Assembly: GCF_900100655.1 (NCBI RefSeq) | Contig: NZ_FNCE01000003.1 | Location: 1-64,000 of the forward strand | Source of the DNA: Limimonas halophila | GTDB taxonomy: Bacteria > Pseudomonadota > Alphaproteobacteria > Kiloniellales > Rhodovibrionaceae | Direction: 5' to 3' | DNA: 64,000 nucleotides | Part shown: positions 1 to 64,000 of the stretch, piece by piece | Layout of the letters: each line of letters opens with the position of its first letter | How positions within the stretch are numbered: position 1 is the stretch's first letter | Position numbers and translations under genes: made by a program | Notes under the pieces: generated by a model | The model's input: the letters and a program-made list of their open reading frames with translations, nothing else | Databases searched by the model: none | What the model was told of the DNA's origin: nothing

Positions 1-161
1 GTTGCGGTGTCGTGACGGGGCGGTGGATGCTGTCCGCTCAAAACCGCGTACGGGTGCGATGAAACACCGGCTTGCGGCGAACCCCCGCCGCCACGCTTGC
101 GGTGTCGTGACGTGGCGGTGAATGCTGTCCGCTCAGAACTTCGTACAGGTGCGATGAAACA
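1..161. repeat. 66-bp imperfect direct repeat, two copies
   Basis: Positions 1-66 and 96-161 match at 59 of 66 bases, 95 bp apart. Both copies end in a start-like context, gcgATGaaaca. In copy 2 this is the start of the phage ASCH-like gene. In copy 1 the frame from the ATG at 60 runs only 20 codons before stopping inside copy 2. This looks like duplication of a gene's 5' region. The left end of copy 1 may lie outside the window. Confidence 0.75.
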
Positions 162-660
162 AGCCTTGTTTCTTCAGATCGTGATGGCGCCGGGGAACGT
201 GCGGGCGATCCTGGCCGGCGCGAAGACGCAGACGCGCCGGCTGGCGTGGCGGCCGGACGGGCGGCCGACGCGCTGGCGGCAGCTGCACGACCGGGTGCGG
301 GCGGGCGAGGCCGTGACGCTCTGGGTGCGCGAGGCCCACGCCTTCGACGCCGACGGCACGCCCATCTACCGCGCCACGACCGCGCGCACCGACGTCCGCC
401 GCTGGCGCTCTCCCATCCACATGCCCTGGCGCGCCTGCCGCCTGACGCTCACGCTCACGGACACGCGCCTCGCCCCCGTCACCGCCATTTCCGAGGCCGA
501 CGCCAGGGCCGAGGGCGCCCCGCCCAGCGCGGACGGCACCCACCGCGCCGGCTTCCGCGAGATGTGGGAGTCCCTGCACGGCCGCGGCGCGTGGGACGCC
601 GATCCCGAGGTCGTGGCCCTGTCCTTCACCGCGCACCGCTGGGACGAGCAGAACGCGTGA
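154..660 (+). CDS. Phage ASCH-like 'morphogenetic' family protein
   Basis: 168 residues from the ATG at 154. A longer frame exists upstream, but the MKQ start fits family members best. The order of motifs matches small proteins carried by lambdoid and related prophages: ILAGAKTQTRR near the N-terminus, LWVRE, then SPIHMPWRA, ISEADARAEG, FREMWESLHG and a closing AWDADP stretch. The fold is thought to be ASCH/PUA-like and to bind nucleic acid; its role in the phage is unknown. It lies 64 bp before the Gp37/Gp68-family gene, a common pairing in prophages. Family identity is fairly secure. Function is not known. Confidence 0.75.
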   Translation: MKQALFLQIVMAPGNVRAILAGAKTQTRRLAWRPDGRPTRWRQLHDRVRAGEAVTLWVREAHAFDADGTPIYRATTARTDVRRWRSPIHMPWRACRLTLTLTDTRLAPVTAISEADARAEGAPPSADGTHRAGFREMWESLHGRGAWDADPEVVALSFTAHRWDEQNA

Positions 661-724
661 GGCCGCCGCTTGGCACCGCCCGCTCCGGCGTGTCACACGC
701 GGGCAGGCACGCAGCGGGGACGCC

Positions 725-1666
725 ATGACGCTGATCGAGTGGACGGAGGCGACCTGGAACCCGATCGTCGGGTGCTCGCTCGTCTCGCCGGGGTGCACGA
801 ACTGCTACGCCATGCGCCAGGCCGTGCGCCTGTCGCGCAACCCCGCCACGCCACAGTACCACGGCACCGTGACCAGCTCGAAAGCGGGGCCGGTGTGGAC
901 CGGGCGCGTGAACATCGCGGGCGACAGCGTGGTGCGCGCGCCGCTGCGCCGCCGCAAGGCGACGGCGTGGTTCGTCAACTCGATGGGAGACCTGTTCCAC
1001 GAGAACATCCCCACCGCCTGGATCGACCACATCTTCGCCGTCATGGCGCTGGCGCCTCAGCACGTCTTTCAGGTGCTGACCAAGCGGCCGGTGAACATGC
1101 GCGCCTACATGCGCGATCCCGAAGCGCCCGGCCGCGTGGCGCAGGCGATGGCCGCGGAAGGGGGCGAGGGGACGCAGCCGCCCTGGCCGCCGCGCAACGT
1201 CTGGCTGGGCACCAGCGCCGAGGATCAGGCGCGCGCCAGCGAGCGCATTCCCGACCTGCTCGCCACGCCCGCCGCGATCCGCTTCCTGTCGTGCGAGCCG
1301 CTGCTGGGCGCGCTCGATCTGGCGGGGCTGGACGCGCTCGGCCCCGGCGAGCCGCGCGTGCACTGGGTGATCGCGGGCGGGGAGTCCGGCCCGCACGCCC
1401 GGCCGCTGCACCCGGCCTGGCCGCGCGGGCTGCGCGATCAGTGCGCCGCGTCCGGCGCCGCCTTCTTCTTCAAGCAGTGGGGCGTGTGGCGCCCGCCCGA
1501 CCCCGGCGAGACCGGCGAGCGCCGCGCCGTCGCCGCCGACGGGCGGAGCTGGCCGGACGGCGCCGCGCCCGAGGGCGTCGACACCGCGCCCGTCGTCCGC
1601 CTGAGCAAGGCGCGCGCGGGCCGGGCGCTGGACGGCGCGGACTGGAGCCAGATTCCCGGCGCCTGA
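725..1666 (+). CDS. Phage Gp37/Gp68 family protein (DUF5131, three-Cys motif)
   Basis: 313 residues. The N-terminus MTLIEWTEATWNPIVGC leads into the family's cysteine motif CSLVSPGCTNCYA. Further landmarks are FVNSMGDLFHE, VLTKRP, SCEPLLG, WVIAGGESG and a C-terminal FFFKQWG, in the order seen in Gp37/Gp68 (DUF5131) proteins. The cysteine cluster resembles a radical-SAM-type iron-sulfur site, but no activity is established. Such proteins are often encoded beside a three-Cys-motif partner (TcmP); none is seen here. The gene follows the ASCH-like gene on the same strand and supports a prophage origin for this end of the window. Confidence 0.85.
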   Translation: MTLIEWTEATWNPIVGCSLVSPGCTNCYAMRQAVRLSRNPATPQYHGTVTSSKAGPVWTGRVNIAGDSVVRAPLRRRKATAWFVNSMGDLFHENIPTAWIDHIFAVMALAPQHVFQVLTKRPVNMRAYMRDPEAPGRVAQAMAAEGGEGTQPPWPPRNVWLGTSAEDQARASERIPDLLATPAAIRFLSCEPLLGALDLAGLDALGPGEPRVHWVIAGGESGPHARPLHPAWPRGLRDQCAASGAAFFFKQWGVWRPPDPGETGERRAVAADGRSWPDGAAPEGVDTAPVVRLSKARAGRALDGADWSQIPGA

Positions 1667-1770
1667 GTTGGCCGGGGCCTTGCTCGCCGCGCTAGAGTGA
1701 TTGGGCATGTCGTGGCGGCGGATCGATCCCCACCCCCTCTGCCGGCGCGGCGCCGAGCCCCGCGCCGCCG

Positions 1771-1805
1771 TCTCCCCCTCCCCTTCAGTCAAGGGGAGGG
1801 GGAGA
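1771..1805. repeat. Perfect 15-bp hairpin between phage genes
   Basis: Arms 1771-1785 and 1791-1805 are perfect reverse complements around a 5-nt loop (cagtc). The polypyrimidine/polypurine composition (tctccccctcccctt) resembles the hairpin cluster at 3728-3877. It lies in the 225-bp gap between the Gp37/Gp68 gene and the Spo0M-like gene. There is no U-tract, so a simple intrinsic terminator is not obvious. A dispersed palindromic repeat is more likely. Confidence 0.8.
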
Positions 1806-1891
1806 GTGTGAGGGGGAGGGGATGCCGCGGACTGATGCCCCGGCATGGGAGTTCGATGACGTAGAACGCCGCAAGCGGGAAGGGGTGTGCG

Positions 1892-2644
1892 ATGGTCTTC
1901 GGCAAGATCCTGGCGGCCACGGGCGTCGACGGCGCGCGCGTGGACGCGCAGCTGGACGCCGACACCGTGGACGTCGGCGGCACGATCACGGGGCGGCTGG
2001 TCGTCGACGGCGGCGGCGCCGAGCAGGAGGTGCGCGGCCTGGAAGCCGTGCTGGTGGTGGACGCGATGAAGACCGACGACCGCGCCACGCTGCCCACGGT
2101 GCTGACCCGCGCCGACTTCGACGAGGGCTTCACGCTCGCCGCGGGGGAGCGCCGCGAAATCCCCTTCGAGCTGGCCGTGCCGGCGGGCGCGCCCCCGGCC
2201 ATGACCGAGCGCCCGGCGCACGTCTACGTCACCAGCGCCGCCGACGTGCCGCTGGCGGTCGACCCCACCGACGTCGACCCCGTCACCGTGCGGCCCACGC
2301 AGCTTCACCGCGACGTGCTGACCGTGATGACCGAGCACGGCCTGCATCTCGAACAGGAACACGTCATGCGCACCCGGCGCGGCGTCATGCAGGAGCTGGC
2401 GTTCGAAGCGGACGCGGGCGGCGAGCAGGCCGTCGAGGTCGCCTTCGTGCCCGCGCCCGGCGACGGTTACGACCTGATCGTCGACGAGAATCTGGCCGGG
2501 CGCACCGCCAAGCGCCTGGTGGCCGACGCCCTGGACGTGGACATCGACGAGTCCGAGGCGCGCATGCACATGCCCGGCGGGCCCGACGGCCCCGGCCTGG
2601 ACCGCGTGCGCCGGGCGCTCGCGGAGCGGGTGAGCGGGACGTAA
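1892..2644 (+). CDS. Spo0M-like (SpoOM family) arrestin-fold protein
   Basis: 250 residues beginning MVFGKILAATGVDGARVDAQL. The family signature is an N-terminal FxKxLAxxGxxxAxVD segment, an alternating beta pattern with GGxxEQEVRGLE, a middle EIPFEL, and AVDPTDVD. It matches SpoOM proteins, arrestin-like beta sandwiches first named in Bacillus sporulation control but widespread in bacteria that do not sporulate. Here it must act otherwise, perhaps as a cytoplasmic scaffold. It sits between phage-type genes and just after a large hairpin, so it may be cargo. No catalytic residues are expected. Confidence 0.8.
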   Translation: MVFGKILAATGVDGARVDAQLDADTVDVGGTITGRLVVDGGGAEQEVRGLEAVLVVDAMKTDDRATLPTVLTRADFDEGFTLAAGERREIPFELAVPAGAPPAMTERPAHVYVTSAADVPLAVDPTDVDPVTVRPTQLHRDVLTVMTEHGLHLEQEHVMRTRRGVMQELAFEADAGGEQAVEVAFVPAPGDGYDLIVDENLAGRTAKRLVADALDVDIDESEARMHMPGGPDGPGLDRVRRALAERVSGT

Positions 2645-2695
2645 CGGCAACGACTCCGGCGTTCGCGTTCGTTCGCTCTTCGTTCATGTTTTGGC

Positions 2696-2724
2696 TTGAC
2701 GCGCCCGGCCTGTGCCGCTAATCT
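2696..2724 (+). promoter_or_regulatory. Sigma-70-type promoter before the lysis cassette
   Basis: TTGACG at 2696-2701 and TAATCT at 2719-2724 are separated by exactly 17 bp, close to the housekeeping consensus. Transcription would begin near 2731, just ahead of the hairpin at 2740-2774. Either the promoter is attenuated by that hairpin or the two belong to different units. Confidence 0.5.
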
Positions 2725-2739
2725 CGGTCGCGAAATTGC

Positions 2740-2774
2740 AGCCCCGTCCCGGTTCGCCCGGGGCGGGGCTTTTT
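2740..2774 (+). terminator. Intrinsic terminator or attenuator
   Basis: Left arm 2740-2752 and right arm 2758-2770 form a 13-bp stem with one G-U pair around a ttcgc loop, followed by a run of five T (2770-2774). It could end transcription of the Spo0M-like gene. Because a good promoter lies just upstream, it may instead attenuate entry into the lysis genes. Confidence 0.7.
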
Positions 2775-2820
2775 CGTGTCCGGCGGTCGCGACCGCCACC
2801 CCCACAATCGAGGCAGGACG

Positions 2821-3177
2821 GTGCATGAAGCAGTTGCCCTGAAGCTCTGGAAGCTCGTGTTCGGCGCCGGCGGGATCGTGTTGGCGGTCAGCACGCTCGG
2901 CTGGCGCGTCTACCAGCACCTGGAGCGCCGCGTGGAGGCGCTGCGCGTGGACGTCGCCCGCCGCGACGAACCCCGCGAGGCCGAGATGCGTACGCGCATG
3001 GACAAGCTGGAAGACGACATCGGCTCGCTGCGCGCGACCATCGCCACGGTGTCCGACCTGGACCGCCACTTCGGCCACTTGAACGCCGCGCTCGCCGAGC
3101 TGCGCCAGGACGTGCGCCAGACCAACCACCGCATCGACGAGCTCCAGGGCCGCGCACCGCGCGGGAGCCCAGCATGA
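2821..3177 (+). CDS. Small membrane coiled-coil phage protein (DUF2730-like)
   Basis: 118 residues if translation starts at the GTG at 2821, which has a gaggcagg ribosome binding site. An upstream ATG at 2776 is in frame but lies right after the terminator and has no visible site. A hydrophobic segment (LVFGAGGIVLAVSTLGWRVY, about residues 10-29) is followed by a heptad-like charged helix to the C-terminus. This layout matches DUF2730-type proteins of Mu-like and other phages, placed next to lysis genes. The stop overlaps the next start as ATGA, so the two are translationally coupled. Assignment rests on layout and context. Confidence 0.6.
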   Translation: MHEAVALKLWKLVFGAGGIVLAVSTLGWRVYQHLERRVEALRVDVARRDEPREAEMRTRMDKLEDDIGSLRATIATVSDLDRHFGHLNAALAELRQDVRQTNHRIDELQGRAPRGSPA

Positions 3178-3587
3178 CGATCCATTTCGACGCAGAGGAC
3201 CTGCACGCCGCCGCGCTCACCCTCATCGGCGAGGCGCGCGGCGAGGGCCGCGACGGCATGACCGCCGTGGCCTGGGTCATCCGCAACCGCGTGGCCGATC
3301 CGCGCTGGCCCGGCCGGCCGGCGCGCGTGGCCCGCGAGCCCAAGCAGTTCAGCGCCTGGAACCGCCGGGCCGGGAACCTGGGGAACCTGCACCGCATGCT
3401 GCAGGCCGGGTTCCGCGACGAGCTCTACCGCAGCGCCCGCGCCATCGCGGCGGGGGTGTTCGCGGACCTGCTCGCCGATCCCACCGGCGGCGCCACGCAC
3501 TACCACACCACCAACATCACCCCCGCCTGGGCGGATGGCGACAAGGAAACCGCCCGCCTGGGCAGCCACGTCTTCTACGCGCTGTAA
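3174..3587 (+). CDS. SleB-type cell wall hydrolase, phage endolysin
   Basis: 137 residues covering one Hydrolase_2 (SleB-like) domain. The N-terminal LTLIGEARGEG carries the conserved glutamate, followed by AVAWVIRNRV, then FSAWN near residue 60, and GATHYHTT with a late Trp. This family cleaves peptidoglycan glycan strands (lytic transglycosylase or muramidase type). There is no signal peptide, so export would need the holin-like protein encoded downstream. It is coupled by a 4-bp overlap to the preceding membrane protein. Its position in a lysis cassette supports an endolysin role rather than a host cortex-lytic enzyme. Confidence 0.8.
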   Translation: MTIHFDAEDLHAAALTLIGEARGEGRDGMTAVAWVIRNRVADPRWPGRPARVAREPKQFSAWNRRAGNLGNLHRMLQAGFRDELYRSARAIAAGVFADLLADPTGGATHYHTTNITPAWADGDKETARLGSHVFYAL

Positions 3588-3972
3588 GGGCGGGTGCGCG
3601 CGCATCCCAAGCCCGCTGATCGCAAAACCGTGGATGGCCCGAACGGCCATCGCAACACGTCCGGTGGCAAACGTGCGGCACGGACGGTTTCCGATGATCC
3701 GCCCATCCGGTCATGGCCTAATCCCCCGCGTGCTTTCGCCCGACAGCGAAAGCACGCACCCCCTTCTCCCGTCGGGAGAAGGGGGGCTGAGGCGCTGCCG
3801 TCCGTCCGCGGCCCATCCCCTTTCTCCTTCAGGAGAAAGGGGATCGGGATTTCCGCGCGGGCGCGCGGAAATCCCGAGGGGAATGAGGCGCGCATCCGTT
3901 CGCCGTGTCGGACACACCAGACCGCTTCGCGCTGAAGTCGTGACATCACTGGACCCTGAAAGGACTACCGCC
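3588..3972. repeat. Gene-free stretch with four perfect hairpins
   Basis: No convincing gene is present. Four perfect palindromes lie end to end: 3728-3739/3746-3757 (12 bp), 3759-3770/3774-3785 (12 bp), 3817-3828/3831-3842 (12 bp) and 3844-3858/3863-3877 (15 bp). The second and third share ccccttctcc-type arms with the hairpin at 1771-1805. None is followed by a T-run. They look like a cluster of dispersed palindromic elements inserted between the endolysin and holin-like genes. Confidence 0.8.
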
Positions 3973-4335
3973 ATGCTCGATCTCAGTCCCCTCATCACCA
4001 CGGGCGCCAACCTCCTGGAGCCCGCGCTGCTCGCCATCGCCTCGTGGGTGGCGGCGGAGCTGGCCGCGCTCATCGGCGCCCGCACGTCCAGCGAGCTGGC
4101 CGGCGTCGTCGACGACGCCCTCGGCAAGGCCGTGCGCTACGCCGTCGATCGCGCGCGCGACGAGGGCAAGGACGTCGCCACCGTGCCCGTGAAGAACGAG
4201 GTCATCCGCGAGGCCGTCAGCTTCGCCGCGGAGGCCGCGCCCAAGGCGCTCAAGAAGCTGGGCCTGAACCCCGGCACCGAGCAGGGGCGGGCGCGCATCG
4301 CCAAGTGGGTGCGCGCGCGGCTGCCGGAAGCGTGA
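3973..4335 (+). CDS. Holin-like small phage membrane protein
   Basis: 120 residues from the ATG at 3973. A hydrophobic N-terminal segment (residues 10-38, LLEPALLAIASWVAAELAAL) is followed by two amphipathic helices, the second containing the motif EVIREAVSFAAEAAPKALKKLGL and ending in a basic tail. This one-membrane-segment plus helical-tail plan resembles phage holins of the LLH/phage_holin_6 type. Its place between endolysin and spanins fits a pore or pinhole role in the inner membrane. Sequence similarity is only moderate, so the call relies partly on context. Confidence 0.55.
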   Translation: MLDLSPLITTGANLLEPALLAIASWVAAELAALIGARTSSELAGVVDDALGKAVRYAVDRARDEGKDVATVPVKNEVIREAVSFAAEAAPKALKKLGLNPGTEQGRARIAKWVRARLPEA

Positions 4336-4339
4336 GCCC

Positions 4340-4540
4340 GTGCTCTGGCTCGCCCTGGGCGGATCGGGCGTGGCGGCCTTTGCCGTCTGGCTGCTCGTCC
4401 GCCGCGCCCGCGCCGCCGGCCGCGAGGCGGCGGCGCGCCGTCAGGCCGAAGCCGCGCTCGATGCCAAGCGCCGCGCGGACGGTGTCGGCGTGCACGCTCC
4501 TGAGCGCACTCGCCAGCGCCTGCGCCGGGGCGGGTTCTAG
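4340..4540 (+). CDS. Rz-like i-spanin (small inner-membrane protein)
   Basis: 66 residues from a GTG start four bases after the holin-like stop. An N-terminal membrane segment (LWLALGGSGVAAFAVWLLV) is followed by an Ala/Arg/Glu-rich helix, the shape of an Rz inner-membrane spanin. It is short for the family. Spanins link the inner and outer membranes and disrupt the outer membrane at lysis. The o-spanin-like frame begins inside this gene in a different frame, the known embedded Rz/Rz1 arrangement. Sequence alone would not identify it; the nested lipoprotein makes it plausible. Confidence 0.5.
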   Translation: MLWLALGGSGVAAFAVWLLVRRARAAGREAAARRQAEAALDAKRRADGVGVHAPERTRQRLRRGGF

Positions 4541-4742
4541 CGTCGTCGCCCCTGCGGCGCCCGCCTACACCGACACCGTCCAGGCCCGCGCGGCCGAAGA
4601 GCTGGCCGAGTTGCCCCCGCCGTGTCCCCGCGACGCCGCTCCCGACGGCTGCTCGGCCGTGCACCGCCTGGTGATCGACTACGGCCGTCTGCGCCGGCGG
4701 GTGCGGGCGATGCGGGATGCGGCGACGGACCCGGACCGGTGA
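4461..4742 (+). CDS. Rz1-like o-spanin lipoprotein, nested start
   Basis: 93 residues from the ATG at 4461, which lies within the Rz-like gene in another frame. Residues 1-20 form a signal peptide and C21 follows LASA, a usable though imperfect lipobox, so an outer-membrane lipoprotein is expected. The mature part has paired cysteines (PPPCP and DGCSA) and a C-terminal basic helix containing VIDYGRLRRRVRA, common in proteobacterial Rz1-type proteins. Overlap of the two genes is typical of lambda-like lysis cassettes. Codon use matches the neighbours. The lipoprotein call is stronger than the partner call. Confidence 0.6.
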   Translation: MPSAARTVSACTLLSALASACAGAGSSVVAPAAPAYTDTVQARAAEELAELPPPCPRDAAPDGCSAVHRLVIDYGRLRRRVRAMRDAATDPDR

Positions 4743-4825
4743 TTGATCCCGATCAAGACGTGTCGCGCCGCATCGGTTAGGCTGCGTGGTGGAGGTTCGA
4801 CGCGCAACGGGAGGGCGATCACGCC

Positions 4826-5353
4826 ATGAGCTACAAGCGCATCCTCGTCGCCGTGGACGGCTCGGCCAATGCGGCCCGGGCCCTCTCGGCCGCCACCGAC
4901 TTGGCGAAGCAGTGGGACAGCCGCATCGTCCTGGTGCACGCCGTCATGTCCGGCGCCCTGCCCAAGGAACTGCTGGAATGGGCGCGTGTGGAATACGGCG
5001 TCGACACGCGCCAGGAAGCCGAGCCCCAGGTGGACATGCCCGGCTTCGGCCGGCTGGGCGTGGTCACGCACGAACAAGTCTCGCGTGCGCCCTATCACAC
5101 ACGCGTCGCCCTTGGCCGCGCCGTGCTTCAGGACGCCGAACACCGGGCCCACAACGACGGGGTCCGCGATACGCGCGTGCTGCTGGAGGACGGCGAACCC
5201 GCCGAAGTCATCCGCCACGCCGTCGACAGCGAAAAGCCCGACCTCATCGTCATGGGCACGCGCGGCCTCGGCACTTGGCGCGGGATGCTCGCCGGAAGCG
5301 TCTCTCAGAAGGTGATCGGGCTGCACACCGTCCCGACCCTCCTCATCCCCTAA
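4826..5353 (+). CDS. Universal stress protein, UspA family
   Basis: 175 residues, one Usp domain. It opens KRILVAVDGSANAARAL, has VLVHAV at strand 2, and ends with DLIVMGTRGLGTW...AGSVSQKV, the G-2x-G-9x-G(S/T) nucleotide-binding motif, so it should bind ATP. A roughly 40-residue insertion after the first 40 residues (LPKELLEWARVEYGVDTR onward) makes it longer than the usual 140-150 residues. Such proteins bind nucleotides and aid survival in stress, mostly in the cytoplasm. It is monocistronic, and its TAA stop forms the first bases of a small palindrome (5351-5368). Confidence 0.9.
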   Translation: MSYKRILVAVDGSANAARALSAATDLAKQWDSRIVLVHAVMSGALPKELLEWARVEYGVDTRQEAEPQVDMPGFGRLGVVTHEQVSRAPYHTRVALGRAVLQDAEHRAHNDGVRDTRVLLEDGEPAEVIRHAVDSEKPDLIVMGTRGLGTWRGMLAGSVSQKVIGLHTVPTLLIP

Positions 5354-5368
5354 ACTGTGCGCAGTTTA
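5351..5368. repeat. Palindrome overlapping the usp stop codon
   Basis: taaactg (5351-5357) and cagttta (5362-5368) are perfect reverse complements around tgcg. The first three bases are the stop codon of the Usp gene. No strong T-run follows. It lies at the left edge of the 93-bp degenerate repeat array. Confidence 0.6.
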
Positions 5369-5582
5369 ATCCGGCCTGTCCGCCATCAATGGGGGCGTGT
5401 CGGGCTCCAGCCCCTTTCACCGGGATGGCGGTGGCGAAAGGACCGCCCCGGGGGCCGTTTAAACCGGCCTGTCCGCCATAATTGGGGGGCATGTCGGACA
5501 CCAGACCCTGCATCCGGGATGCCTGATCGGGGAGGAAGGGCGTTGGCGGCTTAATCCGTCCCGGTGGCGATAAGTGGGGGCC
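5365..5582. repeat. Three degenerate ~93-bp tandem repeat units
   Basis: Units begin at 5365, 5458 and about 5550. The first two share ttaa(t/a)ccggcctgtccgcc, then aatgggggcgtgtcgg or attggggggcatgtcgg. The third is more diverged, cttaatccgtcccggtggcg then taagtggggg. Spacing is 93 and 92 bp. No convincing reading frame runs through it. The function is unknown. Confidence 0.6.
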
Positions 5583-5636
5583 GGTCCAAGGCCACGCCCT
5601 GTCGCCGGGGCGCACGCGCAAACCCAAGCGCCAACG

Positions 5637-5668
5637 AAAAACGGGGCGTCCCGGGCGGGACGCCCCGT
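5637..5668 (-). terminator. Intrinsic terminator for the 46-residue peptide gene
   Basis: 5641-5652 and 5657-5668 form a perfect 12-bp GC-rich stem around gggc. Read on the minus strand it is followed by a U-run (complement of 5637-5640). It lies 40 bp downstream of the small minus-strand gene that ends at 5708, and supports that gene being transcribed. Confidence 0.75.
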
Positions 5669-5707
5669 TCATCTGTCCGAAAGGCGGCTCGTTGTGGGTG
5701 GGCAAGC

Positions 5708-5848
5708 TTACTCGGTGACGATCACCGGGCCGTTGCCGAAGCTGTCACCACTGCCGGTGTTCGGCGAGCCCATGCCGAAGTAGGACGCCGCCGAGCCCAC
5801 AACCACGGCGAGCACAATCACACCAATCGCCAAGCGCATCGTCTGCAT
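5708..5848 (-). CDS. 46-residue exported or membrane peptide
   Basis: Not recognised as a known family. The ATG at 5848 is preceded by AAAGGAGGAT, a near-perfect ribosome binding site. The product starts MQTMRLAIGVIVLAVVVGSAAS, one hydrophobic segment that could be a signal peptide (cut near GSA-AS) or a membrane anchor. About 25 polar, glycine-rich residues follow, ending in PVIVTE. A strong terminator follows on the same strand and a TTGACA -35 element lies about 95 bp upstream. It is a complete small transcription unit, well separated from both neighbours. I think it is real; its function is unknown. Confidence 0.65.
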   Translation of the reverse strand: MQTMRLAIGVIVLAVVVGSAASYFGMGSPNTGSGDSFGNGPVIVTE

Positions 5849-6235
5849 CGTTCATCCTCCTTTGACCGCGACCGCAACGCGAATGTGGATGCGGTGTACG
5901 GCCGCGGCAAATTCCGGCGCTGCATAGCTCGTACGCCCCAATGTCAAAGCGTACAGGCACGCGGGTTGCATCTGGAAAAACTCCTCGAATTCGGCGTTTT
6001 ACCCGTGTGTACGTGCGATGGCGGTTCCGTGACAGCCGTTTACGCGTTCGCGCCGTCGAACACGTACGGTGACCGCCGTTCGAACGCCCGGGCTGCTTGG
6101 TGTTCGGGCGCCTTCTGGGCGGCCGGCGCCAGCCTTCGCGATGCACGCGGGGGTTGATCGCGGCGGGCGTGGTGGCCGGCTTCCCCGCGCGCCTGCCAAC
6201 TTTCCCAGTCTGCCCGAACGTGGCACAGTGCGGCC
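5849..6235. promoter_or_regulatory. Gene-free leader and promoter region of the 46-residue peptide
   Basis: No gene seen. On the minus strand, TTGACA (complement of 5942-5947) and TATGCA (complement of 5921-5926) could form a promoter with a short 15-bp spacer, giving a leader of roughly 70 nt before the peptide start. The rest, toward 6235, shows GC-rich short inverted repeats but no clear site for the plus-strand gene at 6236. Confidence 0.3.
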
Positions 6236-6652
6236 ATGTTCAAGTGGCTTCGCAAGCTGGGCGGCGACGATGCGGACGGTGATGCCGAGGCAGCGGCGGA
6301 CGCGGTCCACGCCGTCGAGCCCGGCCCGGGGTTCTTCGTGCCCGGGCACGCGGATCGCGCGGCGGCGGCGGAAGCGGTGGACGCCATCGCTGAGCGGCTG
6401 GGCCGCGTTCTCAAGGGCGCGGTCTCGGAACAACGCTACGCCGGGCTGGTGTACGACCACGACGGTACGCGCTACCGCAGCGACGTGGGGGAGATCGATC
6501 CGCGCACCGGTGAAACGGTGGTCTGCATTCTGCATCAGGACGAGCGCGAGCAGTACCTGATCTGTACGCCCAAGCGCGGGGCGGACGCGGGCCTGCCGCT
6601 GCTGGTCAGCGACACCGAGGTCGAAAAGGCGGTCGTCTTCCGCGATTCCTGA
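6236..6652 (+). CDS. Hypothetical acidic protein
   Basis: 138 residues, not recognised. A short basic start (MFKWLRKLGG) leads into an acidic Ala/Asp-rich linker to about residue 30. A compact domain follows with an amphipathic helix (AAEAVDAIAERLGRVLKGAV) and beta-like segments containing YAGLVYDHDGTRYRSDVGEID and VVCILHQDER. There is no signal peptide or membrane segment. The ribosome binding site is weak. It converges with the ADP-ribosylglycohydrolase gene, ending 6 bp from its stop. Codon use and acidity match the surrounding genes, so it is probably real. Confidence 0.6.
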   Translation: MFKWLRKLGGDDADGDAEAAADAVHAVEPGPGFFVPGHADRAAAAEAVDAIAERLGRVLKGAVSEQRYAGLVYDHDGTRYRSDVGEIDPRTGETVVCILHQDEREQYLICTPKRGADAGLPLLVSDTEVEKAVVFRDS

Positions 6653-6658
6653 CCCCGT

Positions 6659-7591
6659 TCACGCCGGGAAGGCGTCGGCCAGCGCGTGCCCCAGTCCGAT
6701 CAGGGTTTCGCGGTTCTCCGCATGCGCGGCCCAGGCGGCGGGCAGCGCGCTCAGCCCGATGTGCGCGCCGCAGGCCGCGCCCGCCATGGCCGCCAGGGTG
6801 TCGCGGTCGCCGCCGTTGAGCATTGCGCAGTCCAGCACCGCCTCGAAGTCCGCCGGCGCGCGCAGGAAGGCGTAGATCGCGAAGGGCACGGACTCGTGCG
6901 CCGCCACCGAGCGACCGATGGCGTGGGCCACGCGCTCCGGCGGCGTGCCGTCCGACAGCGCCGCCGCCACGATCCCCATCTTCTTCTGCATCTCCCCAGT
7001 CTGCGCCGCGCGAACCAGGTCGCGGGAGACGCGTTCGCCGTCCAGCGTGTTGCCGGCCAGGGCGTGCGTCACCGCCAGCCCCACGGTGCGCGCCTGGAGC
7101 ACCGCGGCGTCCTGGCCGATGTCGTGCGCGTGCGTGATCGACGCACTGGCGCGCGCCGCATGGTCCAACGCCGCGCCCGTCCGATAGGCCACGCCCACGG
7201 GCGCCACGCGCATGGCCGCCCCGTTGCCCAGCGACCCCTGGCCGCCGTGCAGCAGGGCCGCGATCTCGTGGCAGGGCTTGCCGCGGTGCTGGGCGGTGCG
7301 GAAGATCTTCGGCGGGCCGGGGCCGTAGCCGCGCCACGGCTCCGCCTCGAAGGCGGCGGCGAAGCGTTCGCCCAGCCGTTCGCGGTCCACGCCGCCGTCC
7401 TCGGCCAGCGCGCGGGCCAGTTCCACCGCCATCGCGGTGTCGTCGGTGTAGACCAGCTCGTGCGACCCGGCGACCACGCGCAGCAGCGCCTCGCGCTCGG
7501 GGTGGACGAAGGCCAGCTCGCCGATGGCGTCGCCCAGGGCGCAGCCGACCAGCGCCCCGGCGGCCAGATCGCGCAGCGTCTCCCCGGTCAT
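6659..7591 (-). CDS. ADP-ribosylglycohydrolase family protein
   Basis: 310 residues from the ATG at 7591; a longer in-frame extension lacks family similarity. The N-terminal LRDLAAGALVGCALGDAIGE and the metal-binding TDDTAMA motif (T49-D50-D51-T52) are diagnostic, with GNGAAMRVAPVG in the middle and the late GGDRDTLAAMAGA carrying the second metal-binding aspartates. The family removes ADP-ribose from proteins or small molecules using two magnesium ions. No partner ADP-ribosyltransferase such as DraT is nearby, so a DraG role in nitrogenase control cannot be claimed. It is divergent from the spermidine synthase gene. Confidence 0.88.
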   Translation of the reverse strand: MTGETLRDLAAGALVGCALGDAIGELAFVHPEREALLRVVAGSHELVYTDDTAMAVELARALAEDGGVDRERLGERFAAAFEAEPWRGYGPGPPKIFRTAQHRGKPCHEIAALLHGGQGSLGNGAAMRVAPVGVAYRTGAALDHAARASASITHAHDIGQDAAVLQARTVGLAVTHALAGNTLDGERVSRDLVRAAQTGEMQKKMGIVAAALSDGTPPERVAHAIGRSVAAHESVPFAIYAFLRAPADFEAVLDCAMLNGGDRDTLAAMAGAACGAHIGLSALPAAWAAHAENRETLIGLGHALADAFPA

Positions 7592-7749
7592 GGCGTTTCC
7601 CTGTGCCTGATCCACGCCGAGGATGCCCTGGCCGCGCGAGCCCCCGCAAGGGCGCTTGACCGCCTTTGGACCGGCGGCTACCCCCGCCGCACCGGTGCGC
7701 AGCAGGACGCCCACAGCGCGTGAGCGCGTAACCGCAATAGGGGGCCGCC

Positions 7750-8607
7750 ATGATCACCTTCACCGAACACCTGCACGACGGCTACGATCAGGTGCTGCAC
7801 CTGACCGGCCCGAGCCTCGTGGACGAGCACACCGGCTTCCAGCACGTCCAGATCTTCGACACGGGCGTGGCGGGCCGGGTCATGGCGCTCGACGGCTGCG
7901 TCCAGATCACCGAGCGCGACGAGTCCGCCTACTCCGAGATGCTCACCCACTTGCCCATGCTGGAGCACGGCGACGTCCGCCGCGTGCTCATCGTGGGCGG
8001 CGGCGACGGGGCCGTGGCGGAGGAGGTGCTCAAGCACCCCGGCGTCGAACGCATCGACCTCGTCGACATCGACGCGCGCGTGATCGAGCTGGCGCGCCAG
8101 CACCTCACCAGCATCCACCGCGGCGCATTGGACGATCCGCGCGTCCACATCCACTGCGAAGACGCCTTCGCCTTCCTGGAGCGCGCCGAGGCAGGGGCCT
8201 ACGACCTCGCGGTGACGGACCGGCCCGATCCCACGGAAGTGGCGGAGGGGCTGTACGCCCCGGCCTTCTATCAGCGCCTTCAGCGCGCCCTGGCGGATCG
8301 GGGCGTGGTCACGCTGCAAACCGGCTGCCCTTTCTTCCAGCCCGACGAGCTGACGCGCGACAGCGGCAACCTCGCCGCCACCTTCGCCAACGCGGGCGCG
8401 TTCTGGACGGTGGTGCCCACCTACACCGGCGGCTTCATGGCGCTCACCTGGGGCGCGAACGGCCTGCCGCTGGGCACCACGGACGTCGAGACGCTGCGCC
8501 GGCGCTTCGAGGGGCTCGATCTGGGCACGCGCCACCACACGCCCGAGATGCACCGCGCGGCCTTCGCCCTGCCGCCCTGGATCGCGGAGCTGGTGCACAC
8601 GGCCTGA
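7750..8607 (+). CDS. speE: Polyamine aminopropyltransferase (spermidine synthase)
   Basis: 285 residues. It has the N-terminal beta domain, the substrate motif GCVQITERDESAYSEMLTHLP, the SAM-type nucleotide loop VLIVGGGDGAVAEEVLKH, an acidic VDIDARVIELAR, and the catalytic-loop segment VTDRPDPTEVAEGLY. Most SpeE proteins read TDSSDPIGPA there; the aspartates are kept but the polar pair is replaced. It transfers aminopropyl from decarboxylated SAM to putrescine in the cytoplasm. No speD is adjacent. The gene ends 3 bp from the converging transporter stop. The altered loop could affect polyamine choice. Confidence 0.9.
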   Translation: MITFTEHLHDGYDQVLHLTGPSLVDEHTGFQHVQIFDTGVAGRVMALDGCVQITERDESAYSEMLTHLPMLEHGDVRRVLIVGGGDGAVAEEVLKHPGVERIDLVDIDARVIELARQHLTSIHRGALDDPRVHIHCEDAFAFLERAEAGAYDLAVTDRPDPTEVAEGLYAPAFYQRLQRALADRGVVTLQTGCPFFQPDELTRDSGNLAATFANAGAFWTVVPTYTGGFMALTWGANGLPLGTTDVETLRRRFEGLDLGTRHHTPEMHRAAFALPPWIAELVHTA

Positions 8608-8610
8608 GCG

Positions 8611-9210
8611 TCACCGGCTGGTCGAAGCTGCCGGCCGGAGACGGTGCACGCGGCCGAGCAGCACGCGGAAGGGGACCAGCATCGCCAGCGCCATGCCCGC
8701 CTTCACGCCGTAGTCGCCCACGGCCCAGGTGGGCCAGGGCAGGCCGGTGCCGGCGAAGGCCAGCGTGAAGAAGGCGGCGGTGTCGAGCGCCGAGGCCGTC
8801 AGCGAGGATGCCAGCGGCGGCACCCACCACACGCGCTTGCGCAGCAGGTGGAAGAGCTGAACGTCGGTCAATTGGCCCAGCAGGAAGGCCGCGCCCGATG
8901 CCGCCGCGATGCGCGGCGTGCTGGCGACCATCGACAGCACCACCGCCGCCGCGAAGCCGGCGTAGACCACGCGCCGCGCCCGGTCCGGCCCGAAGGCGCG
9001 ATTGGTCAGGTCCGTCACCAGGAAGGCGATGGGATAGCTCAGCGCGCCGTAGGTCAGCCACGCATTGATGGGGACCTGCACGGCCACGTTGGAGACGGTG
9101 ACCACGGCCACCATCGCCGTGAATGCGGCCCAGATGCCGCGCGGCCAGATGCCGCGCGGAAGGCCGCGCATCCCCGTTAGCAGGGGCCTCATGCTCAGCG
9201 GGTTCGTCAT
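8611..9210 (-). CDS. Queuosine precursor transporter (VUT/YhhQ family)
   Basis: 199 residues with about five or six membrane segments. Family landmarks are ISNVAVQVP-like VSNVAVQVPINAWLTYGALSYPIAFLVTDLTNRAFG, then GAAFLLGQLTDVQLF and LDTAAFFTLAFAG. YhhQ-family proteins import 7-deazaguanine precursors such as preQ0 for queuosine in tRNA. The start overlaps the stop of the SAM hydrolase gene as ATGA, so the pair is translationally coupled. It converges on speE. The family call is strong; the exact substrate is inferred. Confidence 0.85.
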   Translation of the reverse strand: MTNPLSMRPLLTGMRGLPRGIWPRGIWAAFTAMVAVVTVSNVAVQVPINAWLTYGALSYPIAFLVTDLTNRAFGPDRARRVVYAGFAAAVVLSMVASTPRIAAASGAAFLLGQLTDVQLFHLLRKRVWWVPPLASSLTASALDTAAFFTLAFAGTGLPWPTWAVGDYGVKAGMALAMLVPFRVLLGRVHRLRPAASTSR

Positions 9211-9941
9211 GGGGTGCTCGCGATCTCCACGGGGGTGCCGACGCCGATGCCCAGCGCGGTGTCGGCGCGGCCGGCGTTGACGGCGATCTCGACCAGCCCG
9301 TTGGCGTTCGTGTACCACAGTGGCGTGCCCTCGGGCACGTCCGAGAAGGTGCGCCCCCGCGCCGGCGCGTGGCCCGCGATCCGGACCCGGGCGCCGGGTG
9401 GCAGGGTGTTCGCGCGTACGCCCGTCATGCAGTTGCCGTAGGCGTCCACGTACACGATCTCCGCAAGGTCGTCGGGCCAGTCGGCGCCGACGAGCGTGGC
9501 CGGGTCCAGCGGCATGCCCAGAGGCCGTTCGCCGCGCGCCAGCCGGGCGGCCACGGGCGCGAAGATGTCGCGGCCGTGGAAGGTGGCCGAGGCGTCCGGC
9601 GCCGTCCAGGCGATCCGCCAGGCCGCGGCGCCCCCGGCGTGCCGCGCGGCCAGCGCGAACAGCCCGTTGTCCGGGCCGACGAACCAGCGCCCGCCCGCGT
9701 GCACCACGATCCCGGCGCGCTCGGAGCCCACGCCGGGGTCGACCACGCCGAGGATCACCGCGCCCTCGGGAAGGTCGGCGGCGTAGGCGCTCACCAGATA
9801 TGCGGCGGCGCGCGGGTTGAACGCGGGCGCGTCCGTGAAAAGATCGAGGATTGGCAGGTCCGGCGCATGCGCCATGGCCGCCGCTTTCATCTGCGCCAGA
9901 TAGGGTCCTTGGGAGCCGAAATCCGTGATCGTGACAAGCAT
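9207..9941 (-). CDS. SAM hydroxide adenosyltransferase (DUF62 family)
   Basis: 244 residues from the ATG at 9941. MLVTITDFGSQGPYLAQMKA is the family opening, followed by VILGVVDPGVGSERAGIVVHAGGRWFVGPDNGLF and a C-terminal beta domain with the late NANGLVEIAVN. The family includes chlorinases and fluorinases, but the common bacterial form hydrolyses S-adenosylmethionine to adenosine and methionine. Nothing here suggests halogenase use. It is coupled to the queuosine-precursor transporter, so the two may share regulation. It is divergent from gcrA across a 175-bp gap. Confidence 0.87.
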   Translation of the reverse strand: MLVTITDFGSQGPYLAQMKAAAMAHAPDLPILDLFTDAPAFNPRAAAYLVSAYAADLPEGAVILGVVDPGVGSERAGIVVHAGGRWFVGPDNGLFALAARHAGGAAAWRIAWTAPDASATFHGRDIFAPVAARLARGERPLGMPLDPATLVGADWPDDLAEIVYVDAYGNCMTGVRANTLPPGARVRIAGHAPARGRTFSDVPEGTPLWYTNANGLVEIAVNAGRADTALGIGVGTPVEIASTP

Positions 9942-10116
9942 CGCTGGCCCGGTGTGCGTGTGGTGTCGACATGGCGCGTCCGATCGCGAGAATCCCAGGA
10001 AGTCCCTGGACATGGCCGGGCATCCTGACTATCGTATCGGGTAGTCGCTTCCACCCAAGATGTAGCGTTTCATTCACCCCTTCGGTACCAGAAGTACGAA
10101 AAGGGCGTCGTTGAGC

Positions 10117-10674
10117 ATGAGTTGGACGGACGAGCGGATCGACGAACTCACCCGTCTCTGGCAGGCCGGCCACAGCGCTTCCGACATCGGCAAGCGCCTC
10201 GGCGTCTCCAAGAACGCCGTCGTGGGCAAGGCTCACCGCCTGAAGCTGCCCTCGCGGCCCTCGCCCATCAAGCAGGGCGAGAATGGCGAGGAAGTCCAGG
10301 CGAACGGGCACGCGGCCGCGCAGAACGGCCAGCAGGGCGGCACGCGTGGCGGGCAGGCCGCGGCCAACGGCAGCGGCCAGCAGCGCAAGCGCAGCGGCAA
10401 CGGCGCCCGCAAGGGGTCCGGGAGCGGCAACGGCAAGGAGCAATGGAAGGCCGCCGCCAACAAGGTGGTCAGCCAGCGCGCCCAGCTGGAGCAGCGCGGG
10501 CAGCGCACCGGCTGCCTCTGGCCCTTCGGCGACCCGAGCGAGCCCGACTTCCACTTCTGTGGCGCGCAGTCGCTCCCCGGCAAGCCGTATTGCCAGGAGC
10601 ACGCCCAGCGGGCCTACATCACCCGCTCGCGCGACCGCGACGGACAGGACGAGCGCGACGAGGAAGCGGCCTGA
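10117..10674 (+). CDS. gcrA: GcrA cell cycle regulator
   Basis: 185 residues from the ATG at 10117; a TTG two codons earlier is a weaker start. The N-terminus SWTDERIDELTRLWQAGHSA with KRLGVSKNAVVGKAHRL is the GcrA helix-turn-helix. A long low-complexity linker rich in Gly, Asn, Gln and Lys (about residues 55-125) separates it from the C-terminal sigma-70-binding part with GCLWPFGDP, FCGA and CQEHAQRAY. In Caulobacter GcrA works with sigma-70 at GANTC-methylated promoters. This is the clearest taxonomic marker for Alphaproteobacteria in the window. Confidence 0.95.
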   Translation: MSWTDERIDELTRLWQAGHSASDIGKRLGVSKNAVVGKAHRLKLPSRPSPIKQGENGEEVQANGHAAAQNGQQGGTRGGQAAANGSGQQRKRSGNGARKGSGSGNGKEQWKAAANKVVSQRAQLEQRGQRTGCLWPFGDPSEPDFHFCGAQSLPGKPYCQEHAQRAYITRSRDRDGQDERDEEAA

Positions 10675-10801
10675 TCGCGCCCCCGGCACGGGCCGGCCAC
10701 AAAGCCGCCATTCCGGGGCGTCAGCCTCGGTGGTTCGCGGGCGGGGTGGATGGCCGCCCGCGTGCCATCGCGTTCGTTTAGATGCGTCCCGGAGGCGGAG
10801 C

Positions 10802-11101
10802 ATGACCCTTTTCCACCGAACGCTGACAGTCGCTGTCCTGGCCGCGGCCCTGGCCGCGAGCGCCCCGGCGGCCGCCCAGGACGAGGAGCCCCAGGACCCC
10901 GGTGCCCAGGCGCGCGAGGGGGCGGAGCAAATCCTGGACGCGCTGCGCGGCCTGCTGCAGATGATGCCGCGCTACGGCATGCCGCAGGTGCAGGAGGACG
11001 GGGACATCGTCATCCCGCGCCTTGACGAGCCGGAGAACGGCGACGGCGAGGATGCGGCGCCGGACGACCCGGACGCCGGCGTGACCGAAACCCGGATCTA
11101 A
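10802..11101 (+). CDS. Small periplasmic acidic protein
   Basis: 99 residues, no named family. Residues 1-25 are a classical Sec signal peptide (FHRTLTVAVLAAALAASAPAAAQ, cut after AAA or AQ). The mature part has one short amphipathic helix (AEQILDALRGLLQMM) then PRYGMPQVQEDGDIVIPRL and a very acidic tail. Similar short secreted proteins with a PxYxxPxxxxNGDIVIPR-like stretch occur beside amidase genes in other alphaproteobacteria, as far as I recall. It ends 6 bp before the amidase start, so the two probably form an operon. Function unknown. Confidence 0.7.
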   Translation: MTLFHRTLTVAVLAAALAASAPAAAQDEEPQDPGAQAREGAEQILDALRGLLQMMPRYGMPQVQEDGDIVIPRLDEPENGDGEDAAPDDPDAGVTETRI

Positions 11102-11107
11102 CTGACC

Positions 11108-12310
11108 ATGCGCGATCCGCTCGGCGCCTTCGTGCCCGGCGGCCGGGTCGAGCCCCGCGACCGCGACAGCGGCCCGCTCGCCGGGCTGTCCTTCGCTGTG
11201 AAGGACCTCTTCGACGTCGCCGGCCACAGGGCCGGTTGCGGCAATCCCACCTGGAAGGCCACGCATCCGCCCGCCGAGACCGACGCGCCGGCGGTCCGCG
11301 CCTGCCTGGACGCGGGCGCGGCGCTGGTCGGCCGGACGGTGATGGACGAGCTCGCGTACAGCGTGCGCGGCGCCAACCCGCACGATGGCGCGCCCACCAA
11401 CCCCGAGGCGCCCGGCCGCACGGCCGGCGGCTCCTCCAGCGGCGCGGCGGCAGCGGTGGCCGGTGGGCTCGCCGACTTCGCCCTGGGCACGGACACGGGC
11501 GGCTCCGTGCGCGTGCCCGCCAGCTATTGCGGCCTGCACGGCCTGCGCCCCACCCACGGTGCCATCAGCCTCGACGGCGTCATGCCACTGGCGCCGCGCT
11601 TCGACACCGTGGGGCTGCTCGCCCGCGACGGCGAGGTGCTGCGCGCCGCCGGGGACGTGTTGCTGGGGCTGGACGGCGCCGGCCCGACGCCGCTGGGCAT
11701 TTGCCTCGCCACGGATGCGTTCGCGCTCGCGTCCGAACCCGCGCGCACCGCGCTCACGCCCGCCATTGCCGACCTCGTGCGGCGCTACGGCGACGGTGGC
11801 ACGGTGACGCTGCCCGAGGACGGGGAGCTGCACGCCTGGACCGAGGTCTTCCGCACGCTTCAGGGGCGCGAGGCCCACCGCGCCTTCGCCCGCTGGGTAG
11901 CCGATGCGCAGCCCGCGTTCGGCCCGGAGATGGCGGCGCGCTGGGCCTTCGTCAGCCAGCTGAGCGACGAGGCCGTGGCCGAGGCGGACGCGGCGCTGCC
12001 ACACATCCGCGAGCGTATGGCGGCCCTGACCTCGGGCAGCACGCTGATCGCCCTGCCGTGTGCGCCCGACGCCGCGCCGCTGCTGGACGGCGACGACGCC
12101 GCCTGGGCCGACCACCGGGAAACCGTGCTTACGCTGAATTGCGCCGCCGCGTTGGCGGGGCTGCCCCAGCTCGCGCTGCCCGCGAGCCGCGTGCACGGGC
12201 TGCCCCTGGGGCTCGGCCTCATCGGTCCGCCGGGCAGCGAGCCAGTGCTGCTGCGCGTTGCCACGGACCTCGCGGGCGCGGACAGCGATCCGGGCGCGCG
12301 CTTCGACTGA
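11108..12310 (+). CDS. Amidase, amidase-signature family
   Basis: 400 residues. The catalytic lysine lies in FAVKDLFDV (about residue 32). The signature region GRTAGGSSSGAAAAVAGG is followed by the nucleophile segment GTDTGGSVRVPASYCGLHGLRPTHG, completing the Ser-cisSer-Lys triad. It is somewhat short, with a reduced C-terminal lid, like the indoleacetamide hydrolase or AtzF-type members. It hydrolyses an amide to acid and ammonia in the cytoplasm; the substrate cannot be read from sequence. It is not GatA, since no gatB or gatC is near and the size differs. Confidence 0.88.
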   Translation: MRDPLGAFVPGGRVEPRDRDSGPLAGLSFAVKDLFDVAGHRAGCGNPTWKATHPPAETDAPAVRACLDAGAALVGRTVMDELAYSVRGANPHDGAPTNPEAPGRTAGGSSSGAAAAVAGGLADFALGTDTGGSVRVPASYCGLHGLRPTHGAISLDGVMPLAPRFDTVGLLARDGEVLRAAGDVLLGLDGAGPTPLGICLATDAFALASEPARTALTPAIADLVRRYGDGGTVTLPEDGELHAWTEVFRTLQGREAHRAFARWVADAQPAFGPEMAARWAFVSQLSDEAVAEADAALPHIRERMAALTSGSTLIALPCAPDAAPLLDGDDAAWADHRETVLTLNCAAALAGLPQLALPASRVHGLPLGLGLIGPPGSEPVLLRVATDLAGADSDPGARFD

Positions 12311-12322
12311 TCGCCTCGCCGG

Positions 12323-13264
12323 TCACGTGCCGGGCAGGTCCTGGTCCGCCAGGTGGCGCAGCCCCCGCGGGGCGCGCGCGGGGTCCAGGCCGTCCGGGTC
12401 GATGCCCCAGGCGCGCCGGGGATCGATGCCGTAGTTGTCCCGAAGCCGCCCGAGGTCCGGGCCCAGGATGTTCAGCACGGTGGCCTCCTCCTCGGCCGTG
12501 AGCTGGAAGCGCCCCGGGACCTCGTGCCCCAATCGCCGGCGCAGGCGCTTGCGGAAGGCGCTGCTGGTGACGCGGGCGGCCAGGGCGCGCGCGGCGGGAA
12601 CCCGTGCCAGCTGCGCCCACACGGGCGGCGGCTGCTTGCGGTCCGCCGCGCTGTTGTGGGTGGCGAACGCGGCGGGTTCGAAGCGGTCCAGGCCCAGGAA
12701 GTCGCACACGCGGTCCAGCGTGGCCTGGGGGGCGGCCTTCATGTCCTCGAACACGAGCGGCAGGACGTCGGCGGCGGGAAAGCGCGCGGTGAAGGCGTCC
12801 AGCTGGTAGGCGTAGCGCGAGGTCATGATGCCGCGCTCGGACACCCCGGCGTCCAGGGAGAAATCGCGCGTCGGCTCGATCATGTGGGCCAGTTCCGCGC
12901 CCACGCGCGCCGCGTGCCGCGCCTGCGATTCCAGCCGCCGCAGGGGATGGCGCATCAGGTAGATGAAGCGCACCCGCACCCCGGGCAGCGTGGCGATCCG
13001 TTCCGGCACAAGGGGAAGGAACGGCCGCTTGGTGTAGTCGGTGGACGCCTCCAGCGCGACGCGGTGCTGGTGCGGATCGGGATCCCACAGCGCCATGTAC
13101 CAGTCGACCCCGCGGTTCCAGACCGCGTCGTCGGCGAAGAAGGCCGGCTCCTTGATCGACGAGGGCGCGACCTGCGGATGCTGGGAGAGGTAGTGGTACA
13201 GGCTCGTCGTGCCGGCCTTCATGGCGCCGATGACGAGGCAGATCGTCCCGATGTTCTGCGGCAT
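12323..13264 (-). CDS. Sulfotransferase family protein
   Basis: 313 residues. The PAPS 5'-phosphosulfate loop is IGAMKAGTTSLYHYL near residue 12-26, with YIYLMRHP-like RFIYLMRHPLRRLESQARH for 3'-phosphate binding and a heparan-sulfotransferase-like KEPAFFADD. It would transfer sulfate from PAPS to a hydroxyl or amine. It is the last gene of a run led by the CDP-alcohol transferase, 126 bp after the Tam41-like gene, so a lipid or surface-sugar acceptor is plausible. No PAPS synthesis genes are nearby. It converges with the amidase. Confidence 0.85.
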   Translation of the reverse strand: MPQNIGTICLVIGAMKAGTTSLYHYLSQHPQVAPSSIKEPAFFADDAVWNRGVDWYMALWDPDPHQHRVALEASTDYTKRPFLPLVPERIATLPGVRVRFIYLMRHPLRRLESQARHAARVGAELAHMIEPTRDFSLDAGVSERGIMTSRYAYQLDAFTARFPAADVLPLVFEDMKAAPQATLDRVCDFLGLDRFEPAAFATHNSAADRKQPPPVWAQLARVPAARALAARVTSSAFRKRLRRRLGHEVPGRFQLTAEEEATVLNILGPDLGRLRDNYGIDPRRAWGIDPDGLDPARAPRGLRHLADQDLPGT

Positions 13265-13390
13265 GAAGGGGCCTGTTCCGTCGGTCGACGCACCGCAGCA
13301 TGCGGCCTTCCGCGCGGCCGCGCCATCACTCGCGCAGATCAGAGATCCCGTGCTTTTGGAGGTTCCTCGCCCTGCAAACGATCCTTTGGC

Positions 13391-14335
13391 TTACCGGAAG
13401 CCACCGCGGCGGTAGAGCTTCCACAGCAGCGGCCAGCCGCCCAGCAGCGGGTGGCGGCGCTGGAACTCACTGGGCTGGACGCGCACGCCGCTGTGCCGTT
13501 CCACCTTCCACAACACGTAATCCACCCCGCCGCGGAAGGTTACGGTGGCCTTGATCAGGCGCAGGAGCGCGATGGTCTTGCCAAGCGGGCGTGCCAGCCG
13601 TGCCGCCAGCCGCGCCGCGCGGCGCTGGCCGCGGGTGACGGTGATGCGCAGGCGCGCGCCGTTCTGTACGGGTTGGGCGAGGCTGGTGGCGCTGGCGGCC
13701 AGGCGGGTGCGCTCGGCCAGCCGCTCGGAGGCCGCCGCGATCACGGCATCCACGCGCTCCGGCGGTTCGCTGCGCAGTTCGCGGGCGAAGGTTTCCTGCA
13801 GCCCGCGCTTCCACACGGCCGTGGGGTAAACCGTGCCGTCGAGCAGCGGAAAGGCCATGCGGTGGAAGGTTTCCACCGCGTCCACCAACGCGCGCAGCAC
13901 GCGTTCGCGCGCCGACTCGTCGCGCGCGTGAATCAGGCGGCAGGGCTGGGCGAAGCGTGCCCAGATGTGCGGCGTCGCCCCGGCACCGCCGGCCGCGGCC
14001 ACGAACTGGTCGGTGCGCATGACCGCCACCTTGGCGTGCAGCGTGCGCCCGCCGACCTGGGCTTCCAGATAGTGCACGTTGGGCGCCAGCGCCGCGCCCA
14101 GGGCCGCGGATACCCCGCGCCCGTACCAGGCCGTGTAGCTGTCCACGAGCACGTAGAAATCGAGCAGCGTGGTCGACGGATCGGCCGCGCGCAGCCCCGA
14201 GCCGTAGTACAGCACGGCGGCGACGGCCGGATGGCCGGCCCGCACGGTCTCGGCGAGCGCCCGCACGTCGTCGTTGACGGGGTCGTCGGCATCGCGCGTT
14301 ACGGCCGCGCGCAGGGCGTTGCGAGCCTCGGGCAT
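13391..14335 (-). CDS. Tam41/Mmp37-like phosphatidate cytidylyltransferase homologue
   Basis: 314 residues with a strong AAGGAGG site before the ATG. VLYYGSGL (YGSG at 44-47), LLDFYVLVD (D59), NVHYLE (H88-Y89) and LHAKVAVMRTDQF (K102) follow the order of the Tam41 nucleotidyltransferase core; a later helical part contains RFAQPCRLIHA and the VYPTAVWKRGL stretch. Tam41 makes CDP-diacylglycerol from phosphatidate and CTP in mitochondria, and bacterial homologues exist. It begins 10 bp after the kinase gene, whose product would be its substrate. I rate the fold likely and the exact substrate (phosphatidate or ceramide phosphate) open. Confidence 0.65.
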   Translation of the reverse strand: MPEARNALRAAVTRDADDPVNDDVRALAETVRAGHPAVAAVLYYGSGLRAADPSTTLLDFYVLVDSYTAWYGRGVSAALGAALAPNVHYLEAQVGGRTLHAKVAVMRTDQFVAAAGGAGATPHIWARFAQPCRLIHARDESARERVLRALVDAVETFHRMAFPLLDGTVYPTAVWKRGLQETFARELRSEPPERVDAVIAAASERLAERTRLAASATSLAQPVQNGARLRITVTRGQRRAARLAARLARPLGKTIALLRLIKATVTFRGGVDYVLWKVERHSGVRVQPSEFQRRHPLLGGWPLLWKLYRRGGFR

Positions 14336-14345
14336 GCCGCCTCCT

Positions 14346-15284
14346 TCACGCCACGCGGAAGCGCACGGGGGCGCCCGGTGTGAGCGTCAGGCACGTGGTG
14401 GGATCGCCGGGATACAACTCGCCGTCGAGTGTGCAGTCGGTTGAGGTGCACAACCGCAGGCGCCGGGGGCGCGCCCGCCAGACGCCGCGGCCGGGCCGGT
14501 CGCGGCCGTGGCCGTAGAGAAAGGCGGGCAGGCGCAGCCGGCCCGTAAGGGGCCAGCTCACGACCGCGACGCCCAGACCGCCGTCCGGGGGCGCGGGCCG
14601 CACCCCCATGAGCAGCCGGGCGAGCGTCGTGGCATAGATGACGACGACGCGGTCCATTTGCCAGGGACCGTCGTCCAGGGCATAGGACACGACATCCGGG
14701 CGCAGCACGGGGTCGTCGTCGATGCGGCCGGCGAGCAGGCGCAGCAGGGACACGCTCAGCGTGATGCCGTCGCTCAGCGGGCCGGGCAAGCCGCGGCTGT
14801 GCAGCTCGCCGGTCGACTGGCGGATGGCGCGCGGTATGGCGGCGGCGCCGAAGAAGAAGCCGTACTGCGTCGGCCCCCCGTCACGCTGCAGCGCGATGGG
14901 GCTGCGGACATTCACCCTCAGCGTGCGCCCCGCCGACCGGGCCGCAAGGACGCGCCGGAGCGCGCGGTGCGCCGGGCCGGCCAGGCCGACATCGGCGTGG
15001 ATCATATTCGTGGTGCCGCCGCGCAGCAGCACGATGTCCGGCTCGTTGGCGAAGGGAGCCTCGGTGCGCAGGCAGGTGAGCACCGCGTCGAGTGTGCCGT
15101 CGCCGCCGTCGATCGCCAGGGTGTCGACACCCTGCTGCGCGAACGCGCACAGGACAGCCGGAACCTCCCCAGCGGCGTGCGTTTCCGCCCAGAGCGCACC
15201 GGCGCCCTCGGCCACGGCGCGGACGCGGGCGTGCGCATCCGGGCGGCCGCTGTTGGCGTTGGCGAGAACCGCGAGCGTGCTCAC
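14346..15284 (-). CDS. Diacylglycerol kinase / LCB5-like lipid kinase
   Basis: 312 residues from a GTG at 15284. The nucleotide loop LANANSGRPDAHARV at the N-terminus and IDGGDGTLDAVL (GGDGT at 60-64) mark the DAGK catalytic domain shared by bacterial DgkB, YegS and sphingosine or ceramide kinases. RGGTTNMIHADVG is the following conserved motif. The C-terminal beta sandwich ends with the usual DGE step (LDGELYPGD). The start overlaps the stop of the CDP-alcohol transferase (GTGA). In Caulobacter an LCB5-like member is a ceramide kinase, so a sphingolipid substrate is possible here. Confidence 0.82.
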   Translation of the reverse strand: MSTLAVLANANSGRPDAHARVRAVAEGAGALWAETHAAGEVPAVLCAFAQQGVDTLAIDGGDGTLDAVLTCLRTEAPFANEPDIVLLRGGTTNMIHADVGLAGPAHRALRRVLAARSAGRTLRVNVRSPIALQRDGGPTQYGFFFGAAAIPRAIRQSTGELHSRGLPGPLSDGITLSVSLLRLLAGRIDDDPVLRPDVVSYALDDGPWQMDRVVVIYATTLARLLMGVRPAPPDGGLGVAVVSWPLTGRLRLPAFLYGHGRDRPGRGVWRARPRRLRLCTSTDCTLDGELYPGDPTTCLTLTPGAPVRFRVA

Positions 15285-16465
15285 GCCGCCGTCCGCAGCC
15301 AGGACACCACGGGCGTGCCGCGCTGGCGCAGCGCCTCCGCCTGCGCGATGCGCACGAGATGCACGCCGTCCGAGGCGACGTGCCACGCCGCGACGGCGAG
15401 CAGGCCCCAGTCCGGCCGCCCGGCGAGCCAGAAGGCGGTGAGCAGCAGCAGGTTGGGGTTGCGCCGCGCCGTGATCAGGCGGAAGCGTGAATCAAACCGC
15501 TCCCACATGTGGATCTCCAGCCCGAAGCGCGACAGGAAGTACCCCTCGCACAGCCGGCCGCCGATGTAGCCCAGGAAGATGATCCAGATCGCGGGCGCCA
15601 GCCAGTTGGCGGGGAGGCTCGCCCCCGCGGCCGTGAGCCCGATCCCCCAGGCGGCGTACCAGATGGGCGGATGAACCAGATCCAGCACGTGGTCGAAGAC
15701 GTCGCCGAAGGCGCTGGAGGTCAGCGTCACGCGCGCCAGCTTGCCGTCCACGGTGTCCAGGAAGGTCATCGCCCAGGCCGCGAGCAGGCCCCAGCCGAAG
15801 GCGCCGATCCAGAACAGCCAGATGACCAGTCCCACCAGCACGGCGCTGAGCAGCGTCACCATGTTGGGCGTGATCCCCAGCCGCGCGCACGCGCGCGTCG
15901 CCCAGAAGGCGGGGCCCGGCCACACCCACTTGGTCACGAGGTCGGTGACGCCCTTGTAGGCGGCGTCGTACAGGCGCCGTTCCGCGCTGCCGGCCTGACC
16001 CGGGGCGACGCGGCGGCACACCGGGTCGGTGCGCTTGCGCAGGCTGCCGCGATAGCCCTTGGCCACCGCGCGCGGCGACAGCACGCTGAAGGCCGAATCC
16101 GGCGGCGGCCGGCGCCCCAGCCAGCGGGCGGCGTGGGGCGCCTGCGCGGCGTCCACGTGGGCGGCGAGCACCTCGTGCCCGTCGCCGTCGGTGACGGCGA
16201 CGCCCGGGCTTTCCAGCAGGCCTTCCAGCAGCGCCTCGTCGATCACCGCGTCCCCGGCCAGCAGGATCACGCTGCCCGCCGTCGGCCAGGCCTGCCCCTG
16301 GTTCAGGACGGCGGTGATCCCCATCTTCGCCAGCATCCGGCGTGCGCGGGCCTCGGGCGTGAAGCCCCAGACGCGCGGCGGCGCCGCGACCGACTGAATC
16401 ACGGCGTATACCGGCGCGTTCGCCGATGGCTGTTGCCCCTGGGTGGCAGCCGTCTGCACCGTCAT
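15281..16465 (-). CDS. CDP-alcohol phosphatidyltransferase with N-terminal nucleotidyltransferase-like domain
   Basis: 394 residues. The N-terminal 160 residues resemble a reduced nucleotidyltransferase-like region (VILLAGDAVIDEALLEGLL, then HVDAAQAPHAARWL) without the usual GxGxRxxP loop, so it may be inactive. A KRTDP linker leads into a membrane domain with the complete CDP-OH-P motif D-x2-DG-x2-AR-x8-G-x3-D-x3-D (FLDTVDGKLAR onward). The layout recalls inositol-phosphate cytidylyltransferase/DIPP synthase fusions. It would join a CDP-activated group to an alcohol acceptor. It heads the run kinase, Tam41-like, sulfotransferase and is divergent from a phosphoesterase. Confidence 0.85.
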   Translation of the reverse strand: MTVQTAATQGQQPSANAPVYAVIQSVAAPPRVWGFTPEARARRMLAKMGITAVLNQGQAWPTAGSVILLAGDAVIDEALLEGLLESPGVAVTDGDGHEVLAAHVDAAQAPHAARWLGRRPPPDSAFSVLSPRAVAKGYRGSLRKRTDPVCRRVAPGQAGSAERRLYDAAYKGVTDLVTKWVWPGPAFWATRACARLGITPNMVTLLSAVLVGLVIWLFWIGAFGWGLLAAWAMTFLDTVDGKLARVTLTSSAFGDVFDHVLDLVHPPIWYAAWGIGLTAAGASLPANWLAPAIWIIFLGYIGGRLCEGYFLSRFGLEIHMWERFDSRFRLITARRNPNLLLLTAFWLAGRPDWGLLAVAAWHVASDGVHLVRIAQAEALRQRGTPVVSWLRTAA

Positions 16466-16519
16466 GGCGCCTCGACGCTTTCCTGGCTCCCGGCTCGAGC
16501 GATGGTCCGATCCCGACCG

Positions 16520-17398
16520 ATGGCCCGCCTGGTTCACGTTTCCGATCTGCACTGCCCGCCCCTGCCGGCCATGACCGTGCGGGAGGCGCTGAGCAAGCGC
16601 GTCTTGGGATATGCCTCCTGGCACCGCAAACGCAAGGCTCTGCATCGCAACGAGGTGCTGGAAGCCCTTACGCGCGATGTGGCCGCCTGCGGACCGGACC
16701 ACGTCTGCGTCACCGGCGACCTGACGAATCTGGGGCTGGCCGCCGAGGCGCCCACCGTGGCGCACTGGCTGGCGCGCTTCGGCGACGCGCGGGACGTCAG
16801 CGCCGTTCCCGGCAACCACGACGCCTACGTCCCCGACGCGCCCGCACCCGAACGGCAGTGGGCGGACTGGATGCGGGGCGATGAGGGCCAGCCGGGCTTT
16901 CCCTACCTGCGCCGGCGCGGCGGCCTGGCGATCGTGGGGGTGTCGAGCGCGGTGGCGACCCCGCCGTTTCTCGCCACCGGGCGCATCGGCACCGAGCAGG
17001 CGGGCCGCCTGGAAGCCCTGCTGCGCATCGCGAACAACGAGGGATTGGCCCGGGTGGTGCTGGTGCACCATCCGCCGCAGCCGGGCGCCGTGCGCCGCCG
17101 GGTGGCCCTCAGCGACGGCGGGCGCCTGCGTGCCGTGCTGGCGCGGACGGGGGCGGAGCTGGTGCTGCACGGGCACGCGCACAAACCCGTTCGGGCGTCG
17201 CTGACCGGCCCCGAGGGTGCCATCCCGGTGCTGGGCGTGGGGTCGGCGTCCTGCGTTGGGGATGCCCGCCACCCCTCGGCGGGCTTTCTCGTGCTCGATC
17301 TGGCGGCGCGGGACGGCCGCCTGGCCGGGACGGTGACGGATCACGCCTACGATCGCGTGCGCGACGCCTTCGTCGAAGGTGCGCAGCACGCCCTCTAA
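16520..17398 (+). CDS. Calcineurin-like metallophosphoesterase
   Basis: 292 residues from the ATG at 16520; an ATG at 16502 is also in frame. All five metal-binding blocks are present: VSDLHC, TGDLTNLG, PGNHDAY, VLVHHPP and LHGHAHKP. No signal peptide or membrane segment is seen. It starts 54 bp from the divergent CDP-alcohol transferase, sharing its promoter region. In that setting a role as lipid-phosphate or nucleotide-lipid phosphatase is an attractive guess, since UDP-diacylglucosamine and ceramide-phosphate type phosphatases belong to this fold. The substrate is not determined by the sequence. Confidence 0.87.
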   Translation: MARLVHVSDLHCPPLPAMTVREALSKRVLGYASWHRKRKALHRNEVLEALTRDVAACGPDHVCVTGDLTNLGLAAEAPTVAHWLARFGDARDVSAVPGNHDAYVPDAPAPERQWADWMRGDEGQPGFPYLRRRGGLAIVGVSSAVATPPFLATGRIGTEQAGRLEALLRIANNEGLARVVLVHHPPQPGAVRRRVALSDGGRLRAVLARTGAELVLHGHAHKPVRASLTGPEGAIPVLGVGSASCVGDARHPSAGFLVLDLAARDGRLAGTVTDHAYDRVRDAFVEGAQHAL

Positions 17399-17453
17399 GC
17401 TGGGGGCGGGGCAGCGCGAATGCCGAAGGTTCCCTCGGAAGAATGACAGTCGT

Positions 17454-17481
17454 TTGACAGCCACGCGACGCCAACTACGCT
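17454..17481 (+). promoter_or_regulatory. Promoter candidate for the nucleotidyltransferase at 17530
   Basis: TTGACA at 17454-17459 and TACGCT at 17476-17481, spacer 16 bp. The start codon lies 48 bp downstream of the -10. The -35 is perfect and the -10 only fair. Confidence 0.4.
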
Positions 17482-17529
17482 AAAGGGCGACGCCGAAATG
17501 GGCGCCGGGTGCGGTGAAGGGGGGCATGT

Positions 17530-18291
17530 GTGAAAACGGTGATTCTCAGTGCCGGGCAGGGGAAGCGCCTCCTGCCGCTGACGGAACGCGCGCCCAAGGC
17601 GCTGGTCGAGGTGGCCCCCGAGACCACGATCCTGGGCTGGCAACTCGACCAGCTCGCGGCGGCGGGCGTGGACGACGTCACCGTGGTGACCGGATTCGCG
17701 GCCGACCAGGTGGAGACCGCGCTGGCGCGCGCGCCCGCAGGCATGCGCGCGCGCACGCTCTACAATCCCTTCTGCGCCGTCGCGGACAACCTGAGCAGCG
17801 TCTGGCTGGCGCTGGACGCGCTGGGCGACGACGGCATCGTCCTCAACGGCGACACGCTCTTCGCCGCGCCCGTGGCGAGGCGCCTCATCGCCGCCGAAAC
17901 GCCGGCCACGGTGGTGATCTCGCGCAAGGACGGCTACGACACCGACGACATGAAGGTGTCGCTGGACGGCGAGCGCCTCGCCGCCGTGGGCAAGCAGCTT
18001 GATTCCGGCGTCGTGGACGCGGAATCCATCGGCATGATGCGCTTCCGCGGCGAGGGCATGGCGCGCTTCCGCGCGGCCGTCCGCGACGCCATGCGCCGCG
18101 AGGACGCCCTGCGCGTCTGGTACCTCAGCGTCGTCGACGCCATGGCGCGCCAGGGCGGGGTTTCGGTGACGGAAGCGGGCGCGGACGAGTGGTGCGAGGT
18201 CGATTTCCCGGCGGACCTGACGCACGCCCGCGAAGCCCTGGCGCGCTGGCGCGCCAGCGTCAGCCCCGGTCGCGCGGCCACGGGGACCTGA
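17530..18291 (+). CDS. Nucleotidyltransferase (sugar/polyol/choline-phosphate type)
   Basis: 253 residues from a GTG. KTVILSAGQGKRLLPLTERAPKAL is the nucleotide-binding and signature segment; YNPFCAVADN (78-87), VLNGDTLF (N106-G107-D108) and YDTDDMKVSL follow, ending with EWCEVDFPADL that carries the second metal aspartate. This pattern is close to LicC-like and inositol-phosphate cytidylyltransferases rather than to RmlA. It would make a CDP- or other NDP-activated head group in the cytoplasm, a natural donor for the nearby CDP-alcohol transferase. It converges with the MobA-like gene, ending 5 bp from its stop. Confidence 0.83.
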   Translation: MKTVILSAGQGKRLLPLTERAPKALVEVAPETTILGWQLDQLAAAGVDDVTVVTGFAADQVETALARAPAGMRARTLYNPFCAVADNLSSVWLALDALGDDGIVLNGDTLFAAPVARRLIAAETPATVVISRKDGYDTDDMKVSLDGERLAAVGKQLDSGVVDAESIGMMRFRGEGMARFRAAVRDAMRREDALRVWYLSVVDAMARQGGVSVTEAGADEWCEVDFPADLTHAREALARWRASVSPGRAATGT

Positions 18292-18296
18292 CTCCC

Positions 18297-19103
18297 CTAC
18301 CGCGGTGAATCGCCCAGGATGTCCCGCACCAGCGCGAGGTCGTCGAGCTTGTCGACGTCGATCGGGGCCCGCGGGGAGTCCACCACGACCGGGCGCAGCC
18401 TCACCCCGACGCGCTTGCCCAGACGGTCCAACGCCCGGCGCAGCGTCAGCCGCTTGAGCAGGTAGAGCGCCACGGTCACCGGCCCGATCGCCAGCGCCAT
18501 GCGCCAGGGCCGCTTGCGCGTGTGTTCCAGCCGCCGCCACGCCGCCACCATGCGCCGGGCGTCGGGCGTCATCAGCGCGAAGACGTTGCAGCCGCTGTAG
18601 CCGCCGTCGCGGAAATTCAGGCTCGTGCGGCTGGCCTGTGGGTAGGCGGCGGTCACGGTTGCGATGGCCGCGAACCCGGCGGCGACGTCCGCCCCTTCCA
18701 GCGCCGCCGTGTCCAGCACCTGCCGCACCACCGCCGGTTCCAGCAGCGGGTGGTCGCCCGTCACCACCAGCAGCGGCGTGTCCCCCGGCAGGTCGTCGAG
18801 CTGTGCCAGGACGCATTCCGTCGGCGTTTCGCCGGGCGCCACCCGCACCGCGCGACCGTCGGCGAAGCGCTCGGCCAGCCCCGGCGCTTCCTGCTCCGCC
18901 GGGGCGTCGGCCGCCAGGGCCACGCGCACCGCGTCCACGCGGCCGCTGGCGTCCAGCGCCGCGAGGACGTGCTCGATCATGGGCTTGCCGCCCACCTCGA
19001 CGAAGGCCTTGCAGCTCTTGCCGCCGGCGGCGGCGACCGGTTCACCGGGCGCGCGCGTGCCCGCGAGCACCAGCGCCACGGCGCGCGGTTGGGAAGCGGT
19101 CAT
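18297..19103 (-). CDS. MobA-like NTP transferase
   Basis: 268 residues. The N-terminus ALVLAGTRAPGEPVAAAGGKSCKAFVEVGGKPMIEHVL is a variant of the NTP-transferase loop with a longer, less glycine-rich turn. LLVVTGDHPLLEPAVV holds the metal aspartate, SRTSLNFRDGGYSGCNVFAL corresponds to the substrate pocket, and IDVDKLDDLALV is the second aspartate motif. A C-terminal helical segment with PVTVALYLLKRLTL may touch the membrane. The start overlaps the acyltransferase stop (ATGA). It is a third activation-type enzyme within 4 kb, which points to head-group synthesis. Confidence 0.8.
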   Translation of the reverse strand: MTASQPRAVALVLAGTRAPGEPVAAAGGKSCKAFVEVGGKPMIEHVLAALDASGRVDAVRVALAADAPAEQEAPGLAERFADGRAVRVAPGETPTECVLAQLDDLPGDTPLLVVTGDHPLLEPAVVRQVLDTAALEGADVAAGFAAIATVTAAYPQASRTSLNFRDGGYSGCNVFALMTPDARRMVAAWRRLEHTRKRPWRMALAIGPVTVALYLLKRLTLRRALDRLGKRVGVRLRPVVVDSPRAPIDVDKLDDLALVRDILGDSPR

Positions 19104-20227
19104 GCGATGTCCTTGGCGTAGACGCGGTAGCGCTTGGCGGCGACGCCGCCCACGGTTTCGATCACGCGGCGCGTGGGCCAGTTGTCGTCGAGGATCCACG
19201 ACAGTTCCAGGTCGGTGATGCCGTGGTTGGGCGTGACGACCGCGTGCAGGCGCTGGATCAGCAAGAGCGGCAGGCCGCGGCCCACGGGGCTGTCGCGGTA
19301 GGCCCGGCGCACGCCCATCAAGAGGACGCGGCCGCTGGACAGCCCGCGCACCTTCAGCCGCCACAGCAGCTTCGCCCAGCCGAACGGCAGCAGCCGCCCG
19401 TCCAGGCCCTGCAGCGCCTCGTTCAGGTCGGGCAGGGCGACGATCATGGCCGCCGGCTCGCCGTCGATCTCGGCGATGCGCACCATGTCGGGCTTGATGA
19501 GGGGGCGCAGGTTGCTGACGAGCGCGCCCACCTCCGCCGGGGTCATGGGGACGAAGCCCCAGTTGTCCGCCCAGGCGTCGTTGAAGATGTCGATGATGGT
19601 GCGCAGCTCGGTGTGCAGCTGGCGCGGATTGATGGGGCGCTCGTGCACGTTGGGCTCCGCCGCCGTCTGCTCGGCCATGCGCCGGGCGCGGCGGGGCAGC
19701 GGCTGCGTGGGGTCGAAGTCGTAGGCGATCAGGTCCTGAACGCCGTCGAACCCGGCGGCTTCGACGGCCGGGCCGTACCATTGGGGCGCGTCGTTCATCA
19801 GCATGCGCACGGGGCGCTCGAAGCCGTCGACACGCAGCCCGACCTCGTCGTTGATGGAGAGGCTGAACGGCCCGGCCAGCCGCGTTGCGCCCCGCTCGCG
19901 CGCCCAGCCCTCGGCGGCGGCCAGCAGCGCGTGCAGCGCCTCGCGGTCGACGCCTTCCAGCAGGCCGAAGTGGGCGACGCGCGGCCCGTCGTCCGGCTGC
20001 GCCAGCCGGTCGAGCTGGGCGCTGATGCGCCCCACGGGCGCGCCGTCGCGCGTGGCCAGGAAGTATTGCGCCTCGGCGTGCTCGAAGAAGGGGTTGCCGT
20101 GGCCCAGGTGCTGCTTGCGCTCGACGTCGAGGAAGGGCGCGCGCGTGCAGTCCCCGTCGATCCGCGCCGGGACGCGCAGGAACCGCCGGAACGCCCGGCC
20201 GCCGGAAACGCGTTCGACCGCCGTCAC
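19100..20227 (-). CDS. GNAT-type acyltransferase, ceramide-synthase-like
   Basis: 375 residues from a GTG at 20227 that overlaps the preceding stop. Residues 45-71 (NPFFEHAEAQYFLATRDGAPVGRISAQ) and the later ARLAGPFSLSINDEVGL and WYGPAVEAAGF are hallmarks of a large GNAT family found in many bacteria. The Caulobacter bacterial ceramide synthase is a GNAT-fold protein that I believe belongs to this group. It is encoded between a fatty-acid-hydroxylase-type enzyme and a nucleotidyltransferase, all coupled. I infer N-acylation of a long-chain amine; other acyl acceptors are possible. Confidence 0.65.
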   Translation of the reverse strand: MTAVERVSGGRAFRRFLRVPARIDGDCTRAPFLDVERKQHLGHGNPFFEHAEAQYFLATRDGAPVGRISAQLDRLAQPDDGPRVAHFGLLEGVDREALHALLAAAEGWARERGATRLAGPFSLSINDEVGLRVDGFERPVRMLMNDAPQWYGPAVEAAGFDGVQDLIAYDFDPTQPLPRRARRMAEQTAAEPNVHERPINPRQLHTELRTIIDIFNDAWADNWGFVPMTPAEVGALVSNLRPLIKPDMVRIAEIDGEPAAMIVALPDLNEALQGLDGRLLPFGWAKLLWRLKVRGLSSGRVLLMGVRRAYRDSPVGRGLPLLLIQRLHAVVTPNHGITDLELSWILDDNWPTRRVIETVGGVAAKRYRVYAKDIA

Positions 20228-21000
20228 GCGCGCTTCGCTCCGCCGGGCTTTTTGCGGCCCACGCCCTCGCGGGCGGCCTGCACCTCGTCCAGATCCGGCG
20301 TCAGCCGCGCCACCCACGGGAAGCGCGCCACCTCTTCGCCGGTGTAGCCCAGGTTGAAGACCGTTGGGCTGCGGCGGGTGTTTTTGGGGTCTGGGTTGTG
20401 CGTGCCGAAGACGAAATCGCCGAGCGGGTTCGTGATGCCGAAGTTGGTGTGGTCGTCCTGGAAGTGGTGCTGCAGGTGCAGCTGCTTCATCTTTTTCAGG
20501 AAGCGGTTGCGCGGCTGGTAGGGCAGGTGCTGGACGCTGTGCACGAACTCGTAGATGCAGAACACCACGAAGCCCGCCGCCATGCCGGCCGTGGCGCCGG
20601 CCAGGCCGCCCGCGATCGCCCCGATCGCGCCCGTGATAACCGTGATCGCGGGGATGGTGGTGTAGAGCGCGCCGAAGAGGACGCGCAGGTCGTGCGGATC
20701 GCGGTGGTGATCGAAGTGGACGCGCTTCCACGCCTTCGCCAGCCAGGGCCAGCGGTACATGCGCCCGTGCAGCACGTAGCGGTGCAGCAGGTACTCCACG
20801 AAGGGATAGGCCGCGACCACGAGAACGGCCGCCAGCACCACCGGCCGGATGGTGTCCGCGAGCCGCCAGGAGGCGTAGGCGCAGCCCGCGCCCGCCAGGA
20901 TATAGACCTGGATCGAGGGATGCAGGAAGTAGGCGGTCCACAGCTCCTTCAGCGTCATCTTGTCGAGCCGGTAGGGCTGATCCCAGAACCGCAGCTTCAT
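20224..21000 (-). CDS. Fatty acid hydroxylase / sterol desaturase superfamily membrane enzyme
   Basis: 258 residues with about four membrane segments. The diiron histidine clusters are complete: H73-x4-H78 (HRYVLH), H95-x2-HH99 (HFDHH), H154-x3-H158 (HSVQH) and H175-x2-HH179 (HLQHH), with a following DDH. The EYLLHRYVLH context is like fatty acid 2-hydroxylase (Scs7/FA2H), which makes 2-hydroxy acyl chains of sphingolipids. It leads a coupled three-gene unit, followed by the ceramide-synthase-like acyltransferase. The enzyme class is firm; 2-hydroxylation of an N-acyl chain is an inference. Confidence 0.8.
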   Translation of the reverse strand: MKLRFWDQPYRLDKMTLKELWTAYFLHPSIQVYILAGAGCAYASWRLADTIRPVVLAAVLVVAAYPFVEYLLHRYVLHGRMYRWPWLAKAWKRVHFDHHRDPHDLRVLFGALYTTIPAITVITGAIGAIAGGLAGATAGMAAGFVVFCIYEFVHSVQHLPYQPRNRFLKKMKQLHLQHHFQDDHTNFGITNPLGDFVFGTHNPDPKNTRRSPTVFNLGYTGEEVARFPWVARLTPDLDEVQAAREGVGRKKPGGAKRA

Positions 21001-21173
21001 CGTCTCCCCCGAAGTCCCCTGTGCGCCGCGCGTCCGGGCGCGCCGCGCCGGTCCATCGCCGCGTGCATCATGGTGGGGCGCCCGGGCGCCCGCAAGCCGC
21101 TTGCCCGCGAGCGCGGCGGCCCGACCGCGACGCGCACGGAATCGTGTCCCCGGCCGCATGTGGGGCGGCGCGC

Positions 21174-22250
21174 TCACTCTTCCATGCTGATGACGACCCA
21201 CAGGCCGAGGCTGGCGAACACGATCGCGGGTGTCCACGCCGCCACGGCGGCGGGCAGCATCCCCGTCTCGCCGAGCGCGACGAGAACGCGTTCGCTGACG
21301 AAGAAGAGGAAGCCGGCGAGGATCGTGGCGAAGCTGACCAGCAGCATGCGATTGCGCCGCGCCGCCTGGAGCGCCACCGGCGCGGCGATCAGGACCATGA
21401 CCAGCGCGCCGGCCGGGTGCGCCAGCTTGCGGTGCAGCCAGAAGTTGTAGAACGATGCCGGGCGGTTGGCACTCTGCGGGTTCTTGCGCAGCGTCCACAA
21501 TTCCTCAAGCCCCAGCTCCGCCGGGCTCTCCGCGAGCGTGGAAAAGCGCCCGGGCGAGATCGGCAGCACCAGGTCGAGGCGCGGCATCGTCTCCGCCGCC
21601 CCGGGCCCGTCGCTCGTGGGGCGGTGCACCTCGTGGAACTGCCAGAAGCCGTTGCGGAAGCGCGCCCAGTCCGCCGTGAAGATGTCGGTCAGCCGGCCTT
21701 CCGGCGAGCGGCGCACCACGGTCACGCCCTGCAAGCGCCGGCCGTCGGTGGCGGACCCGCTGACGTGGACCAGCGCGTCGCCGGCGGCGAACCAGGTGGG
21801 CGCGCGCTGCGGGGCCACCTCCGGCGGCATACCGCGGTAGTCGCGTTCCGCCCACAGGCGCAGGCGCGCCGAGCTGTGCTGGACCACGAACTCCTGGAAG
21901 GCCGTGTGCGCCACCGCCAGCACCCCCGCGCCCAGGATCATCGCGGCGATGACGCGGTGCACGGACACCCCGGCCGCGCGCGCGGCGACCATCTCACTGG
22001 TCATCACGAGCTGGCCGTAGACCATCATCGACGCCAGCAGCGCCGCCAGGGGCACCACGAGCGAGATCACGTCCGGCGCGCGCAGCGCGGCGTAGGCGAA
22101 GACGGGCATGAGCACGCCCGCGCCCTTACCGATGATCGCCGAGGCGTTGGCAAGCACGTCGAACACCAGCAGCAGCGCCGTCAGCGCCATGGTCGTCGCC
22201 AGGGCGCGGCTGACGTAGAGGCGGAAGACGTAGCGCGTCAGCGTGCGCAT
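21174..22250 (-). CDS. lptG: LPS export ABC transporter permease LptG
   Basis: 358 residues in the YjgP/YjgQ family, with three N-terminal and three C-terminal membrane segments around a periplasmic beta-jellyroll. The start LTRYVFRLYVSRALATTMAL, the coupling-helix area VPLAALLASMMVYGQLVMTSEMVAARAAGVS and the C-terminal NRMLLVSFATILAGFLFF are typical. With LptF and the LptB ATPase (not in the window) it extracts lipopolysaccharide from the inner membrane. It follows lptF by 4 bp. The order lptF-lptG is the standard one. Confidence 0.93.
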   Translation of the reverse strand: MRTLTRYVFRLYVSRALATTMALTALLLVFDVLANASAIIGKGAGVLMPVFAYAALRAPDVISLVVPLAALLASMMVYGQLVMTSEMVAARAAGVSVHRVIAAMILGAGVLAVAHTAFQEFVVQHSSARLRLWAERDYRGMPPEVAPQRAPTWFAAGDALVHVSGSATDGRRLQGVTVVRRSPEGRLTDIFTADWARFRNGFWQFHEVHRPTSDGPGAAETMPRLDLVLPISPGRFSTLAESPAELGLEELWTLRKNPQSANRPASFYNFWLHRKLAHPAGALVMVLIAAPVALQAARRNRMLLVSFATILAGFLFFVSERVLVALGETGMLPAAVAAWTPAIVFASLGLWVVISMEE

Positions 22251-22254
22251 GGGC

Positions 22255-23433
22255 TTAGCGCCCCTCCGCCAGCTGGCGGCGGTAGCCGGGCGGCCGGCGC
22301 GGGTGCAGCGCGATGGCGATGGCCCCGCGCACGCCGCTTTCCGAGACGCTCAACAGCCACACCCCGGAGACGATGAACAGCACCGCGAACGGGCCCCACA
22401 GGGCAAGCGGCGGCGGCAGCACCCCCACCTCGGCGAAGTTCTCCCCGAAGCTGAGCACCTTCTGATAGAGCACCACCAGCACCACGCCCAGGCCCAGCCC
22501 ATAGGCGCGCCCCGTGCGCCCGCGCCCCAGCAGCGCCAGCGGCACCGCCAGGAAGGTGAGCGGGATCAGGGATGCCACGTGCACCAGCCGCGTGTGCAGC
22601 TCCGTGGACCGCAGGCGGTGCTCGACGTTGGCGCCGGCGGGCGTGCCGCCCCCGGCGATCAGCTCGGGGACGGTGAACTCGCGGGAATCCTGACCGCGCG
22701 GACCGTAATCGCCGGCGGAATCCATGGGCGGTTCCCAGGTGTAGTCCGTGAAAGTGATGCGCGCGGCGCCGGTGGCGCTGCCGTCGAAGCGCACCACGCT
22801 CCCGTCGAAGAGCTGGACCACCAGCTTGCCGGTGTTCGCCTGCCGGACCAGCCGGGCGCGCTCCGCCACCACCAGGGTGCGCGGGCCGTTCTCGGGTTGC
22901 GCCTCGGCGAAGAAGTGGAGCAGCGTTCGCCCCTGGTCCGTCACGCCGTCGGCGCGCACCACGAACCGATCGTTGACCCGGTGGAAGACGCCGGGGGCCA
23001 GCCCGAGCGCGAGCGAGGTCTGGGAAATCTCCTGGATCTGCGCCCGGTAGGCGTGGCGGCTGACGGGCTGGAGGTGGCTGGCGTTCGCCAGCGCCAGGAG
23101 CGTGAGCACCAGCGCCATCGCCAGCATCGGGCGCGCGATCCGCCGCACCGAGATTCCCGCGGCCATCATGGGCAGCAGCTCGGAGGCGGTGTGCAGCCGC
23201 CGCACGGTGAGCAGCGCAGCCAGAAAGAAGGCCGCCGGGATCGCCAGCTCCAGGTAGTGCGGCAGCAGGTAGCCCAGCACCTCAAGGGCGCTGGAAACCG
23301 GCGCCCCCTGATTGGTGACCTCCTCCACCAGCCGCATCAGCCGCTCCAGGGCGAGGGCCGAGAGCACGACCACCACCCCGAGCGCGAAGTAGGCGCTCGT
23401 CCGCCGCACGATGTAGGCGGACAGCGTGCTCAT
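22255..23433 (-). CDS. lptF: LPS export ABC transporter permease LptF
   Basis: 392 residues, YjgP/YjgQ family. LSAYIVRRTSAYFALGVVVVLSALALERLMRL is the first segment; the coupling region is FFLAALLTVRRLHTASELLPMMAAGISVRRI, then a periplasmic beta domain and three closing membrane helices (LIPLTFLAVPLALLGRGR, YGLGLGVVLVVLYQKVL). It works as a heterodimer with LptG. Its ATG overlaps the HIT-protein stop as ATGA, so expression is coupled to that gene. The neighbouring lipid locus lies on the same strand 170 bp beyond lptG. Confidence 0.92.
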   Translation of the reverse strand: MSTLSAYIVRRTSAYFALGVVVVLSALALERLMRLVEEVTNQGAPVSSALEVLGYLLPHYLELAIPAAFFLAALLTVRRLHTASELLPMMAAGISVRRIARPMLAMALVLTLLALANASHLQPVSRHAYRAQIQEISQTSLALGLAPGVFHRVNDRFVVRADGVTDQGRTLLHFFAEAQPENGPRTLVVAERARLVRQANTGKLVVQLFDGSVVRFDGSATGAARITFTDYTWEPPMDSAGDYGPRGQDSREFTVPELIAGGGTPAGANVEHRLRSTELHTRLVHVASLIPLTFLAVPLALLGRGRTGRAYGLGLGVVLVVLYQKVLSFGENFAEVGVLPPPLALWGPFAVLFIVSGVWLLSVSESGVRGAIAIALHPRRPPGYRRQLAEGR

Positions 23434-23864
23434 GCCGGCCAGGCGGCGCGCAGGTCCGCCAGCAGCGCCTCGCGCACCCCGGCCTCGATGGCGTTGTCGT
23501 GCGCGATCTGCGGCGGGCCGGGCCAGCCGGGGTCGCTGAAGGTGGCGCCCCGGTAGCTGCGCGGGCCGCTGTAGCGCGGCAGCACGTGATCGTGGACGTG
23601 CGGGTCCACCATCATCAGCTTCAGGTAGTTCAGCTGGTCCGGCCCGAAGAGGGCGTGCAGCGCCAGCTGGATGTCGCGCACGGGCTGGGCCAACTCGGTG
23701 AAGGCGGCGTCCGGCAGCTCGGCGAAGGCGGTGACCTCGGCCTTCGCGATCAGCACCAGCGCGCCCAATGTGGCCTGCTTGGGGCGCAGCTGAACGGTCC
23801 AGTGGTCGTACTCTCGGATCAGCAGGTCCGGGTAGCCGAACGCCGTCATCGTTGCGTGCGCCAT
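23430..23864 (-). CDS. HIT family hydrolase
   Basis: 144 residues. The histidine triad is H89-V-H91-D-H93 within MVDPHVHDHVLPRY, preceded by the usual LNYLKLMM strand. Family members hydrolyse or transfer nucleotides from dinucleotides and adenylated or phosphoramidate substrates. It carries a rather divergent N-terminus. It is translationally coupled to lptF, an arrangement I cannot explain from function. No signal peptide. Confidence 0.87.
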   Translation of the reverse strand: MAHATMTAFGYPDLLIREYDHWTVQLRPKQATLGALVLIAKAEVTAFAELPDAAFTELAQPVRDIQLALHALFGPDQLNYLKLMMVDPHVHDHVLPRYSGPRSYRGATFSDPGWPGPPQIAHDNAIEAGVREALLADLRAAWPA

Positions 23865-23953
23865 GGCGGGGCTCGCTCGTGTGCTGTGCCGGGCAGGTGT
23901 TTGGCGCCGGAGGCTAGCCCAGACGGCCGGCGCGGACCACCCGCCCGTGACCC

Positions 23954-25297
23954 TCAGGCCGGGGCGGGCGTTACCGCGCGCACGAGGCGCGGGTAGGCGG
24001 CGGCCAGCGAGATCCCGCGCGCGGCCATGAAGACCATCAACGCCAGCCACAGCCCGTGGTTGCCCCAGATGGGAATGAGGGCCCAGCACGCGCCCAGGTA
24101 GATCGCCAGCGAGACGAGCATGGCCGTGCGCATCGGCCCGGTGCGCGTCGCGCCGATGAAGATGCCGTCGAGCTGGAAGGCCCAGACCGACAACAGCGGC
24201 GAGGCCACCATCCACGGCAGGTAACTCGCCGCCGCCGCGCGCACCGCGCTCAGGTCCGTCATCACCCCGATGAGCAGCGTCCCCGCGCCGGCGAAGACCA
24301 CGGCCGCGGCGGCGGCGAGGATGACGGCCCAGAGCGTCGCCGTGCGCACGGCCCGGCGCAGCCACGCCCGGTCGGCGCCGCCGACCGCGCGGCCGACCAG
24401 GATCTCGGTGGCGTGGGCGAAGCCGTCGAGGCCGTGGGAGAGGAACTGCTGGAACTGCATCAGCACGGTGTTGGCGGCCAGCGTCACCTCGCCGAAGGCC
24501 GCGCCGCGCGCGGTGAAGAAGGCGAAGGCGAAGATCAGCGCCAGGGTGCGCACGAAGATGTCGCGGTTGACCCGCAGCATCGCCACCAGCCGCTCGCGGT
24601 TGAGCAGCCGCTCGCGCGACCAGCGCCCGCCCGTGCGCGCCAGCACCCGCCAGCACACCGCCAGGCCCAGCGCCGCCGCCGCGACCTCCGCCAGCAGGCT
24701 CGCCCAGGCGACGCCCGCGATCGTCATGCCCAGGCCGGCGACGAAGAGCAGGTCGAGAACGATGTTCACGCCGTTCAGCGCGACCTGGAGCGCCAGCGCG
24801 TGCCGGGGCCGCTGCGTGCCCAGCAGCCAGCCGAGGACGGCGTAGTTCGTCAGCGCGAAGGGGGCGGAGAAGATGCGGATGGAAAAGTAGGTCTCGGCAT
24901 GGCCGAGCACGGCGGGCGTGGCGTCCACCACCGCGAAGGCGACCGCGCCGATGGGCCATTGCAGCGCGATCAGCCCCGCGCCCAGGCCGCCCGCCAGCAG
25001 CAGCGCCCGGCCCAGGGTGGCGCGCAACTCGTCGGGGTCGTCCGCGCCCAGGGCCTGCGCGGCGAAGCCGGTCGTGCCCATGCGCAGGAAGCCGAAGCCC
25101 CAGTAGAGAAAGGAGAACACCAGCGCGCCCACCGAGACGCCGCCGATGAAGGCGGGGTCGGGCAGGTGCCCCATCACGGCCGTGTCCACCGCGCCCAACA
25201 GCGGCGTGGACAGGTTCGCCAGGATGATGGGCAGCGCCAGCGTCAGCACGCGGCGGTGCCAGCCCTGCTCGGTTTCCGGGGTGGATGGTGCGGTCAT
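23954..25297 (-). CDS. MATE family efflux transporter (DinF-like)
   Basis: 447 residues, twelve predicted membrane segments in two repeats. The opening WHRRVLTLALPIILANLSTPLLGAVDTAVMGHLP is the DinF/NorM signature, with VLTLA...PLLGAVDTAVMG matching the first repeat and the second repeat starting near residue 230 (VNRDIFVRTLALIFAFAFF). MATE proteins export organic cations or drugs with sodium or protons. It sits alone, 89 bp downstream of the HIT gene's start. DinF-branch membership is suggested by the GAVDTAVMGHL motif. Confidence 0.9.
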   Translation of the reverse strand: MTAPSTPETEQGWHRRVLTLALPIILANLSTPLLGAVDTAVMGHLPDPAFIGGVSVGALVFSFLYWGFGFLRMGTTGFAAQALGADDPDELRATLGRALLLAGGLGAGLIALQWPIGAVAFAVVDATPAVLGHAETYFSIRIFSAPFALTNYAVLGWLLGTQRPRHALALQVALNGVNIVLDLLFVAGLGMTIAGVAWASLLAEVAAAALGLAVCWRVLARTGGRWSRERLLNRERLVAMLRVNRDIFVRTLALIFAFAFFTARGAAFGEVTLAANTVLMQFQQFLSHGLDGFAHATEILVGRAVGGADRAWLRRAVRTATLWAVILAAAAAVVFAGAGTLLIGVMTDLSAVRAAAASYLPWMVASPLLSVWAFQLDGIFIGATRTGPMRTAMLVSLAIYLGACWALIPIWGNHGLWLALMVFMAARGISLAAAYPRLVRAVTPAPA

Positions 25298-25345
25298 GGC
25301 CGGCGCGTGATCGCGGCAAACGCCCGGCCGGTCAAGCCGCAGGCG

Positions 25346-26107
25346 TTACTCGGCGGGCGCGGCGCCGGGCAGCCGTTCCTGCACCCCGGCCAGGAACTCG
25401 CGGATGCGCTTGGCATTGGCGCCCAGGTCGCTGACGCCCACGCGCGAAGCCGAGCGCACGTCGATGCGTGAACCGCCGTCCTCGCGTGCCGTGACCCGCA
25501 CCGCGACGTCGTCGCGGAAGCCGAACCAGAAGGTTTCCGCCGTGGCCTCGATGCGGCGCGCTTCGGCGTCGGCGGCCGCGATGTTCCAGCCCATGGCCGC
25601 CGCCGCCGCGCGCGCCGCATCGAACGCCCGCTCCGGCGAAACGGGAACGGTCAGCGGCCGGATGTTGGGATAGGCCTGTTTCTGCTGCTTGGCCGTCGTC
25701 TCGCCGGGGTAGGCGACGGCGTTGGGCGCTTCCTCGCGAATCTCGGCCAGCGCGACGAACCGCGGCGGGTTCTTGGTGTCGGTGGTGATGTCGTGGATGG
25801 GTGGGTAGGCCTCCACCATGCGCACGTGCAGCAGCGGCACCGCTGCCGCCGCGAGCGCGATCACCAGCCCCGGCAGGGCCGTCAGGCCCAGGCGCGCGCT
25901 GCGCTGGTGCATGGCGCCGAGCAGCCCCGCCCCCGAGAGCGCCACCGCCGCCAGCGCGCCGTAGACGCTCCAGCGCAGGACGGCGAAGCCGGTCCGGAAG
26001 TCCCAGAAACCGAGCTTGGTGCCCAGACCCGCCAGCACGCCGGCCAGCGCCGCCACGACCGCGAGCGCCAGCCCGGCGCCGACGAGGGTGCGGACGATCC
26101 CGCGCAT
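25346..26107 (-). CDS. DUF1499 membrane-anchored protein
   Basis: 253 residues. Three hydrophobic segments occupy the first 110 residues (LVGAGLALAVVAALAGVLAGL, VLRWSVYGALAAVALSGAGLLGAM, LPGLVIALAAAAVPLLHV). The C-terminal soluble DUF1499 domain begins at IHDITTDTKNPPRF and includes TAETFWFGFRDDVAVRVT and RIDVRSASRVGVSDLGANAKRI, the conserved end. Its role is unknown. The ATG shares one base with the dusA stop (TGATG), so it is translated with dusA. Confidence 0.87.
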   Translation of the reverse strand: MRGIVRTLVGAGLALAVVAALAGVLAGLGTKLGFWDFRTGFAVLRWSVYGALAAVALSGAGLLGAMHQRSARLGLTALPGLVIALAAAAVPLLHVRMVEAYPPIHDITTDTKNPPRFVALAEIREEAPNAVAYPGETTAKQQKQAYPNIRPLTVPVSPERAFDAARAAAAAMGWNIAAADAEARRIEATAETFWFGFRDDVAVRVTAREDGGSRIDVRSASRVGVSDLGANAKRIREFLAGVQERLPGAAPAE

Positions 26108-27129
26108 CAGGCCGCCATCCGAACGCCGGTGCGCACGCGGGCGAAAGCCTCGGCGATCACCTCCGGCGGGGCGTCGTCACGGCGCGCCGCCTCGCTCAGG
26201 TGGCGGCGCCAGTGCCGCGCGCCCGGCAGACCCGAGCACAGCCCGAGCGCGTGGCGCGTGACCGCCCGCACCGGGGTTCCCGCCGCGTGCAGTTCGCGCG
26301 CGTGGGCGATCAGGCCGTCGATCGCCGCCTCGCGGTCGGCGACCGGGTTGGTCTCGCCGTAGATGCGGCGGTCGGCGTCGGCCAGCAGCCAGGGGTGGTC
26401 GTAGGCGGCGCGGCCGAGCATGACGCCGTCGACATGATTCAACTGCTCTTCGACGCCGTCGAGGTCCTGAATGCCGCCGTTGGTGAGGATCTCCAGCTCC
26501 GGCCGCTCGCGCTTGAGCCGGTGGACCCGGGCGTGGTTCAGCGGCGGCTTCTCGCGGTTCTCCTTGGGGCTCAGGCCCTGGAGCCACGCCTTGCGCGCGT
26601 GGATGATGAAGACGGAGCAGCCGCCCCGCTCGGCTACGGTGTCGACGAAGTGGCGCAGGAAGGCGTCGTCGTCGCTGTCGTCGATGCCGATGCGGGTTTT
26701 GACCGTCACGGGGATGCGGGACACGGCCGCCCGCATGGCCGCCACGCAGTCGGCGACCAGCTCCGGGCGCGCCATGAGGCAGGCGCCGAAGGTCGCGTTC
26801 TGCACCCGGTCGGAGGGGCAGCCGACGTTCAGGTTGACTTCGTCGTAGCCCCGGGCCTCGGCGATGGCCGCGCTTTGGGCCAGCGCATCCGGGTCGGCGC
26901 CGCCCAGCTGCAGCGCCACGGGGTGCTCGGCCGGCGAGAACCCAAGCAACTTGTCGCGCTCGCCGTGGAGCACCGCGTTCGCCGTGACCATTTCGGTGTA
27001 GAGCAGCGTGCGCCGCGTCAGCAGGCGGTGGAAGGCGCGGCAGTGGCGGTCCGTGCACTGCATCATGGGCGCCACCGCGAGGCGCCGGTCCAGCGGCTGT
27101 GCGTGCGTTTCATCGGGCCGGACGGCCAT
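26107..27129 (-). CDS. dusA: tRNA-dihydrouridine synthase A
   Basis: 340 residues. The TIM barrel opens with RRLAVAPMMQCTDRHCRAFHRLL, typical of DusA rather than DusB. VALQLGGADPDALAQSA and VNLNVGCPSDRVQNATFGACLM contain the FMN site and the catalytic cysteine region, and FIIHARKAWLQGLSPKENR is the DusA-specific arm. It reduces uridine 20/20a in the D-loop of tRNA with NADPH. It starts the dusA-DUF1499 pair and is divergent from the isoaspartyl-methyltransferase-like gene. Confidence 0.95.
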   Translation of the reverse strand: MAVRPDETHAQPLDRRLAVAPMMQCTDRHCRAFHRLLTRRTLLYTEMVTANAVLHGERDKLLGFSPAEHPVALQLGGADPDALAQSAAIAEARGYDEVNLNVGCPSDRVQNATFGACLMARPELVADCVAAMRAAVSRIPVTVKTRIGIDDSDDDAFLRHFVDTVAERGGCSVFIIHARKAWLQGLSPKENREKPPLNHARVHRLKRERPELEILTNGGIQDLDGVEEQLNHVDGVMLGRAAYDHPWLLADADRRIYGETNPVADREAAIDGLIAHARELHAAGTPVRAVTRHALGLCSGLPGARHWRRHLSEAARRDDAPPEVIAEAFARVRTGVRMAA

Positions 27130-27266
27130 CCGCCAACCTCCCTGTTTGCTCCGGTCGCGGTCCGCCCCGGTCGTGGCGGTGCGGGGCGTCGTGCTTTGGA
27201 GCGATTCGCGTACCGGTGGGCCGCGGTGGTATCTTTCGACTCTGTGGTCCAGCGATGGAGGCGGCC

Positions 27267-28013
27267 ATGCGCCGCGCGATCCGGTTCGGCGTGCTGGCGG
27301 CCGTGGCGGCGATGCTGGCGCCCACGGCCCGGGCGGAGGGCGTCGAGGACGCCGGCGAAGCCCGGCGCGCCATGGTGCGCATCATCGAAACCAAGGTTTC
27401 GCACACCGCCAGCGTCACCAATGTGCCCCAGATCGATCCGCGCGTCATGACCGCGATGCGGGCGGTGCCGCGCCACGTCTTCGTGCCGGGGCCGTTGCGC
27501 CCCTACGCCTACGCGCCGACGCCGCTGCCGGTGACGGCGGAACAGCGCTTGGCCTCGCCCTTCCTCGTGGCGCTGATGACGCATCTGGCCGAGGTGCAGC
27601 CGGGCGAGCGCGTGTTCGAGACGGGCACGGGCGCGGGCTACCACGCCGCCGTGCTGGCGGAGATGGGGGCCGAGGTCGTCAGCGTCGAGGTGCTGGAAGA
27701 CGTGGCCGAGCAGGCGCGGGCGAACCTGAAGGCCGCCGGGATCGACGGCATCGAAACCCACGTCGCCGACGGCTACTACGGCTGGGCCAGGGGCGCGCCC
27801 TACGACGCCATCATCCTGAAAGAGGCCGTGGGCGCGGTGCCGCGCGCGCTGCTCGACCAGCTCGCCCCCGGTGGCAAGCTGGTGGCGCCCATCGGCCCGG
27901 AAACCGGCGGCCAGCAGCTCACCGTCATCACCAAGAACGGCGCCGGCGGCACATCCCGCCGCGAGATTCTGCCCGTGCAGTTCACTCCGCTCCAGGGTGG
28001 GGAGCGGATTTGA
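27267..28013 (+). CDS. Exported protein-L-isoaspartate O-methyltransferase-like protein
   Basis: 248 residues. The ATG at 27267 has GGAGG six bases upstream and opens a clear Sec signal peptide (RRAIRFGVLAAVAAMLAPTARA); the ATG at 27255 is less likely. The mature part is a PCMT domain: VPRHVFVPG, the SAM loop RVFETGTGAGYHAAVLAEMG, VVSVEVLEDVA and the late YDAIILKEAVGAVPRALLDQL. Cytoplasmic Pcm repairs isoaspartyl residues; an exported form would need SAM in the periplasm, which is puzzling. Such signal-bearing versions occur in several proteobacteria, so this may be a real subgroup. Confidence 0.82.
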   Translation: MRRAIRFGVLAAVAAMLAPTARAEGVEDAGEARRAMVRIIETKVSHTASVTNVPQIDPRVMTAMRAVPRHVFVPGPLRPYAYAPTPLPVTAEQRLASPFLVALMTHLAEVQPGERVFETGTGAGYHAAVLAEMGAEVVSVEVLEDVAEQARANLKAAGIDGIETHVADGYYGWARGAPYDAIILKEAVGAVPRALLDQLAPGGKLVAPIGPETGGQQLTVITKNGAGGTSRREILPVQFTPLQGGERI

Positions 28014-28560
28014 TGACCGGGGTGCGGATCGGAGGGTGCTGGCGGTCGGTGCGCATCTCGCGGAAATTGCAGCAGTCCAGCCTGTGCGTTATAAAGGTGG
28101 GGCGACCTTGAAGGCGTCTTCGGGCGTCACTGAAGCAAGATCGACGCGCCGTCCGGGTGATGGGGCACTCGGGCGGCGCAATCTTTTTGCGAGGGATGTT
28201 GGGGCCAGAGCGCACCCCGGCCCCACCCGGTGTGGCAGCCTCTACATCTTCCAGGCCATCCACACCAACGCGGCCGTCTGAACGGCCACGAGTGCGACCT
28301 CGATCGGCGTCACGTGGCGTCACCTCCTTCCAACACCGGCGGATTTGCGTCCGGTTGGGGGCCGGCGCGACCGGTGCGCCGAGGACGTTAAGTACGTGCA
28401 GTGCAACCAGAAAGATGAAAATCGGGCGTGTCCTCGCGAGTTTGTTGGTGGCGGGTGTGGCGTCAGGCCACGATCGCGGTAAGCCGAGGCCTTGCATCCG
28501 GCGCCCGCGTTTGATTGTCTGCGAATGCAATTCAATCGCAATTCCAAGGAGCGCCACAGC
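28014..28560. other. 547-bp spacer containing one small peptide gene
   Basis: No large gene. On the minus strand a 23-residue peptide gene at 28242-28313 has a perfect ribosome binding site. Just downstream of it on that strand, ggggcc and ggcccc arms (28201-28206 and the ccggccccac area to 28226) could pair as a weak hairpin. The plus-strand segment before 28561 holds only the aaggag site for the DUF6746 gene. Confidence 0.5.
28242..28313 (-). CDS. 23-residue hydrophobic peptide
   Basis: A GTG start at 28313 lies six bases after AAGGAGGTGA, the longest Shine-Dalgarno match in the window. The product, MTPIEVALVAVQTAALVWMAWKM, is one amphiphilic membrane-type helix and ends in TAG. It is too short for homology. 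It stands alone in a 547-bp gap between two plus-strand genes. The excellent site argues for translation, either as a membrane micropeptide or as a leader peptide; no minus-strand gene lies nearby to be controlled, so a free micropeptide is likelier. Confidence 0.45.
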   Translation of the reverse strand: MTPIEVALVAVQTAALVWMAWKM

Positions 28561-28968
28561 ATGCAGGCACGCTGGATCGCCCTGGCCCTGGCGGCCGGGA
28601 TCATGGCCGCCGGCCCCGCGCAGGCCGGCAGCGGGCACGACGACGATCACGGGCACGACGACCGCGTCGAGCACTACGAGGGCAAGAAGATCGAGAGCCG
28701 CGAGCAGGCGGTCGAGGCCCTGCGCTCGGTGAACGCCAAGCTGGACGAGCTGCTCGCCGGCGAGCTGACGCCCCAGACGATGAACACCGTCCACAAGATC
28801 AGCTACACGATGGAGAACGCGCTGCCCTACCTCCATTCCAACACGGACAGCGCGGCCAAGAGCCTGGAGAAGATGCACCTCGCCAGCGAGCGCATGGAGG
28901 CCGAGGCGGTGAAGACCAACGGCGAGGCCTACCTGAAGGACCTGCGCACCATCCTGGGCGAGCCGTAA
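28561..28968 (+). CDS. DUF6746 periplasmic protein
   Basis: 135 residues from the ATG at 28561, with aaggag upstream. Residues 1-22 are a signal peptide (ARWIALALAAGIMAAGPAQA). A histidine/aspartate-rich stretch (GHDDDHGHDD) then leads to VEHYEGKKIESREQAV, LTPQTMNTVHKISYTMENAL and a final helical SLEKMHLASERMEAEAV. This matches DUF6746 proteins, small helical periplasmic proteins of unknown role. The His/Asp stretch could bind metal, an inference. A GC-rich 10-bp hairpin (28979-29002) follows. Confidence 0.8.
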   Translation: MQARWIALALAAGIMAAGPAQAGSGHDDDHGHDDRVEHYEGKKIESREQAVEALRSVNAKLDELLAGELTPQTMNTVHKISYTMENALPYLHSNTDSAAKSLEKMHLASERMEAEAVKTNGEAYLKDLRTILGEP

Positions 28969-28978
28969 ACCGCTTGGC

Positions 28979-29002
28979 GGGGCGCCGGGCCGCCGGCGCC
29001 CC
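28979..29002. terminator. GC-rich hairpin after the DUF6746 gene
   Basis: 28979-28988 and 28993-29002 pair perfectly (10 bp, loop gccg). There is no T-run, so intrinsic termination would be weak. Confidence 0.4.
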
Positions 29003-29069
29003 GCGCGCGTTGCATCCCCCGGCGTCCTGCGCTTAAGACGGCTGCGGACACCGCCGGGAGGTCGCAGCC

Positions 29070-30473
29070 GTGCTCTACATCTCCACCCGCGGCGAGGCGC
29101 CGCGCCTGCCGTTCGACGACGTCCTGCTGTCGGGCCTGGCGCGCGACGGCGGGCTCTACCTGCCCGATCACTGGCCGCACTTCGACGCCGCCACGTTGCG
29201 GTCCTTCGCCGGCAAGCCCTACGCCGAGGTCGCCGCCGAGGTGCTGCGGCCCTTCCTGCCCGATTCCGTCGCGGCGGACGTCATCGATCGCCTGACCGCG
29301 CGCGCCTACGCCCGCTTCGGCCACGCCGCGACCTGCCCGCTGGTCCAGCTCGACCCCAGCACCTGGGTGCAGGAGTTGTTCCACGGCCCCACGCTGGCCT
29401 TCAAGGATCTGGCGCTGCAGCTGCTCGGCGATCTCTTCGAGCACGTCCTGGCCGCGCGCGGCGAGCGCATCACCATCATCGGCGCCACCTCCGGCGACAC
29501 CGGCTCCGCCGCCATCGAGGCGTGTCGGGAGCGCGAGCGCATCGACATCGTCATGCTGCACCCCGCCGGGCGCGTGTCCGAGGTTCAGCGCCGCCAGATG
29601 ACCACGGTGGACGCCGCCAACGTCCACAACGTCGCGCTCGACGGCACCTTCGACGACTGCCAAGCGGCGGTGAAGGCGATGTTCGCCGACACCGCGCTGC
29701 GCGACCAATGCGGCCTGGCGGCGGTGAACTCCATCAACGTCGCGCGCATCCTGGCGCAGGCGGTCTACTACATCACCGCCGGGGTGGCGCTGGGCGCGCC
29801 GGACCGCCCCGTGTCCTACGCCGTGCCCACGGGCAACTTCGGCAACGTCTACGCCGGCTACATGGCCGCCCAGATGGGGCTGCCGGTGGAGCGGCTGATC
29901 GTCGGCTCCAACAGCAACGACATCCTCACGCGCTTCCTCAACGAGGGCGCGATGGACGCGCGGTCGGTGGTGGCGACGCTCTCGCCCTCGATGGACATCC
30001 AGGTGTCCAGCAACTTCGAGCGCCTGCTGTTCGACCTGCTGGACCGCGACGGCGCGGCCGTGCGCACCCGCATGGCGCGCTTCAGGGACACCGGCTCGCT
30101 GGACGTGCCCGCGACCGCCTGGCGCGCGGCGCGCGACATCTTCGCCGGGGCGCGCTACGACGACCGGGAGACGCTGGCGGAGATCGCGCGCATCCACCGC
30201 GAGACGGGCATGCTGGTGGACCCGCACACCGCCATCGGCATCGCCGCCGCGCGCGACCGGCGCCCGGACGATTCCACCCCCGTCGTCGCGCTGGCCACGG
30301 CGCACCCGGCCAAGTTCCCCGACGCCGTCGAGCGCGCGACGGGCGAGCGCCCGGCGCTGCCGCCGCGCCTGGCCGGGCTGTACGACTGGCCGGAACACGC
30401 CAGCGAGCTGCCCAACGATCTCGACAGCCTCAAGGCGTTCGTCCGCGAGTGCAGCCGCGCCGCGGCAGCGTGA
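29070..30473 (+). CDS. thrC: Threonine synthase
   Basis: 467 residues, type-I bacterial form. LYISTRGEAPRLPFDDVLLSGLARDGGLYLPDHWP is the N-terminal signature. The PLP lysine is K112 in GPTLAFKDLALQLLG; ATSGDTGSAA binds phosphate and NSINVARILAQAVYY and VPTGNFGNVYAGYMA follow. It converts O-phosphohomoserine to threonine. thrB lies 13 kb away on the other strand. It is followed by the M16 peptidase and an acetyltransferase gene, a common alphaproteobacterial order. Confidence 0.96.
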   Translation: MLYISTRGEAPRLPFDDVLLSGLARDGGLYLPDHWPHFDAATLRSFAGKPYAEVAAEVLRPFLPDSVAADVIDRLTARAYARFGHAATCPLVQLDPSTWVQELFHGPTLAFKDLALQLLGDLFEHVLAARGERITIIGATSGDTGSAAIEACRERERIDIVMLHPAGRVSEVQRRQMTTVDAANVHNVALDGTFDDCQAAVKAMFADTALRDQCGLAAVNSINVARILAQAVYYITAGVALGAPDRPVSYAVPTGNFGNVYAGYMAAQMGLPVERLIVGSNSNDILTRFLNEGAMDARSVVATLSPSMDIQVSSNFERLLFDLLDRDGAAVRTRMARFRDTGSLDVPATAWRAARDIFAGARYDDRETLAEIARIHRETGMLVDPHTAIGIAAARDRRPDDSTPVVALATAHPAKFPDAVERATGERPALPPRLAGLYDWPEHASELPNDLDSLKAFVRECSRAAAA

Positions 30474-30489
30474 GCAGCCGCGTCAGGTC

Positions 30490-30529
30490 GGGGTGATGGG
30501 GCGGGGTGAGATTCGGCGGGGTGACGGGG
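30490..30529 (+). other. Five G4 tracts, possible G-quadruplex
   Basis: Runs of four G at 30490, 30498, 30503, 30518 and 30526 lie between thrC and the M16 peptidase gene, with loops of 4, 1, 11 and 4 nt. They are on the coding strand, so an RNA quadruplex in the leader of the peptidase mRNA is possible. Two ggggtga(t/c)gggg repeats make up most of it. Confidence 0.45.
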
Positions 30530-30604
30530 CGGCCGCCGCACCCTACCTTTGACCGTGACAGCTTCACGAAATCCATCTGCAACAGCGAACGGCGGACCGA
30601 CACC

Positions 30605-31864
30605 ATGAGCGTACGCGTCACCCGGCTCTCCAACGGCCTCACCGTGGCCACGGACACCATCCCCCACGTGGAGACGGTGGCCCTGGGCACCTTCGTGGGC
30701 GTGGGCACGCGCCACGAGCCGGCGGAGCTGAACGGCGTGGCGCACCTGCTGGAGCACATGGCGCTCAAGGGCACCGAGCGCCGCAGCGCCCGCGACATCG
30801 CCGAGGAGATCGAGAGCGTCGGCGGCCAGATCAACGCCTACACGGGCCGCGAGAGCACGGCCTTCCACGCCAAGGTGCTCAAGGAGCACGCCGAGCTGGC
30901 GCTGGACATCGTCGCCGACGTCGTGCGCAACCCGCGCTTCGACCAGGAGGAGCTGGACCGCGAGCGCCAGGTCATCCTGCAGGAGATCGGGCAGGCCCAC
31001 GACACGCCCGACGACATCATCTTCGACCACGTGCAGGAGGTCGCCTTCCCGAACCAGGGCGTCGGCCGGCCCGTGCTCGGGCGCGCGGAGAACGTGGCGA
31101 GTCTCTCGCGCGACGACCTCATGGGCTACATGCGCCTGCACTACGGCGCGCAGCGCATGGTCGTCGCCGCCGCCGGCAACATCGACCACGACCGCTTCGT
31201 CGCCATGGCCGAGGAAAAGTTCGGCGACCTGCCGCGCACGGCCGATCAGGCCGGCGATCCGGCCAATTACGTCGGCGGCGACTTCCGCGAATCGCGCGCG
31301 CTGGAGCAGGTGCACGTGATCCTGGGCCTGCCCGGCGTGGGCTACCGCGATCCGGACTACTACACCGCGGCCGTGCTGGCGACGCTGCTCGGCGGCGGCA
31401 TGTCCTCGCGCCTCTTCCAGAAGGTCCGCGAGGAGCGCGGGCTGGTCTACACCGTCTTCGCCTTCCACGCCGCCGCCACGGACAGCGGGCTGTTCGGCGT
31501 CTACGCCGGCACCGGCGCGCGCGAGGTGGCGGAGCTGCTGCCGGTGGTGTGCGGCGAGATCGCGGACGTGGTGAACACCGTCAGCGAGGCGGAGCTGAAC
31601 CGGGCGCGCGCCCAGCTCAAGGCCAGCATCCTGATGAGCCAGGAGAGCACCAGCGGTCGCTGCGAGCAACTCGCCAATCACCTGTTGGTCTACGGGCGCC
31701 CGCTGTCAACCGACGAGATCGTGCAGGGCATCGAATCCGTGGATGGCGAGGCGGTGCGGCGGCTGGCCGCGCGGCTGGCGGGCAGCCGGCCCACGCTGGC
31801 CAGCCTGGGCCCGGTGGAGTCCGTGGAATCCTTCGACACCGTGGCGGGCCGCTTCGCCGCCTGA
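30605..31864 (+). CDS. M16 family zinc peptidase (processing-peptidase-like)
   Basis: 419 residues. The inverted zinc motif is H47-L-L-E50-H51 and the third ligand is E127, 76 residues further on, exactly as in M16B peptidases. The second half carries the inactive-repeat R/Y motif (SRLFQKVREERGLVYTVFAFH). These soluble peptidases resemble the beta subunit of mitochondrial processing peptidase. No signal peptide. The acetyltransferase gene follows after 9 bp. Confidence 0.93.
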   Translation: MSVRVTRLSNGLTVATDTIPHVETVALGTFVGVGTRHEPAELNGVAHLLEHMALKGTERRSARDIAEEIESVGGQINAYTGRESTAFHAKVLKEHAELALDIVADVVRNPRFDQEELDRERQVILQEIGQAHDTPDDIIFDHVQEVAFPNQGVGRPVLGRAENVASLSRDDLMGYMRLHYGAQRMVVAAAGNIDHDRFVAMAEEKFGDLPRTADQAGDPANYVGGDFRESRALEQVHVILGLPGVGYRDPDYYTAAVLATLLGGGMSSRLFQKVREERGLVYTVFAFHAAATDSGLFGVYAGTGAREVAELLPVVCGEIADVVNTVSEAELNRARAQLKASILMSQESTSGRCEQLANHLLVYGRPLSTDEIVQGIESVDGEAVRRLAARLAGSRPTLASLGPVESVESFDTVAGRFAA

Positions 31865-31873
31865 ACCGATGGA

Positions 31874-32533
31874 ATGGCCGTGCTGGACTGGCTGAACAGC
31901 ATGCCCGAAAAGGGTTTGCGGCTGGTCTACGGCCGCATCTACCTGCGGCCGCCACGCCCGCGCGACTGGCGCGCGTGGTCGCGCCTGCGCCAGCGCAGCC
32001 AGACCTTCCTGACGCCGTGGGAGCCGACCTGGCCCGAGGATGCGCTCGAACGCGGCGCTTTCCGGCGGCGGCTGCGCCAGTACGCCGACGAGATGCGCCA
32101 GGGCCGCGGCTACACCTTCCTCATCTTCCGGCGCAGCGACAACGCGCTCGTCGGCGGCATCTCCATCATGAACCTGCGTCGGGGCGTGGCGCAGACGGCC
32201 ACGCTGGGCTACTGGATCGGTGCGCCCTACGCGCGCCACGGCTACATGAGCGAGGCGCTGTCGGCGGTGCTGGACTTCGCCTTCGACACCCTGGGCCTGC
32301 ACCGCGTGGAGGCGGCCTCGCTGCCGCACAACGTCGCTTCGCAGGGGCTGCTGCGGAAGGTCGGCTTTACCGAGGAAGGCCACGCCCGCGAGTACCTGCG
32401 CATCAACGGCCGGTGGCAGGACCACGTCCTCTTCGCCATCCTGCGCCACGATCCGCGCGGCGTCGCCGCCAAGCGCCACGACGCCGTGCCCGCCCCGCCG
32501 CCGGACGAAACCTTCCTCAGTCAGATCGAGTGA
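31874..32533 (+). CDS. GNAT acetyltransferase, RimJ/RimL type
   Basis: 219 residues. YLRPPRPRDWRAW, then TLGYWIGAPYARHGYMSEALSAVLDFAF (acetyl-CoA loop) and LHRVEAASLPHNVASQGLLRKVGFTEEGHAREYLRINGRW match RimJ-like protein N-acetyltransferases. The product would acetylate a protein N-terminus or a small amine; in this gene neighbourhood the ribosomal S5 role of RimJ is only an analogy. It follows the M16 peptidase gene by 9 bp. Confidence 0.87.
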   Translation: MAVLDWLNSMPEKGLRLVYGRIYLRPPRPRDWRAWSRLRQRSQTFLTPWEPTWPEDALERGAFRRRLRQYADEMRQGRGYTFLIFRRSDNALVGGISIMNLRRGVAQTATLGYWIGAPYARHGYMSEALSAVLDFAFDTLGLHRVEAASLPHNVASQGLLRKVGFTEEGHAREYLRINGRWQDHVLFAILRHDPRGVAAKRHDAVPAPPPDETFLSQIE

Positions 32534-32681
32534 CGCAGCCCAAACCGAGCGAGGCGGGCGCCCATCCGCCGGGTGGGGCAAGCGCCTTGCCCGCGACGCC
32601 TTTCCGCGCGATGGTGCGATTGCTTTCCATTCGCATCGGCTAGCTGCTACAGCTCGCCCGCGATCGCGGCGGGAGCGGCTC

Positions 32682-33518
32682 ATGGCTTCGAGGGAAACGG
32701 ACGAGACGGGTACCGGCCTGCATGCGGCCGGGATCACTGTGGTGCGCGGCGGCCGCCCCATTTTGCGGGACGTGGACGTGCGTCTCGCCACGGGCGGGGT
32801 CATGGCGGTCTGCGGCGCCAACGGGTCCGGCAAGAGCACCCTGCTTGCGGCGCTCGCGGGGCTCGTGCCCGTGGCGGCGGGAAGCGTCAGCGTGGACGGC
32901 GAGGCCATTCACAGGCTGCGCCGGCGCGAGGTCGCGCGCCGCATCGCGGTGCTCACCCAGGGTGCGCCCGCCGCGGAGGGCTTCAGCGTGCGCGAACTGG
33001 TGCACTTGGGCCGCCACCCCTGGCGCGGGCCGCTCCAGCCGGCGGGCCGCGAAGACCGCAGGGCCGTGGAGTGGGCGCTCGATGTCACGGGCACCGCGGC
33101 GCTCGCCGAGCGCGATGTGATCACGCTCTCCGGCGGCGAGCGCCAGCGCGCCCATCTGGCGATGGCGCTGGCCCAGGGGTGTAGCTACCTCCTGCTCGAC
33201 GAGCCGACCACCTATCTCGATCCGCGCCATCAGCTCGACATTCTCCACCTCGTGCGCGAGCTCAACCGCACGCACGGCTTGAGCGTGCTGTGGGTGCTCC
33301 ACGACCTGAACCAGGCGGCCCATTATTCGGACCGCGTGGTCGTGCTGGCCGAGGGCCGCGTACAGGCCGACGGTCCGCCGGCCGAGGCGCTGCACCCCGA
33401 CCACGTGGCGGCGGCGTTCAATCTGCGCGTCCTGCGCCTGCCGCATCCCGAAACCGGCCAGCCCCTGTGCGTGCCGAGCGCCGAGCAGGACGCCCCGCTT
33501 CGCCCGGACGCGCCATGA
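32682..33518 (+). CDS. Iron-siderophore ABC transporter ATPase (FhuC-like)
   Basis: 278 residues. Walker A is GANGSGKSTL (45-54), the Q-loop region QGAPAAEG follows, the signature is LSGGERQRAHLAMAL, and YLLLDEPTTYLD is Walker B plus the D-loop. The order FhuC, fused FhuB, FhuF, with FhuD-like and a TonB receptor, identifies an iron-siderophore importer. Its stop overlaps the permease start (ATGA). A gggagcgg ribosome site precedes it. Confidence 0.92.
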   Translation: MASRETDETGTGLHAAGITVVRGGRPILRDVDVRLATGGVMAVCGANGSGKSTLLAALAGLVPVAAGSVSVDGEAIHRLRRREVARRIAVLTQGAPAAEGFSVRELVHLGRHPWRGPLQPAGREDRRAVEWALDVTGTAALAERDVITLSGGERQRAHLAMALAQGCSYLLLDEPTTYLDPRHQLDILHLVRELNRTHGLSVLWVLHDLNQAAHYSDRVVVLAEGRVQADGPPAEALHPDHVAAAFNLRVLRLPHPETGQPLCVPSAEQDAPLRPDAP

Positions 33519-35542
33519 CGACGGCCGGCGCCGGCTTCCCCACCGCCGCGCGTTGCGCCGTCGCCCCCGGCGTGTGGGCGGCCGTGCTGGGCGCGGTGCT
33601 CCTGCCGCTCGCCGCGCTCGGGCACGCGGGCCTGGAGGCGCCGTGGTCGCCCGCGGACGTCTGGGCCGCCGTCGCCGGCGGGGAGTCGCCCTTCGGTCCC
33701 CTGATCCGGGAGGTGCGCCTGCCGCGCACGGCCGCGGCCTGCCTCGCGGGCGCCATGCTCGCGCTCTCCGGCGTCGTCTTCCAGGCGCTGACGGGCAACG
33801 TCCTGGCCGCGCCCGGTGTGCTGGGCGTGACCACCGGCGCGAACGTCGGGCTGGTCGCGGCGCTGCTGCTGTGGCCCGGCGCGGCGCTGGTGCCCGCGCT
33901 GCCGGCGTTCCTCGGCGGCCTCGCGGCGGCGGCGATCACAGCCGGCGTGGCGCGCGCGGCCGGCGGCGGGCCGACGCAGCTCATCCTCGCGGGGATCGCG
34001 GTCTCGCTGGCGGGCACGGCCCTCAGCACGGCGCTGGCGTTGTTCGACACCGAGCGCGTCGCGGGGGTCTTCGTGTGGAGCGCCGGGGACGTGGCGCAGG
34101 GCTCCTGGCACGCCGTCGCCGTGGCGGCCGCCGCGCTCGCGCCGCTGGGCCTCGGGCTGGCGGCGCTCGCGCGTTCGCTCGACCGCATGCGCCTGGGCGC
34201 GACCGAAGCGGCGGCGCTCGGCGTGGCCGTGACCCCCGTGCGCTTGGGCGCCGGGGCGCTGGCCGTGCTGATGGCGGCGCTGGCGGTTTCGATGGTCGGG
34301 CCGATCGCCTTTCTCGGCCTGGTCGTGCCCAACGCCCTGCGCGCGCTGGGCATCGCGCGGCCCGCGGCGCTGGCGCCGCCGGCGGCCGCGTGGGGAGCCC
34401 TCCTCCTGCTGGGCGCCGACGCCGTGAGCCTTGCGCTCGACGCCGGGGCGACGTTTTCGGCGGGGCTCGTCACCGCGCTGATCGGCGCGCCCGTCCTGGT
34501 CGCCCTGGTGGCCCGCCGGGCGCCCGCCGAGGGCCGCGGCACGGGGCTGCCGGGGCGACGGCGCAGCCCGCCGCCCGTCGCCATCGCCGCCGGGGCGGTC
34601 GGCGTTCCGCTGCTTCTGGCCGCGAGCGTCGCGACGGGTGCGACGGGACCGCCGGCGCTCGACAGCGTCCTGGCGGCTGTGGGGGCCCTCGATGCCGGCC
34701 AGGTGCCCGCGCACGTCCTCGACCAGCGCCTGCCGCGCACGACCGTGGCGCTGCTGGCCGGCGCGTTCCTGGCGCTGGCGGGCGTGCTGCTCCAGGGCGT
34801 CGTGCGCAACCCGCTGGCCGGCCCGGAGGTGCTGGGGCTGACGCAGGGCGCGGGGTTGGCGGTGGTCGCGGCCGTGCTGCTGCTGCCCGGCACGGGCCGC
34901 GAAGCGCTTCAGCTCGCCGCCGTCGCCGGCGCCGCGGCGGCACTGATCGTGGTCACGCTGGCGGCCGGACGCGCCAGCGCGCCCGTGCGGCTGGCCCTGG
35001 TGGGGGTGGCGATCTCGGGCGTTGCCGCGTCCCTCGCCGCCGTGGCCGTGCACGCGGCGGGGCTGCGCGGGGCGGAGGTGCTCACCTGGCTGGCCGGCAG
35101 CACCTACGCGCGCGGCTGGCCGGCCGTGGCGAGCGCGCTGCCGGGGTTGGCGCTGTGGCTGCCGGCCGCGCTGCTGGCCCGGCGCCTGGACGTGCTGCGC
35201 CTGGGCGACGCGCACGCGGGCGCGCTGGGCATGCGCGCCGGGACGACCCGGCGTACGGCCCTGGCGACGGCGGCGCTGGCGGCGGGTGCGGCCGTCGCGA
35301 TCGTCGGCCCGGTCGCGTTCGTGGGGCTGGTGGCGCCGCACGCTGCGCGCCTCCTCGTGGGCGGCCGGCACGGGCCGCTCCTGGCCGTGGCGCCGCTGCT
35401 CGGCGGCGGGCTGTTGGCGGTGGCGGATCTTGTCGGCCGCAGCGTCCTGGCGCCGACCGAGGTGCCGGCGGGCGTGGTCACGGCGCTGCTGGGCGCGCCC
35501 TATTTCCTCGGACTCCTGGCGCTCGGGGGGCGGCGCGCATGA
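33515..35542 (+). CDS. Fused FhuB-type iron-siderophore permease
   Basis: 675 residues, two FecCD permease domains in tandem (about 20-335 and 350-675), giving roughly 20 membrane segments. Each half carries the LPRTxxAxLAGAxLALSGxxxQ motif (LPRTAAACLAGAMLALSGVVFQ and LPRTTVALLAGAFLALAGVLLQ) and the coupling-helix glycine region (IAFLGLVVPN, VAFVGLVAPH). Most siderophore importers use a homodimer of one-domain permeases; fusion is the FhuB pattern and suggests hydroxamate-type substrates. It overlaps both neighbours by 4 bp. Confidence 0.93.
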   Translation: MTTAGAGFPTAARCAVAPGVWAAVLGAVLLPLAALGHAGLEAPWSPADVWAAVAGGESPFGPLIREVRLPRTAAACLAGAMLALSGVVFQALTGNVLAAPGVLGVTTGANVGLVAALLLWPGAALVPALPAFLGGLAAAAITAGVARAAGGGPTQLILAGIAVSLAGTALSTALALFDTERVAGVFVWSAGDVAQGSWHAVAVAAAALAPLGLGLAALARSLDRMRLGATEAAALGVAVTPVRLGAGALAVLMAALAVSMVGPIAFLGLVVPNALRALGIARPAALAPPAAAWGALLLLGADAVSLALDAGATFSAGLVTALIGAPVLVALVARRAPAEGRGTGLPGRRRSPPPVAIAAGAVGVPLLLAASVATGATGPPALDSVLAAVGALDAGQVPAHVLDQRLPRTTVALLAGAFLALAGVLLQGVVRNPLAGPEVLGLTQGAGLAVVAAVLLLPGTGREALQLAAVAGAAAALIVVTLAAGRASAPVRLALVGVAISGVAASLAAVAVHAAGLRGAEVLTWLAGSTYARGWPAVASALPGLALWLPAALLARRLDVLRLGDAHAGALGMRAGTTRRTALATAALAAGAAVAIVGPVAFVGLVAPHAARLLVGGRHGPLLAVAPLLGGGLLAVADLVGRSVLAPTEVPAGVVTALLGAPYFLGLLALGGRRA

Positions 35543-36309
35543 TCCGCCAACTGCCCCACGCGGGTCCGGTCGCGGTGGCGCGCCGCCTGATCGGCCCGAT
35601 CCCGCCCGCCGCCGCGATCCCGGTCTACGGCATGTCGCTGGCGCCGCCGGCGCGGCTCGCCGGCTCACCCCTGATCCCCGATCGCCTGGAGGCCGCGCTG
35701 GCGGGCTACGCCGCGGGCTGGAGCGACCCGGAACCGCGCGCCGTGGCGACGCAGTTCAGCAAGTACTGGTTCCGCGCGGCGATCCCGCCGGTCGTGGTGT
35801 GTGCCGCCGCCGGGCGCGCGGCCCCCGAGGTGGCGCCCGACGCCCTGCGCGTGGAACCGGACGGCGCGGGCATCCCCTTCCTCGTGGCGCCGGACGATCC
35901 GGCCATCGGGATTGCGCCCGCGGACGGGGCGGCGCTCATGGACCGCCTCGTGCGCGGGCATCTGGAGCCGGTCGTCGCCGCGCTGGCCGCGCGGTCGGGG
36001 CTGGCGCCGCGCGTGTTCTGGTCGAACGCGGGCAACGTGATCGCGTGGTACCTGGAACAACTCCGCGCCCAGCCCGCCACCGCGGACGCGGCGCGGGCGC
36101 TCGCCGCGCACTGGGTGGAGGCGACGGCCAACCCGCACTTCGACGGCCGCAACCCGATGTCCAAGCCGGTGATCGACACCACGGACGCCCACGGCCGCCC
36201 CGTACGCCGCCGGCGGGTGTGTTGCGCCCGCTACCTCTCCGCCGAACTGGACGTCTGCGGCTCCTGTCCGCTCAGCAGCGCCCCGGCGGCGCGCCGCGCG
36301 AAGCGCTGA
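35539..36309 (+). CDS. Siderophore-iron reductase (FhuF-like)
   Basis: 256 residues. The C-terminal RRVCCARYLSAELDVCGSCPL is the unusual CC-x10-C-x2-C [2Fe-2S] motif of FhuF. The middle holds the family's helical domain with RVFWSNAGNVIAWYLEQL and NPMSKPV. FhuF releases iron from ferric siderophores in the cytoplasm by reduction. It is coupled to the permease gene. Its last 79 bp overlap the 3' end of the opposite-strand binding-protein gene, and the cysteine motif lies within that overlap, so the reading frame there is certain. Confidence 0.9.
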   Translation: MIRQLPHAGPVAVARRLIGPIPPAAAIPVYGMSLAPPARLAGSPLIPDRLEAALAGYAAGWSDPEPRAVATQFSKYWFRAAIPPVVVCAAAGRAAPEVAPDALRVEPDGAGIPFLVAPDDPAIGIAPADGAALMDRLVRGHLEPVVAALAARSGLAPRVFWSNAGNVIAWYLEQLRAQPATADAARALAAHWVEATANPHFDGRNPMSKPVIDTTDAHGRPVRRRRVCCARYLSAELDVCGSCPLSSAPAARRAKR

Positions 36310-37208
36310 GCCGTGGCGACGCCGCCGAAGGGTGCGGTGTCGCGCGAAAGCAGGTGCATCCGTCCCGCGCGAGCCGCGGGAACCGCCCGCCATGCCGAGG
36401 CGCGCGGGCCGCTCTCCCACGGCGGGGTTTCGTGGTGCGAAACGAACAGCCCGTGCGCTTCCCCCAGCCGCGCCAGTCCCGTGAGCCCCACAGTGTCGAA
36501 GCCGTAGCGTTCCGGGGTGCCGTCCCAGGCGTAGCGGAGCCCCAAGTCGGTGAGAATCCGCGGGGCCATCGCGTTGCGGGTGAACACACGGTACCGGGAC
36601 GCGCCCGGCAGGGAGCTGGCGACGAAGGCCCGGTCGTCCGCGAACCCGGCGTCGGCAAGCTGCCGGCGCTGGGCGGCGAGGGTCGCGTCCAGCTCTTCCA
36701 GGCGCGTCTCGGCTTCGCCCTCTCGGCCCACGGCGCGGGCCAGGGTCCGCGTAAGCTCGCGCATGTGATCCAGGCGATCCGAGACGCCGCCGGGATAGAA
36801 CCGCAGCAGCAGCGTGGGCGCGATTTCGGCCAGGCGCTCGCGGATGCCGCCGTGGCGGAATTCCGCTCCGACGATAAGGTCCGGTTCCAGCTTGGCGATG
36901 CGTTCGAGGCTCGGCTCCTGGCGCCGGCCCACCGGTGTCACCCCCGCCAGCGCCTGGGCGCGGATGTTCACATAGCGGCGGTATTCGGCCGGGGCCGCCA
37001 CGCCCGCCGGCGGCACATCCAGCACCAGCAGCGTCTCGGTCACGGCGTGGACCAGGGACACCACCCGCTCGGCCGGGCCGTCGAGGCGCACGGGAGCGGC
37101 GGCGTGCCGGTCGAGGGTGAGGCCGCCGGCCGCGCGTGACGGCGACAGGGCCAGGAGTGTGAGCACGGCACACGCGATCGCCGCCGCGCGGCATGTGTTG
37201 GCAGGCAT
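36231..37208 (-). CDS. Periplasmic iron-siderophore binding protein (FhuD-like)
   Basis: 325 residues. A signal peptide covers about residues 1-27 (CRAAAIACAVLTLLALSPSRAAGG). The mature protein begins the class III binding fold with RVVSLVHAVTETLLVLDVPPAGVA, LERIAKLEPDLIVG, and the long helix LDHMRELTRTLARAVG joining the lobes, ending with SGPRASAWRAVPAARAGRMHLL. It would deliver ferric siderophore to the fused permease. It is divergent from the TonB receptor, sharing the Fur site, and convergent and overlapping with the FhuF gene. Confidence 0.88.
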   Translation of the reverse strand: MPANTCRAAAIACAVLTLLALSPSRAAGGLTLDRHAAAPVRLDGPAERVVSLVHAVTETLLVLDVPPAGVAAPAEYRRYVNIRAQALAGVTPVGRRQEPSLERIAKLEPDLIVGAEFRHGGIRERLAEIAPTLLLRFYPGGVSDRLDHMRELTRTLARAVGREGEAETRLEELDATLAAQRRQLADAGFADDRAFVASSLPGASRYRVFTRNAMAPRILTDLGLRYAWDGTPERYGFDTVGLTGLARLGEAHGLFVSHHETPPWESGPRASAWRAVPAARAGRMHLLSRDTAPFGGVATAQRFARRAAGALLSGQEPQTSSSAER

Positions 37209-37261
37209 GCGGCTTCCTTCCGGATCTGGCCGGGACAGGCTGGCAAGCTTTCAGTGTTCGT

Positions 37262-37280
37262 GCAAATGATATTCATTTGC
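37262..37280. promoter_or_regulatory. Fur box between the divergent siderophore genes
   Basis: gcaaatgaTATtcatttgc is a perfect 8-bp inverted repeat around TAT and closely follows the Fur consensus. It is the only AT-rich patch in a 165-bp divergent gap and lies 54 bp from the binding-protein start and 94 bp from the receptor start. It predicts iron repression of both. Confidence 0.85.
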
Positions 37281-37373
37281 ATTTGTTGCCCTGCGGCATT
37301 AGGTTCCCCGACCCGCGGCGGCCGGGGGCCGGCGCATCGCGCAACGACAACGGCACACACTCGGGGGTTTTCC

Positions 37374-39470
37374 ATGAAGGATCGCGAGGGGGGTGCGCCC
37401 GCCCGGCTGGCGGCGCTCGTGCTCGCCGGCACAGCCGTGGCGGCCGGACCGGCGGGCGCCCAGACGAACCCCGACGAGGGCGGGACGGAGCTGGAGCCCG
37501 TCGTCGTTTCCACAACCCGTGTCGACACGCCCGTCTCCGACCTCACGCGTTCGGTGACGCGCATCGACCGCGAGCAGTTGCAGCAGCAGTCGCGCCTGGA
37601 ACGCAACCTGGGCGACATCCTGGGCAGCCAGGTTCCGGGCATGGCGACGGGATTCCAGGGCCTGTCGAACTTTTCCCAGACGTTGCGGGGCCGCAACTTC
37701 CAGACCCTGCTCGACGGCGTTCCCCAGAACGCGCCGCTGCGCGCCACCAGCCGCCACCTTAACACCGCCTCGGTGGAAACCATCGAGCGCGTGGAGGTGA
37801 TCCGCGGTGGCACGGCGGTCTACGGCTTCGGCGCGACCGGCGGGTTGGTGAACCTGATCACGCGCCGCCCCGAGAAGGGCGCCTTCAACGCCAACTCGTC
37901 GGCGGGCATCAGTTTTTCCACGCAGCATCCGGACGATTCCTTCCAGTACACCACGAGCCACGGCATCTCCGGCCGCAGCGGCCAAGTCGACTACGTGCTG
38001 CAGGGCAACTTCGCCAAGCGCGAGAGCTTTTTCGACGCGGACGGCGACCGCATCCCGCCGGACCCCTTCGCCAACCAGGGCGGGCTCGCGGAAAGCGATG
38101 AATACGACATCTTCGGCAAGCTCGGCTACACCTTCGGCGGCGGCGAGCAGCGCATCGAGCTGATGGCCAACCGTTTCGAGCTGAAGCAGTCGCCCGACTT
38201 CACCTTCGCAAACGGCGATCCCGCCGAGAACGAGGAGGCCGAAGCCGTTCCGGGCAGCATCAACACTGTCGATCCCGGCAACGAGATCACCACGATCGCC
38301 ACGACCTATACCAACGACGAGATCCTGGGCAGTTCGCTCAAGGCGAAGGTGTATTACAACGACACCTCTTTCATCTTCCCCAAGTTCCCGGGCTTCACCC
38401 AGACCAAGGTGGAATCGGAAAAGTTCGGCAGCCGCACCACCGTGGAAACCCCCTTCGCGCTGGCGGGCGTCGACGCCACGGCCGTGTGGGGCGTCGACTT
38501 TCTGTACGACGAAACCACGCAGCCGGGGATCGACGGCCCCACCACGGTGCCGGAAATGGAGCAGGCTTCGGTGGCGGCGTTCGGTGAACTGGAAGTGCCC
38601 GTTGGTTCGTGGGGCCGGATTCGAGCGGGCCTGCGCCAGGAGCACATCGGCGTCGACATCGCGTCGGTCACGAACCGCCTGGGCCGGGACATCGATGCCG
38701 GTGATCTGACGTTCAACGAAACGCTCGTGAACGTCTCGGGCGTCGCGTTCGTGAGCCGGCGTGTCGAAGTCTTCGGCAGCTTCAGTCAGGGCTTCGCCGT
38801 GAACGACATCGGGCGCCTGGTTCAGAACAACCAGACCATCGACGGCGCCGGCGAGCTGTCGGACGAGGCCGAGAAGGTCGACAACTTCGAGCTGGGCGTG
38901 CGCGGGCGCACGCGCACCGCCGAAGCCTCCGTCGCGGCGTTCTACTCCAGCTCGGACAACGGCCGCACCTTCGACCAGGATCTGAACCTCGTCACCCAAC
39001 CCGAGCGCATCTGGGGCGTGGAAGCGACGGCCGACTACGATCCCACGCGGCGCTGGGGTGTCGGCGGAACGGTCACCTGGCTGGAAGGCGAGGTGGACAC
39101 CGACGATGACGATTCCTTCGAAAGCGACCTCCCCACCACGCGCATCCCGCCGCTCAAGCTGACCGCTCACGCCGAGTATTCGCCCGTCCGGTGGTGGGAC
39201 ATGCGCCTGCAAGGGCTGTTTTCGGGCGACCGCACCTCCGACGGCACCGGCTTCGGTCACGGTCCGGTCAACGACTTCACGGTTCTGAACCTGGTGTCCG
39301 CGTTCGACACCGGCTTCGGCCAGATCGACGTGGCCGTGAGCAACCTCTTGAACAACGACTTCTTCCCGGTTTCCAGCCAGGCCTCCGGCCGGGCGCCCAG
39401 CAATCGCCCGTCCACCTTCACGAAGGCCCCGGGGCGGCGCGTCTCGCTCACCTACAGCGTCGAGTGGTAG
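37374..39470 (+). CDS. TonB-dependent siderophore receptor
   Basis: 698 residues. A signal peptide ends near residue 31 (VLAGTAVAAGPAGAQ). A TonB-box-like stretch (LEPVVVSTTRVDTPV) precedes the plug domain (RIDREQLQQQ, LRGRNFQTLLDGVPQ, RVEVIRGGTAVYGFGATGGLVNLITRR). The barrel ends in an aromatic-tipped VSLTYSVEW, as outer-membrane barrels need. It imports ferric siderophore, probably the same one handled by the fused FhuB system. It lies downstream of the Fur box. Confidence 0.94.
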   Translation: MKDREGGAPARLAALVLAGTAVAAGPAGAQTNPDEGGTELEPVVVSTTRVDTPVSDLTRSVTRIDREQLQQQSRLERNLGDILGSQVPGMATGFQGLSNFSQTLRGRNFQTLLDGVPQNAPLRATSRHLNTASVETIERVEVIRGGTAVYGFGATGGLVNLITRRPEKGAFNANSSAGISFSTQHPDDSFQYTTSHGISGRSGQVDYVLQGNFAKRESFFDADGDRIPPDPFANQGGLAESDEYDIFGKLGYTFGGGEQRIELMANRFELKQSPDFTFANGDPAENEEAEAVPGSINTVDPGNEITTIATTYTNDEILGSSLKAKVYYNDTSFIFPKFPGFTQTKVESEKFGSRTTVETPFALAGVDATAVWGVDFLYDETTQPGIDGPTTVPEMEQASVAAFGELEVPVGSWGRIRAGLRQEHIGVDIASVTNRLGRDIDAGDLTFNETLVNVSGVAFVSRRVEVFGSFSQGFAVNDIGRLVQNNQTIDGAGELSDEAEKVDNFELGVRGRTRTAEASVAAFYSSSDNGRTFDQDLNLVTQPERIWGVEATADYDPTRRWGVGGTVTWLEGEVDTDDDDSFESDLPTTRIPPLKLTAHAEYSPVRWWDMRLQGLFSGDRTSDGTGFGHGPVNDFTVLNLVSAFDTGFGQIDVAVSNLLNNDFFPVSSQASGRAPSNRPSTFTKAPGRRVSLTYSVEW

Positions 39471-39602
39471 AGGGGGCGCGCCCCGTCAGCCGATCAACGG
39501 CCCGCGTCCCGACCACCGGGGCGCGGGCGCCGTCCGCTCGCGGCACGGATGGGCATTCGGCGGCTGGCCGGCGCGATGGGCCGCCGGGCGGTCGGGGCAA
39601 GC

Positions 39603-40172
39603 TTAGGCGTGGCCGGCGTGGCCGGACAGGCTGCTCGGGTCGAACCCGAGCTTGCCGATGGCGCGTTCCCACGTGCCGTCCGTTGCCGTGCCGAAGATCA
39701 GCTCCTCGTCGGCCGCGACGTTGAGCCAGCCGTTGGCCTGGATCTCCTGGTCCAGCTGGCCGGGGCCCCAGCCGGCGTACCCCAGCGCCAGCAGGTGGCG
39801 GCGGGGACCCTGGTAATGGGCGATGTCGCGCAGCACGTCGAGCGTGGCGGTGAGCGCCATTTCGTCCGTGACCTGCAGCGAGCCCTCCTGCACGTAGTCG
39901 GTGGAGTGCAGAACGAATCCCCGGCTGGTTTCCACGGGGCCGCCGAAGTGGATGCCGACGTCCGTGCGCGCGCCCTCGGTCTCGATGCCGACCTGATCCA
40001 GCAACTCGGCGAAGGTCAGCGCGTTGACCAGCTTGTTCACGATCAACCCCATGGCGCCCTCGTCGTTGTGGGCGCAGACATAGATGACCGCGCGTTCGAA
40101 GCGCGGATCGCCCATCGTGGGCATCGCGACGAGCAGCTGTCCGGTCAGCGAGGTGGCTTCCGTGTGCGCCAT
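39603..40172 (-). CDS. YqgE/AlgH family protein
   Basis: 189 residues, DUF179. GQLLVAMPTMGDPRFERAVIYVCAHNDEGAMGLIVNK is the family N-terminal motif, with FGGPVETSRGFVLHS, ALGYAGWGPGQLDQEIQANGWL following. Function is not settled; AlgH was named in Pseudomonas alginate control. It is cytoplasmic and divergent from the DsbD-like gene. Confidence 0.93.
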   Translation of the reverse strand: MAHTEATSLTGQLLVAMPTMGDPRFERAVIYVCAHNDEGAMGLIVNKLVNALTFAELLDQVGIETEGARTDVGIHFGGPVETSRGFVLHSTDYVQEGSLQVTDEMALTATLDVLRDIAHYQGPRRHLLALGYAGWGPGQLDQEIQANGWLNVAADEELIFGTATDGTWERAIGKLGFDPSSLSGHAGHA

Positions 40173-40316
40173 CTCGACCCCACCTTTATACACGCGGCGC
40201 GCGCAGCGCCGATGGGTTTGTGGCACGCTCACCAAGCCGTGAATCCGACGACGCTTGGCTGCATCCCATATAGGATGCTGACAGGTGCACGTTAACGCCC
40301 GGTTGGAGGCAACGCG

Positions 40317-42464
40317 ATGCGGATGCCCGCTGTGCTCCCGGTTCTGGTTGCGGTTCTCGCCGCGCTGCTCGCTGTGACGGGCGACGCCCGCGCGGCGGCC
40401 AGCGATTGGGTTGAGAACGACCACGCCCGCGTGCGCCTCGTCGCGGCCTCCGAGAGCGTGGGCGGCGAGACGCTGCACCTCGGCCTGGAAATGGAGCTGG
40501 CGAAGGGCTGGAAAACCTACTGGCGCTCGCCCGGGGATGCGGGCTATCCGCCGCGCCTGGACTGGTCCGGCTCGGAGAACCTCGACTCGACGCGCCGCCA
40601 CTGGCCCGTGCCGCACCGCTTCCAGCTCTTCGGCCTGCAGACCTTCGGCTACAAGGACCGCGTGATCCTGCCGGTCACGGCCACCGTCGCCGATCCGGGC
40701 GAGCCGGTGACGGTGAACGCGGCCGTCGACTACCTCGTCTGCGCCGACACCTGCATTCCCCACACCGCCGAGCTGAGCCTGACGCTGCCGCCCGGCGAGG
40801 GCGCGCCCAGCGACCACGCCCACGCCATCGACCGCTTCCGCGCGCGCGTGCCCGGCCTGGGCGCCGGGACGGGCATGGACGTGACGGCCGCGAAGCTCTC
40901 CGGCACGCGCGAGACGCCCGAGCTGACCGTGGCGGTGGCGGCGCAGCCGCCGTTGGAAAGCCCGGACGCCGTGGTCGAGGGGCTGGAGACGGTCGAATTC
41001 GGCCCGCCCGACGTGTCCATGGCGGAAGGCGGTGAACGCGCCGTCCTGCGCCTGCCGGCGAAGCGTGTCGAGAAAGGTGCGGAGCTGGCCGGCAAGCAGG
41101 TGACGCTCACCGTCTTCGACGGTGATCGCGGCCTGGAGCGCGAGGTCACGCTCGAACGCGGCGAGGTGCCCGTCGCGGCCGGCGGGGCTGGCGGGTCCGG
41201 GTCCGGCGCGGCCAGTAGCGGCAGCGGCCCCGGCGGCGGCGCGACGGCCGGCGAGTGGCTGGCGATGCTGGGGCTGGCGCTCGCGGGCGGGCTGATCCTC
41301 AACCTCATGCCCTGCGTGCTGCCGGTGCTGTCGCTGAAGGTGCTGTCCGTCGTGGGGCAGGGCGGCCGTGCGCCGGGTGCCGTGCGGGCGAGCTTCCTGG
41401 CCTCGGCGGCCGGGATCGTCGTCTCCTTCTGGGTGCTGGCCGCGGCGGCGGGCGCGCTCAAGGCCGCCGGCATGGCCGTGGGCTGGGGCATCCAGTTCCA
41501 GCAGCCGCTCTTCCTGGTGGCGATGGTGGTGATCGTGACCCTCTTCGCTGCCAACCTCGCCGGCTTTTTCGAGATCCGGCTTCCCGGCGCCGTGACCCAG
41601 CGCGCCGACGCCGCGGCGCGGAAAGAGGGGCATCTGGGTCACTTCCTCACGGGGGCGTTCGCCACGCTGCTGGCGACGCCGTGCTCCGCGCCCTTCCTGG
41701 GCACGGCCGTGGCCTTCGCGCTCTCGCGCGGCTGGCTGGAGATCGGCGCCATCTTCACCGCGCTCGGCGTGGGGCTGGCGCTGCCCTACCTGGCGGTGGC
41801 CGCTGTCCCCGGCGCGGCGACGCGCATGCCGCGGCCCGGCCGCTGGATGCTGCGCGTGAAGCAGGTGCTGGCCGTCGCGCTGGCGGCGACGGGTGTGTGG
41901 CTGCTTACCGTGCTGGCGGCGCAGGCGGGCACGGCGGCGGCCGTGGCCGTGGGCGGCGCCATGGTGCTCGCCACGGCGCTGCTGTGGGCGCGCCCGCACG
42001 TGCCCGGCGCGTGGCGGCGGGCCGTTCCGGTGGCCGTGCTGGCGCTGGCGGTCGCCGCCTTCGCGGCCCCCAGGGCGGTGGAGACGCGGCAGGCGGCGCA
42101 GCCGGCCGAGACGGGCGCGTGGCAGCCCCTCGACCGCGAGCGCATCGACGCGCTGGTGGATCAGGGCCAGACCGTCTTCGTCGACGTCACGGCCGAGTGG
42201 TGCATCACCTGCCAAGTGAACAAGGTCAACGTCATCAAGGCGGACGCCGTGCAGGCGCGTCTGGGCGCGGACAGCGTTACCCGCATGCGCGGCGACTGGA
42301 CCTCGCGCAGCGACCGCATCGCCGACTATCTGGCCGATAACGGGCGCTACGGCATTCCGTTCAACGCCGTCTACGGCCCCAATGCGCCGGACGGCATCGT
42401 GCTGCCGGAACTGCTGACCCGGAGCGCGGTGCTGGACGCGATCGAGAAAGCCGGTCGCGGCTGA
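40317..42464 (+). CDS. Thiol:disulfide interchange protein, ScsB/DsbD-like
   Basis: 715 residues. Signal peptide to about residue 26. The periplasmic N-domain has the cysteine pair C142/C146 (YLVCADTCIP) and starts with the ScsB-like VENDHARVRLV. The membrane domain carries C333 (NLMPCVLPVLSLK) and C456 (LATPCSAPFLG) in eight or so helices. The C-terminal thioredoxin domain has WCITC at C629/C632. Such proteins carry electrons from cytoplasmic thioredoxin to periplasmic thiols. The N-domain resembles the copper-suppressor ScsB more than E. coli DsbD. Confidence 0.9.
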   Translation: MRMPAVLPVLVAVLAALLAVTGDARAAASDWVENDHARVRLVAASESVGGETLHLGLEMELAKGWKTYWRSPGDAGYPPRLDWSGSENLDSTRRHWPVPHRFQLFGLQTFGYKDRVILPVTATVADPGEPVTVNAAVDYLVCADTCIPHTAELSLTLPPGEGAPSDHAHAIDRFRARVPGLGAGTGMDVTAAKLSGTRETPELTVAVAAQPPLESPDAVVEGLETVEFGPPDVSMAEGGERAVLRLPAKRVEKGAELAGKQVTLTVFDGDRGLEREVTLERGEVPVAAGGAGGSGSGAASSGSGPGGGATAGEWLAMLGLALAGGLILNLMPCVLPVLSLKVLSVVGQGGRAPGAVRASFLASAAGIVVSFWVLAAAAGALKAAGMAVGWGIQFQQPLFLVAMVVIVTLFAANLAGFFEIRLPGAVTQRADAAARKEGHLGHFLTGAFATLLATPCSAPFLGTAVAFALSRGWLEIGAIFTALGVGLALPYLAVAAVPGAATRMPRPGRWMLRVKQVLAVALAATGVWLLTVLAAQAGTAAAVAVGGAMVLATALLWARPHVPGAWRRAVPVAVLALAVAAFAAPRAVETRQAAQPAETGAWQPLDRERIDALVDQGQTVFVDVTAEWCITCQVNKVNVIKADAVQARLGADSVTRMRGDWTSRSDRIADYLADNGRYGIPFNAVYGPNAPDGIVLPELLTRSAVLDAIEKAGRG

Positions 42465-42528
42465 CACGGCGGTGCGCGAGAGCTACGTTTCCGGCTGCGA
42501 ACCCGAATACACCAAATTGGAGCCAATC

Positions 42529-43011
42529 ATGATCCAGGTCGGGGACCGCCTGCCCACCGTGACCCTGCGCCGCATGGGGAACGAGGGCATCGAGGCCGTG
42601 ACCACCGACGACTTCTTCGGCGGCCGGCGCGTGGCGCTGATCGGGGTGCCGGGGGCGTTCACGCCGAGTTGCTCGGCCCAGCATCTGCCCGGCTACGTCG
42701 AGCAGGCCGACGCCCTGAAGGCCAAGGGCGTGGACGAGGTCGCCTGCGTCGCCGTCAACGATCCCTTCGTCATGGCGGAGTGGGCCAAGGCCAAGGGCGC
42801 CGACGGCAAGGTGACGCTCCTGTCCGACGGCAACGGCGACTTCGCCGAGGCGACCGGGCTGGCGTTCGACGGCAGCGGCATCGGTCTGGGCACGCGCCTC
42901 AAGCGCTTCGCCATGGTCGTAGACGACGGCCGTGTGAGTTCGCTGCGCGTCGAGGACGACCCCGCCGCCGTCGAGGTCACGGCCGCGGAAAAGCTGATGG
43001 CGGACCTTTAG
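42529..43011 (+). CDS. Peroxiredoxin, Prx5 type
   Basis: 160 residues. The peroxidatic cysteine is C48 in PGAFTPSCSAQHLPG, the Prx5 motif. VACVAVNDPFVMAEWAKAKG and GLGTRLKRFAMVVDDG complete the family pattern. There is a second cysteine near residue 73. It reduces hydrogen peroxide and alkyl hydroperoxides with glutathione/glutaredoxin or thioredoxin. A 64-bp gap follows the ScsB-like gene, so shared transcription is likely. An 11-bp hairpin separates it from rnhA. Confidence 0.93.
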   Translation: MIQVGDRLPTVTLRRMGNEGIEAVTTDDFFGGRRVALIGVPGAFTPSCSAQHLPGYVEQADALKAKGVDEVACVAVNDPFVMAEWAKAKGADGKVTLLSDGNGDFAEATGLAFDGSGIGLGTRLKRFAMVVDDGRVSSLRVEDDPAAVEVTAAEKLMADL

Positions 43012-43026
43012 ACGCCGAAACAGGGG

Positions 43027-43058
43027 CGCGGTGCCGTTGTCAGGCGGACGGCACCGCG
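43027..43058. terminator. Bidirectional terminator hairpin, prx / rnhA
   Basis: 43027-43037 and 43048-43058 pair perfectly (11 bp) around a 10-nt loop. The rnhA stop (complement of 43040-43042) lies in the loop and the peroxiredoxin stop is 16 bp before the stem. It is followed by ttt on the plus strand. It likely ends both convergent transcripts. Confidence 0.55.
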
Positions 43059-43480
43059 TTTCGCGCCAACTCGTCGGCGCGTTCGTTTTCCGGGTGGCCG
43101 GCGTGGCCCCGGACCCATTCGAAGCTGACCTCGTGGCGCTGCATCGCGGCGTCCAGGCGCTGCCACAGCTCGGCGTTCTTCACCGGTTTCTTTGACGCCG
43201 TGCGCCAGCCGTTGCGGCGCCAGCGGTGGATCCAGTCGGTGATGCCCTGGCGCAGGTAGGTGCTGTCCGTCACCAGCCGGACGCGCGACGGCTTTTTGAG
43301 TTGTTCGAGCGCGGCGATCGCGGCCATCAACTCCATGCGGTTGTTGGTGGTTTCCCGCTCGCCGCCGGATAGCTCCTTCTCGCGCTCGCCCGACCGCAGC
43401 ACCGCGCCCCAGCCGCCGGGGCCCGGGTTGCCCGAACACGCGCCGTCGGTGAAGATTTCCACCCGGGGAAGCTCGCTCAT
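43040..43480 (-). CDS. rnhA: Ribonuclease HI
   Basis: 146 residues from the ATG at 43480. The catalytic acids are visible: D in [19 protein letters not shown] in [10 protein letters not shown] in VTDSTYL, and the last D in ENERADELA. The basic-handle helix [20 protein letters not shown] binds substrate. It cuts RNA in RNA-DNA hybrids. It follows thrB by about 140 bp that includes the 47-nt palindromic element. Confidence 0.96.
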
Positions 43481-43509
43481 TCTTCGGTCCTGCGCTCGGG
43501 GAAACGGGT

Positions 43510-43625
43510 CAGGGCTCCTTCGACGAAGGTTTGTTCGCAAACCACCCCGAAGGGAGCCCTATCTTCTTGATAGACGGGTAAATTGTACGCCCAAGGTGAC
43601 AACACCTTGAGCGAATTTACCCTAG
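43510..43625 (-). repeat. Palindromic repeat element, copy 1 (overlaps thrB stop)
   Basis: The 47-nt core at 43576-43622 has outer 9-bp arms (gggtaaatt/aatttaccc) and an inner 7-bp stem (caaggtg/caccttg, loop acaa). Read in the thrB direction it aligns to copy 2 at 58035-58081 with six differences in 47, and weaker similarity runs on for about 60 bp, with ttgcgaac and tcgtcgaag or gcgtcgaaa shared. The thrB stop TAG overlaps its first base. Confidence 0.75.
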
Positions 43626-44584
43626 GTCACGCCGTAGGCGCCGGGGCCGCGCACGCCGCGGTGAAAGCGCAGCTTGTGGATGTACTCGCGCGGGTCCTTG
43701 GGCGCAACGTAGGCGTCGGGCGGGTGGTTCAGCCAGTCGTACAGCCGGGTGAGCAGGAAGCGCAGGGCGCTCCCGCGCGCCAGCACCGGCAGCGCCTCGA
43801 CCTCGCCGGGCTGGAAGGGCCGCACCTCGCCGTACGCGCTCAACAGCGCGCGCGCCTTCGTGGCGTTGAAGGCGTCGTCGGGCTCGAAGCACCACGCGTT
43901 GAGGCAGACCGCGAGATCGTAGGCGAAGAGGTCGTTGCAGGCGAAGTAGAAGTCGATGAAGCCCGACACCTCGTCGCCGCGGAAGAAGACGTTGTCGGGG
44001 AAGAGGTCGGCGTGGATCACGCCCTCGGGCAGGCCGCGCGGCCAGGCGCTTTGCAGCTCCGCCAGCTCGTCGCGCAGCTCGGCGTAGAGCCCCGGCGCCA
44101 CCTCGTCGGCGCGCTCGCCCACGGCGTCCAGCAGCGCCGGCCAGCCGTCCACCGAGAGGTCGTTGGGCCGGTACATGGGGAAGTCCTGCCCGGCCAGGTG
44201 CATGCGCGCCAGCGCCCCGCCCAGCGAGCGGCAGTGGTGCGGCTGCACGCGCTTCACGCACAGCCCCTGGAGGAAGCTGACGATGGCCGCGGGCTTGCCG
44301 TTCAGCTCGTGCAGCGTCTCCCCGTCCGTGCCGCGGATGGGGGTGGGGCAGCGCACGCCGCGCGCGGCCAGATGCTCCATGAGGTTCAGGAAGTAGGGCA
44401 GGTCCTCACTGCGCACGCGCTTTTCGTAGATAGTGAGGATGTAGGTGCCCACGGTGGTCGAGAGCAGGAAGTTCGAGTTCTCGACCCCTTCCGCGATGCC
44501 CTTGCACGCGACAACCTCGCCGATGTCGTAATCGGCGAGGAAGGCCGCGAGGTCCGCGTCCGAAATTTCGGTGTAAACCGCCAT
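43622..44584 (-). CDS. thrB: Homoserine kinase (ThrB, APH-fold type)
   Basis: 320 residues. The aminoglycoside-kinase-like fold shows GIAEGVENSNFLLSTTVGTYILTIYEKR in the N-lobe, AAIVSFLQGLCVKRV, then the catalytic GVIHADLFPDNVFFRGDEVSGFIDFYFA. This is the alphaproteobacterial/pseudomonad ThrB, unrelated to the GHMP kinase of E. coli. It phosphorylates homoserine for thrC. It follows ispH by about 20 bp and precedes rnhA, the usual alphaproteobacterial order. Its TAG stop is part of a palindromic repeat. Confidence 0.95.
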   Translation of the reverse strand: MAVYTEISDADLAAFLADYDIGEVVACKGIAEGVENSNFLLSTTVGTYILTIYEKRVRSEDLPYFLNLMEHLAARGVRCPTPIRGTDGETLHELNGKPAAIVSFLQGLCVKRVQPHHCRSLGGALARMHLAGQDFPMYRPNDLSVDGWPALLDAVGERADEVAPGLYAELRDELAELQSAWPRGLPEGVIHADLFPDNVFFRGDEVSGFIDFYFACNDLFAYDLAVCLNAWCFEPDDAFNATKARALLSAYGEVRPFQPGEVEALPVLARGSALRFLLTRLYDWLNHPPDAYVAPKDPREYIHKLRFHRGVRGPGAYGVT

Positions 44585-44606
44585 GTTGTGCGCCGCCGGA
44601 ACTGCC

Positions 44607-45608
44607 TCAGGCGGCGGCGTCGGCGAGCGCGCGCGGCAGCTTGAACTGCACGTCCTCCTGCGTGACGCGCACTTCCTCGACGCTGACGTCGAAGTGCTCG
44701 CGGCAGGCGGCGATCACCTCGTCCACCAGCAGCTCGGGCGCTGAGGCGCCGGCGGTGACGCCGATGGTCCGCACGCCGTTCAGGCGGCTCCAGTCCATCT
44801 GCTCGGCGCGCTGCACCATGAAGGAATCGCAGCCCTGCTTCTTCGCCACCTCGACGAGCCGCATGGAGTTGGAGGAGTTGGGCGCACCCACGACCACCAT
44901 CGTCTCCACCTTGTCCGCGAGCGCCTTCACGGCGTGCTGGCGGTTGGTGGTGGCGTAGCAGATGTCCTCCTGCTTGGGCGCCGAGATCGTGGGGAAGCGC
45001 TCGCGCAGGGCGTTGATGACGTCCATCGTGTCGTCCAGCGACAGCGTCGTCTGGGTGACGAACGCCAAGCGCTCCGGGTCCTCGACCTCCAGCTGCCAGA
45101 CCTCTTCCGGGTCCTGAACGAGCTTGATCGCGCCCTCGGGCAGCTGGCCGATCGTGCCCTCCACCTCGGGGTGACCGTCGTGGCCGATGAGGATGACGGT
45201 GTTGCCGTTCTTGTGTTGGCGCTCCGCCTCGCGGTGGACCTTGGAGACGAGCGGGCAGGTGGCGTCGATGTAGAACATCTCGCGCCGGTCGGCCTCGGCG
45301 GGGACCACCTTGGGCACGCCGTGGGCGGAGAAGATGATGGGCTTGTCGGCCGGCGCCTCGTTGAGGTCCTCGACGAAGACGGCGCCCTTGGCCTCCAGCT
45401 GCTCCACCACGTAGCGGTTGTGCACGATCTCGTGGCGCACGTAGACGGGAGCGCCGTACTTCTGCAGCGCCAGGTCCACGATGTCGATCGCGCGCTCCAC
45501 CCCGGCGCAGAAGCCGCGCGGGCCGGCGAGGTAGATTTTCAGCGGCGGCTTTTCGCTTGCCTGACCGGTGTCGCTGTCAGCGGCGGGCGTGGACGGTGTC
45601 TCGCTCAT
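44607..45608 (-). CDS. ispH: 4-hydroxy-3-methylbut-2-enyl diphosphate reductase
   Basis: 333 residues from the ATG at 45608. The three iron-sulfur cysteines are in [32 protein letters not shown] and [10 protein letters not shown], with [12 protein letters not shown] and [12 protein letters not shown] completing the active site. It makes IPP and DMAPP at the end of the MEP pathway, using a [4Fe-4S] cluster. A 20-residue polar N-terminal extension ([19 protein letters not shown]) precedes the domain. It leads ispH-thrB. Confidence 0.97.
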
Positions 45609-45781
45609 CGCGGGCCATCGCTTGCTGGCGTTCTTGAATGGGGCGGCTGTCCGCACGAGCGAGCGCGCCGGCGGGGCACGCTCTTGTTCCGCGGACACCG
45701 CGACGGTACACCACAGGCCGCGATCCACAAAAGGGCCGAGCCCGCGCCCGCCCGGCGCCTTGGCCCGGAAGGCACGGTGTC

Positions 45782-46318
45782 ATGGCCCCGCGCACGCGTC
45801 CCGTTCTCACCGCCGCGCTCGTGCTTGCCACCCTCGGCGTCGCCGGGTGTGCCAGCGATGCCCCGAAGGTGGCGTGCCCCGCCACGCAAACGGTGCCCAA
45901 CGCCGGCACGCTGGTCGCCTTCACGGACGGCGAGCAGGTGCCCAGCGCGCGGCGATTCGCCGCCCGCATCGCCGGCATGAACGTCGCCTGCCAGCGCGTC
46001 GAAAGCGAACGCGGGGCGGCGCTGTCGTCGAAGCTCACGATCCGATTGCGGACCGAGAAGGGGCCGGCCCTGCAGTCGCCGCGGGTCGGATATCGCTACT
46101 TCGTCGCGGTGTTGAACCGCGAGGGCGACGTGGTGGCGCGCCGCGCCTTCCCCGTGAAGCTCGATTTCTCCGGCAATGCCACCACGTTGCGCACGACCGA
46201 GACGGTGACGCAGCGCGTCCCCCTTCCCGGGGAGGGCGCGGCCGGCGGCTACACCATTTACGCCGGCTTCGAACTGAGCGAGGCGCAACTTCGGTACAAC
46301 CGCAACAACCCCGGGTGA
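45782..46318 (+). CDS. Outer-membrane lipoprotein, unknown family
   Basis: 178 residues. The signal peptide ends in LGVAGC, a standard lipobox, at about C23. A second cysteine pair lies in VACPATQTVPNAG and MNVACQRV. The mature part is beta-rich, with FVAVLNREGDVVARRAFPVKLDF and the closing YTIYAGFELSEAQLRYNR. I have seen similar lipoproteins in other alphaproteobacteria but do not know a name for them. It is divergent from ispH. Confidence 0.72.
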   Translation: MAPRTRPVLTAALVLATLGVAGCASDAPKVACPATQTVPNAGTLVAFTDGEQVPSARRFAARIAGMNVACQRVESERGAALSSKLTIRLRTEKGPALQSPRVGYRYFVAVLNREGDVVARRAFPVKLDFSGNATTLRTTETVTQRVPLPGEGAAGGYTIYAGFELSEAQLRYNRNNPG

Positions 46319-46607
46319 GGGCTGGTGCGCGCGGCGCCGGTGTGAGACTCTTGTGACAGCTTTGCGGTTAGGCTTGCGCCGGATGGGCTTTTCGTGGCGC
46401 GATACCGGTTACGCGTGCGGTGTCGCGGCCGTCCGGGACGGGCCCGGCCGCCGACAGGGAACACCATCGCCAGCAGATGGCCGGCCGCCAGCGGATGGCC
46501 GGCAACCCGGCGAAATCGGGTTCCGGTTGAAGGAGGCCGAGGCAATCTCCCATACCGAGGATCCAACTTCCCGGGCCAATCACGAAGCAACGAGCAAGAG
46601 GACGACC
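46319..46607. other. Gap between two lipoprotein genes
   Basis: 289 bp with no gene I trust. It holds short repeats of cagatggccgg/cggatggccgg (about 46473-46502). An in-frame upstream extension of the next lipoprotein exists but lacks a ribosome site. Confidence 0.4.
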
Positions 46608-46931
46608 ATGAACGGGACATCCGGGCTGAAGAAGACGGCGGCGGTGGCGCTGCCGGTGCTGATGATCGCGGGCTGCACCCAGCTGTCCGCCGACGACCGC
46701 CAGCTCCTCAAGGAGGTGCAGCAGACCGCCGAGGAGGCCAAGCAGCAGTCGCAGCAAGCGGCGCAGAGCGCCGATCAGGCCGCACAGGAGGCCAGCGCGG
46801 CCCGTGAGGCGGCCGAAGAGGCCCAGGCGAGCGCGCAGGAGTCCGAGCGCAAGGCGACCCAGGCGGCGGCCGACGCCGAGGCCGCGCGCGAGAAGGCGGA
46901 TCGGATGTTCCAGAAGTCCGTCAACAAGTAA
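46608..46931 (+). CDS. Alanine-zipper lipoprotein (Lpp/OprI-like)
   Basis: 107 residues from the ATG at 46608. The signal peptide ends VLMIAGC (lipobox, C23), then TQLSADDRQLLKEV and a long Ala/Gln/Glu heptad helix (QSADQAAQEASAAREAAEEA) closing with a C-terminal KSVNK. This is the trimeric alanine-zipper plan of murein lipoproteins such as OprI. The C-terminal lysine suggests possible covalent attachment to peptidoglycan, an inference since many alphaproteobacteria anchor differently. A perfect 12-bp hairpin follows. Confidence 0.75.
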   Translation: MNGTSGLKKTAAVALPVLMIAGCTQLSADDRQLLKEVQQTAEEAKQQSQQAAQSADQAAQEASAAREAAEEAQASAQESERKATQAAADAEAAREKADRMFQKSVNK

Positions 46932-46938
46932 GCATCGC

Positions 46939-46967
46939 GCCGGCGGCGCCGTCGTGGCGCCGCCGGC
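46939..46967. terminator. Hairpin after the alanine-zipper lipoprotein gene
   Basis: 46939-46950 and 46956-46967 form a perfect 12-bp GC stem with loop gtcgt. It starts 8 bp after the stop. No T-run follows, so termination may be Rho-assisted or it may stabilise the 3' end of an abundant mRNA. Confidence 0.5.
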
Positions 46968-47076
46968 CGTCGCGCCGATCCGTTGCCGCCGGCCGGCCGT
47001 GCCTGCCGGCTTTTCGGCGTTTGCGCGCCCTGCTGCGCGCGGTGTTTGGAGGGTGAAGGGTGTTCCCAGGCGCGTG

Positions 47077-47104
47077 TTGACAGCACCCGGGCATGGCCTA
47101 CCCT
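47077..47104 (+). promoter_or_regulatory. Promoter of the glycine cleavage operon
   Basis: TTGACA at 47077-47082, 16-bp spacer, TACCCT at 47099-47104. It lies about 35-40 bp before the first riboswitch aptamer, a suitable distance. The -10 is weak, as is common in GC-rich genomes. Confidence 0.5.
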
Positions 47105-47139
47105 TCCCATTGCGGCATACCAAAGAGACACCGCCCGCG

Positions 47140-47335
47140 ATGGCCGTTGCGGGAGAGTCCGGCGGTTCATCCCGTCGGCGCCGAAGGAGCAACCGCGCCC
47201 CGGAACCTCTCAGGCACACGGACCGCGACGGCCGGGCACTCTGGAGAAGGGATCGCAGTGCGGTCCCGCCGACGGCGTAAACCGCTGGCCGTGGCCGGTG
47301 GTGAATCGCTCAGGTCAACCGACAGAGGGGGCGGC
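47140..47335 (+). ncRNA. Tandem glycine riboswitch
   Basis: The first aptamer shows gcgggagagtcc, ggcgccgaaggagcaacc, aacctctcaggc and gcactctggagaa in order, all core elements of the gcvT riboswitch. The second is more diverged but keeps gccgacggcgtaaaccgc, gaatcgctcaggtcaa and ccgacagaggg. The two lie head-to-tail upstream of gcvT with the usual short linker. The tandem form normally switches on the cleavage system in response to glycine. The second aptamer has lost the standard GGAG conserved loop, changed to gacggcg. Confidence 0.88.
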
Positions 47336-47403
47336 AGGGACGATGCGTGCCAAGGCGCGCAGGCGCCCCTGCTTCCGTCCACGGCGCAGAGGACCTGAGC
47401 TCC

Positions 47404-48558
47404 ATGGCCGACCGCGACGAGTCGTCATCCCTTCTTCAAACCCCGCTCAGCCACGTACACAAGGAGCTGGGCGCGCGCATGGTGCCCTTCGCCGGCTATG
47501 AAATGCCGGTGCAGTACCCCAGCGGCATCGTCAGCGAACACAATCACACCCGCGTGTCCGCGGGCCTCTTCGACATCTCCCACATGGGTCACATCGTGCT
47601 GCGGCTGGCGACGAGCGCGCCGGACGTGGCGCTGGAGCGCATCGTGCCGGGGGACATTGCGCACCTGCGGCGCGGGCGCATGCGCTACACCCTGCTGATG
47701 AGCGAGCAGGGCGGCATCCACGACGACCTCATGGTGGCGCGGCCGTCCACGCCGGACCTCTTCCTCGTGGTCAACGCCGCCACGAAGGCGCACGACGCCG
47801 AGATCCTGCGCCGCCACCTGGGCGAGGAGGTATCCGTGGAGCCGCAGGAGAACGCCGGCTTCCTGGCGCTCCAGGGGCCCAAGGCCGCGGACGTCATGGC
47901 GCGGCTGTGCCCGGGGGCGGCGGCTATGGACTTCATGGACGTCGCCCACCTGGAGGTGAACGGAGCGTCCGCGATCGTCAGCCGCTCCGGCTACACGGGC
48001 GAGGACGGCTTCGAGATCGCGCTGGCCTCGGCGGACACGGAAGCGGTGTTCCGCGCCCTGCTGGCGCACGAGGAGGTCGAGCCCGTCGGTCTGGGCGCGC
48101 GCGACACCCTGCGCCTGGAGGCCGGGCTGTGCCTCTACGGCCACGACATCGACACCACCACCACGCCCGTCGAGGCCGGGCTGAGCTGGACCATCGGCCG
48201 CCGCCGCCGCGAGGCCGGGGATTTCCTGGGCGCGGACGTGGTGCTCGACCAACTCGCCAACGGGCCGCCGCGCAAGCGCGTGGGGCTGCTGCCCGAGGGC
48301 CGCGCGCCCGTGCGCGAGGGCGCGGCGTTGTACGCGGGGGACGGAGGCGTCCACGTCGGCAGCGTCACCAGCGGCGGCTTCGGGCCCACCGTCAACCGCC
48401 CGGTCGCCATGGGCTACGTGGACCGGGCTCACAGCGCCTGGGGCACGGGCGTGACCGCCGACGTCCGGGGCCGCTCGCGGCCCTGCACCGTCGCCCGGCC
48501 GCGCTTCGTGCAGAACGGCGAACCCGCCATCGTCACCAGCAAACAGAACAAGAGCTGA
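47404..48558 (+). CDS. gcvT: Aminomethyltransferase, glycine cleavage T protein
   Basis: 384 residues from the ATG at 47404. PLSHVHKELGARMVPFAGYEMPVQYPSGIVSEHNHTR is the T-protein opening; DISHMGHI and the ERIVPGDIAHLRRGRMRYTLL folate region follow, then SRSGYTGEDGFEIAL and GLGARDTLRLEAGLCLYGHDID. It takes the aminomethyl group from lipoyl GcvH to make methylene-THF and ammonia. It is directly under the tandem glycine riboswitch and 14 bp ahead of gcvH. Confidence 0.95.
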   Translation: MADRDESSSLLQTPLSHVHKELGARMVPFAGYEMPVQYPSGIVSEHNHTRVSAGLFDISHMGHIVLRLATSAPDVALERIVPGDIAHLRRGRMRYTLLMSEQGGIHDDLMVARPSTPDLFLVVNAATKAHDAEILRRHLGEEVSVEPQENAGFLALQGPKAADVMARLCPGAAAMDFMDVAHLEVNGASAIVSRSGYTGEDGFEIALASADTEAVFRALLAHEEVEPVGLGARDTLRLEAGLCLYGHDIDTTTTPVEAGLSWTIGRRRREAGDFLGADVVLDQLANGPPRKRVGLLPEGRAPVREGAALYAGDGGVHVGSVTSGGFGPTVNRPVAMGYVDRAHSAWGTGVTADVRGRSRPCTVARPRFVQNGEPAIVTSKQNKS

Positions 48559-48572
48559 AAGGGGAGCGCGTT

Positions 48573-48947
48573 ATGAGCGAGATCCGCTACACCAAGGACC
48601 ACGAGTGGGTGCGCGTCGAGGACGGCACCGGCACCGTCGGCATCACCCAGCACGCGCAGGAGCAACTCGGCGACATCGTCTTCGTGGAGCTGCCGGAGGC
48701 CGGCCAGGAGCTCAAGCAGGGCGACGAGATCGGCACGCTGGAATCCGTGAAGGCCGCCAGCGAGGTCTACGCGCCCGCCAGCGGCACGGTGCAGGCGGTG
48801 AACGAGGACCTGGCCGACGATCCCGCCCAGCTCAACAGCGACCCCTTCGGGGCGGGCTGGCTCTACACCTTCGCCATCAGCGACCGCGGCGAGATCGACG
48901 GCCTGATGGACGAGGCCCAGTACAAGGAATTCTGCGCGGAGGGCTGA
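48573..48947 (+). CDS. gcvH: Glycine cleavage H protein
   Basis: 124 residues. RYTKDHEWVRVEDGTGTVGITQHAQEQLGDIVFVELPE is the family start; the lipoyl lysine lies in TLESVKAASEVYAPASG (the K of ESVKA), and LNSDPFGAGWLYTFAISD closes it. It shuttles the aminomethyl group between GcvP and GcvT. A strong aaaggggag site precedes the start. Confidence 0.96.
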   Translation: MSEIRYTKDHEWVRVEDGTGTVGITQHAQEQLGDIVFVELPEAGQELKQGDEIGTLESVKAASEVYAPASGTVQAVNEDLADDPAQLNSDPFGAGWLYTFAISDRGEIDGLMDEAQYKEFCAEG

Positions 48948-49124
48948 CCCTCGGGCGCGCCGGATCGTTTCGCCGTTCGGGCATGAGTCGGGGCCGCGTG
49001 CCGCCGCGTCCCCGGCGCGCACCGGCCCTCCGGCCGGTCCGTTACCGCCATGTCCGGACGCCTTTTCGCGGCGGGGCGCCGGGGTCGGGCGCTCTGCCTT
49101 CCAGACCCCACAAGGAGGTCGACC

Positions 49125-52022
49125 ATGCCGAAGAAGCGTCGCCCGCTTTCCGAGCTGGAGCAGACCGCTGACTTCATTTCCCGCCACATCGGGCCGGACG
49201 AAAGCCAGAAGCGGCAAATGCTGCGCGCACTCAATCTGCCGTCCATGGACGCGCTGATCCAGCGCGCCGTGCCGGATTCCGTGCGCTCGCGCGGCGGCCT
49301 GCCGCTGGCCTCCACCCACACCGAGAAGGACGCGCTGGACTACATCCGCAAGATCTCCTCGGAAAACGATCTCAAGAAGTCCCTGATCGGGCTCGGCTAC
49401 CACAACACCGTCACGCCCGCCGTGCTGCGCCGGCGCGTGCTGGAGAACCCGGGCTGGTACACGGCCTACACGCCCTATCAGCCCGAGATCGCGCAGGGCC
49501 GGCTGGAAGGGCTGGTCAACTTCCAGCAAATGATCATGGACCTGACCGGCATGGAGCTGGCCAACGCCTCGCTGCTGGACGAGGGGACGGCCGCAGCCGA
49601 GGCCATGACGCTCATCCGCCGGCAGACGAAGAAGAAGCAAAGCCAGCGTTTTCTGGTCGCCGACGACGTGCACCCGCAGACCATCGCGGTGATGCGCACG
49701 CGCGCGCGGCCCCTCGGGATCACCGTGGAAGTCGACGAGCCGCGCAACTTCGGGGACAAGGACGCCTTCGGCGTGCTCGTGCAGTACCCCGGTACCTACG
49801 GCGACGTCGAGGACCACAGCGAGGTCGTGAAGAAGATTCACGACAACGGCGGCCTGGTCGCCGTGGCGAGCGACCCGCTGGCGCTGACGCTGCTGACGCC
49901 GCCGGGCGAGTGGGGCGCCGACGTCGTGGTGGGCAACTCCCAGCGCTTCGGCGTGCCGATGGGCTACGGCGGGCCGCACGCCGCCTTCTTCGCCACGCAC
50001 GAAAAGTACAAGCGCTCGGTGCCCGGGCGCATCATCGGGGTGTCGGTGGACGTCAACGGCAACCCCGCGATGCGCATGGCGCTGCAGACACGCGAGCAGC
50101 ACATCCGCCGCGAGAAGGCCACGAGCAACATCTGCACGGCGCAGACGCTGCTGGCGAACATGGCCGCCTTCTACGCCTGCTGGCACGGGCCCGAGGGGCT
50201 GACCACGATCGCCACGCGCGTGCACCGCCTGACCGGCATCCTGGCGACGGGGCTGGAGCAGCTCGGCTTCGAGCTGGCCAACCACACCTTCTTCGACACC
50301 CTGACGATCAATGCCGGCGACGAGGCGGAGGCCATCCTCTACCGGGCGCGCGATCGCGGCTTCAACCTGCGCCTGATCGACAGCGAGCGCATCGGGGTGG
50401 CGCTGGACGAAACCGTCGAACGCTACGAGATCGAGGAGTTGTGGCGCGCCTTCGCCGGGCGCAACGAAATCGGCATGCGCGCGGCGGAGATGGATGCCGT
50501 GGCGTCGGACGGCATCCCCAACCGCCTCAAGCGCACCTCGGCGTTCCTCACCCACGAGGTGTTCAACTCCTATCACACCGAGACGGAGATGCTGCGCTAC
50601 CTGCACCGGCTGGCGCGGCGCGACATCGCGCTCGACCGCTCGATGATCCCGCTCGGCTCGTGCACGATGAAGCTCAACGCCGCCAGCGAGATGGAGCCGA
50701 TCTCCTGGCCGCGCTTCGCCAGCCTCCATCCCTTCGTTCCGCGCGAGCAGGCGCGCGGCTACATGCGCATGATCCGCGAGCTGGAGACGATGCTGGCGCG
50801 CCTGACCGGGTTCCACAGCGTCACGATGCAGCCGAACTCGGGCGCGCAGGGGGAGTACACCGGGCTGCTGATGATCCGCGCCTACCACGAAAGCCGCGGC
50901 GAGGCGCACCGCGACGTCGTGCTCATCCCCACCTCCGCGCACGGCACCAACCCCGCCAGCGCCAAGATGGCCGGGTGCGAGGTTCAGCTGGTGGACTGCG
51001 CGGAAAACGGCGACGTGGACCTGGACGACCTGAAAGCGAAGGCGGAGAAGCACAGCTCGCGCCTCGCCGGGCTGATGATCACCTATCCCTCCACGCACGG
51101 GGTGTTCGAGCAGGCCATCAGCGAGATCTGCGAGCTGATCCACAGCCACGGCGGGCAGGTCTACATGGACGGCGCGAACCTGAACGCGCTGCTCGGCGTG
51201 GCCTACCCGGCCGAGTTCGGCGCCGACGTGTGCCACTTCAATCTGCACAAGACCTTCTGCATTCCGCACGGCGGCGGCGGACCGGGTGTCGGCCCCGTGG
51301 GCGCGGCCAAGCACCTGGCGCCCTACATGCCCGGCCATCCCTTCGAGCCGTCGGTGGGCGGCGAGGACGCCATCGGCCCCGTGACCGCGACGCCCTGGGG
51401 CTCGGCGGGCATCCTGCCGATCTCGTGGATGTACATCACGCTGATGGGCGCCGAGGGGCTGCAGCAGGCCACGGAGACGGCCATCCTCAACGCCAACTAC
51501 CTGGCCAAGCGGCTGAGCGAGGGCTATCCCATCCTCTACACCGGGGACACGGGCTTCGTCGCTCACGAGTGCATCGTGGACACGCGCGTGCTTCAGGACG
51601 AAGCCGGGATCACGGCGGACGACGTCGCCAAGCGGCTGATCGACTACGGCTTCCACGCGCCCACGATGTCCTGGCCCGTGCCCGGCACCTTCATGATCGA
51701 GCCCACGGAATCGGAGAACAAGGCGGAGATCGACCGCTTCTGCGACGCCATGCTCCGGATCCGCGAGGAGGCGCGGAAGGTCGCCAGCGGCGAGTGGCCG
51801 AGGGACGACAACCCGCTGGTCAACGCGCCGCACACGGAAGCCGGCGTGACGGCGGACACCTGGCCGCATCCCTACAGCCGCCGGGTGGCGGCCTATCCCG
51901 ACCCCTCGCTCAAGGCGGACAACTACTTCCCGCCCGTGGCCCGCGTGGACAACGCGTACGGCGACAAGCACCTCGTGTGCAGCTGTCCGCCCGTCGAGGC
52001 GTACCGCGACGCGGCGGAGTAG
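49125..52022 (+). CDS. gcvP: Glycine dehydrogenase (decarboxylating), single-chain P protein
   Basis: 965 residues with an ideal AAGGAGGT site. It begins [17 protein letters not shown], has the N-terminal half with [20 protein letters not shown], and the C-terminal half with [30 protein letters not shown] and the PLP lysine in [21 protein letters not shown] (about residue 706). Both halves lie on one chain, unlike gcvPA/gcvPB bacteria. It decarboxylates glycine. A clean terminator lies 30 bp after the stop. Confidence 0.97.
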
Positions 52023-52053
52023 GGCGGTCCGTCACCCGTCCTGGCGTCGATGC

Positions 52054-52088
52054 GTGCCGGCGGCCGATACGGTCGCCGGCACCTTTTT
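52054..52088. terminator. Terminator after gcvTHP
   Basis: 52054-52062 and 52074-52082 form a 9-bp GC stem, followed by c and five T (52084-52088). It ends the gcv operon on the plus strand. The convergent apt gene ends 24 bp further on and may use the same hairpin. Confidence 0.75.
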
Positions 52089-52111
52089 ATTCGGGTGGAG
52101 CGTTGGCGGTC

Positions 52112-52660
52112 TCAGCCCGCGTCCGGGCCGAGCGAGGCGGTGTCGCCACTCGCAAAGCTCATCAGGCTGTGCACGGGCACATTCATCTTGTCGCGGCCCT
52201 GCAGGAAGGACAGCTCGATGAGGCAGGCGGCCGAGGGCACCTCGGCGCCCTGTTCGTGCAGCAGGTCGGTGGCGGCGCGCATCGTGCCGCCGGTGGCGAG
52301 CAGGTCGTCGAGCACGACGACGCGCTGGCCCGGCGTCACCGCGTCCTCCTGCATCTCGATGGCGTCCTCGCCGTACTCCAGCGCGTAGCTGTGCCGCACC
52401 GTGGGGCCGGGGAGCTTGCCCGGCTTGCGCAGCATGACGAAGCCCAGGTTCAGCCGGAGCGCCAGCGGCGCGGCCACGAGGAAGCCGCGGCTCTCGATCC
52501 CGGCCAGCACGTCGGGCTTGTGCGGCGCGACGCCGGCTTCCAGCTGGCGCACCGTCTCCTGCCACGCATCGGGGTGCGCCAGGAGTGTAGAGATGTCGTA
52601 GAAGAGGATTCCGGGCTTGGGGAAGTCCGGAACCCGGCGGATGTGGTCTTTCAGGTCCAT
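52112..52660 (-). CDS. apt: Adenine phosphoribosyltransferase
   Basis: 182 residues. [32 protein letters not shown] is the Apt N-terminus; [34 protein letters not shown] covers the base-binding hood, and [21 protein letters not shown] is the PRPP loop. It salvages adenine to AMP, and adenine is a product of SAM-derived nucleoside recycling. It stands alone on the minus strand and converges with gcvP. Confidence 0.96.
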
Positions 52661-52850
52661 GCCGCGCCCCCGCCTATCGGTTCGTCGCCGCGCGACTGTA
52701 GGGACACCGGGCGCGCGGTACAACGTGGCCGCGCGGCCGCCCGGGCGACACGAAGCCGTGCACGTCCTGGTCTTGCGAGCCGGACCGTCGGCTGTTTGTC
52801 TGGAATGGACAGTCAAACGCATTCGCCTGCGTTTTTTGCACCGCAAAAGC

Positions 52851-52889
52851 GTGTTGACACCCGAGATTGTTGCTGCCAAGTGTTAACAC
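52851..52889. promoter_or_regulatory. Paired operator-like palindromes before sRNA unit 1
   Basis: gtgttgacac at 52851-52860 and gtgttaacac at 52880-52889, start-to-start 29 bp (close to three helical turns). The first includes a perfect -35 hexamer TTGACA (52854-52859). The second is a perfect palindrome in the -10 region. A regulator binding both would block or activate the promoter of the sRNA unit. Confidence 0.45.
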
Positions 52890-52892
52890 ATT

Positions 52893-53004
52893 GCCGTGAA
52901 CGCCCTTAACCCGAGTGGCATACCGACCGCGCGGTGCTCGTTAAGGCACGTTCAGGCACTCCTTCCTGAGAGACTTGGGCGGCCGGATTCCGGCCGCCTT
53001 TTTT
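52893..53004 (+). ncRNA. Candidate small RNA, unit 1
   Basis: Start approximate. A 5' stem pairs ccttaa and cgag (52904-52915) with ctcg and ttaagg (52937-52946). Next is a small hairpin tcagg/cctga (52952-52969) whose loop is cactcctt, an anti-Shine-Dalgarno sequence. Then a terminator: 9-bp stem 52978-52986/52990-52998 and six T. Stem-loops exposing CUCC motifs and ending in a terminator are the plan of several alphaproteobacterial Hfq-dependent sRNA families. The 35-bp stretch 52945-52979 is repeated in unit 2. Confidence 0.6.
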
Positions 53005-53189
53005 CGCGTGCGGCAAAGCGCGCACGCGCGATCGTCCGGCCAGTCAGCCGCCCCGCCGCTTTGGGACAGGGTGTCGCACGGGATCGTTTAAACTTGAGTC
53101 TGAGTTCGCGTGGTGTTTGATTGGAATGCGCATTCCGCGCCGCGTGGCACGCCCCGCGTGGAATGCGTGGGTCCCGGGCGCGGCCCCGG

Positions 53190-53345
53190 GGTCCAGCCGC
53201 GTGACCCGCGCGGTCACGCAGCCGTGAACGCGCCCATGGAAGCCGGCCGGGAATCGAGCCGATCAGCCCGGCGCTTGCTTGCGGCACGTTCAGGCACTCC
53301 TTCCTGAGAGACTTGGGGCGGCCGGAGCCCGGCCGCCCCCTTTTT
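53190..53345 (+). ncRNA. Candidate small RNA, unit 2
   Basis: Start approximate. It holds an 8-bp stem at 53199-53219, then from 53283 the same 35 bases as unit 1, including the hairpin tcagg-cactcctt-cctga (53290-53307), then a terminator with an 11-bp stem (53315-53325/53329-53339) and five T after one C. The terminator stem differs from unit 1 while remaining fully paired, which favours RNA function over simple sequence repetition. Confidence 0.58.
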
Positions 53346-53448
53346 CCAAAGCCAGAACGGTGCGGCCCCGCAACATGGGATTGCGTCGCGGCCGGCGGGC
53401 TGGCAGCGCTCGCAAGATGGTTGTCCCATCGTCGCACCGCCCGAACCC

Positions 53449-55047
53449 ATGATCGCGGATTCCCGCACGCTCGCCGATCACATGGAATTGGGCTTCGGCC
53501 GGCGCGAGTGGGCGGCGCCCGTCTGGACGGTGCTGCGCCGGCACGGGGAGGCCCTCCACGCCGGCTGGGTGGCGCCGGGACCGGTGCGGACGCAACTCGC
53601 CACCGTACTGGCGCTTCCGGCGGCGCGCGAGGCGACGACGCTGGAACTGGCGGCGCCGCGGGCGTGGGAAGCGTTCGACCCCGGTGCCGGCGACGCGTTT
53701 CCGCACCGCGATCGCGGCCTGTTCACCTACGGGTTCCGCGTCGGCGAGCAGCAGGTCCTCGTGCCGCCGACGCAAACGATCGCGACCAACCGGCCGCCGG
53801 CGAAGGTGCTGGACTCCCTGCTGGAGTCCCAGGAGCTCGCGCCGAAAACCGACCGCCACCGCGCCGGGGGCGCCAAGGCCGACGCCGATCAGGCCCTGCT
53901 GCGCCTGGACGGTGCAACCGATCCACCGGTGCAGCCGCTGTTCCGGGGCAACCGGGTGGTCGGGCTGGACAGCGTCACCGGCGACGAAGCGGCGGCGATG
54001 CTCGACCGCATGCTGGCGTGGGTGCACGCGAACGTGGCCGGGGATGGTGCACTGCCCTACACCTACTGGCCCAGCCGCGGCGAATGGTCCTCGGGCGACA
54101 ACGTCATCCGCCAGCTTCTCGCAACGCTGGGGTTGATCCGCGCCGGCCGGGTGCCGGGCCGCGCGGCGACCGCCGAGCTGGCGCGGGCGAACCTGGCCCG
54201 GAACCTGCGCGCCTACCTCGTGGATTGCGGCGACCACGCCGCCATGGAATGCACCGGCAAGGGCAAGCTGGGCGCAACGGCGCTCGCCGCCCTGGCGATC
54301 CTGGAGCAGGAGGGAACGCACGGCCCGCACGCGGACGCCTTCGCCAAGCTGCGCGCCGGCGTGGACCGGCAGTGGCGCGAGGACGGCGGCTTCCAGACCT
54401 TCCTGTGGCCGGCCGAGCGCAACGACTGCCAGAACTTCTATCCGGGCGAGGCGCTGCTGTTCTACGCCGCGCTCCACCGGCACACGGGCGAGCCTGCCGT
54501 GCTGGAGCGCGCCCTGCGAAGCTTCCGCTGCTACCGCGCCTGGCACCGCCGGCATCCCAACCCGGCCTTCGTGCCCTGGCACGCGCAGGCGTGCGCGGCG
54601 CTCTACCACGCCACGGGCGACGACGAACTGCGGGCCTTCGTCGTCGAGATGACGGACTGGCTGGTGACGCTGCAGCAGTGGGGCGCGCCGCTGGCGCCCG
54701 ACCTCTGGGGCCGCTTCCACGTGCCCGGCCGGCCCGACTACGGCCCGCCGCACGCCGCTTCCACCGGCGTCTACCTGGAAGGGCTGGCGACGGCGTACGC
54801 GCTCGCGCGGGACACCGGGGACACGGCGCGGGCGCAAACCTATCGCCTGGCCATCCGCCGGGGGCTGCGCAGCCTGCGCCAGCTGCAATTCGTGTCCGAG
54901 GTGGACACCTTCTACATCAGCAAGCCCGCCCGCGTGCTGGGCGCGCTGCGCACCGAGGCGTACGACAACACCGTGCGCCTGGACAACCTGGGCCACGCCC
55001 TGCTGGCGCTCACCAACCTGCCGAGCTGGGACACGGCCGAGCCGTGA
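53449..55047 (+). CDS. Uncharacterised protein with C-terminal alpha/alpha-barrel domain
   Basis: 532 residues. Residues about 180-525 are helical repeats with motifs typical of six-hairpin glycosidase/epimerase barrels: ALPYTYWPSRGEWSSGDNVIRQLLATL, FYPGEALLFYAALHRHTGEPAVLERAL, FVPWHAQACAALYHATGD, ASTGVYLEGLATAYALARDTGD. The N-terminal 170 residues are not recognised. No signal peptide is seen, so it is probably cytoplasmic. A sugar-related activity is possible but no catalytic residues can be named. It is preceded by the sRNA pair and has no operon partner. Confidence 0.7.
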   Translation: MIADSRTLADHMELGFGRREWAAPVWTVLRRHGEALHAGWVAPGPVRTQLATVLALPAAREATTLELAAPRAWEAFDPGAGDAFPHRDRGLFTYGFRVGEQQVLVPPTQTIATNRPPAKVLDSLLESQELAPKTDRHRAGGAKADADQALLRLDGATDPPVQPLFRGNRVVGLDSVTGDEAAAMLDRMLAWVHANVAGDGALPYTYWPSRGEWSSGDNVIRQLLATLGLIRAGRVPGRAATAELARANLARNLRAYLVDCGDHAAMECTGKGKLGATALAALAILEQEGTHGPHADAFAKLRAGVDRQWREDGGFQTFLWPAERNDCQNFYPGEALLFYAALHRHTGEPAVLERALRSFRCYRAWHRRHPNPAFVPWHAQACAALYHATGDDELRAFVVEMTDWLVTLQQWGAPLAPDLWGRFHVPGRPDYGPPHAASTGVYLEGLATAYALARDTGDTARAQTYRLAIRRGLRSLRQLQFVSEVDTFYISKPARVLGALRTEAYDNTVRLDNLGHALLALTNLPSWDTAEP

Positions 55048-55071
55048 CCGCGGCCGGCGCGCAGGCGGTTG

Positions 55072-56079
55072 TCACCCGACCTCGTCGTCCAGTTCGCCGC
55101 CGGGCTCGCCGTGCGGCGGCAGGCCGCGTTCCTTGCGCGGGGTGCGGCCGAAGAAGTCGCGGTAGCACTTGGAGAAGTGCGAGGCGGAGACGAAGCCGCA
55201 GGCCAGCGCCACGTCGATCACCGACATGTTCGTCTGCACCAGCAGCAGGCGCGCCTTGTTGAGCCGCAGTTCCAGGTAGTAGCGCGCCGGCGAGCGGTGC
55301 AGGTACTTGCGGAACAGCCGCTCCAGCTGGCGCGTCGACAGCCCCGCCTTGCTCGCCAGCTCCGCGCGCGACAGCGGCTCCTCCAGGTGCTGCTCCATCA
55401 GCTCGATCACGGACAGCAGCTTGGGATGGCGCACGCCCAGGCGCGCGGGCAGGGAGATGCGCTGGTGGTCGTGGCGGTCGCGGATGCGCTCGTGCATGAA
55501 CTGGTCGGCCACGCGCGCCGCCAGCTCGTGACCGTGCTGCATGGCGATGACGTTGAGCATCATGTCGATGCCCGCCGAGCCGCCGGCGCAGGTGAAGCGC
55601 TGGCGGTCGATCTCGAACAGCTCGGTGGTGACCTCGATGTCCGGGAACTCCTCGGCGAAGCCGGCCAGCTGCTCCCAGTGGATCGTGCAATGATAGCCGT
55701 CCAGCAGCCCGGCGCGGGCGAGCAGGTAGCTGCCGGTGCAGATCGCCCCGACGTCCGCGCCCGAGCGGTCCATGCGGCGCAGCCAGGAGATGAAGCTCCG
55801 GTCCACCGCGCGGTGCACGCCCTGGCCGCCGCAGATGGCGATCGTGGACAGCTGGCTCGCCTGCTCCAGGTCGCCGTCGGGCGTCAGGGCGATGTTGTTG
55901 GAGGCGGCCACGGGGTTGCCGTCCGGCGAGAACAGTGGCCAGCGGTACAGCGGCCGGTTCGCCAGGCGGTTGGCCAGGCGCATCGTCTCCACCGTGGAGG
56001 TGAAGGCGATCATGGAGAATCCGGGAACGAGAACGAACCCGATGGTCTGGGGCAGATCGCGCGGAACCGTGCCAAGCAT
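55072..56079 (-). CDS. GlxA family AraC-type regulator (GbdR-like)
   Basis: 335 residues. The N-terminal half is a DJ-1/GATase1-like sensor (IGFVLVPGFSMIAFTSTVETMRLANRLA, VGAICTGSYLLARAGLLDGY, FTCAGGSAGIDMML). The C-terminal half is an AraC double helix-turn-helix (RAELASKAGLSTRQLERLFRKYLHRSPARYYLELRLNKAR and ALACGFVSASHFSKCYRDFFG). This is the GbdR/CdhR/SouR type that controls betaine, carnitine and sarcosine catabolism. It is divergent from soxBDAG and probably activates it in response to a methylated amine. Confidence 0.9.
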   Translation of the reverse strand: MLGTVPRDLPQTIGFVLVPGFSMIAFTSTVETMRLANRLANRPLYRWPLFSPDGNPVAASNNIALTPDGDLEQASQLSTIAICGGQGVHRAVDRSFISWLRRMDRSGADVGAICTGSYLLARAGLLDGYHCTIHWEQLAGFAEEFPDIEVTTELFEIDRQRFTCAGGSAGIDMMLNVIAMQHGHELAARVADQFMHERIRDRHDHQRISLPARLGVRHPKLLSVIELMEQHLEEPLSRAELASKAGLSTRQLERLFRKYLHRSPARYYLELRLNKARLLLVQTNMSVIDVALACGFVSASHFSKCYRDFFGRTPRKERGLPPHGEPGGELDDEVG

Positions 56080-56411
56080 GCCCTGTGCGGCCCTTCGTCG
56101 CTCCGTGATCCTTGGGGGAGTTGGTCGGCGCGGCGGAGTTTGGCACACTTCCGGGTGTGTCGCGATCTGAAATTTACGTGACGGAGATTCGCTAGCCGCC
56201 GGGGCCGCCATGGCGTGTTGTCGCGGTCTCTCCGGCGGGGCGCCTGGCTCCCCGAACCGCGCCCGCACGCGCGGTCGGGCGGGGTGGGCGGAAACCACCG
56301 GATCGGGGCGTGACAGCGTGGGCGAATCATCCCAAATCGGTCGGGTCGAGCGCCCACGTCCATCCATCCCCAGGGAAACGGTCCCAGGGCAACCGAGAGC
56401 GCCGAGGCGTC
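56080..56411. promoter_or_regulatory. Divergent control region, regulator / soxB
   Basis: 332 bp without a gene. An inverted repeat cacac-n6-gtgtg lies at 56144-56159, 65 bp upstream of the regulator start, a possible operator. The segment 56160-56200 is the AT-richest part and probably holds the divergent promoters. No ribosome site is obvious for soxB, which starts at 56412. Confidence 0.4.
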
Positions 56412-57665
56412 ATGAAAGCTCGCTACTCGATCTGGTCCCTTCTGCGCAACGCCCTGAGCTACCACGAGAACTGGCCGGCGGCCTGGCGCAGCCCGGAACC
56501 CAAGCAGGAATACGACGCCGTCATCGTGGGCGGCGGCGGCCACGGGCTGGCGACGGCCTACTACATGGCCAAAGAGCACGGCATGACCAACATCGCCGTG
56601 CTGGAGCGCGGCTGGCTGGGCGGCGGCAACACGGGCCGCAACACCACGATCGTGCGCTCCAACTACATGTGGGACGAGAGCGCCGCGCTCTACGAGCACT
56701 CCCTCAAGCTGTGGGAGACGATGTCGAAGGAGCTGAACTTCAACGTGATGTTCAGCCAGCGCGGCGTGCTCAACCTCGCGCACACGCAGAACGAGGTGCG
56801 CGTCACCAAGCGCCGCATCAACTCCAACCGGCTCAACAACATCGACAGCGTGTGGCTGGAGCCGGAAGAGGTGAAGAAGTGGGTGCCGGCCATCGACCTG
56901 CTGGGCAACGGCCGCTACCCGGTGCTCGGCGGCTCGCTGCAGTTCCGCGGCGGCGTCGCCCGCCACGACGCGGTGGCCTGGGGCTACGCCCGCGCGGCCG
57001 ACGCGCTGGGCGTGGACATCATCCAGCAGTGCGCCGTCGAGGGCTTCGACATCGAGGACGGCCAGGTCACGGGCGTGCGCACCACGAAGGGCACGATCAA
57101 GACCAAGCGCGTCGGGCTGGTCGTCGCCGGCCACGCGGGCGTGCTGGCGGACATGGCCGGCTTCAAGCTGCCCATCAACTCGCGCCCGCTGTCCGCGCTG
57201 GTCAGCGAGCCCATGAAGCCGTGCTTCCACACCACGGTCATGGCCGGGCAGGTGCACGCCTACTGCAGCCAGTCCGACAAGGGCGAGCTGGTCATCGGCG
57301 CCGGCGCCGACCCCTACAACAGCTATTCGCAGTGGGGCAGCAACCCGGTCACCGAGGACACCGTGGCCGCGATCTGCGAACTGTATCCCATCTTCCGGCG
57401 CGTGCGCATGCTGCGCCAGTGGGGCGGCGTGGTCGACATCGCGCCGGACGCCAGCCCGATCATGGGGACCTCGCCCGTGCGCGGGATCTACCTGAACGTC
57501 GGCTGGGGCACCGGCGGCTTCAAGTGCACGCCGGGCTCGGGCAACGTCTTCGCCGACACCATGGCCAACGACCGCCCCTCGCCGATCGCCGCGCCCTTCC
57601 GGTTGGACCGCTTCCAGACCGGCGGCGTCATCGACGAGCACGCGGCGGCGGGCGTGGCCCACTGA
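56412..57665 (+). CDS. soxB: Sarcosine oxidase beta subunit
   Basis: 417 residues. The FAD dinucleotide loop is YDAVIVGGGGHGLATAYYMAKEHG (34-57), followed by AVLERGWLGGGNTGRNTTIVRSNYMWDESAALYEHSLKLWE, the hallmark of the heterotetrameric enzyme, and a late NVGWGTGGFKCTPGSG. It holds non-covalent FAD and, with alpha, covalent FMN. The complex oxidises sarcosine to glycine, hydrogen peroxide and methylene-THF. First gene of soxBDAG. Confidence 0.96.
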   Translation: MKARYSIWSLLRNALSYHENWPAAWRSPEPKQEYDAVIVGGGGHGLATAYYMAKEHGMTNIAVLERGWLGGGNTGRNTTIVRSNYMWDESAALYEHSLKLWETMSKELNFNVMFSQRGVLNLAHTQNEVRVTKRRINSNRLNNIDSVWLEPEEVKKWVPAIDLLGNGRYPVLGGSLQFRGGVARHDAVAWGYARAADALGVDIIQQCAVEGFDIEDGQVTGVRTTKGTIKTKRVGLVVAGHAGVLADMAGFKLPINSRPLSALVSEPMKPCFHTTVMAGQVHAYCSQSDKGELVIGAGADPYNSYSQWGSNPVTEDTVAAICELYPIFRRVRMLRQWGGVVDIAPDASPIMGTSPVRGIYLNVGWGTGGFKCTPGSGNVFADTMANDRPSPIAAPFRLDRFQTGGVIDEHAAAGVAH

Positions 57666-57741
57666 CGCGTCACCGCGCCATCCACCGCATCCAGGTGCCA
57701 ATCCACCCGGTTGACCACCGGCGACCAGACGAGAGGCAGGC

Positions 57742-58035
57742 ATGCTGCTCATCCCGTGCCCGTACTGCGGCGAGCGCTCGGAAAACGAGTTCGGCTACGG
57801 CGGCGAGGCGCACAAGGTGCGCCCGGAAAACCCGGAGCAGCTCTCCGACGCCGATTGGAACGACTACGTCTTCCTGCAGAAGAACACCAAGGGCACCTAC
57901 TACGAACGCTGGGTGCACAGTCACGGCTGCCGCCGCTGGTTCAACGTCGCGCGCGACACCCTGACGAACGAGGTGCTGGCGGTGTATCCCATGGGCGAGC
58001 AGCCGCCCGAGGTGGAGCAGCGCAAATACATCTAG
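57742..58035 (+). CDS. soxD: Sarcosine oxidase delta subunit
   Basis: 97 residues. Zinc ligands are visible: C6 and C9 in IPCPYCGERSENEF, H59 and C63 in VHSHGCRRWFNVARDT. Length and motif are standard for SoxD, the small zinc subunit. It follows soxB by 76 bp. Its stop TAG overlaps the first base of the 47-nt palindromic repeat, which separates it from soxA by about 200 bp. Confidence 0.95.
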   Translation: MLLIPCPYCGERSENEFGYGGEAHKVRPENPEQLSDADWNDYVFLQKNTKGTYYERWVHSHGCRRWFNVARDTLTNEVLAVYPMGEQPPEVEQRKYI

Positions 58036-58145
58036 GGTAAATTCGGTCAAGGCGGTCTCGCCTTGGGCGTAAAATTTACCCATCGATCAAGGGGGTAGGG
58101 GGCTTTCGGCTAGGGTTGCGAACGAGCCGGCGTCGAAAGACCCCG
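58032..58145 (+). repeat. Palindromic repeat element, copy 2 (overlaps soxD stop)
   Basis: Core 58035-58081 has outer 9-bp arms (gggtaaatt/aatttaccc) and a perfect inner 7-bp stem (caaggcg/cgccttg, loop gtct). Compared with copy 1 near thrB, the inner stem differs by a compensated pair (T-A becomes C-G). Downstream similarity continues to about 58140 (atcaag, tagg, ttcgg, ttgcgaac, gcgtcgaaa). Same orientation relative to the upstream gene and same overlap with a TAG stop. Confidence 0.75.
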
Positions 58146-58240
58146 GGCGTCGGTGGCGACCGCCGCGGCGCTTCCCCCGAACGCCATCCGATCCGCACAC
58201 GCAGGCGCTTTCGCTCAAGCAGGAACAGGGACGTACAACG

Positions 58241-61200
58241 ATGGCCCAGCGCTACCGCCTGGACCGCGGCGGCCGGATCGATCGTGCGCGGCCGCTCACG
58301 TTCACCTTCAACGGCCAGACCTACGAAGGCTACGCCGGCGACACGCTCGCCTCGGCGCTGATCGCGAACGGCGTTCACCTGATCGGCCGCAGCTTCAAGT
58401 ATCACCGCCCGCGCGGGCACTTCTCCGCCGGCGCGGAGGAGCCGGTGGTGATCCAGCTCGGCGAGGGCGCCTACACCATCCCGGACGTGCGCGCCACGCA
58501 GGCCGAGCTGCACCAGAACCTCGCGGCCAAGTCGGTGCACGCCTGGCCGACGGTCAACTTCGACCTCTACGCGGTGAACCAGTACGCGTCGAAGCTGCTG
58601 CCGGCCGGGTTCTACTACAAGACCTTCATGTGGCCGCAGGGCGCGTGGCACTTTTACGAGAAGCGCATCCGCGAGGCCGCGGGCCTGGGCGAGGCGCCGG
58701 ACGAGCCGGACCCCGACTTCTACGACAAGCGCTACGCCCACGCCGACGTGCTCGTCGCGGGCGGCGGCCCCGCCGGCATCGCCTCGGCGCTGGCCGCTTC
58801 GCGCGCCGGGGCCCGCGTCATCCTGGCCGACGAGCAGTTCGAGTTCGGCGGCTCGCTGCTCTCCCGCCACCACGAGATCGACGGCAAGCCGGGCACCGAC
58901 TGGGTGGCCGAGGCCGTCCGCGAGCTGGAGGCCAACCCCGAGGTGCGCGTCATGCCGCGCACGCTGGTCTTCGGCTACTACGACCACAACTGGGTCAACA
59001 TGCTGGAAAGCCTGACGGACCACCTCGCGGAAAAGCCGCGGGACGTGCCCCGTCAGCGCTTCTGGAAGGTGCGCGCGCGGCAGGTGGTGCTCGCCCAAGG
59101 CGCTATCGAGCGGCCCCTGGTCTACCTGGACAACGACCGCCCCGGCACGATGCTGGCGAGCGCGGTGCAGACCTACGTCAACCGCTACGCCGTCAAGCCG
59201 GGCAACAAGGCGGTCGTCCACACCAACAACGACAGCGCCTACGCCGCCGCACTGGACATGAAGGCCGCCGGCATCGAGATCGCGGCCGTCATCGACCAGC
59301 GCAAGCAGCCCAGCGGGCCCAACACCGAGAAGGCGCGCGGCGCCGGCATCGAGGTCTACGCCGGCCACGGCATCATCGGCACCGAGGGCGGCAAGCACGT
59401 CCGCAAGGTCAAGGCCGCGCCGCTCAGCCCCGACGGCTCGCGCGTCGACGGCACACCGGTCGAGTTCGACTGCGACCTCGTGGCCGTGTCGGGCGGCTGG
59501 ACGCCGTCGGTGCACCTGCACAGCCAGGCGCGCGGCAAGCTGGTCCACGACGCGGAGATCGGCGCGCCCGTGCCGGGTGAGCCGCTCCAGGCCAACCGCT
59601 CCGCCGGCGCCTGCAACGGCACGATGGGCCTGAAGAGCGTGCTCGCCGAGGGCTTCAAGAAGGGCGCCGAGGCCGCGGGCGCGCTGGGCTTCGAGGCCGG
59701 AACGCAGCCCGCGCCCGAGGCGGACGACAGCGACTTCCGCCCGGCGCGCTGGGTGTGGCTGACGCCCTCCACCAAGCCGGTGGGCCACGGCGGCAAGCAC
59801 TTCGTCGACCTGCAGAACGATGTGACGGCGCAGGACCTCTACCTGGCGCTGCGCGAGGGCTACCACTCCATCGAGCACGTCAAGCGCTACACGACGTGCG
59901 GCATGGGCACGGACCAGGGCAAGACATCCAACATCAACGCCCTGCACATCGTCGCGAACGCCCGCAACATGGAGCCGCAGGAGGTGGGCACCACCACCTA
60001 CCGGCCGCCCTACACGCCGGTCACCTTCGGCGCCTGGGCGGGGCGCGACTACGGCGAGTTCTTCGACCCCGTGCGCAAGACGCCCATGCACTCCTGGCAC
60101 GAGCAGGCCGGCGCGGTGTTCGAGAACGTCGGCATGTGGAAGCGCCCGTGGTACTTCCCCAAGGCCGGGGAGACGATGCACGAGGCCGTGTACCGCGAGT
60201 GCCGGCAGACGCGCGAGTCCATCGGCATGCTCGACGCCACCACGCTCGGCCGCATCGACATCCAGGGCAAGGACGCCGTCACCTTCCTCAACCGCGTCTA
60301 CACCAACGGGTGGAAGACGCTGAAGCCGGGGCACTGCCGCTACGGCGTGATGTGCCGCGAGGACGGCATGGTCCTGGACGACGGCGTGACGATGTGCCTC
60401 GGGGAGAACCACTACCTCATGCACACCACGACCGGCGGCGCCGGCGGCGTGCTCGCGCACCTGGAGGAGTACCTCCAGACCGAGTGGCCGGATCTGGACG
60501 TCTACCTGACCACGGTGACGGAGCAGTACGCCACCGCGGCCATCGCCGGCCCCAACGCGCGCAAGCTGCTGGCCGAGCTGACGGACGACATCGACGTCTC
60601 GAAGGACGCCTTCCCCTTCATGACCTGGCGCGAGGGCCACGTCGCGGGCATGTGGGCGCGCGTGGCGCGCGTCTCCTTCTCCGGCGACATCAGCTTCGAG
60701 ATCAACGTCGAGGCCCACAACGGCCTGCACCTCTGGCAGACGCTCATGACCGCGGGGGAGAAGTACAACATCTGCCCCTACGGCACCGAGACGATGCACG
60801 TACTGCGTGCGGAGAAGGGCTTCATCATCGTCGGCCAGGAAACCGACGGCACGGTCACGCCCTACGATCTGGGCATGGACAAGCTGGTGTCCTCGAAGAA
60901 GGACTTCGTCGGCAAGCGCTCGCTGCAGCGCCCCGACATCCTGGACCCCAACCGCAAGCAGCTGGTCGCGGTGCTGCCGGACGATCCCAGCGAGGTGCTG
61001 GAAGAGGGCGCGCAGTTGGTGGAGACGGTCAAGGACGAGCCGCCCATGGACATGGTCGGCAACGTGACCTCCAGCTACCTCAGCCCGAACCTGGACCCGG
61101 ACAAGCCGCGGTCCTTCGCCCTGGCGACGGTCTACGGCGGCCGGCACAAGCACGGCCAGAAGGTCTACGCGCCCATGGGCGACAAGACGATTTCCTGCAC

Positions 61201-61255
61201 GATCACCGATCCCTTCAGTCTCTACGATCCAGAGGGAGTGCGTCTCCGTGGCTGA
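58241..61255 (+). CDS. soxA: Sarcosine oxidase alpha subunit
   Basis: 1004 residues. N-terminal 2Fe-2S-like fold region (FNGQTYEGYAGDTLASALIANGVHLIGRSFKYHRPRG), an NAD-binding Rossmann domain (VLVAGGGPAGIASALAASRAG), and a C-terminal GcvT-like folate domain from about residue 600 (PMHSWHEQAGAVFENVGMWKRPWYF, GRIDIQGKDAVTFLNRVYTNGW). The folate domain accepts the one-carbon unit as methylene-THF. soxG overlaps its last 8 bp. Confidence 0.97.
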   Translation: MAQRYRLDRGGRIDRARPLTFTFNGQTYEGYAGDTLASALIANGVHLIGRSFKYHRPRGHFSAGAEEPVVIQLGEGAYTIPDVRATQAELHQNLAAKSVHAWPTVNFDLYAVNQYASKLLPAGFYYKTFMWPQGAWHFYEKRIREAAGLGEAPDEPDPDFYDKRYAHADVLVAGGGPAGIASALAASRAGARVILADEQFEFGGSLLSRHHEIDGKPGTDWVAEAVRELEANPEVRVMPRTLVFGYYDHNWVNMLESLTDHLAEKPRDVPRQRFWKVRARQVVLAQGAIERPLVYLDNDRPGTMLASAVQTYVNRYAVKPGNKAVVHTNNDSAYAAALDMKAAGIEIAAVIDQRKQPSGPNTEKARGAGIEVYAGHGIIGTEGGKHVRKVKAAPLSPDGSRVDGTPVEFDCDLVAVSGGWTPSVHLHSQARGKLVHDAEIGAPVPGEPLQANRSAGACNGTMGLKSVLAEGFKKGAEAAGALGFEAGTQPAPEADDSDFRPARWVWLTPSTKPVGHGGKHFVDLQNDVTAQDLYLALREGYHSIEHVKRYTTCGMGTDQGKTSNINALHIVANARNMEPQEVGTTTYRPPYTPVTFGAWAGRDYGEFFDPVRKTPMHSWHEQAGAVFENVGMWKRPWYFPKAGETMHEAVYRECRQTRESIGMLDATTLGRIDIQGKDAVTFLNRVYTNGWKTLKPGHCRYGVMCREDGMVLDDGVTMCLGENHYLMHTTTGGAGGVLAHLEEYLQTEWPDLDVYLTTVTEQYATAAIAGPNARKLLAELTDDIDVSKDAFPFMTWREGHVAGMWARVARVSFSGDISFEINVEAHNGLHLWQTLMTAGEKYNICPYGTETMHVLRAEKGFIIVGQETDGTVTPYDLGMDKLVSSKKDFVGKRSLQRPDILDPNRKQLVAVLPDDPSEVLEEGAQLVETVKDEPPMDMVGNVTSSYLSPNLDPDKPRSFALATVYGGRHKHGQKVYAPMGDKTISCTITDPFSLYDPEGVRLRG

Positions 61256-61883
61256 TCTCGAAACCCGGCAGAGCCCGCTCGCCCACCTCGGGCTGGCGGG
61301 CAAGGCCCAGGAGAGCCTCGGCGATGCCGGGGTGGGCCTGTGGGAGCCGCCCTACCGCCAGTTCATCGACATCCGCTGCGAGCTGGACAAGAACCCGGCC
61401 GCGCGCGACGCCTTCAAGACCGCCATGGGCTTCGCCCTGCCGGAGACGCCGAACACCGCCAACGGGAACGGCTCGGCGGACGCGCTCTGGCTCGGCCCCA
61501 ACGAGTGGCTGCTCATGATCCACGACAGCCGCGATGGCGCCGCGCGCAGCGAGTACGTCCCCAAGCTGCGCGAGGCGTTCAAGGACATCGTCGCGGCCGT
61601 GGTGGACGTCTCGCACGCCCAGGCGCTCATCGGCGCCACCGGGCCGATGCTGCGCGAGACGCTGGAGCGCGCGGTGCCCATCGACATGCACCCGCGCACC
61701 TTCCCGGCCGGCCAGGTGAAGCAGACGCTGTTCGGCCGCCACTGCGGCGTGACCATCCACGTGCGCGACGACACGCCGACGATGGACATCATCACCCGCC
61801 GCAGCTTCGCCGACTACGTCTGGACCTACCTGGAAGACTGCGCCCGCGGCGCCGTGACGCGGTGTGTGACCCTCCAAAGATGA
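61248..61883 (+). CDS. soxG: Sarcosine oxidase gamma subunit
   Basis: 211 residues from the GTG at 61248, overlapping the soxA end by 8 bp. QSPLAHLGLAGKAQES is the SoxG opening and LWLGPNEWLLM, VVDVSHAQALIGATGPMLRETLERAVPIDMHPRTFPAGQ and LFGRHCGVTIHVRD follow. It is related to the GcvT folate fold. The TGA stop sits in the loop of a perfect palindrome (61873-61891). Confidence 0.94.
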   Translation: MADLETRQSPLAHLGLAGKAQESLGDAGVGLWEPPYRQFIDIRCELDKNPAARDAFKTAMGFALPETPNTANGNGSADALWLGPNEWLLMIHDSRDGAARSEYVPKLREAFKDIVAAVVDVSHAQALIGATGPMLRETLERAVPIDMHPRTFPAGQVKQTLFGRHCGVTIHVRDDTPTMDIITRRSFADYVWTYLEDCARGAVTRCVTLQR

Positions 61884-61908
61884 TCTTTGGACCAAGAATG
61901 ATTCTTGG
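61873..61908. repeat. Two adjoining palindromes at the soxG stop
   Basis: tccaaaga-tga-tctttgga (61873-61891) and ccaagaat-g-attcttgg (61892-61908) each have perfect 8-bp arms and abut with no gap. The soxG stop codon is the centre of the first. The tight loops suggest a DNA element, or one larger alternative hairpin in RNA. Confidence 0.7.
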
Positions 61909-61997
61909 AACCCTGTGTCATCCGGTGTCTGGAGACACGACCGAACCGTCCGCTACGGTCTAGGGTAAGGGTGGCGCCTTCAGCGGGAACGAAGATC

Positions 61998-62024
61998 AGC
62001 CCCAGCCGTCGGCCGGCTGGGGCT
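61998..62024. terminator. Hairpin downstream of the sox operon
   Basis: 61998-62008 and 62014-62024 form a perfect 11-bp stem around tcggc. Only a weak pyrimidine run follows (cttcgt). Probable end of the soxBDAG transcript. Confidence 0.5.
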
Positions 62025-62098
62025 CTTCGTATGTCCATGCCGGGCAATGTCTGTGGTGCGATGCCGTTCAATGGTACGCTCGGGTCGGAGGTTCGGCC

Positions 62099-62611
62099 AT
62101 GGCGCTGCTGGCAAACGACGATCTCTACGAGCGCGATTTCCATGCCTGGACGCAGGACCAGGCGGCGCGGCTGCGTGCCCTGGGCCGCGACAACCGTTTC
62201 GACGTCGCCCACGTCGCCGAGGAGATCGAGGACTTGGGCAAGCGCGAACGCCGCGACCTCGAAAGCCACCTTCATCAACTCCTGCGCCACCTGATCAAGC
62301 TGGCCTGGAGTGGCGCCGACGAACCCCGCCCCGGTTGGCGCCGGGAAGTGCGCGACCACCATCGCGCCGCGCTGCGCACGCTGCGGGACTCGCCGGGGTT
62401 GCGCCAGAAGATCGACCTCGCGGCCATCTGGGCCGCCGCCCGCGCCGACGCGAACGCGGACCTGAGCGATTACGGCGAGGCGCCGTATCCCGATACGCTC
62501 GCGTGCCCGTTCGCTACGGACGACGTGCTGGGCGACGTGCTGGACCCCGGCGACGCCGTTGCCACGCTCGTTCGCGCGGGCACTTCGCAAGCTGGCGACG
62601 CTGGCACGTAA
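62099..62611 (+). CDS. DUF29 family protein
   Basis: 170 residues. LYERDFHAWTQDQAARLRALGRDNRFDVAHVAEEIEDLGKRERRDLESHLHQLLRHLIKLAW is the DUF29 core, an all-helical protein common in cyanobacteria and alphaproteobacteria, followed by PGWRREVRDHHRAALRTLRDSPGLR. The role is unknown. It stands alone, 75 bp after a hairpin; the copies of this family often lie in accessory DNA. Confidence 0.88.
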   Translation: MALLANDDLYERDFHAWTQDQAARLRALGRDNRFDVAHVAEEIEDLGKRERRDLESHLHQLLRHLIKLAWSGADEPRPGWRREVRDHHRAALRTLRDSPGLRQKIDLAAIWAAARADANADLSDYGEAPYPDTLACPFATDDVLGDVLDPGDAVATLVRAGTSQAGDAGT

Positions 62612-63129
62612 GGTTTTCCCCGGCCTTGAAGGCGTGTGCTTCACGGGGGCCTAGAGCATCGTGCGTGAAATCGTGTTTGCCGGGAAAACTGGAAACCTCA
62701 CGCTAGGTTCCTGTTTTTCCTGTGCGAGCAGTTTGCGCGCCTGCGGCGCGCGAGCCTTGCGGCTGTCCACGCACGAGCAAGCAGAATCCCGCAGGTGATT
62801 CTGCTTTACGGCGATCTGCTCTAAAGCTGGGTAATTCCGGGCGTCGTTGCCTGACCGATCCCGTATATTGCACCGCCGCATAAGTGGCGGATCACAAAGG
62901 GTTGCCAAGCGGGTTCACGCGTGCGAGGTGACCGGCTGGTGCGCCTGCGAGTCCAGCCGCTGACGGGGTCGCTCGCGGCGGTCGCGCGACGGGCGCCGCG
63001 GCGGCGATCGGCCGGTGCGGCATGCCGCCACAGGGCGGTCTGACGGCCTTGGCCGGCGCGCGGCACGCCCGAGAGTCAGTTGGGACCGCACGGCGCGACA
63101 TCCACGCGGCGCGGGGAGACAAGGGCGCG
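62612..63129. other. 518-bp gene-free gap with a palindromic element
   Basis: No gene seen. It holds the element at 62652-62823. The right part to 63129 is GC-rich with no clear promoter. Confidence 0.5.
62652..62823. repeat. MITE-like composite palindrome
   Basis: Ends are tagagca (62652-62658) and its complement tgctcta (62817-62823). Inside are hairpins ggaaacct-cacgct-aggttcc (about 62690-62711), a gcgcgcctgcggcgcgc stem and agcagaatc/gattctgct (9 bp, about 62780-62805). Elements that begin and end with tagagcag- or tagagcgg-type motifs recur in many alphaproteobacterial genomes. The 172-bp size and inverted ends fit a non-autonomous mobile repeat. Confidence 0.55.
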
Positions 63130-64000
63130 ATGAGCGAACGCGAGTCCATGGAATACGACGTCGTCATCGTCGGCGCTGGCCCGGCGGGGCTGGCCGCGGC
63201 GATCCGGCTGCGTCAACAGGCTGAGGAGTCCGGCCAGGATCTGGCCGTGTGCGTGCTGGAGAAGGGCTCCGAGGTGGGCGCGCACATCCTCTCCGGCGCG
63301 GTGCTGGAAACGCGCGCGCTCGACGAATTGATCCCCGACTGGAAGGACAAGGGCGCGCCGCTCAACACGCCGGTCAGCGACGAAAAGTTCATGTTCCTGA
63401 CCGGCAAGGGCAGCATGTCCATGCCCATCCCGCTGTTGCCCCAGGAGATGCACAACGAGGGCAACTACATCGTCTCCATGGGCAACGTCTGCCGCTGGAT
63501 GGCGGAGCAGGCCGAGGAGATGGGGGTGGAGATCTACCCCGGCTTCGCCGCGGCGGAAGTGCTGTTCGACGAGCAGGACCGTGTGGTGGGCGTGGCCACG
63601 AACGACATGGGCGTGGCCGCCGACGGCTCCGCCAAGGCGGGCTATGAGCCCGGCATCGAGCTGCGCGCCAAGTACACGATGTTCGCGGAGGGCTGCCGCG
63701 GCTCGCTGTCCGGCCAGCTCATCGACACGTACGGCCTGCGCGAGGGCGCCGATCCGCAGACCTACGGCATCGGCCTGAAGGAGCTGTGGGAGGTTCCGGA
63801 CGAGAACCACCAGGAGGGGCTGGTCGTCCACACCGCCGGCTGGCCCATGGACAACAAGACCTGGGGCGGCTCCTTCATCTACCACCTGGAAGACAACCAG
63901 GTGTACGTCGGCTACGTCATCGGCCTGGACTACGAGAACCCGCACCTCTCGCCCTTCGACGAGTTCCAGCGCTTCAAGACGCACCCGGCCGTGCGCGGCA
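63130..64000 (+). CDS. Electron transfer flavoprotein-ubiquinone oxidoreductase, 5' part
   Basis: 290 residues to the window edge; the gene continues beyond it (full family length is about 540-560). YDVVIVGAGPAGLAAAIRLRQQ is the FAD loop; VGAHILSGAVLETRALDELIPDW and TGKGSMSMPIPLLPQEMHNEGNYIVSMGNVCRWMAEQAEE are typical of ETF-QO, and GLREGADPQTYGIGLKELWEV follows. The iron-sulfur C-terminus lies outside. It passes electrons from ETF-linked dehydrogenases (acyl-CoA, dimethylglycine, sarcosine) to ubiquinone in the inner membrane. Confidence 0.93.
   Translation, partial: MSERESMEYDVVIVGAGPAGLAAAIRLRQQAEESGQDLAVCVLEKGSEVGAHILSGAVLETRALDELIPDWKDKGAPLNTPVSDEKFMFLTGKGSMSMPIPLLPQEMHNEGNYIVSMGNVCRWMAEQAEEMGVEIYPGFAAAEVLFDEQDRVVGVATNDMGVAADGSAKAGYEPGIELRAKYTMFAEGCRGSLSGQLIDTYGLREGADPQTYGIGLKELWEVPDENHQEGLVVHTAGWPMDNKTWGGSFIYHLEDNQVYVGYVIGLDYENPHLSPFDEFQRFKTHPAVRG

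Follow-up and report, generated by a model that had tools for sequence, protein, structure and literature searches.

A ceramide-phosphoglycerate locus as the probable outer-leaflet system of Limimonas halophila, a bacterium with no detected LpxC, LpxB or LpxK

Introduction

What does a dense cluster of lipid head-group genes make in Limimonas halophila, and how would its product reach the cell surface? The cluster lies in the first 64,000 nucleotides (the window) of one contig of a draft genome (G000; 26 contigs, completeness listed as 100%). An initial annotation had described nine genes between 12323 and 21000, read as a sphingolipid locus with a GNAT protein of the ceramide synthase group, in which lipid phosphorylation would be followed by CDP activation and head-group transfer. 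All nine genes are present as described, their enzyme families, the sphingolipid reading, the GNAT assignment and the proposed logic of kinase, CDP activation and head-group transfer are borne out. As to the route of sphingolipids to the outer membrane, it has been stated to be unknown, LptC2/F2/G2 being only suggested (PMC11324152, section 4). I compared the locus across 58 genomes, that of L. halophila included, of which 25 carry the ceramide synthase CerS (CerS-positive) and 33 do not, and across 80 named CerS loci.

Results

Organization of the locus

By gene content, the locus is of the Caulobacter ceramide-phosphoglycerate (CPG/CPG2) type, and the pathway itself is not new: counterparts of CerS, CerK, CpgC, CpgA, CpgD and the CC_1153- and CC_1158-type genes, seven of seven, lie in this one locus. 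The earlier statement that no described pathway has this exact set does not hold, since the Caulobacter CPG2 pathway uses most of it (PMC11324152, PMC12275187). Many genes had also been said to be coupled by ATGA or GTGA overlaps; such overlaps exist, but at only three of the eight junctions (hydroxylase/CerS, GTGA; CerS/MobA-like gene, ATGA; CDP-alcohol transferase/kinase, GTGA). Two of the nine genes are on the plus strand. Beyond 21000, the locus runs on into genes for LptG, LptF and a HIT-domain protein, the last of which (23430-23849, minus strand; PF01230) overlaps LptF by ATGA and recurs in 20 of the 80 CerS loci. Syntenic loci occur in the relatives G021 and G002, and the CpgD-CpgA-MobA-CerK-CpgC set is found in 11 of the 38 named CerS loci that extend 8 kb or more to either side. 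A MATE transporter gene (23954-25297), considered as a lipid flippase, was discarded, being present in none of the 80 CerS loci.

Head-group genes

The putative CpgC (CC_1161) counterpart (13391-14335, minus strand; in 37/80 CerS loci), proposed to activate ceramide 1-phosphate with CTP, gave no Pfam or NCBIfam match at E <= 0.1. Its AlphaFold model (pLDDT 94.1) best matches Tam41 structures (7ecd at 2.7e-9); ranks 1 to 5 of the Foldseek search are all Tam41 (TMt 0.54-0.62, rmsd 4.4-7.5), and 19 positions are invariant among 35 aligned sequences. Its overall fold is thus predicted to be that of Tam41. The adjacent gene (14346-15284, minus strand; PF00781, DAGK_cat) encodes the putative ceramide kinase, counterpart of CpgB/CC_1160 (CerK), with a GGDGT motif, and is found in 32 of the 80 loci.

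The CpgA (CC_1159) counterpart (15281-16465, minus strand; PF01066, CDP-OH_P_transf) carries a complete CDP-alcohol transferase motif, unchanged across 21 sequences. In the predicted model, a nucleotidyltransferase-like domain is joined to the CDP-alcohol transferase domain, as in the Archaeoglobus IPCT-DIPPS protein, which is the best structural match (4mnd, rank 1, TMq 0.56). The GxGxR...K motif, the signature of an active N-terminal cytidylyltransferase in proteins of the IPCT-DIPPS type, was not visible by eye in the N-terminal part of the 21 CpgA sequences. From its sequence, CpgA would work like the DIPPS half only.

Both plus-strand genes follow. One encodes a metallophosphoesterase (16520-17398; PF00149; 39/80 loci), matched to CC_1158 by family and place. 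The other (17530-18291; PF12804/PF00483, NTP_transf_3; 26/80 loci) would be the phosphoglycerate cytidylyltransferase CpgD (CC_1152), which in Caulobacter makes CDP-glycerate (PMC12275187); it is 50% identical to a gene of the Azotobacter vinelandii cluster, and a PDB sequence search for a solved CpgD returned general nucleotidyltransferases only. The CC_1153 counterpart, a MobA/CofC-like nucleotidyltransferase (18297-19103, minus strand; PF12804, NTP_transf_3), is present in 56 of the 80 loci.

Ceramide synthase, hydroxylase and long-chain-base genes

The putative bacterial ceramide synthase CerS (CC_1154 counterpart; 19100-20227, minus strand) gives a sub-threshold GNAT signal only (E 0.029, 15.1 bits against a cut-off of 20.7), and its profile matched nothing meaningful in the PDB. 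Its assignment rests on orthology, backed by an alignment and by 47% identity to the gene in the A. vinelandii cluster, and on synteny.

Next to it lies a gene for a diiron hydroxylase of the FA2H/Scs7 type (20224-21000, minus strand; PF04116), for which the N-acyl chain of ceramide is the proposed substrate. A strong match to this hydroxylase adjoins CerS in 24 of the 25 CerS-positive genomes and in none of the other 33 (Fisher 1.9e-15, uncorrected for relatedness among the 58 genomes). Ten metal-ligand histidines (HX4H, HX2HH, HX3H, HX2HH) are invariant in 15 hydroxylase sequences, all ten align with those of the yeast Scs7 structure 4zr1, and Scs7 is the sole PDB molecule matched by the profile, even at E <= 10; the enzyme is a homologue of this yeast ceramide hydroxylase. 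Scs7 and FA2H carry an N-terminal cytochrome b5 domain, for which the L. halophila enzyme, at 258 residues, is too short. The ten-histidine pattern is common to yeast Scs7, the mammalian 2-hydroxylase FA2H and myxobacterial FA2H-like enzymes (PMC10002949). The cerS-linked enzyme offers a specific candidate for the hydroxylation of ceramide acyl chains in many alphaproteobacteria. No report on such a cerS-linked Scs7-type hydroxylase was found among the best matches of a literature search that left most subscription papers outside.

A genome search for long-chain-base genes had been proposed by the initial annotation. The homologues it named (spt, acpR, cerR) were all found, with aasR in addition, as an aasR-cerR-acpR-spt cluster on a separate contig (C6; stretch L005, 8904-13530). 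Spt gave a match of 6.1e-137 to the solved serine palmitoyltransferase 2x8u, and AcpR, CerR and AasR adjoin it. An aminotransferase match on contig C1 was rejected as a second Spt: it is BioF, with neighbours that read as a biotin operon.

An Lpt exchange at the edge of the locus

The genes for LptG (21174-22250) and LptF (22255-23433), both on the minus strand and both PF03739, are the genome's only full pair over the family cut-off; a third PF03739 match (C1:169771) falls below it, at 26.3 bits over 110 positions. The initial annotation mentioned neither this pair nor the absence of lipid A genes. LptD was found in 58 of 58 genomes. In L. halophila, the usual place of lptFG between pepA and lptD is empty and these two genes have closed up.

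In both the LptF and the LptG tree, a deep division (100/100) sets the CerS-linked pairs apart from the canonical ones, and the L. halophila pair falls in the CerS-linked clade. The position of its LptF within that clade is uncertain, since the tree marks it as a long branch that joins another long one, that of G021. Across the CerS-positive genomes, 24 of 25 have at least one gene of the CerS-clade pair no more than 8 kb from CerS; G027, the remaining genome, has its LptF and LptG genes on other small contigs. A third LptFG match in the CerS-negative genome G015 (8% contamination) stands outside the tree.

Profile searches that matched the E. coli and Caulobacter controls gave no match in the L. 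halophila genome to LpxC, LpxB or LpxK, the three lipid A families covered, as expected of an LPS-less diderm. These families matched in 43, 43 and 42 of the 58 genomes, respectively, and were jointly absent from 13, L. halophila among them. Twelve of the 13 fall in the CerS-linked LptFG clade; the exception, G040, is 81% complete and has a canonical pair. All nine genomes that lack the lpx genes and carry cerS, L. halophila included, have the sphingolipid-clade pair only. Since the only full LptFG pair is encoded in the sphingolipid locus of a genome that has LptD but no LpxC, LpxB or LpxK, LPS is probably not a client of this pair.

Discussion

The reading that I favour, at a probability of about 0.7 on sequence evidence, is that a CPG/CPG2 locus has come to serve as the outer-leaflet system in a bacterium that has no lipid A, its sphingolipid being exported by LptF2G2-LptD. 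The aasR-cerR-acpR-spt genes would supply the long-chain base, which CerS, judging by orthology, would N-acylate; the Scs7/FA2H-type enzyme may then hydroxylate the acyl chain, probably at C2. CpgB would phosphorylate the ceramide and the Tam41-fold CpgC would activate the ceramide phosphate with CTP, while CpgD, as shown for the Caulobacter enzyme, would provide CDP-glycerate, and CpgA, built like IPCT-DIPPS, would transfer phosphoglycerate. What the MobA-like enzyme and the phosphoesterase do is known from mutants of Caulobacter only. The adjoining LptF2/LptG2 with LptD would deliver this lipid, instead of LPS, to the outer leaflet, as the pattern of losses suggests.

Could L. halophila be an ordinary LPS-bearing bacterium with a CPG2 locus, its lpx genes having escaped detection because they diverged or fell into assembly gaps? 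With 26 draft contigs and three lpx families searched, there is room for this, but it is improbable given the listed completeness: the three genes, far apart in G002, are jointly absent here as in the other genomes of the 13, relatives match mostly at E 1e-85 to 1e-110, and canonical lptFG is missing from exactly the stretch that adjoins lptD. Somewhat less improbable, though still doubtful, is that LPS is absent and LptF2G2-LptD carries another lipid, the sphingolipid surfacing by a different route. G007, G045 and G049, which lack the lpx genes, keep a CerS-clade LptFG without CerS, so this Lpt clade does not always go together with this CerS; yet the proximity of the pair to CerS in 24 of 25 genomes speaks against another cargo, as does the restriction of four LptFG matches to CerS-positive genomes. 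CPG2 itself may not be what the LPS-less relatives share, because the 18-20 kb around CerS in four other lpx-less genomes (L158-L161) yielded neither CpgA nor CpgD.

That the substrate of the hydroxylase is the long-chain base or some other lipid is unlikely, if the least unlikely of the alternatives: PF04116 also includes sterol and sphingoid-base C4 hydroxylases, and the genome holds a second, PF00487-type desaturase/hydroxylase, a possible counterpart of Caulobacter CCNA_00202, but the only PDB molecule matched is a ceramide fatty-acid hydroxylase. A new pathway ending in a sulfated sphingolipid, as the initial annotation had envisaged, is very improbable. The sulfotransferase gene (12323-13264, minus strand; PF13469/PF00685) lies downstream on the same strand, and its PAPS motifs, judged by eye, look intact. 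However, 126 bp separate it from CpgC, no counterpart of it occurs in the available flanks of any of the 80 named CerS loci or in the available syntenic stretches of G021 and G002, and good homologues in the 58 genomes occur at unlinked places only, the best five in other relatives lying away from CerS. A literature search on bacterial sphingolipid sulfotransferases gave unrelated papers only. Sulfation was thus rejected as an unsupported step, and the gene, probably outside the conserved locus, is a neighbour without a demonstrated link to the pathway.

The closest known system, Caulobacter crescentus CC_1152-CC_1168 (PMC11324152; CpgD, PMC12275187), likened here by its published description, has the head-group families, CerS and a regional LptF2/LptG2 pair in common with L. 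halophila. By contrast, the de novo genes of L. halophila are on a separate contig, its Scs7-type hydroxylase adjoins cerS whereas Caulobacter has the DesA-family CC_0202 elsewhere (PMC11324152), no LptFG pair besides its LptF2G2 passes the cut-off, and LpxC, LpxB and LpxK are missing. The contiguous CPG2 cluster of A. vinelandii (PMC11324152, section 9; L128, 21 kb), one of the 80 named CerS loci, matches in CerS, the MobA-like gene, CpgD, CpgA, CerK, CpgC and LptG, but has Spt, AcpR, CerR and AasR next door within the same 21 kb and matches neither the Scs7-type hydroxylase nor the metallophosphoesterase. In LPS-less bacteria such as Sphingomonas koreensis, sphingolipid replaces LPS (PMC11324152, section 4), as the genes suggest for L. 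halophila; the L. halophila group differs in apparently belonging to another alphaproteobacterial order, with several separate losses, and in having phospho-head-group genes and a sphingolipid-linked Lpt pair in exchange for the usual one.

What is new here is the probably LPS-less setting and the Lpt exchange at the edge of the locus, the head-group pathway being already known. It seems fairly probable that lipid A synthesis disappeared, along with canonical lptFG, from four or more families of a single alphaproteobacterial order (probably Kiloniellales), while LptD persisted and came to work with a second pair, LptF2G2. In three of the families (f1, f2, f5), this pair is encoded with ceramide-head-group genes, so that the Lpt bridge would have become a sphingolipid exporter building the outer leaflet. 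No study of LptF2G2 in sphingolipid transport and no report of an Lpt exchange was found among the best matches of the literature search, most subscription papers lying outside it. With LPS probably removed as the usual confounding Lpt client, sphingolipid export becomes a directly testable question in these bacteria, and the pattern suggests that LPS was lost along this evolutionary route more than once.

The locus and the Caulobacter ceramide-phosphoglycerate genes

The initial annotation had described nine genes of the window as a lipid head-group and sphingolipid-like locus. All nine are present and their families are confirmed; by family and clustering, seven match the ceramide-phosphoglycerate (CPG/CPG2) set of Caulobacter crescentus: CpgC (CC_1161), the ceramide kinase CpgB (CC_1160, here CerK), CpgA (CC_1159), a metallophosphoesterase (CC_1158), CpgD (CC_1152), a MobA-like protein (CC_1153) and the ceramide synthase CerS (CC_1154). 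The CPG2 pathway, with a suggested LptC2/F2/G2 transport, is already published (PMC11324152). In place of Caulobacter's own sequences, the comparison was anchored on the Azotobacter vinelandii cluster (L128), which the same paper (PMC11324152) names as orthologous and contiguous. Identity to L128 is 31-51% for the window's CerS, MobA-like protein, CpgD, CpgA, CerK and CpgC, and likewise for Spt, AcpR, CerR and AasR of contig C6, as against 28% for LptG. That paper gives CC_1158 no A. vinelandii counterpart (PMC11324152) and none was found in L128; the window's CC_1158 counterpart was identified solely from its family and position.

The long-chain-base genes that the annotation had proposed to seek in the genome (serine palmitoyltransferase, acyl carrier protein and CerR homologues) lie on C6 as a cluster, spt-acpR-cerR-aasR. 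Searching the genome with the 5-aminolevulinate-synthase family gave three places, of which one exceeds the family cut-off, another is BioF in a biotin operon, and the remaining one is the first gene of this cluster. Its product matches the solved serine palmitoyltransferase 2x8u (6.1e-137), and AcpR, CerR and AasR contain the expected domains.

Tam41 occupies Foldseek ranks 1-5 for the predicted model of CpgC (pLDDT 94.1), and the Archaeoglobus IPCT-DIPPS ranks first for that of CpgA (pLDDT 92.2). No cytidylyltransferase signature was seen by eye in the N-terminal part of CpgA. Since CpgD has been likened to inositol-1-phosphate cytidylyltransferase (PMC12275187), CpgD and CpgA together would resemble a split IPCT-DIPPS, with glycerate replacing inositol.

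Elsewhere in the window, positions 34001-36000 have 80% GC and an AT skew of -0.36, and fall mostly inside a long gene adjoining an ABC ATPase-like gene.

Conservation of CerS loci and the hydroxylase

The CerS alignment search gave 80 named loci, the best 80 of 578, whose flanks of up to 10 kb (at least 8 kb on both sides in 38) were searched by tblastn (E <= 1e-4). The MobA-like gene was found in 56 of these 80 loci, AasR in 48, Spt in 44, CerR in 42, LptG in 41, the metallophosphoesterase in 39, CpgC and AcpR in 37 each, LptF in 33, CerK in 32, the hydroxylase in 31, CpgA in 29, CpgD in 26 and HIT in 20; the sulfotransferase and the MATE gene (23954-25297) were found in none. The head-group set is complete in two syntenic relatives, G021 and G002; the sulfotransferase was not found in their fetched stretches, and in G002 the de novo genes adjoin CpgC. 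In L158-L161, L082, L100 and other loci, neither CpgA nor CpgD was found and the MobA-like gene remains with CerS, CerK and CpgC, so this gene may also act outside the CPG-to-CPG2 step. Further head groups are hinted at by an additional CDP-alcohol transferase match in L126 and in L079, L117, L120, L121 and L127; in the last five, it lies between LptG and CerS or the hydroxylase. Two genomes carry a second CerS-like gene, about 40% identical, on another contig (G013:C6:11772-12764; G027:C100:19-1002).

Against the PDB, the hydroxylase profile matched only Scs7, and the ten histidines all align. FA2H-like enzymes have been reported from myxobacteria (PMC10002949, a review), so FA2H homologues in bacteria are not in themselves new. 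Of the 31 matches in the best 80 CerS loci, 29 share the strand of CerS and lie no more than 164 bp from it; another is 1.1 kb away, and the last is weak (29%) and on the opposite strand. Of the 58 genomes, Limimonas included, 24 have a strong hydroxylase match (E <= 1e-60), every one beside CerS, and 25 have a strong CerS match (E <= 1e-88); the one CerS genome that lacks a strong hydroxylase match is G002. These counts leave out four weak hydroxylase matches (E 1.5e-9 to 1.8e-4; G042, G033, G002 and a second in G020), weak CerS matches in G048 and G052 (4e-27, 3e-25) and the second CerS-like genes. The only PF00487 desaturase/hydroxylase match in the Limimonas genome (G000:C7:109571-110326, L147) is a possible counterpart of Caulobacter CCNA_00202.

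LptF/LptG in genomes with and without lipid A genes

LpxC, LpxB and LpxK had no match in the Limimonas genome (listed completeness 100%). Only the window's two LptF/LptG genes exceeded the family cut-off there; a partial match (G000:C1:169771-170085, L146; 26.3 bits) fell below it and was omitted from the count. The 58 genomes were sorted as LPS+ (all three lpx families matched) or LPS- (none matched), and their LptFG genes as near CerS (within 8 kb) or beside LptD (within 5 kb). In all 15 LPS+ genomes with CerS, LptFG occurs near CerS (in G024 a single gene), and one or more additional LptFG genes lie beside LptD. Among the 26 LPS+ genomes without CerS, 25 have LptFG beside LptD; G051 has its LptD divided between contigs, and G015 (8% contaminated) has a third LptFG match. 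Each of the nine LPS- genomes with CerS has just two counted LptFG matches, none of them beside LptD; eight have both near CerS, and those of G027 are on other small contigs or at contig ends. Four LPS- genomes are without CerS (G007, G040, G045, G049), and the lpx searches were discordant in another four (G032, G033, G036, G055). LptD is present in all 58. LptFG lies beside LptD in 40 of 41 LPS+ versus 1 of 13 LPS- genomes (Fisher 4.8e-10, a value that ignores relatedness). The single LPS- case is G040, whose completeness is 81% and whose LptFG pair is canonical, so it is probably an incomplete LPS+ genome.

Trees of a chosen subset (42 LptF and 43 LptG rows, omitting four of the 15 LPS+ CerS+ genomes and labelling G055 LPS+) were midpoint-rooted and drew long-branch warnings, including for the window's LptF. 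In both, a 100/100 branch separates all canonical rows (18 and 19) from all CerS-linked rows. G007, G045 and G049 group with the latter, so that 12 of the 13 LPS- genomes have CerS-clade LptFG only and G040 canonical only. These three genomes (L154, L155, L157), without the three lipid A genes or CerS, have a CerS-linked pair as their sole LptFG; Spt-type genes were not found in the 13-19 kb fetched of each.

The empty lptFG site and a proposed pathway

The usual order, holC-pepA / lptF-lptG-lptD-surA, is complete in six of the nine LPS+ genomes fetched there; in the other three, the pepA side is missing (G002), a contig end interrupts the stretch (G001) or lptF is located elsewhere (G031). 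Among the 12 LPS- genomes examined, Limimonas and nine others have lptD directly after pepA, without lptFG. G013 and G027 are also without lptFG at the lptD site, and pepA was not found there. Leaving out G040 (f8), LPS- genomes fall in families f1, f2, f5 and f6, and those with CerS in f1, f2 and f5. Because f1, f5 and f6 also have LPS+ members, this distribution implies four or more losses, provided that each family is a natural group and that there was no regain of the genes.

Orthology or homology backs three activities: ceramide synthesis, ceramide phosphorylation and CDP-glycerate formation. The Scs7-type enzyme would hydroxylate the acyl chain, CpgC would be the activating enzyme and CpgA the phosphoglycerate transferase. 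Against a simple picture, three LPS- genomes retain the CerS-linked LptFG pair without CerS, and CpgA and CpgD were not found in the fetched stretch of four LPS- loci (L158-L161), so that the lipid exported there may be CPG or something else. Among the matches listed in a literature search, no paper tests LptC2/F2/G2 transport or reports an Lpt exchange. On the most likely reading, LptF2G2 together with LptD would export the lipid as a substitute for LPS.
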